The notes under the pieces are model-generated. The model did no database searches. It was given only the letters and a program-made list of their open reading frames with translations, and was not told where the DNA came from. 64,000 bases of DNA from Burkholderia sp. Bp8992 (lineage in GTDB: Bacteria; Pseudomonadota; Gammaproteobacteria; Burkholderiales; Burkholderiaceae): the NCBI RefSeq assembly GCF_003853705.1, contig NZ_QTQI01000020.1, positions 98,943 through 162,942 on the forward strand, given 5' to 3'. Position numbers and translations under genes: made by a program. Below are positions 1 to 64,000 of this stretch, in pieces (position 1 is the stretch's first letter; every line of letters begins with the position of its first letter).

Positions 1-987
1 CGTGCACGACCACAGCGTCTGCTCCTCGATCAGGCCCGACACGATCGGGCCGTTCGGTTCGCCGCGATGCTGGCCGACCGCGATGCCCGGCGACGGGCTG
101 CCCGCGTACGCCGCATCGGTGCCGCCCGCCATCCCGACGACGAGATCCTGGATCAGCTTCTTCGGGTTCAGCGGCTGGCCCGACGCGAACGCGGGGCACG
201 CGGCTTCGCACTTGCCGCACTGCACGCAGGCGTCGAAGCTCAGCAACTGGTTCCAGCGGAATTCGACCGGCTTCGCGACGCCGTATTCCTGATGCTCGAT
301 GTCCGGCAGCTTCAGCGCGGTGGGCGGCGTGGCCGTGCCGTTGCCGGTGAACGATTCGCGCGTCGCGGCGAAGCGCTCCTGGCGCGGGTGGAACGCGAGG
401 TGCAGCAGGCCGGCGATCGCGTGCTTCATCGGGCCGCCCTTCGCGGCGCCGACCGTCATCGTGAACGCGCCGATGCCGATCAGCAGCGCGCAGAGCACCG
501 CGAACGTACCCGACATCGCGCTGGTCGGCACCAGCATGAACAGCACGAGGCCGAGCGCGAACGAGCCGAGCAGCCAGGGCAGCGTATTCCACGGGCCGCG
601 CGACAGGCGCGCCGGTACGTCCTTCGCCGCGCGCCGGCGCCACACGAACACGGCGCCGACCAGCATCGCGAGCGCCGCGAGGAAGATCAGCTTGTCGAGC
701 CACGGCGAGTAGATCGCGAGGCCGTAGTTGACGAACACCAGCGCCAGCGCGCCGATCGCGCCGCCGGCCGTCGCGACGTGGGTCTTCGCGATGTACGGAT
801 CGCGGGCGACCACATGATGCAGGTCGACGAAATAACGCTTCGGGATCGCGAACAGGTTCGCGACGCCGAACGAGCCGGGCGCCGTGGCGCGGCCGAGCCG
901 CCAGTAGGACGAGCGCTTCGCGACCGCGAACGCGAGCCCCGCCACCGACAGCCACAACAGGGCGGTAATGAGGAAGGACGGATTCAT
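1..987 (-). CDS. dgcB: Dimethylglycine demethylase subunit DgcB, 3' end cut off by the window edge
   Basis: The first 329 codons of a membrane-bound iron-sulfur protein of the DgcB (DUF3483) family are present; the rest lies beyond base 1. The N-terminus MNPSFLITALLWLSVAGLAF starts a hydrophobic region with several membrane segments. Near residue 250 a ferredoxin-type motif CVQCGKCEAACP (CxxCxxCxxxCP) should bind a 4Fe-4S cluster. DgcB is thought to pass electrons from the demethylation of dimethylglycine to sarcosine, catalysed with DgcA, towards the quinone pool. The ATG at 987 lies 4 nt after the dgcA stop codon on the same strand, so the two are probably translated together. Family assignment is strong from motif and context; activity is inferred from the Pseudomonas system. 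Confidence 0.88.
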   Translation of the reverse strand, partial: MNPSFLITALLWLSVAGLAFAVAKRSSYWRLGRATAPGSFGVANLFAIPKRYFVDLHHVVARDPYIAKTHVATAGGAIGALALVFVNYGLAIYSPWLDKLIFLAALAMLVGAVFVWRRRAAKDVPARLSRGPWNTLPWLLGSFALGLVLFMLVPTSAMSGTFAVLCALLIGIGAFTMTVGAAKGGPMKHAIAGLLHLAFHPRQERFAATRESFTGNGTATPPTALKLPDIEHQEYGVAKPVEFRWNQLLSFDACVQCGKCEAACPAFASGQPLNPKKLIQDLVVGMAGGTDAAYAGSPSPGIAVGQHRGEPNGPIVSGLIEEQTLWSCT

Positions 988-990
988 CTT

Positions 991-3054
991 TTAGAAATCC
1001 TTCACGAGACGCAGCGAGTCGTAGATCGCACCGTGGACGTTGTGCATCGAGATGCAGTCGCCGACACGGAACAGCAGGAAACGGCCGTTGCCGAGTTCTT
1101 CCGACAGGCACGGTTGCGGCTCGGCCGCGAACAGCGTGTGCGGATCGATCTGGCCGCGGTTCACCGATTCCGGCTTGAGCTTCCAGTACAGCTCGTCGTT
1201 CGGCGACGAACCGTTCTCGATCACCACCTGGTCGACCGCGCGCTCTTCCAGTTCTTCCGTGTACTCGTTGCGCAGCACGGCGATCAGCTTGCCGTCCTCT
1301 TCATAGACGCGGTCGAGCATCGTGTTCGGCGTCGGGATCACGCCGAATGCGTACAGGCGGCGATAGAAGATCGGGAACGTCGTGCCGCCGCAATCGTCGG
1401 CGACCTTCACGTCCGGCGTGACGACCTCGACCTTCGAGCCGCGGCTCGCCATGAAGTCGGCCACGCCCGCGCCGGCATGCGTGCTCACGCCGTCGAACAG
1501 CAGCACGTTCTGCTTCGGCTCGACCTTGCCGGTCAGGATGTCCCACGAGCTGACGGCAAGACCCTCGGCCACGCCCCAGCCCGGCACCTGCCACGTGAAG
1601 CTCGACCCGCCCGTCGCGAGCACGACGATGTCCGGCTTCTCGGCCATGATCATCTTCTCGTCGGCAGCGACACCGAGACGCCGGTCGACGCCCAGGCGCT
1701 TCGTTTCCATGTCGAACCAGCGGATGATCCCCGACATCTGTTCGCGCTGCGGCGCTTTCGCGGCGATCATCACCTGCCCGCCCACTTCCGCGTTCTTCTC
1801 GAACAGCACGACGTCGTGGCCGCGCAGCTTCGCGACGCGCGCCGCCTCGAGCCCTGCGGGGCCAGCGCCCACCACCACGACCTTGCGCTTCGGGCCGCGC
1901 GACTTCTCGATGATGTGCGGCATCGTCGCTTCGCGCGACGTCGCCGCGTTCTGGATGCACAGCACGTCGAGGCCGTTGTACTGGCGGTCGATGCAGTAGT
2001 TCGCGCCGACGCACTGCTTGATTTCGTCCTCGCGGCCGTCGCGGATCTTGATCACCATGTGCGGATCGGCGATCTGCGCGCGCGTCATGCCGACCAGGTC
2101 GATCATGCCGGTCGCGAGCAGGCGCTCGGCCTGGCCCGCATCGCGGATGCTCTGCGCGTGCATCACCGGAATCTTCACGACCGACTTGATGCCGGCCGCG
2201 AGGTGCACGAACGGCTCCGGCGGCAATGCCATCGGCGGCATGCAGTTCGCGATCGTGTTGTGCGTGTCGCCGCCCGAGCCGACCACGCTCAGGTAGTCGA
2301 TCAGGCCTGTCTCCGACATCGCCTGCGCGATTTCCTTGAGCGCTTCGTGATCGAGGCCGTCCTCGTGGAATTCGTCGCCGCACATGCGCAGGCCGACGCA
2401 GAAGTCCTTGCCGACCGCCTCGCGCACGGCCGTCAGCACTTCGATGCCGAAGCGCAGGCGGTTCTCGAGGCTGCCGCCCCATTCGTCGGTGCGGTGGTTC
2501 GAACGCTTGCTCCAGAACTGGTCGATCAGGTGCTGGTGAGCGGCCGAGATCTCGATGCCGTCCATGCCCGCTGCCTTCACGCGCTTCGCGGCCGCCGCGA
2601 AATCGCCGATGATGCGGCGGATTTCCTCGATCTCGATGATCTTCGCGTTGCCGCGGTGCACGGGTTCGCGCACGCCCGACGGCGACATCAGGTGCGGCCA
2701 GTGCTCGCCGTGGAACGACGAGCGGCGGCCCATGTGCGTCGCCTGGATCATGATCTTCGCGCCGTGCTTGTGCATCGTGTCGGCCAGGCGCGTGAGCGGA
2801 TCGATGATCTTGTCGGTCGACAGGTTCACCGATTTCCACCAGCCTTGCGGGCTGTCGATCGACACGGGGCTCGACCCGCCGCAGATGGCCAGGCCGACGC
2901 CACCCTTCGCCTTTTCTTCGTAGTAGCGGATATAGCGGTCGCCCGGCAGGCCGCCCGGCTCGGCATACACCTCCGCATGCGCGGTGCTGACGATCCGGTT
3001 GCGCAGCGTCAGCTGGTTCAGCTGCATGGGTTTGAACAGGTGGGGATAACGCAT
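991..3054 (-). CDS. dgcA: Dimethylglycine demethylase subunit DgcA (Old Yellow Enzyme / TMADH family)
   Basis: This 687-residue flavoprotein has the layout of trimethylamine dehydrogenase. Residues about 1-340 form an FMN-binding TIM barrel, a short iron-sulfur loop follows at about 348-366, and the C-terminal half carries nucleotide-binding folds beginning VVVVGAGPAGLEAA near residue 392. With DgcB it should remove a methyl group from dimethylglycine as formaldehyde. In the iron-sulfur loop I see Cys348, Cys354 and Cys366, but the position of the second cluster cysteine of trimethylamine dehydrogenase is Ala351 (CVGANYC instead of CxGCNxC). It sits between dgcB and a V4R-domain gene in a minus-strand operon. 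The start at 3054 opens directly into the barrel and no better upstream start is seen. Confidence 0.9.
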   Translation of the reverse strand: MRYPHLFKPMQLNQLTLRNRIVSTAHAEVYAEPGGLPGDRYIRYYEEKAKGGVGLAICGGSSPVSIDSPQGWWKSVNLSTDKIIDPLTRLADTMHKHGAKIMIQATHMGRRSSFHGEHWPHLMSPSGVREPVHRGNAKIIEIEEIRRIIGDFAAAAKRVKAAGMDGIEISAAHQHLIDQFWSKRSNHRTDEWGGSLENRLRFGIEVLTAVREAVGKDFCVGLRMCGDEFHEDGLDHEALKEIAQAMSETGLIDYLSVVGSGGDTHNTIANCMPPMALPPEPFVHLAAGIKSVVKIPVMHAQSIRDAGQAERLLATGMIDLVGMTRAQIADPHMVIKIRDGREDEIKQCVGANYCIDRQYNGLDVLCIQNAATSREATMPHIIEKSRGPKRKVVVVGAGPAGLEAARVAKLRGHDVVLFEKNAEVGGQVMIAAKAPQREQMSGIIRWFDMETKRLGVDRRLGVAADEKMIMAEKPDIVVLATGGSSFTWQVPGWGVAEGLAVSSWDILTGKVEPKQNVLLFDGVSTHAGAGVADFMASRGSKVEVVTPDVKVADDCGGTTFPIFYRRLYAFGVIPTPNTMLDRVYEEDGKLIAVLRNEYTEELEERAVDQVVIENGSSPNDELYWKLKPESVNRGQIDPHTLFAAEPQPCLSEELGNGRFLLFRVGDCISMHNVHGAIYDSLRLVKDF

Positions 3055-3122
3055 CGCTGGCGACCTCTGGCGTTCGAATGTCTCGTGTTGCGGGTGTTGT
3101 TCTGCTTCAGTGAATCAATGCA

Positions 3123-3656
3123 TCAGTGCGCGATCGGCGACACTTCGAAGACGCAGTGGTCGTGATGCTCGGCCGCGCACTGCACTTCCTTCGAGAACGC
3201 GCGCGGCGCGCCCTTGCCTTCCGGCGTCGTGTCGTTGACCCAGTCCATCGCGCCCGCGAACCAGCCCGCGAACATGTAGCAGAGCTTGCCTTCCTTGCCC
3301 GGCTGCTGGAGCACGAACGACGAGTGGCGCAGCTCGATCTTTGCGCGTGCGCTCGCCGGGTCGGCCTCGATGATCGAGAACAGCCCCCAGCCGCGTTGCG
3401 ACAGGCGCTTCAGGTAATGCTCGAATACGGCCATGCCGGTGATGCCGTGCTGCTTGGCTTCCTTGTCGCACCAGTGGTAGGCGGACTTGTAGCCGGCCTT
3501 GTAGAGGATCTCGGCATACGCTTCGACGCCGAGCGCTTCCTCGACGGCCACGTGGTTGTTCGTGAAGAAGTGGCGCGGCACGTACAGCATCGGCAGCGCG
3601 TCGGTGGTCCAGACGCCGGTATCGGGATCGACGTTGATCGGCAGTTGCGGTTGCAT
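3123..3656 (-). CDS. DUF5943 / V4R-like domain protein of the glycine-betaine locus
   Basis: A 177-residue soluble protein without signal peptide. The family accompanies dgcA in glycine-betaine degradation loci and resembles 4-vinyl-reductase (V4R) ligand-binding domains. The C-terminal half contains cysteines and histidines (CYMFAGWF and CAAEHHDHCVFEV) that could bind a metal or small molecule, as V4R domains do. The reading frame stays open upstream to 3809, but the ATG at 3656 (MQPQLPINVDPDTGVW) is preferred because GGAG lies 8 nt upstream and the extra region would run into the preceding gene. It lies 68 nt upstream of dgcA. The biochemical role is unknown; an accessory or sensory role in demethylation is inference from context. 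Confidence 0.75.
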   Translation of the reverse strand: MQPQLPINVDPDTGVWTTDALPMLYVPRHFFTNNHVAVEEALGVEAYAEILYKAGYKSAYHWCDKEAKQHGITGMAVFEHYLKRLSQRGWGLFSIIEADPASARAKIELRHSSFVLQQPGKEGKLCYMFAGWFAGAMDWVNDTTPEGKGAPRAFSKEVQCAAEHHDHCVFEVSPIAH

Positions 3657-3716
3657 CGTGGTGACTCCGTGAGGAAATTGGCCGCGCGGCTCAGTGCGCA
3701 GGCGCGACATCGTCCG

Positions 3717-3743
3717 CGTGCCCGCGCGATTTGCGCGGGCACG
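3717..3743. other. Perfect stem-loop between the M19-like gene and the V4R gene
   Basis: An 11-bp perfect inverted repeat (CGTGCCCGCGC / GCGCGGGCACG) encloses a 5-nt loop in the 140-nt gap between two operon genes. The minus-strand transcript has no T-run after it, so it is more likely an mRNA processing or stability element than a full terminator. Confidence 0.5.
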
Positions 3744-3796
3744 TCCCGATTTTTCTAATGTTGAATCGCGAGCGGCGGTTCGGCTCGATGCGGCGC

Positions 3797-4768
<972 letters not shown>

Positions 4769-4807
4769 ATCCGCTCTCGCTCGTGTGACTGTTCTTGTGG
4801 GGGTCGA

Positions 4808-6082
<1,275 letters not shown>

Positions 6083-6529
6083 AGTGCGTCCGTGACGAAG
6101 AATAAAGGGCTGCAACCAAAGCTCAAGGCCCGCCCTGCCTGGGTTTCCCGCTGCGCCAGTGCAAGGTTGCCGACGGCTCTATTCTTGTCGTTCGGATTTT
6201 CGGCGGATTGATGAATTTAGACGCGTTCTTTGCCTTTTCCGCCATGCGCGTCCGTTTTATACAAGTGACCGGTCGTGCTTTTTCGGCTGACCGACCCAAA
6301 CGATGTCGGCTGTTCACCTATGGACACGCACACCGGCAGTGCGTTTGCCGCGCGTTCGGAGTGCGGCGTCTCCCGGATACGGTGCAGTGCAACATCGGCC
6401 TTACGCCCAGACAACGTATGGAGCTAGGGTTTAGCCGTATGGCACGCTTGTTGCGCTCGCTCACACAATACCGCAGCCCGATCCGTGCCCCCGGGCGTAT
6501 AGCTATTAGAGATTCTAGGAACGCTCCCC
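6083..6529. promoter_or_regulatory. Divergent promoter region between glyA and gbdR
   Basis: This 447-bp gap separates the glycine-betaine operon (minus strand) from its likely activator gene gbdR (plus strand). No convincing gene is seen. The central part (about 6180-6310) is richer in A+T than the neighbours, as expected for promoters. I searched by eye for glycine-riboswitch conserved elements and did not recognise one. A spaced direct repeat inside it is listed separately. Confidence 0.55.
6266..6293. promoter_or_regulatory. Candidate GbdR (AraC-type) operator: TGACCG direct repeat with 22-bp period
   Basis: TGACCG occurs at 6266 and again at 6288 in the same orientation, exactly 22 bp (two helical turns) apart. 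Two same-face direct half-sites are the usual binding arrangement of AraC-family activators. Its position between glyA and gbdR fits GbdR control of either promoter. The GbdR consensus was not checked. Confidence 0.35.
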
Positions 6530-7558
6530 ATGTCGCCCGACCGCACAGCGTCGCTGTCCCACTTCGCGTTCATGCCGTTGCCGAATTTCACGATGATCGC
6601 GTTCACCAATGCGATCGAGGTGCTTCGGATGGCGAACTACCTGAGCGGCCAGCCGCTCTACCGCTGGTCGGTGATCAGCCCGGACGGCGGCCCGGTCACG
6701 GCGAGCAACGGCCTCACGGTCGATACGGGCCCGGCCGAATGCGCGGGGCAGCCGGACATCGTGTTCGTGTGCGGCGGCGTCGACGTGCAGCGTGCGACCA
6801 CGCCGGCCCATCTGTCGACCCTGCGCCGCTTCGCGCGCTCGGGCATCCCGCTCGGCAGCCTGTGCACGGGCACCTATGCACTTGCGAAATCGGGGTTGCT
6901 CGCCGGCTACGCGTGCGCGATCCACTGGGAAAACATGTCGGCGCTGAAGGAAGAGTTTCCGGACACGCGCTTCCTGAAGGAACTGTTCGTGATCGACCGC
7001 GACCGCATCACGTGCACGGGCGGCGTCGCGCCGCTCGACATGATGCTGAACCTGATCGCCGCGCGCGTGGGCACCGCGCGCGTCACGCAGATCGCCGAGC
7101 AGTTCATCGTCGAACACGTGCGCGACACGAGCGCGCAGCAGCGCATGCCGCTCGTCGCGCGCCTCGGCTCGGCGAACAAGTCGCTGTTCGAAGTGATCTC
7201 GCTGATGGAGAACAACATCGAGGAGCCGCTGTCGCGCGAGGAGCTCGCGCGGCTCGCGAACATGTCGCAGCGGCAACTGCAGCGCCTGTTCCGCGAACAT
7301 CTCGGGATGACGCCGACGCACTATTACCTGACGCTGCGGCTGCGCCGCGCACGCGAACTGCTGCTGCAGACCGACATGTCGATCATGCACATCACGATGG
7401 CGTGCGGCTTCCAGTCGGCGTGCCACTTCAGCAAGAGCTATCGCGACGCGTTCGGCGTCGCGCCGACGCGCGAACGTCGCAAGCAGGTCGCGCCGCTCGC
7501 GCAGGGTGCGGCGAGCGCGGCCAGCCCCGTATTTCCTGCTCATGTGCTGCATGCGTGA
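6530..7558 (+). CDS. gbdR: GbdR-type AraC-family activator with DJ-1/PfpI-like sensor domain
   Basis: A 342-residue regulator. Residues about 10-190 form a class-I glutamine-amidotransferase-like (DJ-1/PfpI) domain with the nucleophile-elbow region SLCTGTYALA. Residues about 225-330 hold two AraC helix-turn-helix motifs (LARLANMSQRQLQRLF and ITMACGFQSACHFSKSYRDAFG). In Pseudomonas, GbdR of this architecture activates glycine-betaine and dimethylglycine degradation genes in response to those compounds. Here it is divergent from glyA-M19-V4R-dgcAB, which supports the same role. The name is inferred from architecture and linkage; other members of this subfamily control carnitine or arginine use, but their neighbours differ. 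Confidence 0.85.
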   Translation: MSPDRTASLSHFAFMPLPNFTMIAFTNAIEVLRMANYLSGQPLYRWSVISPDGGPVTASNGLTVDTGPAECAGQPDIVFVCGGVDVQRATTPAHLSTLRRFARSGIPLGSLCTGTYALAKSGLLAGYACAIHWENMSALKEEFPDTRFLKELFVIDRDRITCTGGVAPLDMMLNLIAARVGTARVTQIAEQFIVEHVRDTSAQQRMPLVARLGSANKSLFEVISLMENNIEEPLSREELARLANMSQRQLQRLFREHLGMTPTHYYLTLRLRRARELLLQTDMSIMHITMACGFQSACHFSKSYRDAFGVAPTRERRKQVAPLAQGAASAASPVFPAHVLHA

Positions 7559-8082
7559 AGCCGGCGCTGTGCGGCAGGAATCATGCCGAGCAACTGCGAA
7601 AGCGTGATCGAATACACGATGCGGATGTTTCCCCCTTCCGGCGCGGTGCTTTCGCGCCGCTTCACCTGACGGCATTACCACTGTAATCGCCGATTTACGT
7701 CTTCCCGGTGCGCTACGGTTACAAGAAGGCGTTCGCCGGAAATCGGCGGACGTCGCACCCAACGCGCCGCGCGTCCACGCCTGGCAATTCCCGAGAGCTG
7801 ACATTCCGATTCCATCGCGCAATCTCGCCCGCTGCCGTCCGGCGCGAAGGTAAGCGCGATCATGCCGAGCATGCGCTCGACGCTACCCCGGGCTTTCGCG
7901 AATCGCTTACTCAAAGTACAAAGCGCGCCGAAATTGATTCATTGACGCTTATTCAATATTGCCCATTGTCACGTCACCTCTTTTCCGTCGGAATCCAAAC
8001 TAAAATCATACTCGTCCGATAGACACGTCGACCATTACCGGCGAACGTTCATAGCTCGTTCATGCAAGAGATATCCGAGCCT
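7559..8082. other. Gene-poor gap at the left edge of a lower-GC island
   Basis: This 524-bp stretch has no supported gene. A short GC stem near 7639-7659 (CGGCGCG / CGCGCCG) may slow transcription leaving gbdR but lacks a T-run. Base composition falls from about 7900 onward (ATTGATTCATTGACGCTTAT), marking the boundary with the type VI cargo module. Confidence 0.5.
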
Positions 8083-8745
8083 ATGACAGAAAAAGAACAA
8101 GCCGACTATCCATATTTTCTTCATTCGTCGATCCGGCTTTACGCGATGGTTCAGCATTTAGGCGCCACGCGGCCCTATTCTCCCGGCGCAATCGGTTCAA
8201 CATATAGCGGCAACATGCAGATGATCTGCACGATTGATCCGTTCATTTGCACCTACCTTTCACCCGTTGATGCAGTCATGGGTTCGCGGACGCTTGCGCG
8301 CGACGATGACCACTTCTGGCCCATCGATTTCCGGCAGGTCGACACCCGTCATTTCATGGAACAGCATGGCCGACTGTTGATCGCCGTGAACTATGCGTAT
8401 GCGGCGACCGGGAGCCGTCTGGTGGTTTCCGATGCAGGCTATCCGTTGATGACCTACACCTTTGCATCCTTCGACGTTCCGGTCGAACATCGCGACCACT
8501 TCACCATCCGCTTCCCCGACAGCGTGGTCGATCGAATTGAAACCGCCTATTCACGAGCCGGACTATCCGAGTTCAGCAAGACGCTCGACATGATGGATAC
8601 ATGGACCGCCGAGCAAATAGCTGGTGCAGAGGCCGAAGCATTGGCACATATGCCGCCGACCGTCGCTATTGACGGCGCGGAGATCGATCAATACGCGATT
8701 TACGACCCCGAGTCGGTCGACTGGGTCTTTACCAACTTCGATTGA
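8083..8745 (+). CDS. Unknown protein at the head of the PAAR/M35 module
   Basis: A protein of about 220 residues that I do not recognise. It has no signal peptide or clear membrane segment and is acidic and rich in aromatic residues (SIRLYAMVQHLG, DHFWPIDFRQ). Two starts are possible, ATG at 8062 and ATG at 8083; the second is chosen because AAGAG and GAG motifs lie upstream of it. Codon choice is less GC-biased than in flanking genes. It ends 10 nt before a PAAR gene, the place where chaperones or adaptors for PAAR-carried effectors are often encoded. An adaptor role is inference only; an additional immunity or toxin component is also possible. Confidence 0.7.
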   Translation: MTEKEQADYPYFLHSSIRLYAMVQHLGATRPYSPGAIGSTYSGNMQMICTIDPFICTYLSPVDAVMGSRTLARDDDHFWPIDFRQVDTRHFMEQHGRLLIAVNYAYAATGSRLVVSDAGYPLMTYTFASFDVPVEHRDHFTIRFPDSVVDRIETAYSRAGLSEFSKTLDMMDTWTAEQIAGAEAEALAHMPPTVAIDGAEIDQYAIYDPESVDWVFTNFD

Positions 8746-8755
8746 GGGAACAACC

Positions 8756-9292
8756 ATGAGACGACGAGCAGTGAGGAATGGCGATCCGACGACAACGGGT
8801 GGTGTCGTCATCGCGGTGACGTCTACGATGTTCAATCACGGCAAACAGGTAGCCGTGGATGGCGACAAAGCGACATGCGGAAATTGCGACGGGGCGTTCC
8901 CGATAGTGGGCGGCGCACAGCGCATGACTCACCGCGGGCGATGTGTTGCGCTGGAGGGTGACGCCGTATTGTGTCCATGTGGGCGAAACCGATTGATCGC
9001 GGGGAGCGATAGCACGATTTTTTATGGTGGCAGCGGTAGCGGAAATACAGCGAACCCGTTCGCTGCGGGTTCGACACTGGCACCCACGCGGCACATGGCT
9101 GCACCCGGTATCCACGACGACCAATTCGTGATCCGCGACGTGCGGACAAAGCAGCGATTAAGCAACGTGCGCTATTGGATCAAGGATCGATCCGGAAACG
9201 TACTAGCAACGGGCGTGAGCGATCGGCATGGTTGTACCGCACGCGTGCAAACCGAAGACGCGCAAATTTTGACGCTGGACATCGAGGACTGA
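8756..9292 (+). CDS. PAAR-domain protein (type VI secretion spike tip) with C-terminal extension
   Basis: A 178-residue protein. Residues about 1-95 look like a PAAR domain: an N-terminal GDPTTTGGVVI, conserved glycines, and cysteines (CGNCDGAF, CPCGRNRL) that in PAAR proteins help hold a zinc. PAAR proteins sharpen the VgrG spike of the type VI secretion system and carry effectors. Residues about 110-178 form an extension (DDQFVIRDVRTKQRLSNVRY onward) resembling the small beta domain found after PAAR in effector carriers. The ATG at 8756 has GAGGGA just upstream. The next gene, 4 nt on, encodes a metallopeptidase that would be its cargo. No VgrG gene is in the window. Confidence 0.8.
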   Translation: MRRRAVRNGDPTTTGGVVIAVTSTMFNHGKQVAVDGDKATCGNCDGAFPIVGGAQRMTHRGRCVALEGDAVLCPCGRNRLIAGSDSTIFYGGSGSGNTANPFAAGSTLAPTRHMAAPGIHDDQFVIRDVRTKQRLSNVRYWIKDRSGNVLATGVSDRHGCTARVQTEDAQILTLDIED

Positions 9293-9296
9293 GAAG

Positions 9297-9944
9297 ATGG
9301 GAAACCAAACTACCGTTGCCGAGACAACGACAAACACCATCGAGGGCTCGCAGCGATTCGCGGACGTCGACTTGCGTCCGATCTGCGAAAACATGACGAA
9401 TTCAGAATTTCGTAAGATGTTCGCGGTTGCACAGGGGCGCGCGGTCGATCGATTGACGATTCGCATCGCCGACTTGAAGAAGTGGTCAAAGCAGGACAAG
9501 GATCGCGTGTTCAAGTGGTTCGGTCGCGACGACGACAAAACTCGGATGCATTTGCTCACGGGCTTAACGAAAGTACTTGGCGTAGTTCGGGCATTCAATG
9601 AAAACAACGTCGTCCGGAGCGGCAGCCCCGGCGATCTAGCAACGGGTTGCACGCCTCATCCGCGCGGAACGACCAACGAGGCCGCTCACGTGTGTGCGCC
9701 TGACACAACGACGCATACGATCGCGATTGGCGAGCGATTCTGCACGATGCGTCCGTGGACTGCGAATGCCGATTCACACGTATCAACTATCATTCACGAA
9801 GCGACTCATTTCCACGACACTATGTCGTCAACCGATGACCAATACACGATTACCCCGTTGCTCCCTGGGTGGGGACGATCACATCCCGAGTTGTCAATCA
9901 ACAACGCCGACAGCATCGCGGGGTACGTCGTTGACATTGACTAA
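9297..9944 (+). CDS. M35-like (aspzincin) metallo-endopeptidase, putative type VI effector
   Basis: A 215-residue protein with the zinc site of deuterolysin/aspzincin peptidases. HEATH holds His167, Glu168 and His171, and SSTDDQY follows, where Asp180 is nine residues after the last His and Tyr183 fits the GTxDxxY motif that supplies the third ligand and the catalytic Tyr. No signal peptide is present, so export would need another route, consistent with the PAAR gene 4 nt upstream. The next gene overlaps its end and encodes an exported protein suited to be the immunity factor. The first glycine and threonine of the motif are both Ser, a mild deviation. Target is unknown. Confidence 0.82.
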   Translation: MGNQTTVAETTTNTIEGSQRFADVDLRPICENMTNSEFRKMFAVAQGRAVDRLTIRIADLKKWSKQDKDRVFKWFGRDDDKTRMHLLTGLTKVLGVVRAFNENNVVRSGSPGDLATGCTPHPRGTTNEAAHVCAPDTTTHTIAIGERFCTMRPWTANADSHVSTIIHEATHFHDTMSSTDDQYTITPLLPGWGRSHPELSINNADSIAGYVVDID

Positions 9945-10395
9945 ATTCCTAACAGCGCTCGCGCTCGCATTGAGCTGCACACAATCAGTATTGGCATGTG
10001 AAGGTCCGTCGAACTTGCCGGGTTGGGATTTTGATGTTCGATTCAGCAAGGATTCGAGCGACCTGTCCATCGCCGAACTGGCGAAGCTGTCCGTATGGTC
10101 AACCGACATGCGCAACCGCTATTCCATTATCGATGTGGTGTCGATTGTCGGACTGGCGGAACCAACTGAGAAAGATCCGAAGGCCCTTGCTCAACAACGT
10201 GCCGCGAATGTCAAGGCTGCATTGGATCAGTTTTCGATTCGAGGCGAGCGGAATTCCATCATCGCGCGAATCTACAAGTTGCCGTTTCCCCCGAGTGAGT
10301 TCGACGATACCGGGCGTCGCGTCGAGATCACGTTCGGCCCAGGGTGCCCCGATCACTGTTGCCCGAACCTGAACCCGATACCTAACACGCACTAA
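9931..10395 (+). CDS. Exported OmpA-like protein, putative immunity factor for the M35 peptidase
   Basis: A protein of about 154 residues with no ATG near its N-terminus. Translation most likely begins at TTG 9931 (or TTG 9937), inside the end of the peptidase gene (14-nt overlap), with GGGG 7 nt upstream. The N-terminus LTKFLTALALALSCTQSVLA is a signal peptide followed by Cys, so either SPase I cleavage or a lipoprotein is possible. The mature part has the pattern of an OmpA C-terminal domain: FDVRFSKDSSDLS, a later RAANVKAAL helix, and GRRVEITF near the end. Periplasmic immunity to a type VI peptidase is inferred from overlap and export; the ligand-binding residues of OmpA were not verified. 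Confidence 0.62.
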   Translation: MTLTKFLTALALALSCTQSVLACEGPSNLPGWDFDVRFSKDSSDLSIAELAKLSVWSTDMRNRYSIIDVVSIVGLAEPTEKDPKALAQQRAANVKAALDQFSIRGERNSIIARIYKLPFPPSEFDDTGRRVEITFGPGCPDHCCPNLNPIPNTH

Positions 10396-10414
10396 CGTTA
10401 CACGACGCATTTAC

Positions 10415-10435
10415 TGGCCCGCGCAATGCGGGCCA
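10415..10435. terminator. Weak stem-loop after the immunity gene
   Basis: An 8-bp stem (TGGCCCGC / GCGGGCCA) with a 5-nt loop lies 20 nt after the stop and between convergent genes. It lacks a clear T-run, so intrinsic termination is only possible. Confidence 0.35.
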
Positions 10436-10478
10436 TCTCCTTCCAACACCTTCACCAGCGTTTTCGTTCGGCTTCTAC

Positions 10479-11891
10479 TTACGATCCCCACACCTGCATT
10501 TCGTCAAGCGAATACCCCCACGGCGTCGCCCGCTTCGTGCCGAGCATCCGCACGTAGCGGCCGTGCCCGTTCAGGTTCGGCAGCGTCACGTGGCCGTACG
10601 ACACGCCGTTGCTCGTCGAGTAGATCGTCGTCCAGTTCGCGTTGTCGGTCGACGTCTGGATCTGGTAGACGAGCGCGCCCGCATCCCAGTACAGGTCGAT
10701 GCTGCTGATGGTCTTCGTCGCACCGAGATCCACGGAAATCCATTGCGGATCAACGCCCGCGCCTTCCGGCGAATCCCAGCGCGTGCTCGTCGTGTTGCCG
10801 TCGAACGCCTTGTCCGGCGTGAGCGATGCGTTGTAGCTCGCCGACGCGGCGGCCGGGCGCCCTTGCGACAGCAGCGTCGGCTGCGCGATAGCCGGGCCGC
10901 CGTAGTAGCTCGACCCGAGCTTCGCCTTCGTCGTGTCGGCATTCACGCCGAACTGCGACAGGCTCCAGCGCTGGCCGGTCGTCACGTCGCCCACGTACAG
11001 CTGATAGCCGCCCGCCGTCGTCGACGAGAAGAACAGGTAGTTCGTGCCGTTCACCGGCGCCGGATCCGAGTTGTTGCTCACGCAGTCGTTGAGCGCCAGC
11101 GCGCTCGGCGTCGATGCCGGGTCGGCCGTCTTCGCATAGATCTGGTCGGCCCCGCCGCTGTCCTTCCAGCGCGCGTAGTACACCATGCCGTCCGCACGCA
11201 CGATCGGGTAGTAGGTCTGCAGCCCGGCCGGATGATCGAACACGGCGGTCGCGCCGGTCGCGATCGTGCGCTTCATCAGCCCCATGTTCGAGCCGGTGCC
11301 GGTCGCGTAGTACACGGCGCTCGCGTCCGGCGCGAGGAACGGCATCGAATATTCGGCACCGGACGGCGCATTCGTCAGGCTCACGACCGACGTGAACGTC
11401 GGGCCCGCGCTCGTGTACGACAGCGTTGCCTGCTTGACGTCGCCGTTCTGCTTGAACACGAGCGACTTGCCGTCCGCGCTGAACTTCGGATCCTCGTTGC
11501 GCGTCGCGCCCGTGCTGTTCGTCATGTTGACGGGCGGCGTGCCGGCACCGAGCTGCAGCATGAACACGTTCCATGCGCCGTTGCTGATGCCCATGAACGC
11601 GAGCCACTTGCCGTCGGGGCTGAACACGCCGTTCATCGGATCGGTAATGCCCCACGTGCTCTTGCTCAGCTGCGTCAGCGTGTGGGCCGAGAAGTCGTAG
11701 AGGAACAGCTGGCTCGTGCCGTCGCCGTATTTGACGTAGCTGTGATAGACGAGCTTGCCGGTCAGTGCGGCGGGAAACGTCGCGTTCGGCTGGGCCGCCG
11801 GATTGTTGATGCAGGCCGCGGCTGCGACGCCGCTGAACAGGTTGAGTGCGATGCCGGCCACGAGGCCGGCGGTGAGAGTCTTCAATTTCAC
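10479..11891 (-). CDS. Secreted protein with TolB-like propeller repeats and C-terminal discoidin domain
   Basis: A 470-residue exported protein. Residues 1-26 are a signal peptide ending GVAAAA. Residues about 40-320 contain PD40/TolB-type repeats (FSPDGKWLAFMG, FSADGKSLVFKQ), suggesting a beta-propeller. Residues about 345-470 look like an F5/8 type C (discoidin) carbohydrate-binding domain, with SLTPDKAFDGNTTSTRWDSP and ISVDLGATKTISSIDLYWD. The start codon is GTG at 11891 with AGGAAG upstream. It stands alone, convergent with the type VI module and divergent from a MocR regulator that might control it. Polysaccharide or cell-surface binding is inferred from the discoidin domain; no catalytic residues were recognised. 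Confidence 0.8.
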   Translation of the reverse strand: MKLKTLTAGLVAGIALNLFSGVAAAACINNPAAQPNATFPAALTGKLVYHSYVKYGDGTSQLFLYDFSAHTLTQLSKSTWGITDPMNGVFSPDGKWLAFMGISNGAWNVFMLQLGAGTPPVNMTNSTGATRNEDPKFSADGKSLVFKQNGDVKQATLSYTSAGPTFTSVVSLTNAPSGAEYSMPFLAPDASAVYYATGTGSNMGLMKRTIATGATAVFDHPAGLQTYYPIVRADGMVYYARWKDSGGADQIYAKTADPASTPSALALNDCVSNNSDPAPVNGTNYLFFSSTTAGGYQLYVGDVTTGQRWSLSQFGVNADTTKAKLGSSYYGGPAIAQPTLLSQGRPAAASASYNASLTPDKAFDGNTTSTRWDSPEGAGVDPQWISVDLGATKTISSIDLYWDAGALVYQIQTSTDNANWTTIYSTSNGVSYGHVTLPNLNGHGRYVRMLGTKRATPWGYSLDEMQVWGS

Positions 11892-12165
11892 GCTGGTTGC
11901 TTCCTGATAGGGTCAGGACGCCTCAGACCGCAGCCCATGCGACACGCGCGTGGGACAAGGAGCCGCCGCCATTCAGCGAGGATTCCGTCTCGGTCGGGCG
12001 TCGGGAATGAAACGTGCTAGAGGATGCCCGCTCGTCAGACGAAATAACAGCATCAGAGCGGTCAAAAAACATACGGATCAGCGATTGGGGGGCGCGCTTG
12101 CACGCGACGGGTGCCGTGCCCTACTCTTTTTGTCAGCAAGGCTTCGAGCGGCCGGGGAGGCAGGC

Positions 12166-13587
12166 ATGAAGCGATATGCGGCGCTGGCACAGACGATCGC
12201 CGACGCGATCCGGCGCGGCGACCTGGCGGCCGGCGCGCGCATCCCCACCGTGCGCGCCGCGTGCCGCGCGTACGGCGTGAGTCCGTCCACCGTGTTTCGC
12301 GCGTACTACGCGCTCGAAAGCGAGGGTCTGATCGTCGCGCGCGCGCGATCCGGATATTTCGTTGCGAACCTCGAAGACAAGCGCGTGCGGTTCGGTCACG
12401 ATCCCCCGCGCAAGCCGGCCGCCGCGCCGGCCGGCGACGACGATACGCTGCTGCGCCTGCTCGACTCCCTCAAATGCGAGGACATCGTGCCGCTCGGCTC
12501 GGCATTCGCCAGCTATTCGCTGTTCCCGATGAGCAGCCTGTGGCGCTACGCGGCGTCGGCGGCCCGCAACATGGACCGCACGAAACTGCTGTCGGGATTG
12601 CCGCCGGGCAATGACGCGTTGCGCCGCCAGATCGCGCTGCGCTACCTCAATGCGGGCGCTGCGTTGCCGATGGACGAGATCGTCATCACGACCGGCGCGC
12701 TCGAAGCGCTGACACTCTGCCTGCAGGCGCTGACCCGCCCAGGCGACATCGTCGCGATCGAACGTCCCGCATTCCACGCCGTGCTGCACGCCGTGCAGCG
12801 CCTGCACCTGAAAGCCGTCGAGATCCCGGTCGACCCGCGCACGGGCCTCGATCTCGACGCGCTCGCGCAAGCGCTCGACACGCATCCGGTGCGCGCGTGC
12901 TGGTTCATGACGTCGTTCCACAACCCGACCGGCGCGACGTTGACCGACGAACGCAAGCGCGCGCTGATCGACCTGCTTGCGTCGCGCGGCGTGCCGCTGA
13001 TCGAGGACGACGTGTACAACGAATTGCATTTCGGCACGGCGCCCACGCGCCCCGCGAAACTGTATGACGACAGCGGGCTCGTCCTGCATTGCGGATCGTT
13101 CTCGAAATGTCTCGCGCCGGGGTTCCGGATCGGCTGGGTCGCGGCCGGGCGCTACGTACGGCAGATCCGGCAGGCGACGGGCGCGAGCGCGCCGGCTGCC
13201 GACGTACCCGCGCAGCTGGCGATTTCGAGCTACCTGCGCGACGGCGCATACGACCGCTTCTTGCGCAAGCTGCGGCGCAATCTCGCCGCGCACCAGGCGC
13301 AGATGCTCGCGGCCGTGCGCGCGTATTTTCCGACGGACACCGAAGTATTCGCACCGCGCGGCGGGTATTTCCTGTGGATCGAACTGCCGCCGCGCATCGA
13401 CGCGATGCACCTGTTCGACGCCGCGATGCACAGCGGCGTCAGCATCGCGCCGGGGCCGATCTTTTCCGCGACCGGCGGATTCCGCCGCTTTCTGCGGCTC
13501 AACTACGGCCGGCCGTGGACGCCGGCCGTCGAGCACGCGATGGAGACCATCGGGACGCTCGCGGCCCGGCAACGGCACGACAGGTAG
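12166..13587 (+). CDS. MocR-type regulator (GntR HTH fused to aminotransferase-like domain)
   Basis: A 473-residue protein. Residues about 1-70 are a GntR winged helix (RIPTVRAACRAYGVSPSTVF). Residues about 100-470 follow fold-type I aminotransferases, with the PLP lysine in SFSKCLAPGFRIGW and the substrate region FHNPTGATL. MocR proteins are usually transcription factors that sense PLP and amino compounds. The ATG at 12166 has a strong GGGGAGG 6-11 nt upstream; the frame is open further upstream but without a comparable site. It is divergent from the propeller/discoidin gene across 274 bp. Its target is not evident from the sequence. Confidence 0.85.
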   Translation: MKRYAALAQTIADAIRRGDLAAGARIPTVRAACRAYGVSPSTVFRAYYALESEGLIVARARSGYFVANLEDKRVRFGHDPPRKPAAAPAGDDDTLLRLLDSLKCEDIVPLGSAFASYSLFPMSSLWRYAASAARNMDRTKLLSGLPPGNDALRRQIALRYLNAGAALPMDEIVITTGALEALTLCLQALTRPGDIVAIERPAFHAVLHAVQRLHLKAVEIPVDPRTGLDLDALAQALDTHPVRACWFMTSFHNPTGATLTDERKRALIDLLASRGVPLIEDDVYNELHFGTAPTRPAKLYDDSGLVLHCGSFSKCLAPGFRIGWVAAGRYVRQIRQATGASAPAADVPAQLAISSYLRDGAYDRFLRKLRRNLAAHQAQMLAAVRAYFPTDTEVFAPRGGYFLWIELPPRIDAMHLFDAAMHSGVSIAPGPIFSATGGFRRFLRLNYGRPWTPAVEHAMETIGTLAARQRHDR

Positions 13588-13711
13588 TACGAAACACGCA
13601 GATCGCGACGTTCGACATACGCCTTGCGTTTCACGCGCAAGCGACAAAGAATGAAGCGGTAGGCAGCGGCGGACGAAGGGATTCCACGCGTCCGATGTTA
13701 TGGAGAATCAC

Positions 13712-13774
13712 ATGAACACTGAACGCGAACGACAGTCGAAGTGTGCTCCGTCGACGGCGCCGGCCCGCCGCTGA
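13712..13774 (+). CDS. Possible 20-residue leader ORF coupled to the zinc-ribbon gene
   Basis: An ATG at 13712 with GGAG upstream opens a 20-codon frame (MNTERERQSKCAPSTAPARR) whose stop TGA ends 2 nt before the ATG of the next gene. That gene has no good ribosome binding site of its own, so coupling from this leader is plausible. There is no evidence for a function of the peptide. Confidence 0.3.
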   Translation: MNTERERQSKCAPSTAPARR

Positions 13775-13776
13775 CG

Positions 13777-14538
13777 ATGCGCGTCCTGCCCAACCGGAAC
13801 GTTCGCACGCGCGATGCATGGCGCGCCGTGTTGAACGCGCGCGCCGAATCGCGGCACCCCACGCGTTGCCGTTGCAGGGAATGCGGATTCGTCGCGCCCC
13901 GCGCACTCGAGCGCTGCCCCGCCTGCGGCCAGTGGGACTGGCCGTTCGATCCGATTCGTCATACGCGCGCCCCGGCGCACGCCGCATACGCGCCGCGTGC
14001 CGGCCGTTCGCGGTCGTCGCGCGTCGCGCACTCGCTGCGCGACGCGGCGTTCCGGCGGCCGAGCGCATCGAGCGCGCCGATCCTGAGCCTCCTGACGCTC
14101 GTGCTGATGGTCGGTGGCTATGTGTTGGTCGACCGTACATGCAGGGCCGATCCTGCCTGCCGCGGTGCCGGTACGCCGGCAGCTGCCGCGACCGAATCCG
14201 GCCCGCCTGCCGCGAACGAGCCGGTGCTGCCGGTATTGCCGACGCCCGTTTTTCCGTTTCATTCGCCCGACGGAACGCCGCAACTGGCGGCCATCCCGCC
14301 GCACGGCGACGCGAACGCCAGCCCACCGGCAGGCAAGACGCAGGTTGCGCAAGCCGCACCGTCGATGCGCGCACCCGACCGGACACGCGCCGGCGTGGTT
14401 CGCGTGTCGGACTGGAAAGGCAGGCACGATGCCGTACATCGCACGCACCCGACTCGGCGCGTGAGCCTGCATACGCGCCACTGGCGGCACAACCCGTCGG
14501 GCAACGCCGAGGCCGCGAGACTCTATCGCGGCCACTGA
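13777..14538 (+). CDS. Zinc-ribbon protein with one membrane segment, function unknown
   Basis: A protein of about 253 residues. Near residues 30-50 there is a four-cysteine zinc ribbon (CRECGFVAPRALERCPACGQ). A single hydrophobic segment ILSLLTLVLMVGGYVLV lies near residue 110, followed by a Pro/Ala-rich, probably periplasmic tail. The layout suggests a cytoplasmic zinc-binding head anchored in the inner membrane. I chose ATG 13777; a GTG at 13741 in the same frame is an alternative. A long frame on the opposite strand is rejected because the plus frame has the coherent zinc ribbon and membrane segment. It is followed by a terminator shared with fdhA. Confidence 0.6.
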   Translation: MRVLPNRNVRTRDAWRAVLNARAESRHPTRCRCRECGFVAPRALERCPACGQWDWPFDPIRHTRAPAHAAYAPRAGRSRSSRVAHSLRDAAFRRPSASSAPILSLLTLVLMVGGYVLVDRTCRADPACRGAGTPAAAATESGPPAANEPVLPVLPTPVFPFHSPDGTPQLAAIPPHGDANASPPAGKTQVAQAAPSMRAPDRTRAGVVRVSDWKGRHDAVHRTHPTRRVSLHTRHWRHNPSGNAEAARLYRGH

Positions 14539-14651
14539 GCGCGCGGTCCGCGCCGTCGCATCCGACGATGCGTGTTTCCGAACCGCCCGTTACGAAACGC
14601 CGCTTGTATCGCGACGAATGCTGGCGTCGCTATCGCCACCCCATCCACAAC

Positions 14652-14690
14652 GAAAACGGGCGGCCCGTTTCCGGAGCCGCCCGTTTCTTT
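14652..14690. terminator. Bidirectional terminator between the zinc-ribbon gene and fdhA
   Basis: An 11-bp perfect stem (AAACGGGCGGC / GCCGCCCGTTT) with an 11-nt loop lies between convergent genes, followed by TTTCTTT on the plus strand and TTTTCG on the minus strand. Confidence 0.75.
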
Positions 14691-14718
14691 CAGCGCGTAG
14701 CGAACGAACGCCGGCGCA

Positions 14719-15915
14719 TCATGCCGCCAGCAACCCGTGCGGGTCGATGACGAATTTGCGCGGCGCACCGCCGTCGAACTTCTTGTAGCCTTCCGGCGCC
14801 TGGTCGAGCGAGATCACCTCGACATTGACGATCTTCGCGATCGGCAACCGGTCGAACAGGATCGCCTGCATCAGGTTGCGGTTGTACTTCAGCACCGGCG
14901 TCTGGCCCGTGAAGAACGAGTGCGACTTCGCCCAGCCGAGGCCGAAGCGGATGCTCAGGCTGCCGTGCTGCGCGGCCTTGTCCTTCGCGCCCGGATCGTC
15001 CGTCACGTACAGGCCCGGGATGCCGATCGCGCCGGCCGGGCGCGTGATTTCCATCAGCGAGTTCAGCACCGTCGCGGGCGCTTCCTCCGAATGGCCCGAC
15101 GAGCCGTGGCCGTGCGCCTCGAAGCCGACGCAGTCGACCGCGCAGTCGATCTCGGGCACGCCGAGAATCTGCTCGATCTGCTCGCCGAGCGATGCGTCCT
15201 TCGACAGGTCGACCGTCTCGAAGCCCATCGCCCGCGCATGCGCGAGGCGTTCCGCGTTCATGTCGCCGACGATCGTGACCGCCGCGCCGAGCAGGCGCGC
15301 CGATGCGGCGGCCGCCATGCCGACCGGGCCCGCGCCCGCGATGTAGACCGTCGAGCCCGGCTTCACGCCCGCGCTCACCGCGCCGTGATAACCGGTCGGC
15401 AGAATGTCGGACAGGCAGGTCAGGTCGCGGATCTTCGACATCGCCTGGTCGCGATCGGGGAATTTCAGCAGGTTGAAATCGGCGTACGGCACGAGCACGT
15501 ATTCGGCCTGGCCGCCGATCCAGCCGCCCATGTCGACGTAGCCGTATGCGCCGCCGGCACGCGACGGGTTCACGTTCAGGCACACGCCCGTATGCGTGTC
15601 CTTGCACATCGCGCAGCGGCCGCAGGCGACGTTGAACGGCACCGACACGAGATCGCCGATCTTCAGCGTCTCGACGTCGCGGCCCACCTCGACCACTTCG
15701 CCGGTGATCTCGTGACCGAGCACGAGCCCGACCGGTGCGGTCGTGCGGCCGCGCACCATGTGCTGGTCGGAGCCGCAGATGTTCGTGCTGACCACTTTCA
15801 GGATCACGCCGTGGCCGATCGCGCGGCCGCTCGGGTCGACCATCTTCGGATAATCGATTTTCTGGACTTCGACCTGGCCCGGCCCAAGATAGACGACACC
15901 TCGATTGCTGCTCAT
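14719..15915 (-). CDS. fdhA: Glutathione-independent formaldehyde dehydrogenase
   Basis: A 398-residue zinc medium-chain dehydrogenase of the FdhA family, which oxidises formaldehyde to formate with tightly bound NAD. The catalytic zinc region is NICGSDQH, the structural zinc loop is CGRCAMCKDTHTGVC, and the NAD fold is YIAGAGPVGMAAAASA. The ATG at 15915 (MSSNRGVVYLG) has GGAGAC upstream and gives the usual family length; upstream in-frame starts are rejected. It stands alone before a bidirectional terminator. In Pseudomonas, fdhA belongs to the response to glycine betaine because demethylation releases formaldehyde. The same link is likely here, with dgcAB and betIBA in this window. Confidence 0.92.
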   Translation of the reverse strand: MSSNRGVVYLGPGQVEVQKIDYPKMVDPSGRAIGHGVILKVVSTNICGSDQHMVRGRTTAPVGLVLGHEITGEVVEVGRDVETLKIGDLVSVPFNVACGRCAMCKDTHTGVCLNVNPSRAGGAYGYVDMGGWIGGQAEYVLVPYADFNLLKFPDRDQAMSKIRDLTCLSDILPTGYHGAVSAGVKPGSTVYIAGAGPVGMAAAASARLLGAAVTIVGDMNAERLAHARAMGFETVDLSKDASLGEQIEQILGVPEIDCAVDCVGFEAHGHGSSGHSEEAPATVLNSLMEITRPAGAIGIPGLYVTDDPGAKDKAAQHGSLSIRFGLGWAKSHSFFTGQTPVLKYNRNLMQAILFDRLPIAKIVNVEVISLDQAPEGYKKFDGGAPRKFVIDPHGLLAA

Positions 15916-16164
15916 CGTATTGTCTCCATGTCTCGTTGGATGGCGCCGCGGCGCGCCGGCCCATGCGGCGCACGCGCAACGCGCTGTTCGAGAGTAGTCC
16001 CGGAGGCAGGGGCGCCGATGTCTCAAACGCGACATGCGTTTGATCGGCGCCGACATCGATGGCGGAAATACGAAAGTCGGGCGGGAAGCGACGGGGAAGT
16101 CCGGACAGGACGCGCTTGGGGCGGACTGCCCCTCGCGGCCGGCCCTCGCCTTCTCCGACGGGCG

Positions 16165-17355
16165 TTACCCGCCCTGATTCTCGCGAACGATCGCGGCAGC
16201 GGCCGTTTCCGCGTCGCTCGCGACGCCGTCGTGCATGCGCGTGCTGACGGCCGGCGTCGGCGGCTCGCTGTCGAGCGCGTGGCCGTTGCGGTCGTGCGTG
16301 TCGACCGTCGCGCGCATCGACAGCCCGACGCGCAGCGGATGCGCGGCGAGATCGCGCGAATCGAGCGCGATCACGACCGGCACGCGCTGCACGACCTTGA
16401 TCCAGTTGCCGGCCGCGTTCTGCGACGGCAGCATCGAGAACGCGCTACCCGTGCCGGCCGAGAAGCCCTGCACGCGGCCGCGATAGGCCACGCGCGAACC
16501 ATAGAGATCCGACACGACCTCGACCGGCTGCCCGATACGCATGTGACGAATCTGCCCTTCCTTGAAATTCGCCTCGATCCACAGCTGGTTGAGCTGCACG
16601 ACCGACATCAGCGGGACACCGGGCCCGACCTGCTGGCCGACCTGCACCGAGCGCTGCCCGATCGTACCGTCGACGGGCGCGACGATCGTGGTGCGCTTCA
16701 GGTTCCGGTATGCGAGCTTGAACTGCGCGGCTGCCTGCACGACAGCCGGGCTCTCGTCGACGGGCAGCTTGCTGCCGAGTGCGCGCGCTGCGTCGAGCTG
16801 GGCCTGCGCGGCCGCGAGGTTCGCCTGCGCGCCGGCCACCGCCGCACGCGCTCGCGCCAGTTCCTCCGGCGCGACGATCTCGACCGACGCGCCGGAGCGC
16901 GCGGCAAGTGCGCGCTGCGCGAGCGACAGGTCGGCACGCCGCGCATTCACGGCCTCGACATACATCGTGTTCGAGATCCTGGCGTTCGCGACCTGCCGCA
17001 CGGCCTGCGCGAGCTGTGCCTTCGCCTGCGCGAACGCGACGGACGCCTCGGTATCGTCGAGCTTCACGAGCGTCTGCCCGGCGCGCACGGCCTGCGTATC
17101 GGCCACCAGCACGTCAGTCACCGCACCGGGGATCTGCGCGGCGACCTGCACGATGCTGCCCGCGACGTACGCGTCGTCGGTATCTTCGTAGTAGCGGTCG
17201 CTCAGCAGCCAGTATGCGATCCACGCGATCGCGGCCAGCAGCACGATCGCGAAGAACACGGTGAAGCGCCTGCGGCGCGTCGCGCGGCGCGCGTCGAGTG
17301 CCGGGTCGGTATGGGCGGCCGGCGGCGCGGCGGCATGAAGGTTGTCGTGGTGCAT
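16165..17355 (-). CDS. HlyD/EmrA-type membrane fusion protein of the rhamnolipid cluster
   Basis: A 396-residue periplasmic adaptor. One membrane anchor lies at about residues 30-52 (FFAIVLLAAIAWIAYWLL), then a lipoyl/barrel-sandwich region (YVAGSIVQVAAQIPGAVTDV), a long helical hairpin rich in Ala and Gln, and a beta barrel (TIVAPVDGTIGQRSVQVG). Such adaptors connect an inner-membrane exporter to an outer-membrane channel. Its ATG overlaps the stop of the outer-membrane factor gene by one base (TGATG). It is last in the operon with rhlA, rhlB and rhlC, so export of rhamnolipids, or protection from them, is the likely role. Direct transport has not been shown from sequence. Confidence 0.87.
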   Translation of the reverse strand: MHHDNLHAAAPPAAHTDPALDARRATRRRRFTVFFAIVLLAAIAWIAYWLLSDRYYEDTDDAYVAGSIVQVAAQIPGAVTDVLVADTQAVRAGQTLVKLDDTEASVAFAQAKAQLAQAVRQVANARISNTMYVEAVNARRADLSLAQRALAARSGASVEIVAPEELARARAAVAGAQANLAAAQAQLDAARALGSKLPVDESPAVVQAAAQFKLAYRNLKRTTIVAPVDGTIGQRSVQVGQQVGPGVPLMSVVQLNQLWIEANFKEGQIRHMRIGQPVEVVSDLYGSRVAYRGRVQGFSAGTGSAFSMLPSQNAAGNWIKVVQRVPVVIALDSRDLAAHPLRVGLSMRATVDTHDRNGHALDSEPPTPAVSTRMHDGVASDAETAAAAIVRENQGG

Positions 17356-19232
17356 CAGTCGCTTTGCGTAACGATCAGTCGATCGTGCTGGAACAGGGGG
17401 ATCGGCTGGGTGACCACCGCGGCCGGCGCCGCAATCGCCGCTGCCGTACGTGCGAGAACGGGCGTGTCGCGGGATGCCGCGCCGGAGGCGATCGCACCGG
17501 CCGTCGACGGGCGCGCCGCATCGTCACGCCGCGCAAGCGCAGGTACGGGCGCTGGTACGGGTGCGGGTGCGACACTCGCCGTGGCTGCGACCTGTGACAT
17601 GGCGGCATTCCCCGCACGCGCATCGGTCGACTGCCCAGCCGCAACTGCGCGGTTCGCCGACACGGAAGCCTCCGAAGCCGACGCCCCGCGCCTCGCCGCC
17701 CCGCTGCGCGCGCGATGCACGGCCGGCGTCTGGGCCTGCGCTACCGTTGCGCCTGCATCGAACCCGCCGCCGAGTGCACCGATCAGCCCCACGCGCAGCG
17801 TCCGCTGCCGGCCGAGCAACGCGATCATCTGCGTGCGCTCGTCGATCAGCGTGAGATCCGCGACATCGACATCCTTCTGCATCAGCACGCCGCGCCGGTG
17901 ACGGTCGGCCGCGATCTGCACGATCTTCTGCGCGGCCGCGACCGCGTCCTGCTGCTGCGTCACGAGCGTCTGAGACGTCTGCAGCGACGTGACGAGCTGC
18001 GCGACCTGCCCGAGCGCGTCGTCGACGGTCTTGTTGTACAGCCCGATCGCGACGTCGGCCTGCGCGACATCCGCGCCGAGCTTCGCCTTCAGCCGGCCGC
18101 GATCGAAGATCGGCAACGAGATCGCCGGGCCGACGGAGCCGGCAAGCGAATCGCGCGAGAACAGCGACGCGGGCGTGAGCGCGAACACGCCGCCGAGCGC
18201 GACGAGGTTCACGTCCGGATAGAACTGCGCGCGCGTCGAATCGGCATTCGCGAATGCGGCTTCGACACGCAACCGCGCGGCGACGATATCGGGCCGGCGG
18301 CCGAGCAGGTCGGCCGGCAGCCGCGCGGGCACGGCGCCGCCCGCGAACGCGCCGACGCGCGGCCGCTGCAGCGCGAGCCCGCGCTCGGGGCCGCGGCCCG
18401 ACAGCACGCCGAGCTGCAGTTGCGCGAGCTTGATCTGCTCGTCGTTCAGCGCGATCTGTTCGAGCAGCCGGCTGCGCTTGATCGATGCGTCGCTCGCGTC
18501 GTACGCGTTGTCGAGGCCGCGCGCGGTGCGCTCGCGCAGCACGGCCGTCACACGCTGGCTGATCTTCAGCTTCTGCTGCAACAGCTCGCGCGTCGCATAC
18601 GCCTGGTCGAGCTGGCAGTACACGGTGACGATCGCGACGGCGAGCGTCAGCCGCACCTGTTCGGCCTCGACGCCCGCCGCGTCGCGCAGCGACATCAGGC
18701 TCTTCGTCGCTGCACGGTTCTTGCCCCACAGGTCCAGCTGGTAGTTCAGCCCGACGAAGATCGACGACGGCGAAACGTTCGGATCACCGAAGATCTGCAC
18801 CGGCACGCGATAGCCGCCGGCCGTCACGTCGGCGATGTCGCCGGGCTTCGGCATCCGCGCGCGGCTGACCGTCGCGCCGGCCGTGCCCGTCAGCCCGGTC
18901 AGCGAATCGAACTGCTGAAGCTGGGCCTGCGCGATCCGCAACCGCGCCTGTGCGACCTGCACATCGGGACTGTTCCGCGACGCCTCGGCTACCAGGTCGT
19001 CGAGCTGCGGATCCTGCAGCTGCTTCACCCAGTCCGGTGCCGGCCACGCGCCGTTCGCGCCGGGGCCGGCCGTATGGGCGAGCGCGTCGTCGGCCGGCGC
19101 GCGCAGCGACAGCGACGGCAGGAAGCCCGACGGCACGCAGCCGCCCAATGCGAACAGCACGGCCACCGCCGCGATCGTCGAGCCGCCCTTCACGCCGCGC
19201 GCCGAACCCGCCGCTTTCCTCGATCGCCGCAT
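17355..19232 (-). CDS. NodT/OprM-type outer membrane efflux lipoprotein with long C-terminal extension
   Basis: A 625-residue outer membrane factor. The signal peptide ends in a lipobox (FALGGC), and two outer-membrane-efflux repeats follow, with typical segments VAEASRNSPDVQVAQARL and LPADLLGRRPDIVAARLR. The normal family end is near residue 493 (GLIGALGGGFDAG). About 132 extra residues follow, rich in Ala, Pro and Ser, including APAPVPAPVPAL. The ATG at 19232 has AGGGG upstream; the frame is open further but that region overlaps rhlC. It lies 2 nt after rhlC and overlaps the HlyD gene by one base. With the DHA2 exporter and HlyD protein it makes a complete tripartite pump. Confidence 0.87.
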   Translation of the reverse strand: MRRSRKAAGSARGVKGGSTIAAVAVLFALGGCVPSGFLPSLSLRAPADDALAHTAGPGANGAWPAPDWVKQLQDPQLDDLVAEASRNSPDVQVAQARLRIAQAQLQQFDSLTGLTGTAGATVSRARMPKPGDIADVTAGGYRVPVQIFGDPNVSPSSIFVGLNYQLDLWGKNRAATKSLMSLRDAAGVEAEQVRLTLAVAIVTVYCQLDQAYATRELLQQKLKISQRVTAVLRERTARGLDNAYDASDASIKRSRLLEQIALNDEQIKLAQLQLGVLSGRGPERGLALQRPRVGAFAGGAVPARLPADLLGRRPDIVAARLRVEAAFANADSTRAQFYPDVNLVALGGVFALTPASLFSRDSLAGSVGPAISLPIFDRGRLKAKLGADVAQADVAIGLYNKTVDDALGQVAQLVTSLQTSQTLVTQQQDAVAAAQKIVQIAADRHRRGVLMQKDVDVADLTLIDERTQMIALLGRQRTLRVGLIGALGGGFDAGATVAQAQTPAVHRARSGAARRGASASEASVSANRAVAAGQSTDARAGNAAMSQVAATASVAPAPVPAPVPALARRDDAARPSTAGAIASGAASRDTPVLARTAAAIAAPAAVVTQPIPLFQHDRLIVTQSD

Positions 19233-19234
19233 CG

Positions 19235-20173
19235 TCACCCCTGCTGAACGCGCTGCGCACGCGCGGCCAGACGCGGCCGCGTGCGCTCGAGCGGGCCGAG
19301 CCGGCCGAACAGGCCGTCCGCGACGCCGAACAGGATGCCGGCGAGCTTCGCGCGCTTGTCGCGCTCGACGAGCGCGATCTGCACGACCTGCCACACGGTC
19401 AGCAGGTTCGGCACGATCGCCACCGGAAAGCGCAGCCCGTACTGCATCCCGAGCTGCACCGCGTTGCGCGCGCTGTAGTAGCGCCGTTGCCACGAATGAT
19501 TCATCGACGTCATTTCGAAAGGGCCGATCGCGTGCCGCTGCTTCGCGCCGATCCGGTGCTGCAGCACCAGCGACGGCACGACATAGAGCGGCACGTTTCG
19601 CGACAGTGCGCGGAAGCTGTACTCGGTGTCGACGTGATCGATGAACAGCGTCTCGTCGAAGCGGCCGAGCAGGTCGAACGCGTCGCGCGACACGACGCAG
19701 CCCGACGAGATCAGGAATGCGCAGCGCTGCAGCGGCGCGCCCGGCTCGATGCGCAAGCGGCGCAGCCCGATGCCGTTGGTGGCGAGTTCGGGCAGGAAGC
19801 TGCGCGCGTTCTCGTCGAAGATGCGCGGACCGGCCAGGAACGCGCGCCCCGCGAGCCCCGCGCAGACGTCGCGCATCACCGGGAAATACGCGGCCGGCAC
19901 CGACGAATCCTGGTCGAACAGCGCGACCGCATCGATACGGTCGCGAAACAGTGCCGCGAGCCCCGCGTTGTACGCGCCCGCGACGCCGCCGCGATTGCCG
20001 TGATGCAGCAGCGCGATGCCTTCCCTGTCGCACAGCTCGCGCGCCCGCGCATCGGGTTGCGGCGTGTTGTCGACCACGAGCAGCGCGTCGCACGCATGCC
20101 GCCACGCGCGGAGCGCGTCGAGCTGCGCTTCGCTCGGGTGATACAGGATCACGAGTGCGCCGAGTGTCGTCAT
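19235..20173 (-). CDS. rhlC: Rhamnosyltransferase 2 (adds second rhamnose)
   Basis: A 312-residue GT-A family glycosyltransferase. The N-terminus VILYHPSEAQLDALRAW, then VVDNTP and the metal-binding region ALFDQDSSVP, are typical of dTDP-rhamnose transferases such as RhlC. It would add a second rhamnose to mono-rhamnolipid. The ATG at 20173 follows GAGGAG, and the stop of the DHA2 exporter lies within that binding site, 8 nt upstream. In Burkholderia, rhlC is in the same operon as rhlAB, unlike in Pseudomonas aeruginosa. The call relies on family features plus linkage to rhlA and rhlB. Confidence 0.88.
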   Translation of the reverse strand: MTTLGALVILYHPSEAQLDALRAWRHACDALLVVDNTPQPDARARELCDREGIALLHHGNRGGVAGAYNAGLAALFRDRIDAVALFDQDSSVPAAYFPVMRDVCAGLAGRAFLAGPRIFDENARSFLPELATNGIGLRRLRIEPGAPLQRCAFLISSGCVVSRDAFDLLGRFDETLFIDHVDTEYSFRALSRNVPLYVVPSLVLQHRIGAKQRHAIGPFEMTSMNHSWQRRYYSARNAVQLGMQYGLRFPVAIVPNLLTVWQVVQIALVERDKRAKLAGILFGVADGLFGRLGPLERTRPRLAARAQRVQQG

Positions 20174-20183
20174 GGTCTTCTCC

Positions 20184-21779
20184 TCAATGTCCGAACGACG
20201 CGGCCGCACCGCGCTTCGGCCGCGTCAGCCACATCATCGCGGCGAGCGCGAGACAGGTCATGCTCGCCATCCAGAACATGTCGTTGGTCGCCATCATGTA
20301 CGCCTGCTGCATCACGACCTGGTGCAGCGTCGACAGCTCGCGCACGCCGTCCACGCCCATCGCGTTCAGCGCATGCACGAAACGCTGCGTATTGGCCGAT
20401 GCGTGCGTGACCGATTGCGACACGACGTCGTAGTGATAGGTCGCGCGGTTTTCCCACAGCGTCACGCTCATCGCGGTGCCGAACGCGGCGGACAGCGTGC
20501 GCAGGAAGTTCGACAGGCTCGATGCGGCGGCGAGCCGGTCGTCGGGAATCCGCGACAGCGTCGCGGCGGTCAGCGGAATGAAGAAGCACGGCAGCCCGAT
20601 CCCCTGGATCAGCCCGGGTGCGGCGATCTGCGCGAACGTCATCTTCAGCGTGAAATGCGCATCCCACGCGAGCACGGCCGCGAACACGAGGAAACCGAAC
20701 GTCGCGAGCACGCGCGCGTCGAAACGGTGCGCATGAATCCCGACGAGAATCGAGAACACGAGTGCGAGCACGCCGAGCGACGCAGTCGCGAGCCCCGCAT
20801 GAAACGCGTTGTAGCCCATCACGGCCTGCATCCACAGCGGGAACACGACGCCGACCACCGAGAAGCTCATCATCCCGAGCGAGATGATCAGCACGCAGAA
20901 CGAGAACGTGCGGTCGCGAAACAGGCTGAGATCGACGACGGGATGCGCCTCGCCCGCCTCCCAGATCAGCAGCGACACGATCGCGAGCGTCGCGACCACC
21001 GCGAGCGTGACGATCAGCGGCGAGCCGAACCAGCCGCGATCGTGGCCGAGGTCGAGCATCGCCTGCAGCGAGCCGACGCCGATCACGAGCAGCACGATGC
21101 CCGGCACGTCGACCGGGCCGGCCACGCCGCGCTGCGCGTCGGGTCGCAGCATCGCGGTGCACACCGCGAACGAGAACAGCCCGATCGGCAAGTTGATCAG
21201 GAAAATCCACGGCCACGAGAAGTTGTCGACGATCCAGCCGCCGACCACCGGCCCGAAGATCGGCGCAAGCAGCACCGTCATCGCCCACAGCGCGAGCGCG
21301 ATCGTGCGCTTGTCCGGCGGAAAGGCGCGCAGCAGGATCGTCTGCGACAGCGGCACCATCGGCCCCGAGCACAGCCCCTGCAGCGCGCGGCAGATCACCA
21401 GCACGTGCAGGTCGCGCGCGAGCCCGCAGAGCAGCGATGTCAGCGTGAACAGCAGCACCGCGCCGACGAACAGCCGCAGCTCGCCGACGCGGCGCGCGAG
21501 CCAGCCCGTCAGCGGCACCGCGATCGCGGCCGCGACCGAGTACGAGCTGATCACCCACGTGCCCTGGCTGTTCGATACGCCGAGGCTGCCGGAGATCGCC
21601 GGCACCGCGACGTTCGTCACGGTCGAGTCGAGCACCTCGATGAAGGTCGCGAGCGACAGCGCGAATGTCAGCAGCGCGAGCCGGATGCCGCGCACCGGCT
21701 GCGCGGCAGGCGCGGGCGCCGGCACGTCGAATGCGGACGGCGCGACGGGCCCGTCGTGAAGCGGCGATGCGGTGCTCAT
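20184..21779 (-). CDS. DHA2-family MFS exporter (EmrB-like) of the rhamnolipid cluster
   Basis: A 531-residue drug/H+ antiporter with 14 predicted membrane segments. The DHA2 motifs include DSTVTNVAVPAISG in the first segments and WVISSYSVAAAIAVPLTGWL. The start ATG at 21779 overlaps the rhlB stop (ATGA), showing tight coupling. Together with the outer-membrane factor and HlyD adaptor downstream it should form an EmrAB-TolC-type pump. Rhamnolipid export is the natural inference, as proposed for the homologous Burkholderia clusters; a drug-resistance role is also possible. Confidence 0.87.
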   Translation of the reverse strand: MSTASPLHDGPVAPSAFDVPAPAPAAQPVRGIRLALLTFALSLATFIEVLDSTVTNVAVPAISGSLGVSNSQGTWVISSYSVAAAIAVPLTGWLARRVGELRLFVGAVLLFTLTSLLCGLARDLHVLVICRALQGLCSGPMVPLSQTILLRAFPPDKRTIALALWAMTVLLAPIFGPVVGGWIVDNFSWPWIFLINLPIGLFSFAVCTAMLRPDAQRGVAGPVDVPGIVLLVIGVGSLQAMLDLGHDRGWFGSPLIVTLAVVATLAIVSLLIWEAGEAHPVVDLSLFRDRTFSFCVLIISLGMMSFSVVGVVFPLWMQAVMGYNAFHAGLATASLGVLALVFSILVGIHAHRFDARVLATFGFLVFAAVLAWDAHFTLKMTFAQIAAPGLIQGIGLPCFFIPLTAATLSRIPDDRLAAASSLSNFLRTLSAAFGTAMSVTLWENRATYHYDVVSQSVTHASANTQRFVHALNAMGVDGVRELSTLHQVVMQQAYMMATNDMFWMASMTCLALAAMMWLTRPKRGAAASFGH

Positions 21780-23059
21780 GCGCCGGCCGCCGCGAAATCG
21801 GCCCGTGCTGCCACGCGCCCGCGCACCGGCACGAACCGTTCGATGAAATCGGCGGCCGCCTCGCAGCCGTCCGGCGCGGCCGCGAGCAGCGCGCGCGTGC
21901 GCTCCGCATGCACCGCGAACGCCGGTTCGTCGAGCACGTGTGCGAGCGCCGCGCCGAGCCGTGCGCCGTCGACCGGGCCATCGACGCGCACGCCGCAGCC
22001 GTTCGCGACGACGCGTTGCGCGTTGTCGAACTGGTCGTGCGCGAACGGCGTGACGACCTGCACGATCCCGGCTTCGCACGCGAGCGCCGCGGTGCCGATC
22101 CCGCCGTGATGCACGAGCGCGCGGCAACGCGGCAGCAAGGTGCGCATCGGCACGAAGCGGCGCACGAGCAGCCGGTCATCGTCCGGCGTCGCAGCGTGCG
22201 GCGTCAGCAGGATCCCGCGCGCGCCGGTCGCGCGCAGCGCGTGCGCCACCGCGCGCGCGTATGCCGCGTGATCGACGCGTGTCGAACCGGCCGTGAACAC
22301 GACCGGGGGCTCACCGGCCGCGAGAAACGCATCGAGTGCCACATCATCGTCAGGTGTCTCAATATCGTTGAACAGCGGAAAGCCGCTTTGCAGATGGTTC
22401 GACGGCCAGTCGGGCTGAGGCGGCGCGAACCAGCCGGGAAACAGGCACAGCACGCCATCGGTCGAATGCAGCCAGCGGCCGAGCACGCGCCGCGCGGGCG
22501 CGAGCCCGAGATCGCGGCGCACCGCGTTGAGCGCCGGGCCGCACACGCGATCGAGCACCTGCCGCTCGATCAGCGTCATCAGCGCCGATTTCACCGGCAG
22601 CGGCCAGCGCGCGGGAATCGTCAGGCGCGGGTGCGTGGGCGGCGCATGCGCGGACAGCAGCGTCGACGGCGACACCTGCACCGACACGTACGGCGTGCCG
22701 TGCCGCTCCTGCATGAAGCGCGCAGAGAACGCCCACAGCGTGCCGACGAGCACCGTGTCGGCATCGGTCAGCGCGTGCAGCGTGTCGTAGTGGGCGCGCA
22801 GCGTCGGGGCGATCACCTGCCACAGCGTGCGGAACGACGTGCGCGGATCCCACAGCGCCGGGTTCTCCATCGCGGCGTCGTATTCGGCCGCGGTACCGAC
22901 CGGCACGAACGCGAACCCGCAGCGGCGCACGGCCGCCTCGAACGGCGCGTGCGTGCAGAACACGACGTCGTGACCGCGCGCCGCGAGCGTGCGCGCAACG
23001 CCGAGCAACGGATGCACGTCGCCCGCCGAGCCGATCGCGGTCACGATCATCTTCGCCAT
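21776..23059 (-). CDS. rhlB: Rhamnosyltransferase 1
   Basis: A 427-residue GT-B glycosyltransferase related to UGT/MGT enzymes. The N-terminus MAKMIVTAIGSAGDVHPLLG holds the acceptor-side loop, and the C-terminal donor-binding motif reads LVHHGGIGTAALACEAGIVQVV near residue 330, followed by PFAHDQFDNA. RhlB joins dTDP-rhamnose to the fatty acyl dimer made by RhlA, giving mono-rhamnolipid. The ATG at 23059 is 17 nt after the methyltransferase-like gene. Upstream in-frame sequence reads as antisense shadow of the preceding gene. Identity is strong because rhlA, rhlC and exporter genes surround it. Confidence 0.92.
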   Translation of the reverse strand: MAKMIVTAIGSAGDVHPLLGVARTLAARGHDVVFCTHAPFEAAVRRCGFAFVPVGTAAEYDAAMENPALWDPRTSFRTLWQVIAPTLRAHYDTLHALTDADTVLVGTLWAFSARFMQERHGTPYVSVQVSPSTLLSAHAPPTHPRLTIPARWPLPVKSALMTLIERQVLDRVCGPALNAVRRDLGLAPARRVLGRWLHSTDGVLCLFPGWFAPPQPDWPSNHLQSGFPLFNDIETPDDDVALDAFLAAGEPPVVFTAGSTRVDHAAYARAVAHALRATGARGILLTPHAATPDDDRLLVRRFVPMRTLLPRCRALVHHGGIGTAALACEAGIVQVVTPFAHDQFDNAQRVVANGCGVRVDGPVDGARLGAALAHVLDEPAFAVHAERTRALLAAAPDGCEAAADFIERFVPVRGRVAARADFAAAGA

Positions 23060-23076
23060 CGCGCGCCTCGCGGGAA

Positions 23077-23646
23077 TCAGTAGAAGCCGGGAATCAGCGC
23101 CGCCACTTCGCGGCGGTACTGCGCGTACGCCGGCCCGAAATACCCGGTCAGCCAGCTTTCCTCGACGCGCACCTTGTACGCGAGCGACGCGAACACGAGC
23201 AGCACGCCGATCGCGCCGCGCCATTCGCCGCCGATCAGCGCGGCGCCGACGAGCGCAATCAGGCAGCCCGTATAGATCGGGTGACGCACGAGCGCATACG
23301 GCCCCGTGCGGACAAGTTCGTGGTCTTCCTTCAGCGTGACCGACACGCTCCAGTTCGTGCCGAGATGCAGCCGCGCCCAGACCGAGAACAACAGTCCGGC
23401 CACCAGCACCGCGAGCCCGCACTGCGCCTGCAGCCCGAAGCGCTGCCAGTCGGGCACGAGCGCCTGCCACGACGGATCGGGCAGGATGATCAGTGCGCCG
23501 CCGACGATCAGCGGAATCGACTGCAGCGTGCGCGAGCGCGATGCTTCCTTGCGCACGGTCGTCTTCACGCCCTGCGACGTGGCGATCCAGTAGGCGAGCC
23601 ATGCGGCCCACGGAACGACGATGGCGATGGTCTGAACGATATTCAC
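23077..23646 (-). CDS. Isoprenylcysteine carboxyl methyltransferase-like membrane protein inside the rhl operon
   Basis: A 189-residue integral membrane protein of the ICMT/PEMT superfamily with about four to five membrane segments. The cofactor region shows GPYALVRHPIYTGCL (RHPxYxG motif) and the later acidic pair in KVRVEESWL, then FGPAYAQYRREV, which fit SAM-dependent membrane methyltransferases. The start is GTG at 23646 with GAGGCAG upstream. It sits between rhlA and rhlB, 67 nt after rhlA and 17 nt before rhlB, so it must be co-transcribed. Its substrate is unknown; a methyl ester of the acyl dimer, of rhamnolipid or of another lipid acid are possibilities. Confidence 0.8.
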   Translation of the reverse strand: MNIVQTIAIVVPWAAWLAYWIATSQGVKTTVRKEASRSRTLQSIPLIVGGALIILPDPSWQALVPDWQRFGLQAQCGLAVLVAGLLFSVWARLHLGTNWSVSVTLKEDHELVRTGPYALVRHPIYTGCLIALVGAALIGGEWRGAIGVLLVFASLAYKVRVEESWLTGYFGPAYAQYRREVAALIPGFY

Positions 23647-23713
23647 GGCTGGCCTGCCTCGTTGGGATGGGAATCGGGATGCGCGGGATGGACCCGCGGC
23701 ACGACGGTGGGCG

Positions 23714-24610
23714 TCACGACGACAGCGCGTGCATCGGCACGCACGCATGCGCGGCTGCACGCGCCATGCCGGCCGCGACGGGCGCCTCGCCGCAGAAGAA
23801 GTCGAGTAGCGCGGCGCGCGTGTATTCGCGCTGCGCGCGGCCTTCGATGTCGAGGAAATGGCCGGCATCCGGCACCGTCGCGAACCGCGCGCGCGGCACG
23901 TGTGCGCCGAGCTGGCGCACGTCGGCCGGCGTCGTGTATTCGTCGCGCTCGCCGTTCAGGAACAGCAGCTCGCAGCCGATGTTCGAGAACTCGCTGAAGT
24001 AGCGCTCCGGCTGAAGCGACAGGATCTGGTCGACGTGGAACGCGACCTGGTCCTGCTCGTCGCGCGGCAGGCGCGTGAGATAGCGGTAGTTGTACAGCTT
24101 CATGATGCGCGGCAGGTAGCGGCCGACGGTGTCGTTCAGCAGCTGCGCGGCCTTCAGGTTCTCGCCGGCCGCGATGTGGTCGCGGGCACGCGTCACGTAG
24201 TCGACCATCGCGTCGTTCAGGAACGGCGAGAACGAGCAGATCGCCGCGCGCCGCACGCTCGGGCAGCCGCGCGCGAGCGCGAACAGCGATGCGACGCCGC
24301 CCCACGACACCGACACGAGAAACGCCGGCGCGAAATGCTCGACCAGGTACTGCAGGATCGCGGCCTCGTCGTCCTTGGTCAGGATGTAGCAGCCCGGGTT
24401 GTGCTGGCGTGACTGGCCCGCATACGGCAGGTCGAAGCAGATCGTGTTCATCCGCTCGCCGAGGTACTGGACGGTCTGCCCGAACGACGCCGTCGTCGCG
24501 AGCGCGCCGTTGACGAGCATCGCGGTGTCGAACGCCGGGTCGAACACGTTCCGTTCGACGTAGACCTTCAGACCATTCGGTAGCGGGACCACGTGTTTTT
24601 CGGTCGGCAT
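23714..24610 (-). CDS. rhlA: RhlA, 3-(3-hydroxyalkanoyloxy)alkanoate synthase
   Basis: A 298-residue alpha/beta hydrolase-fold acyltransferase that joins two 3-hydroxyacyl groups into the lipid part of rhamnolipids. The nucleophile elbow VSWGG places Ser102 at the position of the P. aeruginosa RhlA catalytic serine; the later GERDEY and DAGHFLD carry the Asp and His. Cytoplasmic, with no signal peptide. The ATG at 24610 follows GGAGAACGACG; the longer in-frame start at 24748 is rejected. First gene of the seven-gene operon. A long AT-rich gap upstream probably holds its control region. Confidence 0.93.
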   Translation of the reverse strand: MPTEKHVVPLPNGLKVYVERNVFDPAFDTAMLVNGALATTASFGQTVQYLGERMNTICFDLPYAGQSRQHNPGCYILTKDDEAAILQYLVEHFAPAFLVSVSWGGVASLFALARGCPSVRRAAICSFSPFLNDAMVDYVTRARDHIAAGENLKAAQLLNDTVGRYLPRIMKLYNYRYLTRLPRDEQDQVAFHVDQILSLQPERYFSEFSNIGCELLFLNGERDEYTTPADVRQLGAHVPRARFATVPDAGHFLDIEGRAQREYTRAALLDFFCGEAPVAAGMARAAAHACVPMHALSS

Positions 24611-25248
24611 CGTCGTTCTCCGGTGAATGCGGCGTCTCGACGTCGCGGCATGCTGCAGGTGCGCAATGACAGGTGACGGCCTCGTGCGCGGTTCGTCATC
24701 GCGCCCATTGCCGACGCACCGCGGAAAATGCCGGCGGTGCCCATTCATTCCTCATGGTGCGGCGCCATACTAATACGGTCGATATTACTTACTCAAGTCA
24801 TTCCAAAAATCCTTCTACTCGGTCCGGAAATACGTCGAATTCAAATTTATTTATCGATTTCTATGGTAGGAGGAATCTCAAAAGAGAGGATCGCAATCGT
24901 TTGCGAGCAATCCGCTCCAGCGTTCATAAAACACGAATTATCATTAATATTCAATATGTTACCTAGTTTAAATCGCCTGATTGAAACGGTTTCTAGAAAA
25001 TTGAACACCTTCACAATCCGATTTTACGATTTCATATCGTGAATAATTTTGCAGAACTCGACAGTCTCTCTGTTTGTAATGAAACCGAGCGCGGAAATGG
25101 TCCTCCGCATTGCGTCACATCTTCACGAATCGTTTTAAACAGATTCAAACTTAATTAACCTTCTTTCAATCGTTTTTCCGCACCTGCACATGGCTCCGGA
25201 CGGGAGGAATCCTCCCCCGTTTAGAACGCGGCATCCTGTTCGACCCGC
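24611..25248. promoter_or_regulatory. AT-rich divergent control region between rhlA and betI
   Basis: A 638-bp gap. The segment about 24770-25190 is strikingly AT-rich compared with the rest of the window (for example ATTATCATTAATATTCAATA near 24940). Only short, unconvincing reading frames occur. It should hold the rhlA promoter and perhaps binding sites for nucleoid or quorum-sensing regulators. I could not identify a convincing lux-type box by eye. Confidence 0.5.
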
Positions 25249-25278
25249 TTTTTTATTGATTGAACGATCAATAAAAAA
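25249..25278. promoter_or_regulatory. BetI operator (12-bp perfect palindrome) upstream of betIBA
   Basis: TTTTTTATTGAT and ATCAATAAAAAA form perfect 12-bp arms around TGAACG, ending 52 bp before the betI start. The core TTGATTGAACGATCAA resembles known BetI sites of the ATTGA...TCAAT type, so betI is probably autoregulated and relieved by choline. Confidence 0.8.
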
Positions 25279-25330
25279 CCGCTAAGCTCTCGACTTCCAT
25301 GGACGGCCCGTCCGGGCGAAGGGAGTCGCG

Positions 25331-25915
25331 ATGCCGAAAGTCGGAATGCGGGAGATTCGCCGCGCACAATTGATCGATGCCACGCTGCGCTCGATCGACG
25401 AAGCAGGCCTGCCCGGCACGACGCTCGCATCGGTCGCGCAGCGCGCGAACATCTCGACGGGCATCGTCAGCCACTACTTCGGCGACAAGGACGGCCTGCT
25501 CGAAGCCACGATGCGGCACGTGCTGCGCGACCTGTGGTCGGCCACCACGCGCCGCCGCACGGCCGCGCGCAAGGATCCGCGTTCGCGGCTGCGCGCGGTC
25601 GTCGCCGCGAACTTCGACGACACGCAGGTCAGCGCACCCGTGATGAAGACGTGGCTCGCGTTCTGGTCGCAGGGCATGCACGACCCGATGCTCAAGCGCC
25701 TGCAGCACGTCAACACGCGGCGCCTCCATTCGAACCTGTGCGCCGAATTCGCGAAGGCGTTGCCGCGCACGAAAGCACGCGAAGCCGCCAGCGGACTCGC
25801 CGCGCTGATCGACGGCCTGTGGCTGCGCGGCGCACTCGCCGGCGGCCCGATCGACACCCGGGCTGCATTGAAGCTCGCCCACGATTACATCGACCTGCTG
25901 CTCGCGTCCGCCTGA
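25331..25915 (+). CDS. betI: BetI, choline-responsive TetR-family repressor
   Basis: A 194-residue TetR-family protein. The N-terminal helix-turn-helix [32 protein letters not shown] lies at about residues 26-58, and the region FWSQGMHDP is typical of the BetI ligand-binding part. BetI represses betIBA and is released by choline. A perfect palindrome just upstream is its likely operator. First gene of the operon, 32 nt before betB. Length and family fit are standard. Confidence 0.93.
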
Positions 25916-25947
25916 CGCGTCACGCAGTCGCCCTCAAGGAGATCCTC

Positions 25948-27417
25948 ATGTCCGTATTCGGTTTGCAGCGCCTCTACATCGGCGGCGGTTACGTCGACGC
26001 CACGAGCGGCAAGACTTTCGACACCTTCGATCCCGCCACCGGCGAACTGCTCGCGCAGGTGCAGCAGGCTAGCGCGGCCGACGTCGACCGCGCGGTCGCG
26101 TCCGCCCAGGAAGGCCAGCGCGAATGGGCCGCGATGACCGCGATGCAGCGCTCGCGCATCCTGCGCCGCGCGGTCGACCTGCTGCGCGAGCGCAACGACG
26201 AGCTCGCCGCACTCGAAACGCGCGACACCGGCAAGCCGATCGGCGAGACGCTCGCGGTCGACATCGTCACCGGCGCGGACGTGATCGAGTACTACGCGGG
26301 CCTCGCGACCGCGATCGAAGGGCTGCAGGTGCCGCTGCGCGCCGAGTCGTTCGTCTATACGCGCCGCGAGCCGCTCGGCGTGTGCGCGGGCATCGGCGCG
26401 TGGAACTACCCGATCCAGATCGCCTGCTGGAAGACGGCGCCCGCGCTCGCGGCCGGCAACGCGATGGTGTTCAAGCCGAGCGAAGTCACGCCGCTGACCG
26501 CGCTGAAGCTCGCGGAAATCTATACGGAAGCCGGCGTGCCGGCCGGCGTGTTCAACGTCGTGCAGGGCGACGGCTCGGTCGGCGCGCTGCTGACGGGCCA
26601 CCCGGACATCGCGAAGGTGTCGTTCACGGGCGGCGTCGAGACCGGCAAGAAGGTGATGTCGCTGGCCGGCGCGTCGTCGCTGAAGGAAGTGACGATGGAA
26701 CTCGGCGGCAAGTCGCCGCTGATCGTGTTCGACGACGCCGACCTCGACCGCGCGGCCGACATCGCGGTCACCGCCAACTTCTTCAGCTCGGGCCAGGTCT
26801 GCACGAACGGCACGCGCGTGTTCGTACACCGCTCCGTCAAGGACGCATTCACGCAAAAGGTGCTCGAACGCGTGAAGCGCATCCGCGTCGGCAAGCCGAC
26901 CGATGCCGCCACCAACTTCGGCCCGCTCGTGTCGGCCGCGCAACTCGACAAGGTGCTCGGCTTCATCGAAAGCGGCAAGGCCGAAGGCGCGAAGCTGCTC
27001 GCGGGCGGCACGCGCCTGACCGACGGCCACTTCGGCAGCGGCCAGTACGTCGCGCCGACCGTGTTCGGCGATTGCCGCGACGACATGAAGATCGTCCGCG
27101 AGGAAATCTTCGGGCCGGTGATGAGCATCCTCGATTTCGAATCGGAAGACGAAGTGATCGCCCGCGCGAACGACACGCACTACGGCCTTGCGGCCGGCGT
27201 CGTGACCGAGAACCTGTCGCGCGCGCACCGCACGATCCACCGCCTCGAAGCCGGCATCTGCTGGATCAACACGTGGGGCGAATCGCCGGCCGAGATGCCG
27301 GTTGGCGGATACAAGCAATCCGGTGTCGGACGCGAGAACGGCATCACGACGCTCGAGCACTACACTCGAATCAAGTCGGTGCAGGTCGAGCTCGGCCGCT
27401 ACAACCCGGTATTTTGA
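25948..27417 (+). CDS. betB: Betaine aldehyde dehydrogenase
   Basis: A 489-residue NAD(P)-dependent aldehyde dehydrogenase that oxidises betaine aldehyde to glycine betaine. Seen motifs are the cofactor loop [15 protein letters not shown], the catalytic Glu segment [11 protein letters not shown], and the nucleophile region [16 protein letters not shown]. The ATG at 25948 follows AAGGAGATC; the open frame upstream overlaps betI and is not coding. It lies between betI and betA in the standard betIBA order, so its substrate assignment is secure. Confidence 0.95.
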
Positions 27418-27442
27418 GGATCACGAAAGGAGATTCACCGTC

Positions 27443-29143
27443 ATGACGACACGCGAATACGACTACATCATCTGCGGCGCAGGCTCCGCGGGCAACGTGC
27501 TCGCAACGCGCCTGACGGAAGATCCGGACGTCACGGTGCTGCTGCTCGAAGCCGGTGGTCCCGACTACCGCTTCGACTTCCGCACGCAGATGCCGGCGGC
27601 GCTGGCCTACCCGCTGCAGGGCCGCCGCTACAACTGGGCGTACGAGACCGACCCCGAGCCGCACATGGACAACCGCCGGATGGAATGCGGCCGCGGCAAG
27701 GGGCTCGGCGGGTCGTCGCTGATCAACGGGATGTGCTACATCCGCGGCAACGCGCTCGACTACGACAACTGGTCGACGCACAAGGGCCTCGAGAACTGGA
27801 CGTACCTCGACTGCCTGCCGTACTTCAAGAAAGCCGAGACGCGCGACGTCGGCCCGAACGACTATCACGGCGGCAACGGCCCCGTGTCCGTCACGACCAG
27901 CAAGCCGGGCGTGAATCCGCTGTTCGAGGCGATGGTCGACGCGGGCGTGCAGGCCGGCTATCCGCGCACCGACGACCTGAACGGTTACCAGCAGGAAGGC
28001 TTCGGGCCGATGGACCGCACCGTCACGCCGAAGGGCCGCCGCGCGAGCACCGCGCGCGGCTACCTCGACCAGGCAAGGGCGCGGCCGAACCTCGAGATCG
28101 TCACGCACGCGCTCGCGGACCGCGTCCTGTTCGACGGCAAGCGCGCGTCGGGCGTCACGTACCTGCGCGGCAGCGAGCGCGCGACCGCGCATGCGCGCCG
28201 CGAAGTGCTCGTGTGCAGCGGCGCGATCGCGTCGCCGCAGCTGCTGCAACGCTCGGGCGTCGGCCCCGGCGCATGGCTCAAGGCACTCGACATTCCCGTC
28301 GTGCTCGACCTGCCCGGCGTCGGCCAGAACCTGCAGGACCATCTGGAGATGTACATCCAGTACGAGTGCAAGGAGCCCGTCTCGCTGTACCCGGCGCTCA
28401 AGTGGTGGAACCAGCCGAAGATCGGCCTCGAATGGATGCTGAACGGCACGGGCCTCGGCGCGAGCAACCACTTCGAAGCGGGCGGCTTCATCCGCACGCG
28501 TGACGACGATCCCTGGCCGAACATCCAGTATCACTTCCTGCCGGTGGCGATCAACTACAACGGCTCGAACGCGATCGAGATGCACGGCTTCCAGGCGCAC
28601 GTCGGCTCGATGCGCTCGCCGAGCCGCGGCCGCGTGAAGCTGCGCTCGCGCGACCCGAACGACCATCCGAGCATCCTGTTCAACTACATGGCCGAAGCGC
28701 TCGACTGGCGCGAGTTCCGCGATGCGATCCGCGCGACGCGCGAGATCATGCGCCAGCCCGCGCTCGACCGCTATCGCGGCCGCGAGCTGAACCCGGGTGC
28801 CGACTGCAAGAGCGACAAGGAACTCGACGCGTTCGTGCGCGCCCGCGCGGAAACCGCGTTCCATCCGTCGTGCTCGTGCAAGATGGGTTACGACGACATG
28901 GCGGTGGTCGATGAAGAAGGCCGCGTGCACGGGCTCGAGGGGCTGCGTGTGGTCGATGCGTCGATCATGCCGATCATCACGACCGGCAACCTGAACGCGC
29001 CGACGATCATGATCGCCGAGAAGATCGCCGACAAGATCCGCGGGCGCAAGCCGCTTGCGCGTGTGGATGTGCCTTACTTCGTTGCGAACGGCGCGATGGC
29101 GCGGAACGTCGCGAAGGCCGTGCGGCAGCCCGAGACGGTCTGA
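27443..29143 (+). CDS. betA: Choline dehydrogenase
   Basis: A 566-residue GMC-family flavoprotein that oxidises choline to betaine aldehyde at the membrane. The FAD-binding N-terminus is [20 protein letters not shown], the second GMC signature region reads [15 protein letters not shown], and the catalytic His region is [13 protein letters not shown]. The ATG at 27443 has AAAGGAGATTC upstream. It is 25 nt after betB and is followed by a strong terminator. Its product, glycine betaine, feeds the degradation pathway whose later enzymes are at the left end of the window. Confidence 0.95.
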
Positions 29144-29183
29144 CGACGGCGGGCGCACGGCCCGCTCTTCGATGGTGTCCTGA

Positions 29184-29220
29184 CGAAACGCCGCCGACCG
29201 TGAGGGTCGGCGGCGTTTCG
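29184..29220. terminator. Strong terminator after betA
   Basis: A perfect 16-bp stem (CGAAACGCCGCCGACC and its complement) with a 5-nt loop lies about 40 nt after the betA stop, between convergent genes. A short T-rich stretch follows on the plus strand. Confidence 0.8.
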
Positions 29221-29230
29221 CTTTCATGCG

Positions 29231-29815
29231 TCAGCCGCTGTTCACCTCCCGCTTCAAACGCTCGACGTCGACGTTTTCCAGGTAGTTCGTGATGTTCCGC
29301 CAGATCGGATGGAACCCGTAGCCGCCGTGCTGCAGCTCGTCGAGCGCCTGCTCGCGCGTCCAGCCCTGGTACACCATCCGGTACAGCGCCGACACGAGGC
29401 CCGTGCGATCGGCGCCGTGCTGGCAGTGGATCAGCACCGGGCCGTCCTGGTCGGCCGTGCGTAGCGCCTTCAGCGCGGTGACCATGTCTTGGTCGCGGAT
29501 GTCCCATGTGTTGATGCGGATGCGTTGCATCCTGATCTGCGTGCCGGCCAGGATGGTGTCGTCCGCATGAAACGAACGGAAGCTGATGACCTTGCGGATA
29601 CCGAGCTTCTGCAGTTCGGGCACGTCCGCGCGCGACAGCTGCGCGCTGCGGTACAGCGTCGGCGTGATGCGATGCAGGTTGTTCACGTGCGCATCGACCA
29701 CGCTCTGCGCCCACTTGATCGGCCGGGCGGACACCTCGGAGGCCGGGTCCGCGTGGGCTGGCTGCACGAGCCCGGCGAGCGCGACGGCGAGTGCGGCAAT
29801 GACGGCGATTTTCAT
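29231..29815 (-). CDS. Secreted dual-specificity / tyrosine phosphatase-like protein
   Basis: A 194-residue exported protein. Residues 1-22 are a signal peptide (MKIAVIAALAVALAGLVQPAHA). The phosphatase loop HCQHGADRTG matches HCxxGxxR[ST], with nucleophilic Cys and phosphate-binding Arg, in a fold like bacterial dual-specificity phosphatases. A general acid Asp may lie in WDIRDQD. It is 13 nt after a small membrane protein gene and downstream of a glycosyltransferase. Periplasmic removal of phosphate from a lipid-linked or sugar compound is plausible by context. A protein substrate cannot be excluded. Confidence 0.82.
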   Translation of the reverse strand: MKIAVIAALAVALAGLVQPAHADPASEVSARPIKWAQSVVDAHVNNLHRITPTLYRSAQLSRADVPELQKLGIRKVISFRSFHADDTILAGTQIRMQRIRINTWDIRDQDMVTALKALRTADQDGPVLIHCQHGADRTGLVSALYRMVYQGWTREQALDELQHGGYGFHPIWRNITNYLENVDVERLKREVNSG

Positions 29816-29828
29816 GTCGGGTCGGGGT

Positions 29829-30323
29829 TCAGTAAAATGCGCGCTTGCGCTCGCGGGAAACGATGAACAGCACGATCGCGGCCGCGCTCATGGTCCAGTA
29901 GTCGGTCGGCGCCACGCCCAGCCAGTGGACATGCCACGGCACGCTGGCCGGGTTGAAGCGGGCCAGGCCGTAGGCCGGATTCAGCACGAACCACAGGAAA
30001 TCCTCGGTCAGCCAGAACACCATGATGCACGCGATGATCCGCGCCTCGATGCGCCACGACCACCGCCCGTTGAAGATCGGCGGCAGATGGAAGAACAGCG
30101 CGACGAACGGGAACACCCATGCGTGGTAGCCGGTCATCGGCCGCCCGCCCCAGAAGATGTCGAGCAGCCAGTGATGCTCGATGCGCCAGGTCGGCAGGTT
30201 CGCGGCCCAGCCTGCGCTGCCCTCGATCTGGATCTCGACGTTCGCGAAGAAGTACGCGAGCAGCATGACCCACGCGACGACGAACAGCGTATGGCGCGTC
30301 GGGATGAAACGCGCAACGCTCAT
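29829..30323 (-). CDS. Small polytopic membrane protein, unknown function
   Basis: A 164-residue protein with about four hydrophobic segments (TLFVVAWVMLLAYFFANV, HAWVFPFVALFFHL, IIACIMVFWLTEDFLWFVL and YWTMSAAAIVLFIV). His and Trp residues flank the membrane segments (RIEHHWLLDIFWGG), which could form an active or metal site. The ATG overlaps the stop of the preceding glycosyltransferase gene by four bases, so the two are coupled. I do not recognise the family. Confidence 0.7.
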   Translation of the reverse strand: MSVARFIPTRHTLFVVAWVMLLAYFFANVEIQIEGSAGWAANLPTWRIEHHWLLDIFWGGRPMTGYHAWVFPFVALFFHLPPIFNGRWSWRIEARIIACIMVFWLTEDFLWFVLNPAYGLARFNPASVPWHVHWLGVAPTDYWTMSAAAIVLFIVSRERKRAFY

Positions 30324-31462
30324 GCGGCAGGCTCCAGGCCCAGCACGCGGTCGAGCACGAATCGGCCGGCCAGCGGCCGCCCGAGCGGCGCGAGACGGCG
30401 GCGCATGTCGTCGAGGCGCTCCGGCGCCTGCAGCAGCGCGCGGATCCGGTAGACGAGCGCATCGTCGTCGATGGCCTTCAGCGCGACACCCTGCTCGAGC
30501 AGGAAATCCGCGTTGCGCTCTTCCTGGCCCGGAATCGGCGAATTGACGATCATCGGCAACTGCATCGCGAGGCATTCGGACGTCGTCAGGCCGCCCGGCT
30601 TCGTGATCACGAGGTCGGCACAGGCCATCAGGCGTTCGACCTGCTGCGTGAAGCCCTGCGGAAAGAGCCGGCCCGAATGCCGCGCGGCGAGCGCCTGCAG
30701 CGACGCGAGCATCGCCTGGTTCTTGCCGGCCAGCGCGATCAGCTGGAAGTCGGCATCCATCTCGAGCAGCCGCGCGGCCAGCACGTCGAGCCCGCCGAGG
30801 CCCGCGCCGCCGGACATCATCAGGAACGTCCGGCGCGCGGGATCGAGGCCGAACTCCGCCGCGCAGGCCGCACGATCGAGCGGCTGGCCGAACGCCGGCA
30901 TGATCGGGATGCCGCTCACGTGCACCGTTTCCGGCGCCATGCCGCGTGCATGCATGCGCCACGCGATCTCGTCGTTGGCCGCGAAGTAGCCGCGCATGTG
31001 CGGCACGACCCACATGCTGTGCAGGTCGAAATCGGTGACCTGCACCCACACAGGCGTGTCGATGCGCGCCTTGCGGATCTCGCGCGACAACAGCTCGGCC
31101 GGCAGGAAGTGCGTGCAGATGATCGCGTCCGGGCGCTGCCGCTCGATCTCCGCGAGCAGCTGGCGGCAGTTGAGCCGCTCGATCGCGCGGCGGATCTTCT
31201 GCGATGCCGCGGCCGGATCGGCTTCGTCGGTCTTCTGGTACAGATAGCCCCACAGTGCCGGCTGGCTGCTGACGAGCTTGATGTAGAGATCCGTGTACAG
31301 CTTGCGGAAGCCGGTGGACACGAAGTCCATCACGTCCAGGTGCGTGGCTTCGACGCCGGCCGGATGGTGATCGGCAAATGCGCGAATCGCCTCGGCCGCG
31401 CGGGTATGCCCGGCGCCGGCGCTGACGCTCAGGAGCAGGATTTTCTTGTTTTGCTTTGACAT
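30320..31462 (-). CDS. MGDG synthase / MurG-like glycosyltransferase
   Basis: A 380-residue GT28-type glycosyltransferase. The N-terminus KILLLSVSAGAGHTRAAEAI is the lipid-acceptor domain of monogalactosyldiacylglycerol synthases. The C-terminal half has the nucleotide-sugar site (TKPGGLTTSECLAMQLPMIV) shared with MurG and processive diacylglycerol glucosyltransferases. It probably makes a glycolipid in the cytoplasmic membrane, perhaps under phosphate limitation. The ATG at 31462 (MSKQNKKI) is chosen; a longer frame has no extra domain. First of a coupled three-gene set with a membrane protein and a secreted phosphatase. The acceptor lipid and sugar are not determined. Confidence 0.8.
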   Translation of the reverse strand: MSKQNKKILLLSVSAGAGHTRAAEAIRAFADHHPAGVEATHLDVMDFVSTGFRKLYTDLYIKLVSSQPALWGYLYQKTDEADPAAASQKIRRAIERLNCRQLLAEIERQRPDAIICTHFLPAELLSREIRKARIDTPVWVQVTDFDLHSMWVVPHMRGYFAANDEIAWRMHARGMAPETVHVSGIPIMPAFGQPLDRAACAAEFGLDPARRTFLMMSGGAGLGGLDVLAARLLEMDADFQLIALAGKNQAMLASLQALAARHSGRLFPQGFTQQVERLMACADLVITKPGGLTTSECLAMQLPMIVNSPIPGQEERNADFLLEQGVALKAIDDDALVYRIRALLQAPERLDDMRRRLAPLGRPLAGRFVLDRVLGLEPAA

Positions 31463-31749
31463 CTGACTGACCGTTTCGATGAAGGTGGTCCGGATGCGGG
31501 TTCGCGGCGGCGCTCTCACGCGGCGGCTGTTTGCGTCCGGCTTACAACAAGCTTGGCAGATCTTCGACGGTGCGGGCGGGCGGCTATATCGACGCGACCG
31601 CCGGCATCGTCTGCGGAATCATACTGCGTTCGGTCGGCGGTGCCCGGATCGGTCGTCGATCAGGCGATCAGGAAGGATAGATGGCGTGGACGGCGTGCCG
31701 CGCGGCCAGGGCGACGCACCAGCCGGCCGTGCCCCACGTGTTCCCCGAA

Positions 31750-32841
31750 TCAGGGCGTTGCCACACCCCGCTTTCGCGTCCGCTTCCCGCGAACGATCGG
31801 ATTCCATCGCGACGTCAGGCTCATTGCGCCGCGCAGACGTTCGAACGCGACGTCCTCCCGCTGCCCGAAGCGGCTGACCGCCGGCCACGCGAGCACGTGA
31901 TCGAGCCAGCCCTGCCACTCGTCGCCATGAAAGCGGCGACCGACTTCCCGCACGGCGTCGGGTGCCGCGATCACGATGCCCGCCAGCAGGTAGTAGGCCC
32001 AGAAGCTGCCCGCGCCGACGAGCTGATCGAGCCGGCACACGGACAACGCCGCGAGCAGCCCGTCCACCGTCGAGAGATCGGCACGATTCGTGCGAATCGC
32101 CCGCGCAACGAGGTTGTGCTGATCGCCATACGCGGCAACAGAGGTCCCGTCGCCGGCGGCGAGCACGGCCGAGAACGTCGCGAGCGCCGCCATCTCGTCG
32201 ATGCGCGATGCATCGTCGCGCGGCCCGCACACGCGCAGCACGAGCGCGTCGATGACGGCACCCGGCATGCCCGACGTTTCTCCACTCGCCGCCGCGACGA
32301 CGGCCAGCCTGTCTCCCGGGTTCTTCGTAGGCGGCGCCTCGCCCTGCGCGCCCGTTTCATGTTCGGTACCTTCGCCGTCATCGCCCCCGTTGCATTTGAT
32401 GCCGCCGGCAATCCTCTCGAGCGCGGCCCAGCCGACATCGGGGTCGTCGAATGCGCATGCATCGATCACGCCGTACGCGGTGTCGAACACGGCACGCGAA
32501 CCGGGACAGCTGCGTTCGGCTTCGGCGAGTTGCTGCATCGAAGGCGCATGCGAGCACGCACCGAGCGGGTTGCTCAGGTCGCATGCGCAGATGCCGCCGT
32601 CCGATGCGATCCACGGCGCGAGCCGTGAAAGCATCGCTGTCGCTTCCCGGGACAGGGTCGCGCCGGCCCGCATGCGTATCGCGTGCGACGCGATGACGGT
32701 CGTGCCGCCGGCGTCACCCGCCTGCGCCGCGCAAGCGGCGGCGTCGAGTCGTTCGATCAGGTACTGCAGCCACGCGGCCGTGCGCAGCCGGTCAGGCGTC
32801 GCGCCGCGGGCATCTCCATACTTTGCTGGATCGGTAAGCAT
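31750..32841 (-). CDS. Hypothetical protein, 363 residues
   Basis: I do not recognise this protein. It has no signal peptide or membrane segment. It looks mostly helical, with scattered cysteines (GICACDLSNPLGACSHAPS), a low-complexity acidic insert (NGGDDGEGTEHETGAQGE) near residue 155, and a conserved-looking C-terminal part (GSFWAYYLLAGIVIAAPDAV, then a basic tail RGKRTRKRG). Its amino-acid composition is balanced, unlike the Arg-rich opposite-strand frames, which supports it as the coding frame. It stands alone between the glycosyltransferase set and the PraB-like genes, in the same orientation as both. Confidence 0.62.
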   Translation of the reverse strand: MLTDPAKYGDARGATPDRLRTAAWLQYLIERLDAAACAAQAGDAGGTTVIASHAIRMRAGATLSREATAMLSRLAPWIASDGGICACDLSNPLGACSHAPSMQQLAEAERSCPGSRAVFDTAYGVIDACAFDDPDVGWAALERIAGGIKCNGGDDGEGTEHETGAQGEAPPTKNPGDRLAVVAAASGETSGMPGAVIDALVLRVCGPRDDASRIDEMAALATFSAVLAAGDGTSVAAYGDQHNLVARAIRTNRADLSTVDGLLAALSVCRLDQLVGAGSFWAYYLLAGIVIAAPDAVREVGRRFHGDEWQGWLDHVLAWPAVSRFGQREDVAFERLRGAMSLTSRWNPIVRGKRTRKRGVATP

Positions 32842-33076
32842 GGGTCTTCCGGGATAGTTCTGGCCAATTGGAATAGTTTTGTATCAATCGAATCGAATGG
32901 CGCGGCACGCCGCGCCATCCCTGCATGTCCACCCGGATCGGATCGCGACGCGGGCGGCCAGCCGGCCGTCGCGCCGATACGCGCGACGACACGAATGCAA
33001 CTAAAAATGAAGAGTCCGCCATGCATATCGCACGGCCCTCGTGCGCAACGGGCACCTGTTTCGATTCGCGAGGCTC

Positions 33077-33580
33077 TTACTGCACGTGGAGCTTCGGCGT
33101 CGCCATGAGCGTGCCGGAAAACTTGCAATCCGGTGTCAGTTCAGCGCTGCTGAAAGTCATTGAGGAATTCGAATCGTTCCATTTCGCCACGATCTTGCTC
33201 GGCCCGCACGCTCCAAGCACCTTGAAGTCCACCTGAGCGTTGTTGACCGAAAGCTGTGTCGCGCTGTCCACCTGCCCTGTCCACGGCGAAGAGCCGCTGG
33301 CGCTGCCGCTGACCAGCTGACACACGCTGCCCCCGCTGAACTGCACCGACGCGATATTGACGATACCCGCCGGCGTAATCGTTCCATTGAACGTCGCGGT
33401 ACAGTTCGCGATGATCTGCTTGATGGTAAGCGCTGTCAGCCCCGTCGCCGAAAACGGCTCACCGTTCGGATTCATCGGCTGGCCGTCCACGCGCGAAACG
33501 GTTACCGCAAATGCCGGCGCAGCCGAAACCGCGGTAAATGCCACTGCGGCAGCAAGCGATGCAATTCGACGAATTTTCAT
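33077..33580 (-). CDS. PraB-like secreted protein, copy 2
   Basis: A 167-residue exported protein. A signal peptide ends near AAPAFAVTV. The mature part contains paired cysteines (TIKQIIANCTATFNG, SVCQLVSG, LGACGPSK, LTPDCKFSG) that could form disulfides, and the end reads TPKLHVQ. It resembles the PraB family (alkane oxidation protein activator), though this rests on the overall pattern. It is a tandem paralogue of the gene at 33762-34265; the two share the N-terminus, the motif GQPMNPNGEPFS and cysteine spacing. Downstream non-coding sequence is duplicated too. Role in the cell is unknown. Confidence 0.75.
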   Translation of the reverse strand: MKIRRIASLAAAVAFTAVSAAPAFAVTVSRVDGQPMNPNGEPFSATGLTALTIKQIIANCTATFNGTITPAGIVNIASVQFSGGSVCQLVSGSASGSSPWTGQVDSATQLSVNNAQVDFKVLGACGPSKIVAKWNDSNSSMTFSSAELTPDCKFSGTLMATPKLHVQ

Positions 33581-33761
33581 CTGTACGGCCCTCTCTCTTG
33601 ATAGTTGGCGGCCTTACCCGAGAAACGCGACCGCTCCGCGGAATGAATCCGGCCGCCGCGCCGATACACGCGACGGCACGAACCCATCGAAACCGCGAAT
33701 GCCCGCCGCGCATACCACACTGCCCTCGCGCGCGACGGGCACCCGCTTCGATCCACGATGC

Positions 33762-34265
33762 TTACTGCACGTGGAACTTCGGCGACGTCGTGACCGTGCC
33801 TGACACCGTGCAGTTAGGCGTCAGGACCGAGTTATTGAACGTCAGCGACGAGTTCGCATCGTTCCATGCCGTCACCACCTTGCTCGGGCCGCATGCGCCG
33901 AGCAGCGTGACGTTCACCTGCACGTTGTTGATCGACAACTGCGTCGTGCTGTCGGCCTGGCCCGTCCACGGCGACGTGCTGCTTGCCGTGCCGCTGATCA
34001 GACCGCACGTGGTACCGCCGGCAAACTGCGTCGAGGTGATGTTGACGATGCCGGTCGACGTGATCGTGCCGTTGAACGTCGCGTTACAGGTTGCACTGAT
34101 CGCTCCCTTGCTGAGGTTGGTCAGCCCCGATACGGAGAACGGCTCGCCGTTCGGGTTCATCGGCTGGCCGTCGGCACGTGAAACGGTGACAGCGAAAGCA
34201 GGCGCGGCCGAAACCGCGGTGAAAGCCACTGCAGCAACAAGCGATACGATTTTGCGAATGCTCAT
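33762..34265 (-). CDS. PraB-like secreted protein, copy 1
   Basis: A 167-residue exported protein and the tandem partner of the previous gene, with the same length. The signal peptide ends near AAPAFAVTV, and the cysteines are in NLSKGAISATCNATFNG, TTCGLISG, LGACGPSK and LTPNCTVSG. The mature chain is rich in Thr, Ser and Asn, as in bacterial surface or matrix proteins. It lies 121 nt after the OmpW gene on the same strand. If it is a PraB homologue, it may work at the surface with hydrophobic substrates; this is inference. Confidence 0.75.
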   Translation of the reverse strand: MSIRKIVSLVAAVAFTAVSAAPAFAVTVSRADGQPMNPNGEPFSVSGLTNLSKGAISATCNATFNGTITSTGIVNITSTQFAGGTTCGLISGTASSTSPWTGQADSTTQLSINNVQVNVTLLGACGPSKVVTAWNDANSSLTFNNSVLTPNCTVSGTVTTSPKFHVQ

Positions 34266-34386
34266 TTGAACTGCCCCCTCTCTTCACAAATGGCGGCACG
34301 CCGCCAGGAACGCGACCGTCCGGCCGGAACGATCCGGCCAACCGGTCGCAGGAAGCCGCCGGCACGCGTCATGCGCGCCGGTCGGC

Positions 34387-35211
34387 TCAGAACTTGTAGG
34401 AAATCCCGACGAACGTGATCAGCGGGTCGGCCTTCAGCTTCGTGCGCGTGGTCGCGAGCGTTGAGCCGTCGGCCGCCTTGATCACGAGCGACGAGTAGGT
34501 CTTCAGCGGCATGTACGTCAGCGTCGCCGTCAGCCCCCAGTGCTTGTCGATCGCGTAACTCGCACCGACGTTGTAGACCGGCGTGAACGACGACGACGCC
34601 TTGCCTTCCACCGACGTCGCGCCCGGCTTGCCGGCGCCGGCCGCGAGCACGCTGCCGAGGTTCTCGTTGATGTCCTTCGCGAAGTTGCCGTTCAGTTCGA
34701 TGTTGCTGAACCAGCTGTAGGCCACGCCGATCCCGACGAACGGGCGGAACTTCGCCGTCGGGGCATTGAAGTAGTACTGCAGGATGATCGTCGGGCTCCA
34801 CTGCCGCGCGTTCTTCACGGCCGGCTGGTTCGCCGACTTGTCCATGTCGACGTTGCCCAGGGAGCCGGCCGGGCCAGGCGGCTTGATCACGCCATGGCCG
34901 GTCAGCGTGAATTCGGGCGGCACGCCGAGCACCGACGTCACCGCGATGTGGTCGGTGAAGAAGTGCGTGAGCGTGAGGCCGACCGTGTCGGCGTTGTTGA
35001 CCGTCAGGCTCGTGCCCGGCGACGTGAACGAACCGGGCAGGCGCAGCGGCCCGTTGATCGGCATGCCCGCGAGATTCGTCGTCAGCCCGTTGGTCGAATC
35101 CTGCGGCATGATGTGCAGCCAGCCCAGCGTCGCGACGTTGTCGCCCGCCTGCTGGGCCGATGCGAGCGTCGACACGCCTGTGACGATACCCGCGACAATC
35201 AGCTTCTTCAT
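34387..35211 (-). CDS. OmpW-family outer membrane protein
   Basis: A 274-residue exported porin. The signal peptide is MKKLIVAGIVTGVSTLASAQ. The mature protein begins with the OmpW pattern (GDNVATLGWLHIMPQDS) and has ADTVGLTLTHFFTDHIAV, RPFVGIGVAYSWFS, and a C-terminal FVGISYKF ending in Phe, as outer-membrane barrels do. OmpW and AlkL form eight-stranded barrels that let small hydrophobic molecules in. The ATG at 35211 with GGAG upstream is preferred over an ATG 15 nt earlier. It sits between DUF2957 lipoprotein genes and two PraB-like genes, a grouping that suggests uptake or sensing of hydrophobic compounds. Confidence 0.9.
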   Translation of the reverse strand: MKKLIVAGIVTGVSTLASAQQAGDNVATLGWLHIMPQDSTNGLTTNLAGMPINGPLRLPGSFTSPGTSLTVNNADTVGLTLTHFFTDHIAVTSVLGVPPEFTLTGHGVIKPPGPAGSLGNVDMDKSANQPAVKNARQWSPTIILQYYFNAPTAKFRPFVGIGVAYSWFSNIELNGNFAKDINENLGSVLAAGAGKPGATSVEGKASSSFTPVYNVGASYAIDKHWGLTATLTYMPLKTYSSLVIKAADGSTLATTRTKLKADPLITFVGISYKF

Positions 35212-35284
35212 GAAGTCTCCCCTCATTCTGTCGGGGCGCCGTGCATCTGCGCGCGGCGCCGCCGTGTCTCCATCCAGGCGTGCG

Positions 35285-36538
35285 TCACTGCACGAATGCG
35301 CCGACCGTGAAGTACGGGTTGCTCGTATCGTTCATGTCGAGGAACCCGAATACGCCGCCGGTGAACGCGAACTTGCCGGTTGCCGGCCCCGACGCCGCAT
35401 CCGCATGCACGGTCGTCACGATGCCCGGCACCTTCTGCGTGTAGTCGAGGTTCAGCGCGCGCGTGAGCGCGGCCTGCGACGCGTTGAATGGATCGAGCAG
35501 CGTGGCCTGTGCGCCGACGAGCGCGGTCGCGCGGTAGTTGAACGCGCTGTCGACGCCCGTGTACTCGCCGTCCTGCGAGCCTTGCGTGATCGCCGTCTGC
35601 GGGCTCAGGAACGAGATGCCCGATTCGTCGTCCGCGCTCGGCGGGCCTTGCGTGAGGTCCGCGTTCGCAGCGCCGGTGCGGATGAAGATCGGCACGAGCT
35701 GGTTGCGCAGCTTGCCGACGATCAGGATCCCCTTGCCGGCCTTCGCCGGATCGAGCGCCGCGAGCGTCGGCGGAATCTGCGGCTGGTAGTTGAGCGACTG
35801 GAATGCCGGCGCGTCGGGACGCAGCGTGAACGGCTGGTTCACGGTCGCGCTCGATGCAAGCGGCTGCCCGCCGTTCTTCTTGCCGAAGTTGTCGGTCTCG
35901 ACATAGCTGCCGTCCGCGTTGATCGTTACCTGCTGGTCGAGCGCCACCGGCTGGAAGCTCTGCGACGGCACCTGGTGATAGCCGAGCTGGTTGTACGTGC
36001 CGGCGATCTTCGTCAGGTCGGTTTCGAGCGACGAGAAGCTGATGAACGGGTAGTACGGGAACGTCGTCTGCGGAATCTTGCCGACGCCGATCACACCGTT
36101 GAACTGGATCGTCGCGCCCGGAATCGCGCCGCCCAGCACGCCTTCGCCGAGAAACAGCCGCGCGGGCCGGGTCGGGTCGAGACTCGCGTTCTGCATCCGG
36201 AACGTGCACTGGTTCAGCTTGACCGTCGGCAGCCCCGTTTCGTCGGCCAGCGTGCCGTCGACCACATTCGCGGGCGCCGTATCGCGCGTCGGCTGCACGG
36301 TGCCCGTGGTGGTCGGTACCGGCGAAGCGAGGTAGGTCATCCGGTACGTCATCTTCGTCGTGTCGAGCTGCACCTTCACGAGCTCGCCCGACCCCGACCC
36401 GCCGACGAACACCGTGTTGTAGTCGATCGTCTGCGGGCACAGCCGGACCACCGGCGCGGGCGGCGGGTCGCCATCTCCGCCGCATGCTGCCAGCACGGGC
36501 GCGAGCGACGCCGCGACCATCCATTTCTTCAAATTCAT
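35285..36538 (-). CDS. DUF2957-like lipoprotein, short paralogue
   Basis: A 417-residue exported lipoprotein; the lipobox is at LAACGGDGD after a short signal peptide. Residues about 30-110 share a pattern with the next gene (GGSGSGELVKVQLDTTKMTY against GGAGSGEYVKVKFDTTKLTY), and both end PYFTVGAFVQ or PFFTVGAFVQ. The chain is rich in beta-type repeats and has the conserved segment KAGKGILIVGKLRNQLVPIF. The family is, to my knowledge, known mainly from Burkholderia and uncharacterised. It lies 73 nt before the OmpW gene on the same strand. Function is unknown; surface exposure is inferred from the lipobox and mature sequence. Confidence 0.8.
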   Translation of the reverse strand: MNLKKWMVAASLAPVLAACGGDGDPPPAPVVRLCPQTIDYNTVFVGGSGSGELVKVQLDTTKMTYRMTYLASPVPTTTGTVQPTRDTAPANVVDGTLADETGLPTVKLNQCTFRMQNASLDPTRPARLFLGEGVLGGAIPGATIQFNGVIGVGKIPQTTFPYYPFISFSSLETDLTKIAGTYNQLGYHQVPSQSFQPVALDQQVTINADGSYVETDNFGKKNGGQPLASSATVNQPFTLRPDAPAFQSLNYQPQIPPTLAALDPAKAGKGILIVGKLRNQLVPIFIRTGAANADLTQGPPSADDESGISFLSPQTAITQGSQDGEYTGVDSAFNYRATALVGAQATLLDPFNASQAALTRALNLDYTQKVPGIVTTVHADAASGPATGKFAFTGGVFGFLDMNDTSNPYFTVGAFVQ

Positions 36539-36609
36539 AGGAATCCTCTTGAAATTCGATTCGCCGGCAGCGACGCATGCGCCGCCGGTGTTACGTGTTC
36601 AATGCAGGG

Positions 36610-38223
36610 TTACTGGACGAACGCGCCGACCGTGAAGAACGGGTTGACCTGGCTGTTGTTGACGACCATCGCGTAGACATTGCCGGCCGTCACGACCCAG
36701 CCCGTATCGCCCTTCTTGAAGATCGCCACATTGCCGTTCGAGCCCTTCGCGTTGAAGTCCTGCGTGGCCGTGACCTTGATCTTGCCGGGCGTCGCCTGGG
36801 TGTAGTCGAGCCCGAACTGCGAGGTCACCGACGACGTCTGCGGATCGATGAAGGCCGCGGTGCTGCCCTGGAACAGCGTGGACGTGTAGTTCGCGGACAT
36901 CGTCGATACCGCGGTGCCGTCGTTGCAACTACCCGCCTGCGCCAGGAAGAACGTGCCGTTGAAGCTACCGGGCAGATCCGGGTGCGGCACGTTGTTGTTG
37001 AAGCTCGGGCCCGAGTTGGCGATCGCGAAAGTCGCGGTGCTGGGCGCCACGATACCGCAGGCGGATGCGCTCGTTGCGCCGATGAAGCCGCCCTTCAACG
37101 AGTTGGCCGCGATGGCGGTCGTCGACGAGAGCATCGAGATCCCGACTTCGGCATCGGCGACCGATGCGAGCGCATTGCTCGAATCGACATGCGTGTAACC
37201 GACCCGAATCACGATCGGCACCCGCACACCGTTCAGCTTGCCGACGATCATGATCCCCTTCGCCTGGCTCGGCGTCGCGATCACGATGCCCGGCGCCTGC
37301 CCGGCCACCGGATACACGACCGTACCGAACTGGTTCGGCACCGCGTTGCTCACGAACACGTTGTCGGCCGAACCGTCCGCGTTCTTGCGCAATGTCCACG
37401 GCGATCCGGTAGTCTGGCACGAGTAATCGCTATTCGGCGTGATCGTGCACGAACCGTCCGCATTGAAGGTCTGGTTCCAGTTGACAACGTCGGGCTCCCA
37501 GCCCGCCGCCCCGGCACTGCTCTGGGCGCTGCCGCCGACAGGCGACAGGTGAATCCCCACTTCGTTGTAGTTGCCCGCGACCTGCGTGAAATCGGTTTCC
37601 GTTTGCGTGAAGCCGATGAACGGGTAGAAATCGAATGTGCGCGACGGCACGACGCCAAGCACGAAGCCCGGGAACGGTTCGATCCCGGCGAACGCGATCG
37701 TCGCCCCAGGAATCCCGCCGCCCACCACGCCATTGCCGACGAACAGCATCGGCGGATCCGCACGATTGATCGTCACCGCATACGTACCGTCGCTCGTTGC
37801 GCCGCTGTCGAGCACGAACGCGCATCGGTTCTGCTCGGCGGTCGGGAGCGTGGTCGGATGATGGAATGCGCCGCTGATCGTCAGGCCCGCGCGGGTATTG
37901 TTGACTTGCCCCGCCGACGTCGGCACCGACGATTCGAGGAACTGCATCTGATAGGTGAGCTTCGTCGTGTCGAATTTCACCTTCACGTACTCGCCGCTGC
38001 CGGCGCCGCCCGTATACGTCGTCGTGTAATCGAGCGCGTCAGGACACAGCTTCGTCACGACGGGCGGCGTCGTTTCGGCGCCGCTCGGCCCGCATGCGCT
38101 GCCCGAGCACTGCGGCACCTTGATCGGCCCCGGATCATCCCCGCCGCCGCAACCGGCGACGAACGGCAGCGCCAGTACCGCGCACGACAGGATCGCTTTC
38201 CGCCATTCAGGAATGCAAATCAT
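36610..38223 (-). CDS. DUF2957-like lipoprotein, long paralogue
   Basis: A 537-residue exported lipoprotein with lipobox PFVAGCGGGDD. The ATG at 38223 is preceded by AAGGAGGGG, a strong ribosome site, so the longer open frame upstream is not used. It shares domain order with its 417-residue neighbour but carries an additional region of about 100 residues in the middle (IGISMLSSTTAIAANS to FFLAQAGSCND). It contains QAKGIMIVGKLNGVRVPIV, matching the neighbour. First gene of the minus-strand cluster DUF2957-DUF2957-OmpW-PraB-PraB, so the promoter should lie just upstream. Confidence 0.8.
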   Translation of the reverse strand: MICIPEWRKAILSCAVLALPFVAGCGGGDDPGPIKVPQCSGSACGPSGAETTPPVVTKLCPDALDYTTTYTGGAGSGEYVKVKFDTTKLTYQMQFLESSVPTSAGQVNNTRAGLTISGAFHHPTTLPTAEQNRCAFVLDSGATSDGTYAVTINRADPPMLFVGNGVVGGGIPGATIAFAGIEPFPGFVLGVVPSRTFDFYPFIGFTQTETDFTQVAGNYNEVGIHLSPVGGSAQSSAGAAGWEPDVVNWNQTFNADGSCTITPNSDYSCQTTGSPWTLRKNADGSADNVFVSNAVPNQFGTVVYPVAGQAPGIVIATPSQAKGIMIVGKLNGVRVPIVIRVGYTHVDSSNALASVADAEVGISMLSSTTAIAANSLKGGFIGATSASACGIVAPSTATFAIANSGPSFNNNVPHPDLPGSFNGTFFLAQAGSCNDGTAVSTMSANYTSTLFQGSTAAFIDPQTSSVTSQFGLDYTQATPGKIKVTATQDFNAKGSNGNVAIFKKGDTGWVVTAGNVYAMVVNNSQVNPFFTVGAFVQ

Positions 38224-38841
38224 CAACCCCTCCTTTTCAGGTACGACAAAGTCTCGTCCGGCCGGGCTGCATGGCCCGCCGGTTGGTATCGCGCCGCCGC
38301 ACGAATGCGCAGCGCATGACGGTGCACGCAAGACGGCCGCGATGCCGGTCAGGCAGATGCGGCACATGCCGCTGCGGCAGGCAAGCGTGCTCCCGCAGCG
38401 CCGTCATGCGGCACGGCGCCGTCGGAACGATCGAAACGGAAAGTGGTTCGCCGCTACACGGCGAAGTGACGAGGCAGGCATGCGACCTGCGTCGCGCCTG
38501 CATTCAGCGAAAAATCGGGAAACGGCAGTCCGGCTGGCCCCGCGGATACGCGTCTCATGGTGTGGTCTCCATCCGTACGCTTGATTCGTTATCGTGATGC
38601 GTCGTTTGTCGAGACTATGATCGGACCATTCAAACAAGTAAATGGATGCAGAGTTCCAAACGAATGAAACCGCGCGATCCTAGCGTTTGTACGGTATTTA
38701 ACAGATTTTCAAACAGCCTTCATTTTATTTGCTCAGACAAATACCGGACCCGTGGAACACGCGTTTGAACAGCGCAGGCCAATCCGCGCCGAGTCAGGCC
38801 TGCCGGCCTTCAGCGGCCCGCGCGCATGTTGCGGCGCAACC
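38224..38841. other. Non-coding gap upstream of the DUF2957 cluster
   Basis: A 618-bp gap. No supported gene. The part about 38580-38740 is AT-rich (CAGCCTTCATTTTATTTGCT) and probably contains the promoter for the DUF2957/OmpW/PraB cluster. Short plus-strand frames here have antisense-type composition. Confidence 0.45.
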
Positions 38842-39138
38842 TCAAACGTCGATGATCGCGAGCGTGCCGTGGCTGCCGGGCAGCACCGCGTGGCGCGCGC
38901 CGGCATGCGCGAGATACATCTGCCCGGCGCCGACCACGACCGTTTCCGCTTCGACTTCGAGCATCAGCACGCCGTCGAGCACCAGCAGCCCCTCGTTGTA
39001 GTCGTGCACTTCCGCTTCGTACGGCTGCGCATCCATGCGCAGCACCTTGATCCGGGCCGGCCCGACCTCGCCGACGATCGTGGATTTCCAGGCGGCGGCC
39101 TGCGCGTCCGCCACGGACTTGAAATCGATCAAAGACAT
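38842..39138 (-). CDS. Small cupin-fold protein
   Basis: A 98-residue single-domain cupin. It has the two beta-barrel motifs in weakened form: VHDYNEGLLVLDGVLMLEV and GAGQMYLAHAGARHAVLPG. Histidines near residues 45, 79 and 83 could bind a metal. No signal peptide. It stands alone on the minus strand, with AT-rich flanks on both sides. Substrate is unknown; small cupins often bind sugars or organic acids. Confidence 0.78.
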   Translation of the reverse strand: MSLIDFKSVADAQAAAWKSTIVGEVGPARIKVLRMDAQPYEAEVHDYNEGLLVLDGVLMLEVEAETVVVGAGQMYLAHAGARHAVLPGSHGTLAIIDV

Positions 39139-39561
39139 GCGCCCCGCTCCGTGAACGATGAAAGGAACGCATTATCGCGAGCGCGATGCGCGCCGTCCCG
39201 GTACGGCGCAACGGCGTTCGGGCAGCACAGTCGGCACGCCGCACGCGCGGAAACGCGGTCACGGCCCGATTCGCGGAAAATACCCCGAATTGTTCGTTTG
39301 ATTCAAATAAAATCATCTTTCATTGCCAAATTCGCGCTTGACTCACGCAAATCCGGCACCGGCAACACCCGGCTTTTCCATCAGAATGCATTTCGATCTG
39401 CCGATTGCTAATATGGCGGTCCCGCGATCCCGCACCACCACGCCGTTCGATACGACGCCCGTTCGCCATGCCGTCCCCGGTCCCGGCCGCTTCCCAGCGG
39501 CGGCGGCACCGGGCACGCGCAGCGCACCGCGTCGCGCCGGCCGGCCGTGCCATCCGTGAGC
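39139..39561. other. Gap between cupin and ABC exporter genes
   Basis: A 423-bp divergent gap. The centre (about 39280-39340) is AT-rich (TTTGATTCAAATAAAATC) and likely holds promoters for the cupin and ABC genes. Nothing else was recognised. Confidence 0.4.
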
Positions 39562-40506
39562 ATGCAACCGATCCTTTCCGTCTCCGATCTCTCCAAGACT
39601 TACGCGTCCGGCTTCCAGGCGCTGAAGCACGTGACCCTCGACATCCGCCCCGGCGAGATCTTCGCGCTGCTCGGGCCGAACGGCGCCGGCAAGACCACGC
39701 TGATCGGCTCGATCTGCGGCATCGTCACGCCGACCGAAGGCCGCGTGACGGTCGGCGGCCACGACATCCGCGATCAATACCGCGCGGCCCGCGAAATGAT
39801 CGGCCTCGTGCCGCAGGAGCTGACCACCGACGCGTTCGAGACCGTCTGGGCGACCGTGTCGTTCAGCCGCGGGCTGTTCGGCAAGGCGCCCGATCCTGCG
39901 TACATCGAGAAGACGCTGAAGGCGCTGTCGCTATGGGACAAGCGCGACAACAAGCTGATGACGCTGTCGGGCGGCATGAAGCGCCGCGTGATGATCGCGA
40001 AAGCGCTGTCGCACGAGCCGCGCATCCTGTTCCTCGACGAGCCGACGGCCGGCGTCGACGTCGAGTTGCGCCGCGACATGTGGAAGCTCGTCGATTCGCT
40101 GCGCGAAAGCGGCGTGACGATCCTGCTGACCACGCACTACATCGAGGAAGCCGAGGAGATGGCCGACCGGATCGGCATCATCCTCGGCGGCGAGCTCGTG
40201 CTCGTCGAGGAGAAGCGCGAGCTGATGCGCAAGCTCGGCAAGAAGCAGCTGACCGTGCAGCTCGAGCACCCGCTCGCGGACGTGCCGCCCGCGCTCGTGC
40301 CGTTCGGGCTCGAACGCGCGGACGACGGCGCCGCGCTCGTCTACACGTACGACTCGCAGCGCGACGACGCGAGCATCGCGAAGCTGATCAACGCGCTCGG
40401 CTCGGCCGGCATCGGCTTCCGCGACCTGCACACGACGCAGAGCTCGCTCGAAGACATCTTCGTCAGCCTGATCGACAACCGCCGCAACGGCGTGCAAGGA
40501 GCCTGA
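39562..40506 (+). CDS. ABC transporter ATP-binding protein (YadG-like)
   Basis: A 314-residue ATPase. Walker A is [14 protein letters not shown] near residue 40, the ABC signature [15 protein letters not shown] near 145, Walker [14 protein letters not shown] near 165, and the switch His is in [12 protein letters not shown]-terminal extension of about 80 residues is typical of YadG and NodI-type ATPases. Start is ATG 39562; GTG codons at 39547 and 39556 are alternatives. It is 3 nt before its partner permease. The pair is homologous to E. coli YadGH, whose substrate is not established. Confidence 0.9.
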
Positions 40507-40509
40507 CCC

Positions 40510-41271
40510 ATGAACTGGCATGGAATCCGCGCGATCTACCGCGCAGAAATGGCCCGCACGCGCCGCACGCTGATGCAGAGCATCATCGCGCCGGTGATTT
40601 CGACGTCGCTGTATTTCGTCGTGTTCGGCTCCGCGATCGGCTCGCGCATCAGCGACGTGAACGGCATCGGCTACGGATCGTTCATCGTGCCGGGCCTCGT
40701 GATGCTGTCGCTGCTGTCGCAGAGCATCTCGAACGCGTCGTTCGGCATCTACTTCCCGCGCTTCACGGGCACGATCTACGAGATCCTGTCCGCGCCCGTG
40801 TCGTACTGGGAGATCGTGATCGCCTACGTCGGCGCGGCCGCGTCGAAGTCGATGCTGCTCGGCGTGATCATCCTCGCCACGGCCGGCCTGTTCGTGCCGC
40901 TGCACATCCTGCATCCGTTCTGGATGGTGCTGTTCCTGGTGCTGACGGCGATCACGTTCAGCCTGTTCGGCTTCGTGATCGGCATCTGGGCCGACAGCTT
41001 CGAGAAGCTGCAGCTCGTGCCGCTGTTGATCATCACGCCGCTCACGTTCCTCGGCGGCAGCTTCTATTCGGTCGACATGCTGCCGCCCGCGTGGCGCGTG
41101 ATCACGCTGTTCAACCCGATCGTCTACCTGATCAGCGGCTTCCGCTGGTCGTTCTACGGGCTCGCCGACGTGCACGTGTGGATCAGCCTCGCCGCGACCG
41201 GGCTGTTCCTCGTGATCCTGCTCGCGATCGTCGCGTGGATGTTCCGCACCGGCTACAAGCTGAAGAACTGA
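40510..41271 (+). CDS. ABC-2 type permease (YadH-like)
   Basis: A 253-residue inner membrane protein with six membrane segments of the ABC-2 family. It has the motif [17 protein letters not shown] near the C-terminus and follows E. coli YadH from memory over much of its length (for example [15 protein letters not shown] and [12 protein letters not shown]). It pairs with the ATPase gene 3 nt upstream to form an exporter, and a terminator follows directly. The cargo is unknown. Confidence 0.9.
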
Positions 41272-41280
41272 CGTGGCACG

Positions 41281-41325
41281 CGCCGCCCGCCGATGACGCA
41301 TTTGGGCAAGCAGGCGGCGTTTTTC
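41281..41325 (+). terminator. Terminator after the ABC exporter genes
   Basis: A 7-bp stem (CGCCGCC at 41281, GGCGGCG ending 41319) is followed immediately by TTTTT. It lies just after the permease stop. Confidence 0.65.
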
Positions 41326-41371
41326 CTCTGATGCGGCAGTTTGTGGTCGCGTCTACTGAATGTGAAGCATC

Positions 41372-41407
41372 GGGGCCCTGGAGCATGCGCTGCGCGGCCC
41401 CTTTTTC
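41372..41407 (+). terminator. Second terminator before the MFS gene
   Basis: GGGGCC at 41372 pairs with GGCCCC at 41396, followed by TTTTT, 15 nt before the MFS start. It may insulate that gene or act as an attenuator for its leader transcript. Confidence 0.55.
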
Positions 41408-41422
41408 ATTTCAGAGGACGCC

Positions 41423-42847
41423 ATGCCCGCCGCCACCGCTCCCGCCTCCGCCGCTGCCCGGCTCGAACGCCTGCCGTTCTCCGGCTATCACAAGCGCATC
41501 TTCTTCATCATCGCGATCGCGTTCTTCTTCGACTCGGTCGACCTCGGCACGATGACGTTCGTGCTCGGCTCGATCCGCAAGGAGTTCGGACTGTCGACCG
41601 CGGCCGCCGGCCTCGTCGCGAGCGCGAGCTTCTTCGGGATGGTGCTCGGCGCGGCCGTGGCCGGCCTGCTCGCCGACCGCTTCGGCCGCCGGCCCGTGTT
41701 CCAGTGGAGCATGGTGCTGTGGGGCGCCGCGTCGTACCTGTGCTCGACCGCGCAGAGCGTCGACGCGCTGATCGTCTACCGCGTGCTGCTCGGCATCGGG
41801 ATGGGGATGGAGTTCCCGGTCGCGCAGACGCTGCTGTCCGAGTTCGTGCCAACCGAGAAGCGCGGCCGCCTGATCGCGCTGATGGACGGTTTCTGGCCGC
41901 TCGGCTTCATCACGGCCGGCATCGTCGCCTACTTCGTGCTGCCGCAGTTCGGCTGGCGCACCGTATTCGCGCTGCTCGCGATTCCCGCGGTGTTCGTGCT
42001 CGTCGTGCGCCGCATCGTGCCCGAATCGCCGCGCTGGCTGGAACATGCGGGCCGGCACGCGGAAGCCGATACGGTGATGCACACGATCGAGGCGAAGGTG
42101 ATGCGCTCGGCCGGCGTCACGACGCTGCCGCCGCCGTCGCGGCTCGCGGAGCCGGTCGCGGCACGCGGCCACGGCGCGCTGCGCGAGATCTGGAGCGGCG
42201 TGTACCGCCGTCGCACGGTGATGGTTTGGCTGCTGTGGTTCTTCGCACTGCTCGGCTTCTACGGCCTCACGTCATGGCTCGGCGCGCTGCTGCAGCAAGC
42301 GGGCTTCGAGGTCACGAAATCGGTGTTCTACACGGTGCTGATCTCGCTCGGCGGCGTGCCGGGCTTCCTGTGCGCCGCGTGGCTCGTCGAACGCTGGGGG
42401 CGCAAGCCGACCTGCATCGCGTCGCTGATCGGCGGCGGCGCGATGGCGTATGCGTACGGCCAGAGCGCGCTGTACGGCGGCAGCACGACGCTGCTGATCG
42501 TCACGGGCCTCGCGATGCAGTTCTTCCTGTTCGGGATGTGGGCCGCGCTGTACACGTACACGCCCGAGCTGTACGGCACCGGCGCGCGCGCGACGGGGTC
42601 GGGCTTCGCGTCGGCGATCGGGCGCATCGGCTCGCTGATCGGGCCTTACGTGGTCGGTGTCGTGCTGCCGGTGTTCGGCCAGGGCGGCGTGTTCACGCTC
42701 GGCGCGCTGTCGTTCATCGCGGCGGCGATCGCCGTGTGGACGCTCGGGATCGAGACGAAGGGCCTCGCGCTGGAACAACTGGCGGCAGGCGACGAGACGG
42801 GCGGCAACGGCCGGTATCCGGCGGCGGCAGCGGACAAGCTGTCCTGA
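41423..42847 (+). CDS. MFS transporter (sugar/aromatic-acid porter type)
   Basis: A 474-residue secondary transporter with 12 predicted membrane segments. Family motifs include LLADRFGRRPVFQW (GxxxDRxGRR after segment 2) and PESPRWLEHAGR after segment 6, both typical of the sugar porter and related metabolite families. The N-terminus FFIIAIAFFFDSVDLGTM resembles organic-acid/niacin-type porters. The ATG follows AGAGGACGCC. It stands alone behind a terminator. The substrate cannot be assigned from the sequence. Confidence 0.88.
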   Translation: MPAATAPASAAARLERLPFSGYHKRIFFIIAIAFFFDSVDLGTMTFVLGSIRKEFGLSTAAAGLVASASFFGMVLGAAVAGLLADRFGRRPVFQWSMVLWGAASYLCSTAQSVDALIVYRVLLGIGMGMEFPVAQTLLSEFVPTEKRGRLIALMDGFWPLGFITAGIVAYFVLPQFGWRTVFALLAIPAVFVLVVRRIVPESPRWLEHAGRHAEADTVMHTIEAKVMRSAGVTTLPPPSRLAEPVAARGHGALREIWSGVYRRRTVMVWLLWFFALLGFYGLTSWLGALLQQAGFEVTKSVFYTVLISLGGVPGFLCAAWLVERWGRKPTCIASLIGGGAMAYAYGQSALYGGSTTLLIVTGLAMQFFLFGMWAALYTYTPELYGTGARATGSGFASAIGRIGSLIGPYVVGVVLPVFGQGGVFTLGALSFIAAAIAVWTLGIETKGLALEQLAAGDETGGNGRYPAAAADKLS

Positions 42848-43037
42848 CCGGCGGAAGTCACTTGCAGGCCGGGACGGCGTTCAGCGCCGTTCCAGGCCGC
42901 TGCGCATCCTGCCGATGCGCGGCCGGCCGATCATGCACGACATCCCGCGCGTGCTCGACGGTGCGATCGCACGCCGCGAAGCCGCCGTCGCGCAAGCCGC
43001 GGCGGCGGCTATCCAATGGTGGCTCAGCCGGTGCCGG

Positions 43038-43268
43038 TCAGGCGCCGGCGACGACGAACTCTTCGGCCGCCTTGCGCTGGACCGCGGCCATCACGGCCAG
43101 TTCGCGCTTGCTGCGCGCGTCGCCGGACACGACACCCGTCGCATGCTTCGCCTTCGCGCCCAGCGGGAAAAACACAAACGACGCGCCGGCCGGCGCTGCC
43201 GGTTCCGCACGCAGCCGTTTGTTCAGGATTTTCAGGTACTTCTTCTTCGAGACTTCCTTAGCAGCCAT
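43038..43268 (-). CDS. Small basic hypothetical protein, 76 residues
   Basis: A short protein beginning MAAKEVSKKKYLKILNKRL, Lys-rich at the N-terminus and Ala-rich at the end (KAAEEFVVAGA). The ATG at 43268 has GGAGGG 6-11 nt upstream, which supports expression. I do not recognise a family. It is divergent from the YciI gene. Confidence 0.6.
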   Translation of the reverse strand: MAAKEVSKKKYLKILNKRLRAEPAAPAGASFVFFPLGAKAKHATGVVSGDARSKRELAVMAAVQRKAAEEFVVAGA

Positions 43269-43477
43269 GGCACCCTCCGCGTCAACGTGGTGAGGATCAG
43301 CATACCAGTTTTGGCGGCGCGCTCCGCGGCGGCGCCCGCCGGCTCGCCCGTCACCGAAAATTCTTCGCGCGTGCTGTCGATTCGCGCCATTCCCGCGCGT
43401 CGTGTTGTCGTAACCGGTCGTTTTGCCGTCGCGACGGCCGACGGTTCCCCCCGATTCATTATTCAGGAGATACGACA

Positions 43478-43909
43478 ATGCGCGTCATGGTCATCGTCAA
43501 AGCCACCGCCGAGTCCGAATCCGGCCGGATGCCGGACACCCAATGCATGGCCGAAATGGGCCGTTTCAACGAAGCGCTGGCGGAAGCCGGCATCCTGCTC
43601 GCGGCTGATGGCTTGCACCCGAGCATGCGCGGCAAGCGCGTCCATTTTTCCGGCGAGAACCGCTCCGTCATCGACGGTCCGTTCGCCGAAACGAAGGAAC
43701 TCATCGCCGGCTACTGGCTGTGGCAGGTGAAATCGATGGAAGAAGCCGTCGAATGGGTGAAGCGCTGCCCGAACCCGATGCCGGTCGACTCCGACATCGA
43801 AATCCGCCCGCTGTTCGAGGCCGAGGATTTCAGCCCGGCATTCACGGCCGAACTGCAGGCGCAGAAGGCGCGGCTGAGCGCGCAAGCCGACACGCGGCAG
43901 AAGCCTTGA
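43478..43909 (+). CDS. YciI/DGPF-domain protein
   Basis: A 143-residue protein of the YciI-like (DGPF) superfamily. The diagnostic motif is IDGPFAETKELIAGYWLW near residue 68, where the Asp-Gly-Pro-Phe loop forms part of a ligand pocket. The N-terminus MRVMVIVKATAESE begins the ferredoxin-like fold. A good site (GGAGATACGACA) lies upstream of the ATG. The catalytic role of these proteins is usually unknown; they often accompany ECF sigma factors, which is not the case here. Confidence 0.88.
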   Translation: MRVMVIVKATAESESGRMPDTQCMAEMGRFNEALAEAGILLAADGLHPSMRGKRVHFSGENRSVIDGPFAETKELIAGYWLWQVKSMEEAVEWVKRCPNPMPVDSDIEIRPLFEAEDFSPAFTAELQAQKARLSAQADTRQKP

Positions 43910-43950
43910 GCGGTGGGCAAAAGCAAGCCGCGCGCGCCCGGACGAACCGG

Positions 43951-43980
43951 TTGACGAGCGCCAGTTTAGTAACGTATCGT
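43951..43980 (+). promoter_or_regulatory. Candidate sigma-70 promoter of the DinB-hydrolase pair
   Basis: TTGACG at 43951-43956 and TATCGT at 43975-43980 with an 18-bp spacer resemble -35 and -10 boxes. The -10 lies inside the palindrome listed next, as expected for a repressor-controlled promoter. Confidence 0.5.
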
Positions 43981-43993
43981 TTTGATACGTTAC
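43969..43993. promoter_or_regulatory. Palindromic operator (GTAACGTATC-N5-GATACGTTAC) before the DinB gene
   Basis: Perfect 10-bp arms with a 5-bp spacer end 19 nt before the DinB start. Its size and symmetry suit a TetR- or MarR-type dimer. No such regulator gene is adjacent, so the repressor must be encoded elsewhere. Confidence 0.65.
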
Positions 43994-44012
43994 CAAGCGC
44001 CACCCATTCGTC

Positions 44013-44819
44013 ATGCATTCCCGTTTCGACCGTTTCCGCACGACCGCGCTCGGCGTCCAGCTCGAAGCACTGATCGAACAGCCCGAGCGCTATCTCGAGT
44101 TCGCGGCGCTGTCGCGCGTCGGCGTCGCCGCGATCGGCGCGATCCAGGACGAGATCGCGCGCACGTTCCCCGAAATCGAAGCCGACACGACGGCCCGCCA
44201 GTTCTGCGGCGCGATGGTCGCGGAAGTCATGCGCCGCCACGGCCACGAGGTCGTGCAGGCGCGCGGGCGGCTCGGCGGTGCGCTGTTCAGCTATGGCGCG
44301 GTGTTCAGTGCATTTCCGCATCGGCTGCCATTCGCCGATGTCGTCGCCGCGCTGGCGCGCATGCCCGAGAGGCTCGCCGCCTACGCCGCGCACGTACCGG
44401 CCGCGCTGGCCACGCGCCGCCCGGCCGGCACCGGCTTCTCGCTCGTCGAGCATGCGTGCCATTTGCGCGACCTCGATGCGGTATTCGCCGAACGCATCGA
44501 CACCGTGCGCACGGCCGAGCTGCCCGTGATCGACTCGATCGACGGCACCGCGCTCGCCGCGCAGCGCGACTACCTTGCGCAGCCGCTCGCGTCTGCCGTC
44601 GACGCATTCCGCGCGTGCCGCGCCGCGCTATGCGCCACCGCCGCCGCACTGGACCCGTCGCAGCTCGCACGTTGCGGGCTGCGCGACGGCATCCGCCGCA
44701 TGTCGCTCGACGAACTCGTACGCGAACTGCTCGACCACGACCGCACGCACGTGCTCGAACTCGACGAACTGCTCGCCGAACTCGAATTGCCGCCGCTTCC
44801 TTCAGCCCACGCCGAATGA
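44013..44819 (+). CDS. DinB-superfamily protein
   Basis: A 268-residue protein. Residues about 130-255 resemble a DinB four-helix bundle with metal-ligand candidates: VEHACHLRDLDAVF and, near the end, LLDHDRTHVLEL. Residues about 1-125 form a separate helical region of unknown type. DinB-like proteins bind divalent metals and many are thiol-dependent transferases (YfiT family). The gene overlaps the next by four bases and lies behind a palindromic operator, so both are probably induced together. Confidence 0.72.
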   Translation: MHSRFDRFRTTALGVQLEALIEQPERYLEFAALSRVGVAAIGAIQDEIARTFPEIEADTTARQFCGAMVAEVMRRHGHEVVQARGRLGGALFSYGAVFSAFPHRLPFADVVAALARMPERLAAYAAHVPAALATRRPAGTGFSLVEHACHLRDLDAVFAERIDTVRTAELPVIDSIDGTALAAQRDYLAQPLASAVDAFRACRAALCATAAALDPSQLARCGLRDGIRRMSLDELVRELLDHDRTHVLELDELLAELELPPLPSAHAE

Positions 44820-45556
44820 CCCTGCCCACGCCCGTCATCTTCATCCACGGTTTCATCGGCACGTTCGACGTGCGCGGCTGGAGCGGCCCGCATCTCGCGC
44901 CCGACCTGCTCGGCTACGGCGCGCATCGCGCGGCGCCGTTCGACACGATCACGCTCGCCGCACAGGTCGAACATGTGCGGCAAACCGTCGACGCGCACTT
45001 CGGCGCGCGGCCGGTCGATATCGTCGGCCACTCGGTCGGCGGCGCGGTCGCGATGCTGTTCGCGCATGCCCACCCTGAGCGCGTGCGGCACGTCGTTAAC
45101 GTCGAAGGCAACTTCACGCTCGACGATGCGTTCTGGTCGGCCTCGGTCGGCCGCATGACACCCGGCGAAGCCGACGCGATGCTCGACGGCTTGCGCGCCG
45201 CCCCGCTCGACTGGCTGCGCGGCGCGATCGACGCGCCGTCGCCGGGCCAGCTCGACGACGCACGCCGCTGGCTCGCGCATCAGCCGGCATCGACGCTGCG
45301 CGCGATGGGCCGCTCGGTCGTCGCGACGACCGGCGAACCGGGCTACCTGCAGGCACTCGCGCAAGTCTTCGAGCGCCACCCTGTCTGGCTGATCGCCGGC
45401 GAACGCTCGCGTGCCGGCTGGCACGTGCCCGACCGGGCACTCGCGCGCTGCGCCGGCTTCGAGACGATCGCAGGCTGCGGGCACCTGATCGCGACCGAAC
45501 GGCCCGATGCGTTTCGCGCCGCCATCGAGCGCATCGTATGCAAGCCGCCTGCCTGA
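44816..45556 (+). CDS. Alpha/beta hydrolase
   Basis: A 246-residue hydrolase. The oxyanion region is VIFIHGFIG, the nucleophile elbow is GHSVGGAVAM (Ser near residue 78), and the end IAGCGHLIATERPDAFRAAI carries the catalytic His. ATGA overlap with the DinB gene indicates coupling. The ATG at 44816 is preferred over the long upstream open frame, which is a shadow of DinB. Substrate is unknown. Confidence 0.83.
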   Translation: MTLPTPVIFIHGFIGTFDVRGWSGPHLAPDLLGYGAHRAAPFDTITLAAQVEHVRQTVDAHFGARPVDIVGHSVGGAVAMLFAHAHPERVRHVVNVEGNFTLDDAFWSASVGRMTPGEADAMLDGLRAAPLDWLRGAIDAPSPGQLDDARRWLAHQPASTLRAMGRSVVATTGEPGYLQALAQVFERHPVWLIAGERSRAGWHVPDRALARCAGFETIAGCGHLIATERPDAFRAAIERIVCKPPA

Positions 45557-45654
45557 CAACCCGTAGGATTCGCCGAAATATGGTTGAAAGGCGCGGTTGC
45601 TAGAGTCGTCGGAACAGGGTTTTCCCGGCGTCCGGCGCCGGACTGGGTCGACAC

Positions 45655-46545
45655 ATGCACGGATCGATGCACCTGGCACGTACTTTCTGGCTGCTTCTGC
45701 TGCTGGCCGTCGCGAGCCCTGCCTTCGCGTTTCATGCGCGGGTCGTCGCGATCCCGAGCGCCGCAATGAGCGAGACGCTGAAGGCGACGGTCGTGCTGCC
45801 CGACGATTACGCGCGCGGCAACCGCGGCGACGAACGCTATCCGGTCGTCTATCTGCTGCACGGCTCGGGCGGCGACCATACCGACTGGACGTCGAACACG
45901 CGCATCGCCGCGCTCGCCGACCGCTATCACGTGATCCTCGTGATGCCTGACGGTGGGCACGAAAGCTGGTACATCGACAGCCCGTTCGATTCGGGCAGCC
46001 GCTACGAAACCTTCATCGGCGATGAAGTCGTGTCCTACGTCGATCTGCACTTCCGCACGATCGCGACGCAGCACGCGCGCGCGATCACCGGGCTCAGCAT
46101 GGGCGGCTTCGGCGCACTGCGCATCGCGCTCGACCGGCCCGACACGTTCGGCGCGGTCGGCAGCATCAGCGGCGCGGTCGATCCGCGCTGCTGCACGGAC
46201 GAGCCCGGCATCGCCCACGTGTTCGGCGATCCCGACCGTCATCCGTCGTTCTGGAACCGCAACGTGATCGTCGAAAGCGCGCGCGCGTTCGTGCGTGCGC
46301 ATCTCGACCTGACGATCGATTGCGGCCGCGACGATTCGTTCGTCGGCTCGAACCGCACGCTTCACGAACGGCTTCTCGCGCTCGGCGTGCCGCACGACTA
46401 CACGGAACGCCCCGGCGGTCATACGTGGGATTACTGGGCGAACGCGATCCGCTACCAGATGCGGTTCTTCGCGACGTCGTTCCAGCATCGCGGCTACGCA
46501 TACCGTGCCGCACCTTCCGCACCGGACATGACGCGCGCAGGCTGA
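45655..46545 (+). CDS. Secreted esterase (esterase D / antigen 85 family)
   Basis: A 296-residue exported alpha/beta hydrolase. A signal peptide covers about residues 1-25 (LLLLLAVASPAFA). Family features are YPVVYLLHGSGGDHTDW near residue 63, the nucleophile motif GLSMGGFGAL near 145, an Asp in DCGRDDSF, and His in PGGHTWDYW. This is the PF00756 pattern of S-formylglutathione hydrolase-like and tributyrin esterases. Export argues for hydrolysis of an external ester. Two ATGs, 45655 and 45667, are possible starts. Confidence 0.85.
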   Translation: MHGSMHLARTFWLLLLLAVASPAFAFHARVVAIPSAAMSETLKATVVLPDDYARGNRGDERYPVVYLLHGSGGDHTDWTSNTRIAALADRYHVILVMPDGGHESWYIDSPFDSGSRYETFIGDEVVSYVDLHFRTIATQHARAITGLSMGGFGALRIALDRPDTFGAVGSISGAVDPRCCTDEPGIAHVFGDPDRHPSFWNRNVIVESARAFVRAHLDLTIDCGRDDSFVGSNRTLHERLLALGVPHDYTERPGGHTWDYWANAIRYQMRFFATSFQHRGYAYRAAPSAPDMTRAG

Positions 46546-46702
46546 TGCGCGTCCAAGGCGGCTTCGGGCATCGGGCCGAAGGCGGCAAGGTCTGACGTCG
46601 AAAATCGAAACAGGACAATGAACCGGCATGCCGGGCATGCGTACCCGGCAAGAAGATGAACGCGCGCCGCCAGACGCGCGAAAAAGCGGAACGACGAATC
46701 GG

Positions 46703-46933
46703 TCAGTTGCCGTGCGTAGCGCCTGCGCCGACGACGCGATCGAAGAATTCCTGCGCACGCGCCAGCTCGTCGAGTGCGCGATCGAGCCGCGACATCGCGC
46801 GTGCGTATTCGGCCGACGAGCCGTCGTCGTCGCTTTCGCCGCGGACCGCGCGAAACGCCTGATCGACGTTGCGCGTGGCTTCGACGAAGCGCTGTGCGGC
46901 CTGCGCTTCCCGCGAACAGATGTGGGTCGACAT
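46703..46933 (-). CDS. Small helical hypothetical protein, 76 residues
   Basis: A short protein beginning MSTHICSREAQAAQRFVEAT, with two Ala/Arg-rich amphipathic helices (AMSRLDRALDELARAQEFFDRVV). The ATG has GGGAGGAG upstream, a strong site. Family not recognised. It stands alone between the esterase gene and the unknown 299-residue protein. Confidence 0.6.
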   Translation of the reverse strand: MSTHICSREAQAAQRFVEATRNVDQAFRAVRGESDDDGSSAEYARAMSRLDRALDELARAQEFFDRVVGAGATHGN

Positions 46934-47140
46934 CGACACTCCTCCCTCAGGATTGCAGTGTGAAGCACGCCGACGCTCAGTGTGCGTGGCGCGCATGTCG
47001 GCGGCGTGAACCACGACCCATCGAGTGTCGACGCATCGGCCGCCGCGCGGCGCGCTTCGTGCCGATTGTCCCTCCGCGCTCGCCGATCCGCTACGGCGAG
47101 ATTGCAACAAATTCTTGCGCGACCTGCGTCGCGCGGTTCA

Positions 47141-48040
47141 TCACGCGCGCCCGATGCGTGGATGCGCAAGCCCCGCGAATGCAGCCGCCTCGCCCGGCGA
47201 CAGGTCGAACAGGTCGCCGGTGCGATCGCGCGGATGCTCGGCCGCCGGCCGGTTGCGCAAGCGCGCGACATGCGTGGGCGCAACATACGCGGCCGCCGTT
47301 TCGATCGGCGGCATGTCGAACAGATCGCGCGTGACGCCGCGCACGGCGTCGGTCGGCGACCGGCCGCGCAGGCGCGCGACGAGTTCGACGAAGCGATCGA
47401 AATCGCCTGCACGCGTGGCCTTGTTCACTTCCGCGAGATCGCGCGCCTTCAGTACACACGGCTGCGCGAGCCGCACGAAATACGGTGCTTCGAGCTCGAC
47501 CGACAGCGCGAGCGGATAGCTCTTGCCCGTCTGCTCCTTCGCGCGCCCGACGCAATCGACCACGGCCGCACCTTGTGCGGCGCCGAGCGGCTTGCCGGTG
47601 CTCACGCTGCGCAGATGATCGGGAAACACGCGCAACTGCGTGCCGACCGTCAGCGCGGTGGATGACGCACACACGAGTGCGTAGTGCTGTTCGCGACGCC
47701 GGCCCGACGGCAACGTCGCGCGGCTGGCGATGAACGTATGCGGCGGCAACGGCCGCACCTGCCCGCTCGCGTCGACCCACGCGTTCCACAACAGCGCGTC
47801 CTTGCGCTCGCCTGCGCGCGGGCGCGATGCGACCGGCGAAAACAACGCGAGCAGCGAGCCCGTGCGATGCGCGGCGACTTGCGCGCTGCTGCCGAGCGGC
47901 TGGTTGATGCCCCACAGAAAACGCCCGCCCCCGAGCCTGCGTTCCCATTCCTTGCGGAGCACGACGGTCGGCAGTTCCTCGCCGGACTCGGTACCGATCT
48001 TGGTCCAGCAGAACGTGGGTGGGAGGTGTTTCAGTGTCAT
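47141..48040 (-). CDS. Unknown 299-residue protein, divergent from an HTH gene
   Basis: A soluble protein with a distinctive N-terminus: FCWTKIGTESGEEL, then RKEWERRLGGGRFLWGINQPLG and FSPVASRPR. I have an impression of a widespread conserved family with this start but cannot name it. No signal peptide or membrane segment. The ATG at 48040 has GAGAAAG upstream. It is divergent from a small helix-turn-helix gene across about 80 bp. That arrangement suggests a regulator-and-target or toxin-antitoxin-like pair, which is inference only. Confidence 0.68.
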   Translation of the reverse strand: MTLKHLPPTFCWTKIGTESGEELPTVVLRKEWERRLGGGRFLWGINQPLGSSAQVAAHRTGSLLALFSPVASRPRAGERKDALLWNAWVDASGQVRPLPPHTFIASRATLPSGRRREQHYALVCASSTALTVGTQLRVFPDHLRSVSTGKPLGAAQGAAVVDCVGRAKEQTGKSYPLALSVELEAPYFVRLAQPCVLKARDLAEVNKATRAGDFDRFVELVARLRGRSPTDAVRGVTRDLFDMPPIETAAAYVAPTHVARLRNRPAAEHPRDRTGDLFDLSPGEAAAFAGLAHPRIGRA

Positions 48041-48082
48041 CAACTTTCTCGGGATACAGCCTCGCCGGTGACAGCAAGCCCA

Positions 48083-48111
48083 TTCAACAGCCGTAACTGT
48101 ATAGGTATAAT
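48083..48111 (+). promoter_or_regulatory. Sigma-70 promoter of the HTH gene
   Basis: TTCAAC at 48083-48088 and a consensus TATAAT at 48106-48111 with a 17-bp spacer. The -10 box overlaps the first ATG of the frame, so transcription would start close to the second ATG at 48119. Confidence 0.62.
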
Positions 48112-48118
48112 GCATCGC

Positions 48119-48457
48119 ATGGAAGCCCCGGACCAAGATTTTCCCGTTCAAGACCTGTTGCGCCGCTTGATGGCAGATACACGCTCGTCCAGCGAAATAG
48201 CGCGACTTTCCGGGGTCAGCCAGCCGACCGTATCGCGCCTGAGACTGTCGAACGGGCGGCGGCTGCGCCGCAGCGCGCCATTCACTAAGCTATGCAGTTT
48301 TTATGGTGTCGATACGGAGCCGTCGCGCCGCCGCTATAACGACCTGCTGCGCGACGCGATCGTCGACGCATGGGACGGGTCGGACGAGCACGGGCGCGCG
48401 CTGCTGGTCGTGATTCAGGGGTTGAAGGATTTGCAGGCGAAGGCGGATGACGGGTGA
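48119..48457 (+). CDS. Small helix-turn-helix regulator, probably leaderless mRNA
   Basis: A protein of about 112 residues. An XRE/LacI-like helix-turn-helix, RSSSEIARLSGVSQPTVSRL, lies near residues 25-45. The ATG at 48110 overlaps a consensus -10 box, so the second ATG at 48119 is the likely start and would lie at or next to the 5' end of the mRNA. No Shine-Dalgarno sequence is present. It is divergent from the unknown 299-residue protein and may control it. A short inverted repeat, ATGC-ATC-GCAT, lies at 48110-48120. Confidence 0.7.
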   Translation: MEAPDQDFPVQDLLRRLMADTRSSSEIARLSGVSQPTVSRLRLSNGRRLRRSAPFTKLCSFYGVDTEPSRRRYNDLLRDAIVDAWDGSDEHGRALLVVIQGLKDLQAKADDG

Positions 48458-48484
48458 TGGCGGCGACGTGCCCGGTCCTTCATC

Positions 48485-48646
48485 GCGATTGAACGCGATC
48501 GGCACGCGCGCCCGCATCGGCGACGGCGCGCCGTGCTCTACATGCGCAGTGCAGCGGCTCGCCAGCACCGCGTCGCGCGCCGCCGCATCGAGACGCGGAT
48601 AGCCGCTGCCGGTCACGACGCGCGCGGCGACAATCCGGCCCACCAC
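48485..48646 (-). pseudogene. Fragment of a TonB C-terminal domain
   Basis: About 54 codons read GRIVAARVVTGSGYPRLDAA, then RDAVLASRC, and end MRARVPIAFNR, matching the conserved C-terminal domain of TonB energy transducers. No N-terminal part exists: the frame closes upstream, only 70 bp separate it from the pqqE stop codon, and downstream it runs on antisense to the HTH gene. It is best read as a remnant. A TonB-dependent receptor lies 7 kb away, so it may once have served it. Confidence 0.6.
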
Positions 48647-48716
48647 GAGAACGGCATGAAGAGGATTGCGTATCGATCGCCTCGCTCTTCCCCGTCGCGG
48701 TGTTCACCGCACCCCG

Positions 48717-49856
48717 TCAGCCGTCGCACGCTGCGCCGCATTGCGCGAGCGAATTCTCCCTGCTGCGAAAGACCAGCGGCTGTTCGTCGCGCGGCGCGCG
48801 AAGTCGCGCGAATTGCACGGCCTGTTCGACCTGGTCGTGATGGGCGGACTTCGTGCACACCGGATCGGCCTCGTTCGGGTCGCCGGCCAGCAGGTATGCT
48901 TGGCACCGGCAACCGCCGTGATCCGCATGCCGCTCGTCGCATGTGCGACACGGCTCGCGCATCCAGTCGTCGCCGCGAAACGCGTTGAACGCGTCGCTGT
49001 CGTACCAGATGTCCCGCAGCGACCGGTCACGCACGTTCGGCAACGCGAGCCCCGGCAGCGACCGCGCGGCATGACACGGCAGCGCGGTGCCGTCCGGCGC
49101 GACGCCGAGAAACACCGAGCCCCAGCCGTTCATGCACGCCTTCGGGCGGCGCTCGAAATAGTCGGGCACGACGAACAGGATCTTGCAGCGCTCGCCGATC
49201 AGCTTGCGATAGCGGTTGACCGTGTCCTCGGCCTCGCGCACCTGCTCGACGGTCGGCATCAACTGGTCGCGATTGAGCATGGCCCAGCCGTAGTACTGCG
49301 TGTTCGCGAGTTCCAGATAATCGGCGCCGAGATCGAGCGCCATCTCGATGATTTGCCCGACGTGCGGCAGGTTGTAGCGATGCAGCACGCAGTTGAGCAC
49401 CATCGGGTAGCCGTGTGCCTTGATCAGCCGCGCCACGTCGCGCTTCAGTTCGAACGTGCGCGTGCTGGTCAGGAAATCGTTCAGCTCGCGCGTCGAATCC
49501 TGCAGCGACAACTGGATGTGGTCGAGCCCGGCGGCCTTGAGCCGCTCGATGCGCGCGACGTTCAGCCCGATGCCCGACGTGATCAGGTTCGTATAGAAGC
49601 CGAGCCCGCGCGCATGCGCGACGAGCGCCTCGAGATCGCCGCGCTGCAGCGGCTCGCCGCCCGAGAAGCCGATTTGCGCGGCGCCGAGCGCACGCGCATC
49701 GCTGATGACCGTGCGCCATGCGTCGGTGTCGAGTTCCGCACCGTGCGTCGCGAAGTCGACCGGGTTGTAGCAGAACGCGCAGTGCAGCGGGCAGCGGTAC
49801 GTGAGTTCCGCGAGCAGCCACAGCGGCGCGGACGGACGGGAAGTGTCGGGCGCCAT
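48717..49856 (-). CDS. pqqE: PqqE, radical SAM enzyme of PQQ synthesis
   Basis: A 379-residue radical SAM protein that joins the Glu and Tyr side chains of the PqqA peptide. The SAM cluster motif TYRCPLHCAFCYN (CxxxCxxC) is near residue 22, and the C-terminal SPASM region has further cysteines (CMNGWG, PCRTCDERHADHGGCRCQ) for auxiliary clusters. The ATG is 1 nt after the pqqD stop. Last of the five pqq genes on the minus strand; no pqqF is present here. Beyond its stop lies only a tonB fragment. Confidence 0.96.
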   Translation of the reverse strand: MAPDTSRPSAPLWLLAELTYRCPLHCAFCYNPVDFATHGAELDTDAWRTVISDARALGAAQIGFSGGEPLQRGDLEALVAHARGLGFYTNLITSGIGLNVARIERLKAAGLDHIQLSLQDSTRELNDFLTSTRTFELKRDVARLIKAHGYPMVLNCVLHRYNLPHVGQIIEMALDLGADYLELANTQYYGWAMLNRDQLMPTVEQVREAEDTVNRYRKLIGERCKILFVVPDYFERRPKACMNGWGSVFLGVAPDGTALPCHAARSLPGLALPNVRDRSLRDIWYDSDAFNAFRGDDWMREPCRTCDERHADHGGCRCQAYLLAGDPNEADPVCTKSAHHDQVEQAVQFARLRAPRDEQPLVFRSRENSLAQCGAACDG

Positions 49857-49857
49857 G

Positions 49858-50139
49858 TCAGTCCAGCCAGCCGCGCAGTCGCGCATGATCGAGAAAGCGG
49901 TAGACGTCGGTCGCGAGATCCGATTGCATGAACAGGCGCTCGAGTTCGCCGATGATGTCGTCCAGTTCGCGCGTGCCGTCGCAGCGCGCGAGAATCTCGC
50001 CCGCACTGGGGTTGAGCTTGACCATGCCCTCCGGATAGAGGAGCACGTACGCATCCTGGGCCACCTCCCATTGCAGGCGGTACATGCCCCTGAGGCAGGG
50101 ACGCAGCGGCACGCCGCTGGCGGCTTCGATCGCGTTCAT
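49858..50139 (-). CDS. pqqD: PqqD, peptide chaperone
   Basis: A 93-residue winged-helix protein that binds PqqA and presents it to PqqE. The typical segments are [29 protein letters not shown] and the ending [12 protein letters not shown]; conserved patterns such as LNPSAGEIL are clear. Its ATG overlaps the pqqC stop (ATGA), and its stop is 1 nt before pqqE. Confidence 0.95.
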
Positions 50140-50855
50140 AACGGGTAGGCCTTTTCGACGGCGTCGAGCATCGACCATAGAATGTCGAGCTTGAATTGCA
50201 GAATGCCGAGCGCGCGCTGCTGCGCCTCCGGTGTCGTGAAATGCTCCAGCGTGACCGCGAGCCCATGCTCGACGTCGCGCTGCGCGAGCGGCACGCGGCT
50301 GCGGAAGTAATGCAGCCCGGCCGGCTCGATCCACGGGTAATGCGACGGCCAGCCCGCGAGCCGGTCGAGATGGATCTGCGGCGCGAACATCTCGGTCAGC
50401 GACGAGCACACGGCTTCCTGCCAGGGTGCGCGCCGCGCGAAATTCACGTACGCATCCACCGCGAAACGCACGCCGGGCAGCACGTGTTCGAGCGACCACA
50501 GTTCGGCACGCGCGAGGCCGCAGGCCTCGCCGAGCCGCACCCACGCCTCGATGCCGCCTTCGTTGTCGCCCTGCCCGTCGTGGTCGATCAGCCGTTGAAT
50601 CCAGCGGCGCCGCGTATCGCGATCGGGACAGTTCGACAGGATCGCCGCATCCTTGAGCGGGATGCAGATCTGATAGTAGAAGCGGTTCGCGACCCAGCCG
50701 CGGATCTGCGTGGGCGAACAGGCGCCGCTGTTGAGCCGCCGGTTGAACGGATGATGGATGTGATAGCGCGATTCGAGCGCACGCAGGCGCGCCTCGAATT
50801 CGGTCGCGGTCCAGGGCGTCGCGTGCAACGCCGTAGCGGGGATCGGTGCGTTCAT
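50136..50855 (-). CDS. pqqC: PqqC, pyrroloquinoline-quinone synthase
   Basis: A 239-residue all-helical oxidase that carries out the last ring closure and oxidation to PQQ without a metal. Seen motifs are [34 protein letters not shown], and [13 protein letters not shown]. It lies 2 nt after pqqB and overlaps pqqD by four bases. The length matches the family. Confidence 0.96.
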
Positions 50856-50857
50856 CG

Positions 50858-51781
50858 TCAGACCTGGAATTGCATGCCGTCGTGTGCGACGTCGATGCCA
50901 TGCGCGCGCAGGTGCGCGTGCTCGACGGAATGCGGATCGAGAATCGGGTTCGTGTTGTTGATGTGCGTGAGCACCTTGCGCGTCCGCGCGGGCAGCCTGT
51001 CGAGCCAGTCGATCATGCCGGGCCGCCCGTGTTCCGCGCACTGCGCGAGATGCCCCATGTCGGCCGCGTGCTTGCCCGACAGGCCGAGATCGATCATCTC
51101 GGTTCCGGTCCAGAACGTGCCGTCCACCAGCACGAGATCGGCGCCGTCCATGGCCGCGCGTACGTCGTCGGTAACCGACGCGAGCCCCGGCGCATAGAAC
51201 GCGCGCCGCCCGCTCGCGACGTCTTCGATCGACAGCGCGATGTTGTCGCCGGGCGCGGCCGACGCGCGCCGCGGCGAATACGGCGGCGGCTTGCTGTCGA
51301 CGGCGATCGCGGTGAAACGGATCCCGTTCGCCGCCGGCACCGCAAACGGCTCGCCGGGCACGATCATGTGCGCGGCGACGCCGCAGTAATGGTCGAGCAG
51401 CGGCACGAGCGGCAAGCCGGTCGACAGGTCGTCGAGCACCGGCGCGCTCGCGTAGAGCGGCAGCGGCGTCGAGCGCTCGCGCAGCATGAGCAGGCCCGTC
51501 ACGTGATCGATCTGCGCGTCGCACAGCACGACGGCGGCGATGCCGCTGTCGCGGATCGCGCGCGCCGGCTGCAGGTCCGGATCCGCGCGCAACTGGGAAA
51601 GAATGTCGGGCGACGCGTTGACGAGGACCCAGTCGATGCCGTCGTCGCTGACCGCGATCGACGACTGCGTGCGAGGCAGCACGTGGCCGCTTCCGCTGCG
51701 CGCACGGCGGCAGTTCGCGCAATTGCAGTTCCATTGCGGCAGCCCGCCGCCGGCTCCCGAGCCGAGTATCTTGATCTTCAT
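50858..51781 (-). CDS. pqqB: PqqB, metallo-beta-lactamase-fold PQQ protein
   Basis: A 307-residue protein with a metallo-beta-lactamase fold that hydroxylates the PQQ precursor. The N-terminus [19 protein letters not shown] is diagnostic, followed by NCANCRRA with structural-metal cysteines and [11 protein letters not shown] at the metal centre. It lies 61 nt after pqqA. Confidence 0.96.
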
Positions 51782-51842
51782 GGGCGTCAGCTCCCGAGGC
51801 CGCCCGCGCCGACCACGGCGAAACGGGCGGCACGCACGGCGA

Positions 51843-51917
51843 TCAGCGGTTGGCGATGTACATCGTGATTTCGAAGCCGAAGCGCAGGTCGGTGTAAGAC
51901 GGTGTCGTCCACTGCAT
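51843..51917 (-). CDS. pqqA: PqqA, 24-residue PQQ precursor peptide
   Basis: The peptide runs from [20 protein letters not shown] to IANR. Glu16 and Tyr20 in the E-x3-Y motif are the residues that become PQQ. The ATG has GGAGAC upstream. It is first in pqqABCDE and lies about 75 nt downstream of a predicted sigma-54 start site. It is too short for most gene finders. Confidence 0.95.
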
Positions 51918-52000
51918 GGTGTGTCTCCTGTCGAGTTGATGATTGATGCGTTGCTGGATGAATCGAACAACCGCGGCAATCGAGCGGTCGGTTCCTCTTC

Positions 52001-52016
52001 AGCAAGGAGCGTGCCG
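52001..52016 (-). promoter_or_regulatory. Sigma-54 promoter of pqqABCDE
   Basis: On the minus strand the sequence reads CGGCACG-CTCC-TTGCT, close to TGGCACG-N4-TTGCW, with GG and GC exactly 10 nt apart. It lies 84 nt upstream of the pqqA start. Confidence 0.72.
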
Positions 52017-52229
52017 AAGCCGTACATTCGCCGCGCCGCGGCGGTAGACGGCCCTCATCCGGGCATCGGGACGCATTCCTTACGAACAGCCTACGAGATT
52101 CGCGCGAATGCGGTTCGCCACCCCGGCGGCAGGATGTCCGCGAGTGGTGACAGGTGTTGAATCGTTGAACACCGGTGTTGCAACTTGACACACCGGCTGT
52201 GACAGGTCGCGCACGGCGCGACGAGCGCG

Positions 52230-54260
52230 TCAGCTCTCGTCCGACGGATGGCGCCCCGCGTCGGCGGCCGGCATCTTCCGGTAGATCGTGTTGCGCGAGA
52301 CGCCGAGCGCGCGCGCCGCGGCGGACACGTTGCCGCCATGACGCGCGAGCGCGGCGGCGATCGCGGACGCGGCGACGTCCTGCAGGCGCGCGTCGGCGAG
52401 CGGCAGCGCGTCCGCGACGCAGGGCCCGGCGCTCGCCGCGGCGGCCGAATCGGGGATAACCTGTGCAGCCGGCGCATCGCCGCGCCGCAGGTCGTCGAAG
52501 AAGTCGTCGGGCAGGTGCTCGCGCCGGATTTCGCCATCGTCGTCGACCATGGCCGCCGCCGTGCGCAGCAGGTTGCCGAGCTGGCGGAAATTGCCCGGCC
52601 ACGTGCAGCGCACGAACAGCGCCATCACGTCCGGTGCGACGGACAGCGGCGGCCGGCCCGGGTCCGCGAACGCTTCCCGTTGCAGCATCTTCTGCACGAC
52701 GACCGCGAGATCCGTGCGGTCGCGCAACGGCGGCAGGCGCACCACGAGGCCGTTCAGCCGGTAGTAGAGATCCTCGCGAAAACGGTTCTGCGCGATCATG
52801 TCGCGCAGATCGCGGTGCGTCGCGCAGATGATCGCGATGTCCACGGCGATCGTCTTCGTCGACCCGAGCGGGTTGACGAGGCGCTCCTGCAGCACGCGCA
52901 GCAGTCGCACCTGCAGCGGATACGGCATGTCGCCGATCTCGTCGAGAAACAGCGTGCCGCCGTTCGCCTGGAGCAGCTTGCCGATCGCCCCCTTGCGGCG
53001 CGCACCGGTGAAGGCGCCCTCCTCGTAGCCGAACAGCTCGGATTCGATCAGCGTCTCCGGAATCGACGCGCAGTTGACCGCGACGAACGGGGCGTCGCGC
53101 CGCGGCGAGTCGTTGTGGATCGCCTGCGCGAGCAGCTCCTTGCCGGTGCCGGTCTCGCCGGTGATCAGGATCGGGATGTCCTTGCCGATCACCTTGCGCA
53201 CCTTCGCGATCACGCACGCGACCTGCGCATCGCCGGTGTCGAGATAGTTGAGCCGCGACAGGCCGGCCGACGTGCCTGCAGCCGGTGCGGGCACCGCGTT
53301 CGCGCGTGCGGCCGGCGCCGCCGCAGCGTGGACGTCCGTCGGCCGGCTGCCTTCGGCGAGCGTCGAGCGGCGAAAGTGCACGCGCGCGCAGACCACCGCA
53401 CCGTTGACGAGATTCAGCATCAGGTGCCGGTCGGTGCTCGCGCGCATGCGGTCGATCAGCTGCGCACTGGTGATGTCGAACAGCGACGACAGCGTGTGCG
53501 CGCGCAGCGCGGCGAGCGGCATGCCGAGCTGGAACTGCGCACTGCGGTTGGCCGACAGGAAGCGCCCGTCGGCGGTGAACGCGACGATCCCCTCCATCAG
53601 CGTGCCGAGGAACTCGGGGCGTCCGTGGAACGACACCTGCAGCGTTTCCTGGAAGGTCGTCGTAAACAGATGATTCTCGATCATCTGCACCGACATCTTC
53701 GCGAGCGCCATCGTGTGCTGGTGATAGCTGCGGTGGTCGCCCGTCACGTCGAGCACGCCGATCGCGTCGCCGTACGGATCGAGGATCGGTACGCTCGAAC
53801 AGGTCAGGAAGCGGTTCGCGGCCAGGAAGTGCTGGTCGCCGTGGACGACCATCGGGCACAGCTCGGCCAGCGCCGTGCCGATCGCGTTGGTGCCCTGCCG
53901 ATTCTCCGCCCAGTTCGCGCCCGGGCGCAGCGCGACCTTCTCCGCGCGGCGCAGGAAATCGTCGTCGCCGATCGAATGCAGGATCAGCCCTTCCGCATCG
54001 GTCAGCACGATCATGCTCTGCGTATTGACGATCTGCTCGTGCAGCGTCTCCATCACCGGCATCGCGTGCACGCACAGCACCCGGCTCTGCTCGCGCTTCA
54101 GCACCAGCGCCGAGTTCGACAGCACGTCGTAGTCGGGCCGTGCCGAGACCTGCAGGCCGAACGTCTCTGAGCGCTCGTGAGCCTTCTGGATCGACGGCGC
54201 GGGCCAGCCTGCGGGATGCGCGGCCCGTGACCCGGCCGCCTGCTCTACGTCATCGCGCAT
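52230..54260 (-). CDS. AcoR-type sigma-54-dependent activator
   Basis: A 676-residue enhancer-binding protein. Residues about 60-215 form a GAF-like sensor (VLTDAEGLILHSIGDDDFL, WAENRQGTNAIGTALAE), then a PAS-like segment. The AAA+ domain lies at about 375-610 with Walker A GETGTGKE, the sigma-54 contact loop EGAFTGARRKG, and Walker B TLFLDEIGDM. A Fis helix-turn-helix ends the chain (NVSAAARALGVSRNTIYRKM). The ATG at 54260 has GGAGGAGAC upstream. Relatives (AcoR, AcxR) respond to small alcohols, ketones or aldehydes. Its place beside pqq and dehydrogenase genes with sigma-54 promoters suggests it controls them. Confidence 0.9.
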   Translation of the reverse strand: MRDDVEQAAGSRAAHPAGWPAPSIQKAHERSETFGLQVSARPDYDVLSNSALVLKREQSRVLCVHAMPVMETLHEQIVNTQSMIVLTDAEGLILHSIGDDDFLRRAEKVALRPGANWAENRQGTNAIGTALAELCPMVVHGDQHFLAANRFLTCSSVPILDPYGDAIGVLDVTGDHRSYHQHTMALAKMSVQMIENHLFTTTFQETLQVSFHGRPEFLGTLMEGIVAFTADGRFLSANRSAQFQLGMPLAALRAHTLSSLFDITSAQLIDRMRASTDRHLMLNLVNGAVVCARVHFRRSTLAEGSRPTDVHAAAAPAARANAVPAPAAGTSAGLSRLNYLDTGDAQVACVIAKVRKVIGKDIPILITGETGTGKELLAQAIHNDSPRRDAPFVAVNCASIPETLIESELFGYEEGAFTGARRKGAIGKLLQANGGTLFLDEIGDMPYPLQVRLLRVLQERLVNPLGSTKTIAVDIAIICATHRDLRDMIAQNRFREDLYYRLNGLVVRLPPLRDRTDLAVVVQKMLQREAFADPGRPPLSVAPDVMALFVRCTWPGNFRQLGNLLRTAAAMVDDDGEIRREHLPDDFFDDLRRGDAPAAQVIPDSAAAASAGPCVADALPLADARLQDVAASAIAAALARHGGNVSAAARALGVSRNTIYRKMPAADAGRHPSDES

Positions 54261-54559
54261 TGTCTCCTCCGGGGGATCCTTCCGGTCAACTGCCGGACTC
54301 TTTGCCGTCATTACAAGCAAGCATCGGGCCATGCCGGCGCCACGGCATGCATTGAAAGCACAATGTAATGAATAGCCTGGGCGCGGCGGAGCGTGCCGCG
54401 TCGCGCGACGGCCAGTCCTTCCTGATACCGCGATTTCCCGCCGCATGACTACCCGTGCGAATCCGGATCCGCGCAGCCGGCATGCTTTTCGCTCGCTTCG
54501 TCGCAAGGCAGCCCCGGCGCCCGACGATTCCCCTCCCGTTCCGCCTGAACCCTATCGAC

Positions 54560-55576
54560 ATGACGCGTCGCCCGACTCGATCCACGCCGTCGCCCCCGCC
54601 GCGGGCCTTGCCCGACGCGCCGGCGTCGCCGGTCACGCCCGTTCACCGGCGCCTGCACCGCGACGCGCAATCGATCGCATTCACCGTGGCCGGCGCCGCG
54701 CAGGGCCATCCGGTCGTCGTGCTGCACGGCGGGCCAGGCAGCGGCAGCCAGGCCGGCATCCTGCGGTTGTTCGACCTCACCCGCGTGCGCGTCGTGCTTG
54801 TCGACCAGCGCGGCGCGGGTGCGTCGGCACCGCGCGGCGGCACGCGTCACAACGACACCGCACGGCTGATCGCGGACCTGGAGGCGGTGCGCGAGCAGCT
54901 CGGCATCGCACGCTGGGGCGTCGTCGGCGGCTCGTGGGGCGCCGCGCTCGCACTTGCGTATGCGGGCACGCATCCGCAGCGGGTGACGGGCGTCGTGCTG
55001 CGCGGCCTGTTCCTGACGTCGCCACGCGAAGTCCGCGGGCTCTTCACGACTTCCCGCACGCGTGCGCCGCGCGAGTGGCGGCGCCTTCATGCAGCGGCCG
55101 GCGGCGGCCGCCCGGATCGCCTGCTGCCGCGCTGCGCGCAGCGGCTGCGCCACGGCGGGAGCGCGGCCGGGCAGCGCGCGGTGGCGCTCGCGTGGCACGC
55201 GTACGAAAACGCGATCCTCGCGTCGGCGCGCACGCGCCGCTCGCCCGTGCGCGCGATCCGCTCGAACAAGACCGTCGGCCGGCTGATCGACAAATACCGG
55301 ATTCAGGCGCACTACCTGCAACACGATTGCTGGCTCGGCGAGCGCCGCGTGCTCGCGCTCGCGCGACGGGCCGCGCAAGCCCGCGTGCCGCTGTTCGCCG
55401 CGCACGGGTTGCACGATCCCGTTTGCCCGGTCGGCAATGTCGAGCGCCTCGCGCGAGCCGTCCCCGAAGCCGAAATCGAACGCGTGAAGGCCGGACATCT
55501 GGCAAGCGACCCGGCATTGGCGCGCAGCGTCGCACGCGCCGTGAACGCGATGTTCTCGACGGTGCCGTTCACGTGA
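54560..55576 (+). CDS. Proline iminopeptidase-like alpha/beta hydrolase (S33)
   Basis: A 338-residue hydrolase. The S33 signatures are VVVLHGGPGSGSQAG near residue 45, VDQRGAGASAP, and the nucleophile motif VGGSWGAALALAYAG near residue 115. A His follows in VKAGHLASDP. The start is taken as ATG 54560; a longer start at 54455 would add an Arg/Pro-rich segment not typical of the family. The central part (AAGGGRPDRLLPRC) looks less conserved than usual. Its link to the alcohol genes around it is not obvious. Confidence 0.75.
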   Translation: MTRRPTRSTPSPPPRALPDAPASPVTPVHRRLHRDAQSIAFTVAGAAQGHPVVVLHGGPGSGSQAGILRLFDLTRVRVVLVDQRGAGASAPRGGTRHNDTARLIADLEAVREQLGIARWGVVGGSWGAALALAYAGTHPQRVTGVVLRGLFLTSPREVRGLFTTSRTRAPREWRRLHAAAGGGRPDRLLPRCAQRLRHGGSAAGQRAVALAWHAYENAILASARTRRSPVRAIRSNKTVGRLIDKYRIQAHYLQHDCWLGERRVLALARRAAQARVPLFAAHGLHDPVCPVGNVERLARAVPEAEIERVKAGHLASDPALARSVARAVNAMFSTVPFT

Positions 55577-55618
55577 CGGCCGCGCGCTCGTTCGTGTCGC
55601 GACGCGACCGCGCACCGC

Positions 55619-57949
55619 TCAGTCCCACGCATAGTGCATGCCGACCCAAGCGCCGCGCGGCGCGCCCGGCCCGACGAACTGTTCGTTCACCGGATTGGCG
55701 CCGTCGAACGTGTGATTCGGTCCGTTGAAGAAATTCCGGCCGAGTGCGCCGAAGCTCGCGTAGCGCTTGTCGAACAGGTTCGTCACGCTCGCGAATACCT
55801 CGAACCGCTTCGTGACCCGGTAACGCATGTCGAGATCGACCAGCACGTAGCCCGCGATCCGGCCGTTCACGTCCGCGTTGTTCTCGTCGCCGCGCGCATA
55901 TACGCCGCTGCGCCACGTGACGTTCGTGCCGATGTCCCACGCGGGCGTCGCCGCGTAGTCGAGCCGCAGCTTCACCGTATGCGCGGGAATGCCGGGCATG
56001 CGGTCGCCCGGCTTGACCGCCACGTTGCCGTTCGCGTCGGCCGCCGAATTCGCCGGACTGTGCTCGGTCCACGACGATCGATAGGTCGCATCGACATAGC
56101 TGTACGACAGCCCGGCACCGAGCGGCCCGAAGCGCGTACGGCCGGCGAGCTCGATACCCTGCCGCCGCGTATCGCCGACATTGCGGAAGTAGCCCTGCGC
56201 GCTGGCCGGGCTGCTGATGAACTGGATGTCGTCGGTCAGCGTCGTGCGGTAGGCCGCCGCGCTCCAGGTCGTCGCCGCGCCGATGCGGCCGCGCATGCCG
56301 GCTTCGAACGTCTTCGAGATCACGGGTTTGAGCGCCGGGTCAGCGATGAAGTCGTTCGGCAGCGAACACGGCGCGGCCGGGTCCGCACACGCGAGCTCGA
56401 TCGCGGTCGGCGAACGCATGCCTTCGTTGTAGGCCGCATACGCGGTGAAGCCCGCGACCGGATTCCAGTTGAGCCCGACGGCCGGGTTGAAGCGCGAGAA
56501 CACATGGTTGCCGTCGAGCAGCGGCTGCACGCCGCTCTCGTCGCCGATCTGCGCCTTCGACCAGTCGTAGCGGCCGGACAGCGTCAGCGTCCAGTGCGGC
56601 GTGAGCGACAGCGCATCGCTCAGGTATGCACCGAAGTTCGCGTTGCGCGTCTTCGCGCTGGTCTGCCGAACGAAATCGCCGATGCCGATCGCCGCACGCG
56701 CATCGGTGAAAGACGCGTCCTGCGACGACGCGACGTAGCTCGAGTTCGCGACATCGGCCGAAACGCCCGCGACCAGCCGGTTCGCCATCCCGCCGAGCTT
56801 GCCGAGCAGCGTGAGCTGCACGCTGCCGCCGTAGCTGTCGGTGACGATCGTCGATTGCGCGTTGCTGCCCTGCACCGTGTCGACCGTGCCGCCCTCGTTC
56901 ACCGATCCGTAGTCCGTATTGTTGTTGCTGCTCGTGTTCGCGTTGCGCAGGTGCCGGTAGTACGCGTTGCCGCTCAGCTCGACGTTTTCACCGAAAAAAC
57001 GGTCGCCCGACAGCGTCAGGTAGCCGGCGCTGTTGCGGTTCCGGTCCGGATACGTATACGCCTGCTTCGGGTTGTCGAGGAACGAGCGCGGGATCGTCTG
57101 CGTGCCGGACAGCGTGTTGTCCGCGCCGCCTGCGGCAATCGACAGCGTCGTATCCGCATCGGTATAACGCAGCTTGCCGAACGCCTGCCGCACGCGGCTC
57201 GCGTTATGGTCGGCCCAGCCGCCGTCGTTCGCGACGTTCGCGGTCGCGTAGTAGTCGAGGTTCGAGCCGATCGTCCCGCCCTGCTCGACGCTGGCAGTCT
57301 TGCGGCCCCACGCGCCGCCCGACACCTCCGCTTCGCCACCCTGGTCCGACCTGCCGTTCTTCGTCGTGATCGCGAGCGCACCGCCGAGCGTATTGAGCCC
57401 ATACACCGGGTTGGAGCCCGGAATCAACTGCACGCGGTCGATCGCCTGGGTGGGCAGGATGTCCCAGTTTACGACGTCGCCGAACGGCTCGTTCACGCGC
57501 ACGCCGTCGACGAACACCGACAACCCCTGCGGCGTGCCGAGCAGCGGCGATGCGGTGAAGCCGCGATAGTTGACGTCCGTCTGATACGGGTTGCCCTGCG
57601 CATCCGAGATCGTCACGCTCTGCAGGTTCGCGGCGAAGAAATCGGCGAGCGTCGCGCGGTGTTGCACGTCGAGTTCCGCCGCGCGCACCGTCTGCACGTT
57701 CGCCGGCACCTTCGACAGCGGCGTGCCGATCCCGAGCAGCGGCGCCGTACCGACGACGACCACCGCGGGCAGCACGACGGCCGGCTCGGGCGGCGCGATC
57801 GCGGCGCCATCCGCCTGCTGCTGCGCGCGCACGCTGCCGGGCGGCAGGCCGAACAGCGCGAGCACGCCGACGGTCGTGCCGATGCATCGCGCACGCCGGC
57901 CACGCCGCGTCGCGCCGTCACGCGCGGCTGCCTTTGGTCTCCTGATCAT
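55619..57949 (-). CDS. TonB-dependent receptor, divergent from the PQQ dehydrogenase
   Basis: A 776-residue outer membrane receptor. A signal peptide (VGVLALFGLPPGSVRAQ) is followed by a TonB-box-like LPAVVVVGTAP, the plug domain (SVTISDAQGNPYQTDVNYRG, VYGLNTLGGALAITTKNG), and a barrel ending WVGMHYAWD. The ATG at 57949 with GGAGAC upstream is used; the longer frame is antisense. It is divergent from the lanthanide-type alcohol dehydrogenase across 429 bp that contains two opposed sigma-54 promoter matches. In methylotrophs, receptors such as LutH near lanthanide genes import lanthanide chelates, so a similar cargo is possible. Iron or another chelate cannot be excluded. Confidence 0.87.
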   Translation of the reverse strand: MIRRPKAAARDGATRRGRRARCIGTTVGVLALFGLPPGSVRAQQQADGAAIAPPEPAVVLPAVVVVGTAPLLGIGTPLSKVPANVQTVRAAELDVQHRATLADFFAANLQSVTISDAQGNPYQTDVNYRGFTASPLLGTPQGLSVFVDGVRVNEPFGDVVNWDILPTQAIDRVQLIPGSNPVYGLNTLGGALAITTKNGRSDQGGEAEVSGGAWGRKTASVEQGGTIGSNLDYYATANVANDGGWADHNASRVRQAFGKLRYTDADTTLSIAAGGADNTLSGTQTIPRSFLDNPKQAYTYPDRNRNSAGYLTLSGDRFFGENVELSGNAYYRHLRNANTSSNNNTDYGSVNEGGTVDTVQGSNAQSTIVTDSYGGSVQLTLLGKLGGMANRLVAGVSADVANSSYVASSQDASFTDARAAIGIGDFVRQTSAKTRNANFGAYLSDALSLTPHWTLTLSGRYDWSKAQIGDESGVQPLLDGNHVFSRFNPAVGLNWNPVAGFTAYAAYNEGMRSPTAIELACADPAAPCSLPNDFIADPALKPVISKTFEAGMRGRIGAATTWSAAAYRTTLTDDIQFISSPASAQGYFRNVGDTRRQGIELAGRTRFGPLGAGLSYSYVDATYRSSWTEHSPANSAADANGNVAVKPGDRMPGIPAHTVKLRLDYAATPAWDIGTNVTWRSGVYARGDENNADVNGRIAGYVLVDLDMRYRVTKRFEVFASVTNLFDKRYASFGALGRNFFNGPNHTFDGANPVNEQFVGPGAPRGAWVGMHYAWD

Positions 57950-58024
57950 TCCGTTGTCTCCGCACTTGTATTCCGCCGGCCCGTGCGATGCACCGCGCGG
58001 CGCCGAGTTGTCGCGAAGCCCGCT

Positions 58025-58040
58025 CGCGAGAACCGTGCCA
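58025..58040 (-). promoter_or_regulatory. Candidate sigma-54 promoter of the TonB receptor
   Basis: On the minus strand: TGGCACG-GTTC-TCGCG. The -24 element is perfect and GG/GC spacing is 10 nt; the -12 element is weaker. It lies 76 nt before the receptor start. Confidence 0.5.
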
Positions 58041-58272
58041 ACGCCGCAACGACGGGCAGTGTGCGCTGCGCCGCACATCGCTTTGGACAGGCATGCGTGA
58101 AACCGGCGGCCCGCCGTTCCGCGGACTGCACCACCTGTCATGTTTGGCAACACTTCGCGCGCGACGGTGTACCTGAATGCAACACCTGCGTCGACGCCAT
58201 GGCGCGTGTCGTCGCTCGACGCATCACCGGCGATGCGCCGGTGTGCCGCACCACCCCGGCTTCCGGCCGTGA

Positions 58273-58288
58273 TGGCATGCGACTTGCA
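58273..58288 (+). promoter_or_regulatory. Sigma-54 promoter of the PQQ alcohol dehydrogenase
   Basis: TGGCATG-CGAC-TTGCA matches the -24/-12 consensus with one change, and GG and GC are 10 nt apart. The dehydrogenase start codon is about 80 nt beyond the expected transcription start. Confidence 0.75.
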
Positions 58289-58378
58289 TAACGGGCAGTG
58301 CACTCGGCCCGGAACCCCACCGTGCCGGCGCGACGAATCGTTCGCGGCGGTGCGACCACAATGACCCAGGAGACAACC

Positions 58379-60100
58379 ATGAAGAAACCCTCGGCTTCAG
58401 CGAGCCGGCTGGCGGCGTTCGGAATCGCGGTGGCGGCCGCCGTCGCGCTGAACCCCGGCCTCGTCGAAGCGGCCGCGGACTACCCGGCCGTGACCTACCA
58501 GCGCCTGACCGATGCACACGGCGATCCGGGCTGGCTGACCTACTACCGCACCTACGACGGCCGCTCGCATTCGCCGCTCAAGCAGATCGACACGTCGAAC
58601 GCGAAGGATCTCAAGCAGGTGTGGGCGTACAAGTTCCCCGCCGACCTGAAGCAGGGTTTCGAGGCCACGCCGATCGTCAACGGCAACTACCTGTTCGTGA
58701 CGACGCCGAAGGACAACGTCTACGCATTCGATGCGAAGACCGGCAAGCAGCTGTGGAAATACGAGCCGAAGCTCGGCGCGGCCTCGTTCAAGACCGCGTG
58801 CTGCGACGTCGTCAACCGCGGCGTCGCGCTGTACGGCAAGAACGTCTACATCGCGATGCTGAACGGCGAAATCGCGGCGCTCGACGCGCAGACCGGCAAT
58901 CTCGTGTGGAAGAAGCAGATGTTCGAGCCGGGCCTCGGCTACGCGTTCTCGCTCGCGCCGCTCGCGATCGACGGCGCGATCGTCGTCGGCACGTCCGGTG
59001 GCGAATACGGCATTCGCGGCTACATCGCCGCGCTGAATCCGGAGGACGGCTCGCAGGTCTGGAAACGCTACACAATCCCCGACGCCGGCGAAAAAGGCGC
59101 GGAAACCTGGCCCGACGGCATGCAGAGCCATGGCGGCGGCGCCGCATGGCTCACCGGCACGTACGACGCCGCGTCCCGCACGCTGTACTGGGGGGTCGGC
59201 AACCCCGGCCCATGGCTCGCGGCGCTTCGTCCCGGCGACAACCTGTATTCCGACTCGCTGCTCGCACTCGATGCAAAGAGCGGCAACCTGAAGTGGCACT
59301 ACCAGTACACGAACAACGACACGTGGGACTACGACGGCGTGAACGCGGCCGTCCTCGCGGACATCAAGTACAAGGGCAAGGACTACGACGCGATCATCCA
59401 CGCCGACCGCAACGGCTTCTTCCACGCGATCGACCGCACGACCGGCAAGCTGATCTACGCGACGCCGTTCGTGAAGGCGTTGTCGGTCACCGGCTACACG
59501 GCCGACGGCAAGCCGATCCAGGACGCATCGAAGTTCCCGAAGGCCGGCACGACGATCGAGACGTGCCCGAGCTTCCTCGGCGGCAAGAACTGGTGGTCGA
59601 TCTCGTACGACCAGGAACGCAACATCGCGGTCGTGCCCGCGCTGCATGCGTGCATGAGCCTGACCGGCAAGTCGGTCAGCTACATGGAAGGCCTGCCGTA
59701 TCTCGGTGAAGGTTTCGAGATCAAGCCCGAACCGGGCAGCGAAGGCTACGGCGAACTGACGGCCATCGACGTGAACACCGGCAAGAAGCTGTGGAGCCAC
59801 TGGTCGAAGAAGCCGTGGAACGGCGGCGTCGCGACCACGGCGAGCGGTCTCGCGTTCAGCGGCTCGCTCGACGGCCACCTGTACGCGTTCGACACGACGA
59901 CCGGCAAGGTGCTCTGGGAAAGCCCGCAACTGGCGAGCGGCATCATTTCGCAGCCGTCGGTGTACGAGGTCGACGGCAAGGAGTATGTCGCCGTGCTCGC
60001 CGGCTACGGCGGCGCGAACCCGATCTGGGGCGGCCCGATGGCCGACATCGCGAAGGACGTTCCGCGCGGCGGCACGCTCTACGTGTTCGCGCTCGACTGA
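58379..60100 (+). CDS. PQQ-dependent alcohol dehydrogenase with lanthanide-type active site (XoxF/ExaF/PedH-like)
   Basis: A 573-residue periplasmic quinoprotein with a signal peptide and eight-bladed propeller. The adjacent cysteine pair that forms the PQQ-site disulfide is in KTACCDVVNRG. The catalytic base is Asp317 in NDTWDYDGVN, and Asp319 two residues on is the extra aspartate found in lanthanide-dependent dehydrogenases, where calcium enzymes have Ala, Ser or Thr. There is no C-terminal heme domain. The ATG at 58379 has GGAGAC upstream. It follows a sigma-54 promoter and precedes its likely electron acceptors. Substrate is probably a small primary alcohol; methanol or ethanol cannot be told apart here. 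Confidence 0.9.
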   Translation: MKKPSASASRLAAFGIAVAAAVALNPGLVEAAADYPAVTYQRLTDAHGDPGWLTYYRTYDGRSHSPLKQIDTSNAKDLKQVWAYKFPADLKQGFEATPIVNGNYLFVTTPKDNVYAFDAKTGKQLWKYEPKLGAASFKTACCDVVNRGVALYGKNVYIAMLNGEIAALDAQTGNLVWKKQMFEPGLGYAFSLAPLAIDGAIVVGTSGGEYGIRGYIAALNPEDGSQVWKRYTIPDAGEKGAETWPDGMQSHGGGAAWLTGTYDAASRTLYWGVGNPGPWLAALRPGDNLYSDSLLALDAKSGNLKWHYQYTNNDTWDYDGVNAAVLADIKYKGKDYDAIIHADRNGFFHAIDRTTGKLIYATPFVKALSVTGYTADGKPIQDASKFPKAGTTIETCPSFLGGKNWWSISYDQERNIAVVPALHACMSLTGKSVSYMEGLPYLGEGFEIKPEPGSEGYGELTAIDVNTGKKLWSHWSKKPWNGGVATTASGLAFSGSLDGHLYAFDTTTGKVLWESPQLASGIISQPSVYEVDGKEYVAVLAGYGGANPIWGGPMADIAKDVPRGGTLYVFALD

Positions 60101-60117
60101 ACCGGCGCCACGCCTGG

Positions 60118-60148
60118 TCGCGCCCGCATGCGCCCGATGCGGGCGCGA
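60118..60148. other. Intercistronic stem-loop after the dehydrogenase
   Basis: A perfect 12-bp stem (TCGCGCCCGCAT / ATGCGGGCGCGA) with a 7-nt loop lies in the 79-nt gap before the cytochrome gene. It lacks a T-run, so it could protect the upstream mRNA and set unequal expression. Confidence 0.55.
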
Positions 60149-60179
60149 CGCCCCACCCGCTTCAACCGGACACACGATC

Positions 60180-61385
60180 ATGAATACTCGTCTCACTTCC
60201 GTTACCGTCGCCAGTCTGCTCGCCGTGGGCGTGGCGCTGACACCGGCAGCCGCGTCGGCCGGCGTGCGCGTCTGCACGCTGCCCGGCAGCCCGACCACCA
60301 CGCTCGACCGCTCCGTTGCGCGCGAAGTGTTCCGCGCCGCGGGCATCGCCGCGACCTTCAACAAGCGCGGCGTCGACGACAACGGCGACGACGACGGCAT
60401 CTCCGCCAGCGAGCTGACGAAATCGCTCGAACGCGACTGCGATGTGATCGCCGGCTTCCCGCGCTCGGCGATCGCCGATGCGTCGGGATCGAAAATGACG
60501 TTCTCGCAGGGCTATCTGCGCTCCGGCTACGTCAGCGTGTCGCTGCGCGACGCGCAAGCGTCGTCCGGCGCCAAGGAAACGATCGCGGCCACGTACGGCA
60601 GCCCGTCGCAACTGATCGCGGCGCAGCAGGCGAATGCCCGCTTCGACCTCGAAAACACCAGTGAGAAAACGATCGGCGCGCTCGCCGCCGGCCGCGCACA
60701 GCGCGCGATCGTCTGGTATCCGAGCGTCGTCGCGTACGAGCGTGCGCACCCGAAACAGCAGTTCAAGGTAGCGGCGACGGCATCGCCGTACTCCGACTGG
60801 CAACTGTCGTTCGCATTCGGGCCCGGCAAGGACGCACTGCAAAAGCGCATCGACGCGACGCTGTCGCAGATGAGCGGCAACGGCCGTCTCGCGTCGCTCA
60901 CGCGCGGCTGGACGCTTCCCGACGACATCGCGCAAGCCGCCACCACGCGCGTGCCCGGCCGGTTTCTCGACGGCGCGGTCGCGTCCGCGCAGCGGCCGGC
61001 AAGGAGCGGCTTCATCAAGGTGTCGACGGGCGAAGGCAGCGGCGTCCCGTCGTTCGACCAGGCGCAGGTGCAGCACGGCAAGAAGCTCTACGGCGATGCG
61101 TGCGCGAAATGCCATGGCGACCAGCTCGAAGGCAATACCGCGCCCGCGTTGAGCGGCGAATCGTTCGCGCCTGAAGGCAAGTCGCACATCACGGTCGGCG
61201 GCATCTTCCTGTACATGTCGAGCAACATGCCGGCCGATCGCCCCGGCAAGATGACCGCGCAGGAATACGAGGACCTGATGGCGTTCCTGCTCTACTCGAA
61301 CGGCTACGACGCGTCACAGAGCAAGCTGACCGCCGATATCGCCAACGCGTCGAAGGCACCGCTCATCGCCGGACCGCGCAAGTAG
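60180..61385 (+). CDS. Fusion of XoxJ-like binding domain and cytochrome c
   Basis: A 401-residue periplasmic protein with signal peptide (SLLAVGVALTPAAASAG). Residues about 28-255 resemble the quinoprotein-associated substrate-binding proteins MxaJ/XoxJ (VRVCTLPGSPTTTLD, DCDVIAGFP). Residues about 290-400 are a cytochrome c with heme motif CAKCH (Cys308) and a Met ligand probably in YMSSNMPAD. An acidic EF-hand-like loop DDNGDDDGISASE lies at residues 66-78. In methylotrophs, XoxJ and the XoxG cytochrome are separate proteins that activate and oxidise XoxF; here they seem fused. It is 79 nt after the dehydrogenase gene. Confidence 0.85.
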   Translation: MNTRLTSVTVASLLAVGVALTPAAASAGVRVCTLPGSPTTTLDRSVAREVFRAAGIAATFNKRGVDDNGDDDGISASELTKSLERDCDVIAGFPRSAIADASGSKMTFSQGYLRSGYVSVSLRDAQASSGAKETIAATYGSPSQLIAAQQANARFDLENTSEKTIGALAAGRAQRAIVWYPSVVAYERAHPKQQFKVAATASPYSDWQLSFAFGPGKDALQKRIDATLSQMSGNGRLASLTRGWTLPDDIAQAATTRVPGRFLDGAVASAQRPARSGFIKVSTGEGSGVPSFDQAQVQHGKKLYGDACAKCHGDQLEGNTAPALSGESFAPEGKSHITVGGIFLYMSSNMPADRPGKMTAQEYEDLMAFLLYSNGYDASQSKLTADIANASKAPLIAGPRK

Positions 61386-61418
61386 CCTCTCCACCCGCTT
61401 TCGCACCGATCGACCGCC

Positions 61419-61441
61419 GCGCCGGGAAGCTTGCCCGGCGC
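61419..61441. terminator. Stem-loop between the cytochrome and HiPIP genes
   Basis: An 8-bp stem (GCGCCGGG / CCCGGCGC) with a 7-nt loop, followed 12 nt later by TTTTT. It may terminate part of the transcripts. Three tandem TTCAT units (61461-61475) follow it. Confidence 0.45.
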
Positions 61442-61488
61442 GCGGGCCGGACTTTTTCCATTCATTTCATTTCATTCAGGACCGCATC

Positions 61489-61803
61489 ATGATCTCCCGT
61501 CATCGCAGAACCTTCTTCGTGCAGGCGGCCGGCCTGTGTGCCGCACTCGCAACCGGCACCCGTGCATTCGCGGCCACACCGCCCGTCGACGAGAACGACG
61601 CGGCAGCAAAGACGCTCGGCTACCGCGCAAAGGCGACGACCGTCGACGCCGGCAAGTTTCCGAAGTACCAGGCCGGCCAGACGTGTTCGAACTGCCGCTT
61701 CTACAAGGCTGCCGCCGGCGAATCCTCCGGTACGTGCCCGATGTTCGCGGGCAAGACGGTTGCCGCCGAAGGCTGGTGCAACGTCTATGCGAAGCTCGCC
61801 TGA
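61489..61803 (+). CDS. High-potential iron-sulfur protein (HiPIP)
   Basis: A 104-residue precursor. The twin-arginine signal [17 protein letters not shown] targets a folded cluster protein to the periplasm. The mature part has the four cluster cysteines in [15 protein letters not shown] and GWCNVY, as in HiPIPs. It is a soluble one-electron carrier, probably between the PQQ dehydrogenase/cytochrome and a terminal oxidase. AGGA lies upstream of the ATG. Its last 17 nt overlap the start of the sigma-factor gene. Confidence 0.92.
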
Positions 61804-63658
61804 CGTCGGGCCCGCTCGCGACGGCGCGTCGCGGCGCGGCGCGGACGCAGAAAGCGCGGCGCATCTGCATGCGTTGGTCGCGCTGGGCATCGACCGCGGA
61901 TACGTGACGCACGGCGAAATTGCCGATGCGTTGCCCGATGACGCGGCCGACGGTGCGGATGTCGATGCCGCCGCGTCGATGCTGCGCGAGTTCGGCGTCG
62001 ACGTACGCGAGCATGCCGGCGCACGCACCGCGTGGACGCTCGACGGCCATTTTGAGCAAGCGTCGGAAATCGCGCCGCCGCTCGCCGACGCATCGACGCC
62101 GCTCGCGGCCGACGACCTGCTTGCAGGCCAGACCAACGACCCGATCCGGCTCTATCTGCGGGAAATGAGCGCGACGCCGCTGCTCGAACGCGACGAAGAG
62201 ATCGCGCTCGCGCTTCGTCTGGAAAGCGGCCGCGCCGCATGCATCGACGCATTGAGCCGCGATCCGGCGGCACTCGCCGTCGTCGCGGCGATCGCGGACG
62301 ACATCGGCGCCGGCAAGGCGGCCGCGTCGGCTTACGTGACGGGGCTCGCCTGTGACGCCGAGCCGCCCGCGAGTGCGCCGACGATTCTGCCCGACGATCC
62401 GGCCACGGAATCGCCTGCGCAGGACGACACCGGTCTTTCTCTCGACAGCCCGGCGTGGCGCGATACGGTCGTCGAAGCGCTCGAGCGTATCGGTGCGCTG
62501 GCGCCAGCGATGCAGCAGGCATTGCACACCGACGGTTTCACGTCGGTCGGTTACCGGTCGCTGTTGCGCGAGGCGGCCGCAGCGACCGGCAGGGTCCGCT
62601 TCACCTTGCGTGCGATCGAGCGTATCGGTCATGCAAACCGCGAGCGCGCGACCCAAGCGCGCACGTTCGAAAAGCGGCTCGTCGACACGCTGGCCGCCTC
62701 GGGCATCCGTACGGAATCCGCGCGCCACGATCTCTTCACGCGGTGCGACGACATACGCGCATGGCTGCACGCATGCAGCGCCGCGCATCCAGCATGTGCC
62801 GCCGCACTCGCCCGCCATGCGCCCACGCTGATCGAAACGCGCAGCGCGCTCGCTTGCCTCGCCGGCCAGTCGCCGTTGCCGCTCGACATCGCAATAGCGC
62901 TCGATGCGCGGCTCTTGCGTATCGAGCGTGCGATGCAACCCGCGAGAACGAAGCTGTTCCAGAGCAACCTGCGGCTCGTCGTGTCGGTCGCCAAACGCTA
63001 TGCCGATCGCGGCCTGCCGTTCTCCGACCTGATCCAGGAAGGCAACATCGGCCTGATGAAGGCCGTCGATCGCTACGATCACCGGCGCGGCTTCAAATTC
63101 TCGACCTATGCGACGTGGTGGATCCGGCAGGCGATCACGCATGCGCTCGCCGACCTGGGGCGCACGATACGCGTGCCCGCGCACACGGTCGATGCGCTCA
63201 ACAAGCTGTCGCGGCTCGCGCGAATCCACCGGCAACGAACCGGCGACGTCGCCGACGCGCGGGCGCTTTCCGCGCAGATGCGGCTGCCGGTCGATAAGGT
63301 GCGCGAGCTGATGAGCATCGTGCGCGAACCGATCTCCGCCGACCTGCCGGTTTCGCCCGATCACGACCTCACGCTGTGCGACGTCACGATCGACCCCGAC
63401 GCGCCGACGCCGGAAGAAGCGGCGAGCGCCGGTCAGTTGCGCGCGGCGGTCGCGGCGCTCATCGATTGCCTTCCCGCCCGCGAAGCCTGGATTCTTCGCC
63501 TGCGATACGGCATCGATGTCGAAAACGAGTATTCGCTGCGCGAGATCGGCCGGCAACTGAACCTGTCGGCAGAGCGCGTCCGTCAGCTCGAGGTATCGGC
63601 GCTCGAACGCATCCGGCAATTCAGGCACGCACCGGCGCTGCGCTCGCTGCTCGCCTGA
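61787..63658 (+). CDS. Second RpoD-like sigma-70 factor
   Basis: A 623-residue group 1/2 sigma factor. Region 1.1 is present ([20 protein letters not shown] near residue 30), then [18 protein letters not shown] (region 1.2). Region 2 carries [20 protein letters not shown] and [18 protein letters not shown], followed by regions 3 and 4 ([20 protein letters not shown]). The non-conserved region between 1.2 and 2 is long. The start ATG 61787 overlaps the HiPIP gene; it is chosen because region 1.1 begins soon after it. It differs enough from housekeeping RpoD (for example a shortened, acidic-poor N-terminus) to be an accessory copy, which is inference without alignment. Confidence 0.85.
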
Positions 63659-63846
63659 CGCGGCCGTGCCGGGCGACCGCCTTGCGGCTCGCACACCCAT
63701 TGCTCAGGACTGCAACACGACCTGCTGCATTTCTGAACGCAGCGTCGCACCGCGCTGCCGTTCTCGACGCCACGGGGCCGCTCGGATCAGGCGCCACATG
63801 CCCGGCCGTCGCGGCTTTCGCCGCAGGCACGCACCGGTCGTACAAC

Positions 63847-63862
63847 TGGCATGCATGTTGCG
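63847..63862 (+). promoter_or_regulatory. Sigma-54 promoter of the acetyl-CoA synthetase gene
   Basis: TGGCATG-CATG-TTGCG keeps GG and GC 10 nt apart and lies 35 nt before the start codon. Its -24 half is identical to that of the PQQ dehydrogenase promoter. Confidence 0.65.
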
Positions 63863-63896
63863 TTTTCCCGAGCGCCGGCAGGAATCACATGAACGC

Positions 63897-64000
63897 ATGG
63901 AGACACGCTTGTCCAAGATCGATTCGGTTCTTCACGAAACCCGTCAGTTCGCGCCGCCCGCGGCGCTCGAGAAGGCGGCCACCATTTCCGGCATGCCGGC
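63897..64000 (+). CDS. Acetyl-CoA synthetase, 5' end only
   Basis: Only 34 codons are in the window: [20 protein letters not shown], then [14 protein letters not shown]. This matches the N-terminus of Burkholderia acetate-CoA ligases as I remember them. It would turn acetate from alcohol oxidation into acetyl-CoA. The ATG at 63897 has AGGAA upstream; an ATG at 63889 is in another frame. The call is limited by the short visible part. Confidence 0.6.

Follow-up and report, generated by a model that had tools for sequence, protein, structure and literature searches.

Burkholderia-type genes for PQQ synthesis, alcohol oxidation and product use appear to answer to a single regulator acting at promoters of one type

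Do the genes for a cofactor, for the enzyme that needs it and for the use of its product answer to a single switch, as the original prediction for this locus proposed? In the window, i.e. the whole 64-kb stretch of DNA analysed here, which resembles DNA of the Burkholderia cepacia complex, the minus strand carries pqqE for the radical SAM maturase (48717..49856; TIGR02109, 524 bits, cutoff 381), pqqD for the peptide chaperone (49858..50139; TIGR03859, 115 bits, cutoff 46), pqqC (50136..50855; TIGR02111, 342 bits, cutoff 240), pqqB (50858..51781; TIGR02108, 394 bits, cutoff 245), pqqA for the 24-aa PQQ precursor peptide (51843..51917; PF08042, 1.7e-11), the gene for a GAF/AAA+/Fis sigma-54 activator, or enhancer-binding protein (EBP; 52230..54260; PF01590, PF00158, AAA_lid_14, PF02954; EGAFTGA), and that for a TonB-dependent receptor (55619..57949; PF00593, PF07715). 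On the plus strand, divergent from the activator gene, lies pip, for an alpha/beta hydrolase resembling proline iminopeptidase (54560..55576; PF00561; TIGR01249 at 211 bits, under the cutoff of 260), followed beyond the receptor gene by the genes for a PQQ-dependent alcohol dehydrogenase of the lanthanide type, with the motif WDYDGVN (58379..60100; TIGR03075, 564 bits, cutoff 480), a protein with a C-terminal cytochrome c domain (60180..61385; PF13442), hereafter the cytochrome fusion, whose N-terminus gives a weak MoxJ/GlnH-like match (TIGR03871, 0.00013, below cutoff), a high-potential iron-sulfur protein (HiPIP; 61489..61803; PF01355, 3e-22) and an RpoD-like sigma-70 family protein of unsure start codon (61907..63658; PF04542/04539/04545). 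Last comes acs, for acetyl-CoA synthetase, which the window end cuts to its N-terminus (63897..64000, called from its reading frame); the orthologue in B. cenocepacia reaches 969 bits against AcsA (cutoff 725). The gene starts used were 51917 (-) for pqqA, 54260 (-) for the activator, 57949 (-) for the receptor, 58379 (+) for the dehydrogenase and about 63897 (+) for acs.

Four sigma-54 sites of the form GG-N10-GC had been predicted, and all four were found with that spacing. When both strands of the whole 64 kb were scored with a weight matrix approximated from the consensus, the site before the dehydrogenase (58273-58288, +; TGGCATGCGACTTGCA; predicted start about 58299) ranked first, that before pqqA (52001-52016, -; CGGCACGCTCCTTGCT; predicted start about 51990) second, that before acs (63847-63862, +; TGGCATGCATGTTGCG) eighth, and that before the receptor (58025-58040, -; TGGCACGGTTCTCGCG), which had indeed been called the weaker one, eleventh and lowest of the four. 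A fifth site, absent from the original prediction, precedes the activator gene itself (54316-54331, -; TGGCCCGATGCTTGCT) and ranked third. When the 250-nt upstream regions were shuffled by dinucleotides, the observed score was equalled in 8/2000 shuffles for pqqA, 0/2000 for the dehydrogenase and 8/2000 for the activator gene; the figures for the receptor and acs were 65/2000 and 35/2000, so that these two sites are weak taken alone, and within reach of chance. A loose sigma-54 pattern (3 mismatches) matched the window 535 times against 603 expected from shuffles, and because there was no excess, motif counts alone were rejected as evidence.

The real evidence for these putative promoters is instead their conservation across loci. 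We counted sigma-54 sites scoring at least 10 within 250 nt upstream of each gene in the related loci, the window being one row, and left out rows whose match started after residue 15, whose identity was 35% or less or which had fewer than 100 nt upstream; this removed 21 of 39 loci for the receptor, 13/27 for pip, 4/16 for the sigma-70 gene, 2/46 for pqqC and 1/67 for the cytochrome fusion. Such a site precedes pqqA in 64 of 69 rows, the remaining five scoring 9.7, the dehydrogenase in 64 of 68, the receptor in 16 of 19 (missing in 3/19) and acs in 9/9; in the four rows where the dehydrogenase has none (L045, L051, L054, L076), mis-set starts or longer leaders are possible. The activator gene has one in 69 of 81 rows, namely in 69/69 with a linked pqqA and in 0/12 without. 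Control genes gave 2/67 (cytochrome fusion), 0/32 (HiPIP), 2/45 (pqqC), 0/45 (pqqE), 0/12 (sigma-70 gene), 3/15 (pip) and 8/65 (pqqD), and the 43/44 for pqqB arises because its 250-nt upstream region extends into the pqqA promoter. In three genomes checked in which pqqBCDE is split off, no sigma-54 site was found for it. The -24/-12 boxes, as well as the repeats described below, form islands of conservation in otherwise poorly conserved DNA. Where the pqqA transcript is predicted to begin there is also an inverted repeat, RACCGC-loop-GCGGTY (51969..51989, -), identified by pair conservation, whose inner five pairs are retained in 68-69 of 69 rows and are mostly invariant.

A candidate enhancer was found as well, a palindrome TGT-N11-ACA (consensus TGTTGCA-N3-TGCAACA) that occurs in pairs, 21-32 bp apart, before the promoters of pqqA, the receptor and the dehydrogenase, with centres 98-169 bp upstream of the -24 GG. 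The pqqA pair comprises a promoter-proximal (52155..52171) and a promoter-distal copy (52176..52192) with centres 21 bp apart; the other pair (58136..58152 and 58168..58184, centres 32 bp apart) lies between the divergent receptor and dehydrogenase promoters and is placed to serve both. A trained repeat matrix put these four at the top of the window, in the order 58168, 52155, 52176 and 58136, the window being outside the training set and close relatives with identical sites inside it. The palindrome occurs only 10 times in the 64 kb. Four of these copies fall in the two intergenic regions concerned, where the observed repeats were reached by 2/5000 and 22/5000 shuffles. Within 400 nt upstream it was present in 61/69 rows for pqqA, 64/68 for the dehydrogenase and 16/19 for the receptor, against 0/67, 0/32, 0/44, 0/45 and 0/12 for five control genes (0/200 rows), 1/14 for pip and 7/65 for pqqD. 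A search for inverted repeats upstream of each -24 box had been proposed as a check, and they were found at the three promoters above. At acs the result was weak (3/9 rows): one repeat with a degenerate half-site (63701..63717) ranked eighth and scores at least 10 in 7 of 8 orthologues, and a possible second one (63723..63739), 22 bp away between centres, ranked 24th with a score of 5.0. At the activator gene the repeat was not conserved (6/68 rows), so that a conserved enhancer near this promoter is not supported and autoactivation is left unexplained.

With its GAF domain, AAA+ domain (Sigma54_activat, PF00158, 1.6e-68) and Fis-type HTH (PF02954), and with an EGAFTGA loop kept in 79 of 80 homologues, the activator fits the sigma-54 enhancer-binding proteins, as do the palindromic repeats upstream; RpoN, in turn, was found in 5/5 genomes searched. 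Its description as an AcoR-type EBP with an intact loop stands as far as domains and loop are concerned. No acetoin dehydrogenase gene, the linkage expected of AcoR proper, was found in the run of assigned genes between and including pqqE and acs; the protein is better called a relative of AcoR. In one clade the operator and one residue of the recognition helix change together: with the helix SRN the promoter-side half-site is CAACA in 144/169 cases and CGACA in 0/169, with SRA it is CGACA in 11/21 and CAACA in 1/21. Repeated, independent changes of helix and operator were not found, and being confined to a single clade, this shift counts as one event. Across the order, linkage to exaC-like, PQQ dehydrogenase-like or pqq genes is seen for 13 of the 15 distant homologues retrieved, and 10/15 have a sigma-54 site scoring at least 12 before such a gene, the receptor or the activator.

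Observed directly are the sites, with their conservation and spacing, and the joint change of sites and recognition helix in one clade, and we hold it very probable that a single cytoplasmic GAF-AAA+-Fis activator runs a sigma-54 regulon for periplasmic alcohol oxidation. This regulon would comprise pqqA(BCDE), the lanthanide-type dehydrogenase with its likely electron-transfer partners, the TonB receptor, the distant exaC and acs, and probably the activator's own gene. RNA polymerase with RpoN would wait at the -24/-12 boxes, while activator dimers would bind the pairs of TGTTGCA-N3-TGCAACA-like sites, 21-32 bp apart, one pair serving both the receptor and the dehydrogenase promoter. The GAF domain would sense an effector, most likely the alcohol or its aldehyde, upon which the AAA+ ring might assemble and use its GAFTGA loops to open the promoter. 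Alternatively, control might be two-component as in Pseudomonas, where ExaDE/AgmR governs alcohol oxidation and PedS2/PedR2 plays such a role, the sigma-54 sites being fortuitous or minor. We consider this highly improbable, as it would need a coincidence of conservation at five promoters, and the 13 genes assigned between and including pqqE and acs comprise neither a sensor kinase nor a LuxR-type regulator, even though passages of PMC6115532 and PMC12997753 describe two-component control for the closest characterised dehydrogenases.

The enzyme under this putative control is, by its motif, a lanthanide-type PQQ alcohol dehydrogenase. A second Asp two residues after the catalytic one is the mark of lanthanide-dependent dehydrogenases of the PedH/ExaF type, and in the present enzyme, whose best PDB match is PedH (6zcw), WDYDGVN aligns with WDFDGVN of PedH and WDFSGNN of ExaA; this Asp-x-Asp motif is present in 67/67 orthologues. 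Such a motif speaks against the reading that the TonB receptor imports PQQ and not metal, the regulon securing its cofactor by synthesis and uptake instead of taking up lanthanides. That reading, which we regard as conceivable though the weaker one, draws on three Paraburkholderia genomes in which a receptor homologue (64-67%, incomplete where the fetched stretch ends) lies no more than a few kb from pqqBCDE, and on the presence of PqqU among the receptor's NCBIfam matches, at 112 bits far below the cutoff of 1200; the best NCBIfam match, however, is a general siderophore-receptor family, also under its cutoff.

How far the regulon extends beyond the cluster was addressed with genome scans. 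A joint scan of three genomes gave 8, 10, 6 and 10, 4, 8 matches, against 0, 1, 2 and 3, 5, 1 with the reversed pattern. Among the 45 returned loci, 22 share sequence within the set and fall into four places (the dehydrogenase, pqqA, exaC and one unexplained), and 23 stand alone, including acs of B. ubonensis. The recurrent place L135/L137, which has one poor repeat, was not accepted as a target. The acetaldehyde dehydrogenase gene exaC (NCBIfam score 902, cutoff 900) is unlinked in the three Burkholderia genomes scanned, and the regulon appears, on motif evidence, to reach it. In B. cenocepacia and B. metallica, the gene that lies divergently to exaC carries a sigma-54 site as well (L120, L130). 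The repeat alone, with one mismatch, does not predict targets, because its matches in the three genomes hardly exceed those of the reversed control (36 vs 33, 77 vs 62 and 34 vs 19), and CAACA combined with the sigma-54 core returned from five genomes the dehydrogenase and mostly matches without evident link. The proposal of one switch is supported by sites and repeats at pqqA, the dehydrogenase and the receptor, and more weakly at acs, which has a degenerate repeat and is linked to the cluster in only 8/80 loci; the nearest genome examined has another gene in its position, and acs does not adjoin the sigma-70 gene there.

Paralogues of the activator complicate this picture. A 53% identical one is found, with similar sites, in B. 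cenocepacia, B. ubonensis and P. xenovorans, and cross-talk could result; a further clade of 8 members (74-75%) adjoins exaC. Control might then be split, the linked activator serving pqqA, the receptor and the dehydrogenase, and an acetoin AcoR, the 53% paralogue or the exaC-linked clade serving exaC and acs. In its favour, a separate activator is divergent from exaC in eight loci, in 7 of which a repeat precedes exaC, mostly of the TGTTCC...GGAACA kind; the B. cenocepacia copy of the 53% paralogue, which occurs in three genomes, has TGTTCC...GCAACA upstream; and the acs repeat in the window is weak. However, nine loci, two of them labelled Burkholderia sp. and the others from Paraburkholderia and Caballeronia, have exaC and the PQQ dehydrogenase gene in divergent orientation with one repeat common to both, two exaC repeats of the SRA clade also carry GCGACA, and no activator homologue adjoins exaC in B. 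cenocepacia. We therefore find split control rather unlikely and prefer a single activator.

More tentatively, and with less confidence than we place in the regulon itself, a self-amplifying regulon could extend across the Burkholderiales, in which a cytoplasmic one-component sensor of the alcohol or aldehyde takes the place of the two-component lanthanide switch and governs the entire chain, from the PQQ precursor peptide through the lanthanide dehydrogenase, the receptor and ExaC to acetyl-CoA synthetase. If so, in genomes that keep pqqA-pqqD apart from pqqBCDE, such a switch would address only the peptide substrate and the chaperone, and PqqA supply would become the control point of PQQ synthesis. 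How Burkholderiales regulate their PQQ supply and alcohol use becomes directly testable, with a candidate alcohol-responsive promoter/activator pair whose operator code is mappable, and a one-component AAA+ sensor whose defined operator pointed to an unlinked step of the pathway, exaC.

AcoR-family activators with an aldehyde dehydrogenase target have a precedent in acoR/acoD of Alcaligenes eutrophus, in acetoin catabolism. In P. xenovorans, the EBP that lies beside E1 alpha/beta dehydrogenase genes, which we take to be those of acetoin dehydrogenase (NCBIfam names them pyruvate dehydrogenase-type, beta over the cutoff and alpha below), is a separate, 40% identical protein and not the present activator. 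We recognised no published description of this sigma-54 alcohol regulon in a literature search whose coverage mostly excluded subscription literature. By main-text term counts, PQQ, quinoprotein, pyrroloquinoline, alcohol dehydrogenase and acetyl-CoA synthetase are all absent from two RpoN/nitrogen transcriptome studies of P. phymatum (PMC5979394, PMC5748707) and from the NtrC study of B. cenocepacia H111 (PMC5491218); this silence neither supports nor refutes the regulon. A PQQ alcohol dehydrogenase under sigma-54 control does have a precedent: according to work cited in a passage of PMC6115532, Azospirillum exaA likewise depends on sigma-54, together with a LuxR-type regulator in place of the GAF-AAA+ activator seen here, and that passage does not mention pqqA, receptor, exaC and acs as joined in a regulon with it. 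In Ralstonia solanacearum, passages of PMC4676750 report that growth on ethanol requires rpoN1 and that an AcoR-like EBP, Rsc3129, is predicted to regulate the acetaldehyde dehydrogenase ExaC (Rsc3128), whereas PQQ and alcohol dehydrogenase are absent from the main text and those passages give no operator. BmoR of Thauera butanivorans is similarly an alcohol-regulated factor acting on a sigma-54-dependent promoter, although its target is that of an alkane monooxygenase (PMC6366067, in part). The ped cluster of Pseudomonas putida, as passages of PMC6115532 and PMC12997753 describe it, joins PQQ dehydrogenases, pqq genes and aldehyde oxidation; its PedH uses lanthanides, a likeness to the present dehydrogenase type, and strain KT2440 has no LutH homologue, according to a review among them. 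Unlike the activator proposed here, its PedS2/PedR2 is a two-component system with a LuxR-type response regulator, which bears out what had been said of the Pseudomonas systems. The characterised calcium and lanthanide alcohol dehydrogenases of Pseudomonas have thus been described under two-component switches, whereas the same kind of enzyme here appears to stand under sigma-54.

The window resembles the Burkholderia cepacia complex: the best named relative of its activator is that of B. cenocepacia NCTC13227, 97% identical over residues 1-675. The minus strand carries pqqE-D-C-B-A together with the activator (an AcoR-related enhancer-binding protein, 52230-54260) and a TonB-dependent receptor (55619-57949), while the plus strand carries, in this order, the PQQ alcohol dehydrogenase (58379-60100), a cytochrome fusion, a HiPIP gene, an RpoD-like sigma gene and, last, the beginning of acs, for acetyl-CoA synthetase. 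A divergent alpha/beta hydrolase resembling proline iminopeptidase (pip, 54560-55576) recurs beside pqq genes, also in loci L161, L165, L181 and L182, and is a candidate peptidase for PqqA processing. Comparison of the window was with 80 homologous loci, belonging to Burkholderia, Paraburkholderia, Caballeronia and Trinickia and, in one case, to a Ralstonia MAG, and acs was linked in only eight of them; in the nearest relative genome compared, the gene following sigma-70 is, by eye, chemotaxis-receptor-like and not acs. The RpoD-like gene itself (61907-63658), between HiPIP and acs, scored 426 bits, under the RpoD cutoff of 555, and was matched in 16 of the 80 loci, some matches being partial.

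The original prediction placed sigma-54 promoters before pqqA (52001), the dehydrogenase (58273), acs (63847) and the receptor (58025), and all four sites are present. When both strands of the 64 kb were ranked with a weight matrix approximated from the sigma-54 consensus, these sites came second, first, eighth and eleventh, respectively, and third place fell to an additional site 56-71 nt 5' of the activator start codon. Fifth came 6440-6454 (+), where the window has its sole exact TGGCAC-N5-TTGC. Loose consensus matches showed no excess over shuffles in the window, and shuffles of single upstream regions reached the observed score in 65/2000 cases for the receptor and 35/2000 for acs, so these two sites are weak if taken alone. 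The decisive evidence for the predicted sites is their conservation across relatives: counting the window, sites scoring at least 10 were found in 64 of 69 rows for pqqA (the remaining five scoring 9.7), 64/68 for the dehydrogenase, 69/81 for the activator, 16/19 for the receptor and 9/9 for acs, and control genes gave 2/67, 0/32, 2/45, 0/45, 0/12, 3/15 and 8/65 in the same test. Rows were excluded if the match started after residue 15, identity was 35% or less, or less than 100 nt lay upstream, which removed 21 of 39 loci for the receptor, 13/27 for pip, 4/16 for sigma-70, 2/46 for pqqC and 1/67 for the cytochrome fusion. In alignments of the pqqA, dehydrogenase and activator upstream regions, with mean identities to the window of 0.44-0.48, the -24 and -12 boxes stand out as conservation islands, and the activator's own site occurs in 69/69 rows with a linked pqqA versus 0/12 without.

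A search for inverted repeats upstream of each -24 box had also been proposed, and among the relatives TGT-N11-ACA occurred within 400 nt upstream of pqqA in 61/69, of the dehydrogenase in 64/68, of the receptor in 16/19 and of acs in 3/9; the activator had 17/81, five control genes 0/67, 0/32, 0/44, 0/45 and 0/12, pip 1/14 and pqqD 7/65. Pairs in the pqqA/activator and receptor/dehydrogenase intergenic regions account for four of the ten copies in the window, two copies being reached by shuffling in 2/5000 and 22/5000 cases, respectively. When a matrix was built from 101 distinct sites of relatives (TGTTGCA-N3-TGCAACA), these four sites ranked first to fourth, identical sites of close relatives being among those used for training, and a degenerate acs repeat came eighth, with scores of at least 10 in 7/8 orthologues. 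Pair spacings were 21, 32 and 22 bp, and repeat centres lay 98-169 bp from the -24 GG; the pair at 58136-58184 sits between the divergent receptor and dehydrogenase promoters. Seven loci, six of them from Trinickia and the other from a MAG labelled Paraburkholderia, have SRAT in place of SRNT in the recognition helix. At the sites upstream of pqqA and the dehydrogenase, the half-site on the promoter side was CGACA in 11/21 SRA cases against 0/169 SRN cases, and CAACA in 1/21 against 144/169. Since the SRA loci form a single clade in a tree of the activator cut at residue 600 (the helix begins at 630 or later), this change of helix and operator counts as one event, not as repeated proof.

A joint scan for the sigma-54 core plus repeat in genomes of B. 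cenocepacia, B. metallica and B. ubonensis gave 24 and 22 matches; with the pattern reversed there were 3 and 9. Twenty-two of its 45 loci recurred, in four places: the dehydrogenase, pqqA, an unlinked aldehyde dehydrogenase gene, and one more that was not accepted as a target; the other 23, acs of B. ubonensis among them, did not recur. NCBIfam identifies the unlinked enzyme as the acetaldehyde dehydrogenase ExaC (902 bits over a cutoff of 900), and 25 of 27 exaC upstream regions had a sigma-54 site of at least 10 and 25 of 27 the repeat, although three of the 27 came from the joint scan itself and are not independent, and eight came from loci where the activator is a separate one. At nine loci exaC and the dehydrogenase gene are divergent and have the repeat in common, and at seven loci of the Trinickia type exaC is inside the cluster or close to it. 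The path from alcohol through aldehyde and acid as far as acetyl-CoA would thus be under a single class of promoter and, with less confidence for acs, a single class of operator. Eight activator paralogues (L057, L058, L059, L060, L061, L064, L068 and L070) form a separate clade divergent from exaC, with repeats, mostly of a TGTTCC...GGAACA type, upstream of exaC in 7/8; they represent a duplicated regulon, apparently a subdivided one.

Across the order, 27 of 200 sampled genomes had an activator homologue at E <= 1e-150. Fifteen distant regions (46-61% identical, one per genome) were drawn from the 26 matching genomes besides G001; in 13, an exaC-like gene, a PQQ dehydrogenase homologue (33-43%) or pqq genes lay within about 10 kb, a linkage not seen over that distance in L164 and L170, and in ten a sigma-54 site of at least 12 preceded one such gene, the receptor or the activator. 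The repeat was absent before many promoters of these 15 regions, which limits the demonstration of the operator to the Burkholderia-Paraburkholderia-Caballeronia-Trinickia group.

An inverted repeat, RACCGC-N-GCGGTY (51969-51989, minus strand), falls exactly where the pqqA transcript is predicted to begin. Its inner five pairs are kept in 68-69 of 69 rows, one row changing C-G to T-A; as it is mostly invariant, covariation is thin, and it may act either as an operator or as a 5' hairpin with a stabilising effect. In L044, L034, L062 and similar Paraburkholderia loci, pqqA and pqqD alone adjoin the activator and pqqBCDE lies elsewhere, where pqqA was not detected; pip precedes the distant genes in two of three cases, a receptor homologue lies within a few kb in all three, and no convincing sigma-54/enhancer pair was seen upstream. 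At such split loci the switch would act on the PqqA precursor and chaperone only. Paraburkholderia adhaesiva (L027, genome G210) has the activator and a lanthanide-type dehydrogenase with neither a linked pqqA nor the activator promoter, and a pqqC search of its genome gave no match; this organism is possibly a PQQ scavenger, or its assembly incomplete.

The solved structure nearest to the window dehydrogenase is PedH (6zcw), followed by ExaA (1flg). Given that its WDYDGVN motif aligns with WDFDGVN of PedH (WDFSGNN in ExaA), that Asp-x-Asp is retained in 67/67 orthologues, and that PedH requires Ln3+, and PedE Ca2+, in the part of PMC12997753 compared, we infer a probable lanthanide enzyme. 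The receptor cargo could be a lanthanide chelate or PQQ, and the fusion of cytochrome c with a domain weakly resembling MoxJ/GlnH, together with the HiPIP after it (60180-61803), is a candidate for an unusual electron chain serving the dehydrogenase.

In the mechanism we propose, RpoN polymerase would wait closed at the five local promoters and that of exaC, activator dimers would occupy the paired repeats, and an effector in the GAF domain, probably an alcohol or aldehyde, would allow ring assembly and promoter opening. The conserved promoter of the activator gene suggests autoactivation; a conserved nearby repeat was not found there (6/68 rows), and the gene may be driven from the distal repeat pairs or by another activator. 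As for known systems, the relevant portions of PMC6115532 and PMC12997753 put PedS2/PedR2 and related systems in control in Pseudomonas, and the former cites Azospirillum exaA as driven by sigma-54 with a LuxR regulator. For R. solanacearum, the section of PMC4676750 compared reports that growth on ethanol needs RpoN1 and names an AcoR homologue as predicted regulator of ExaC. The combination of a GAF-AAA+ activator with pqqA, a lanthanide-type dehydrogenase, a receptor and acs is absent from those portions of the published accounts compared; judged from sequence conservation, the regulon would be a variation on known kinds, and one well supported by comparison.
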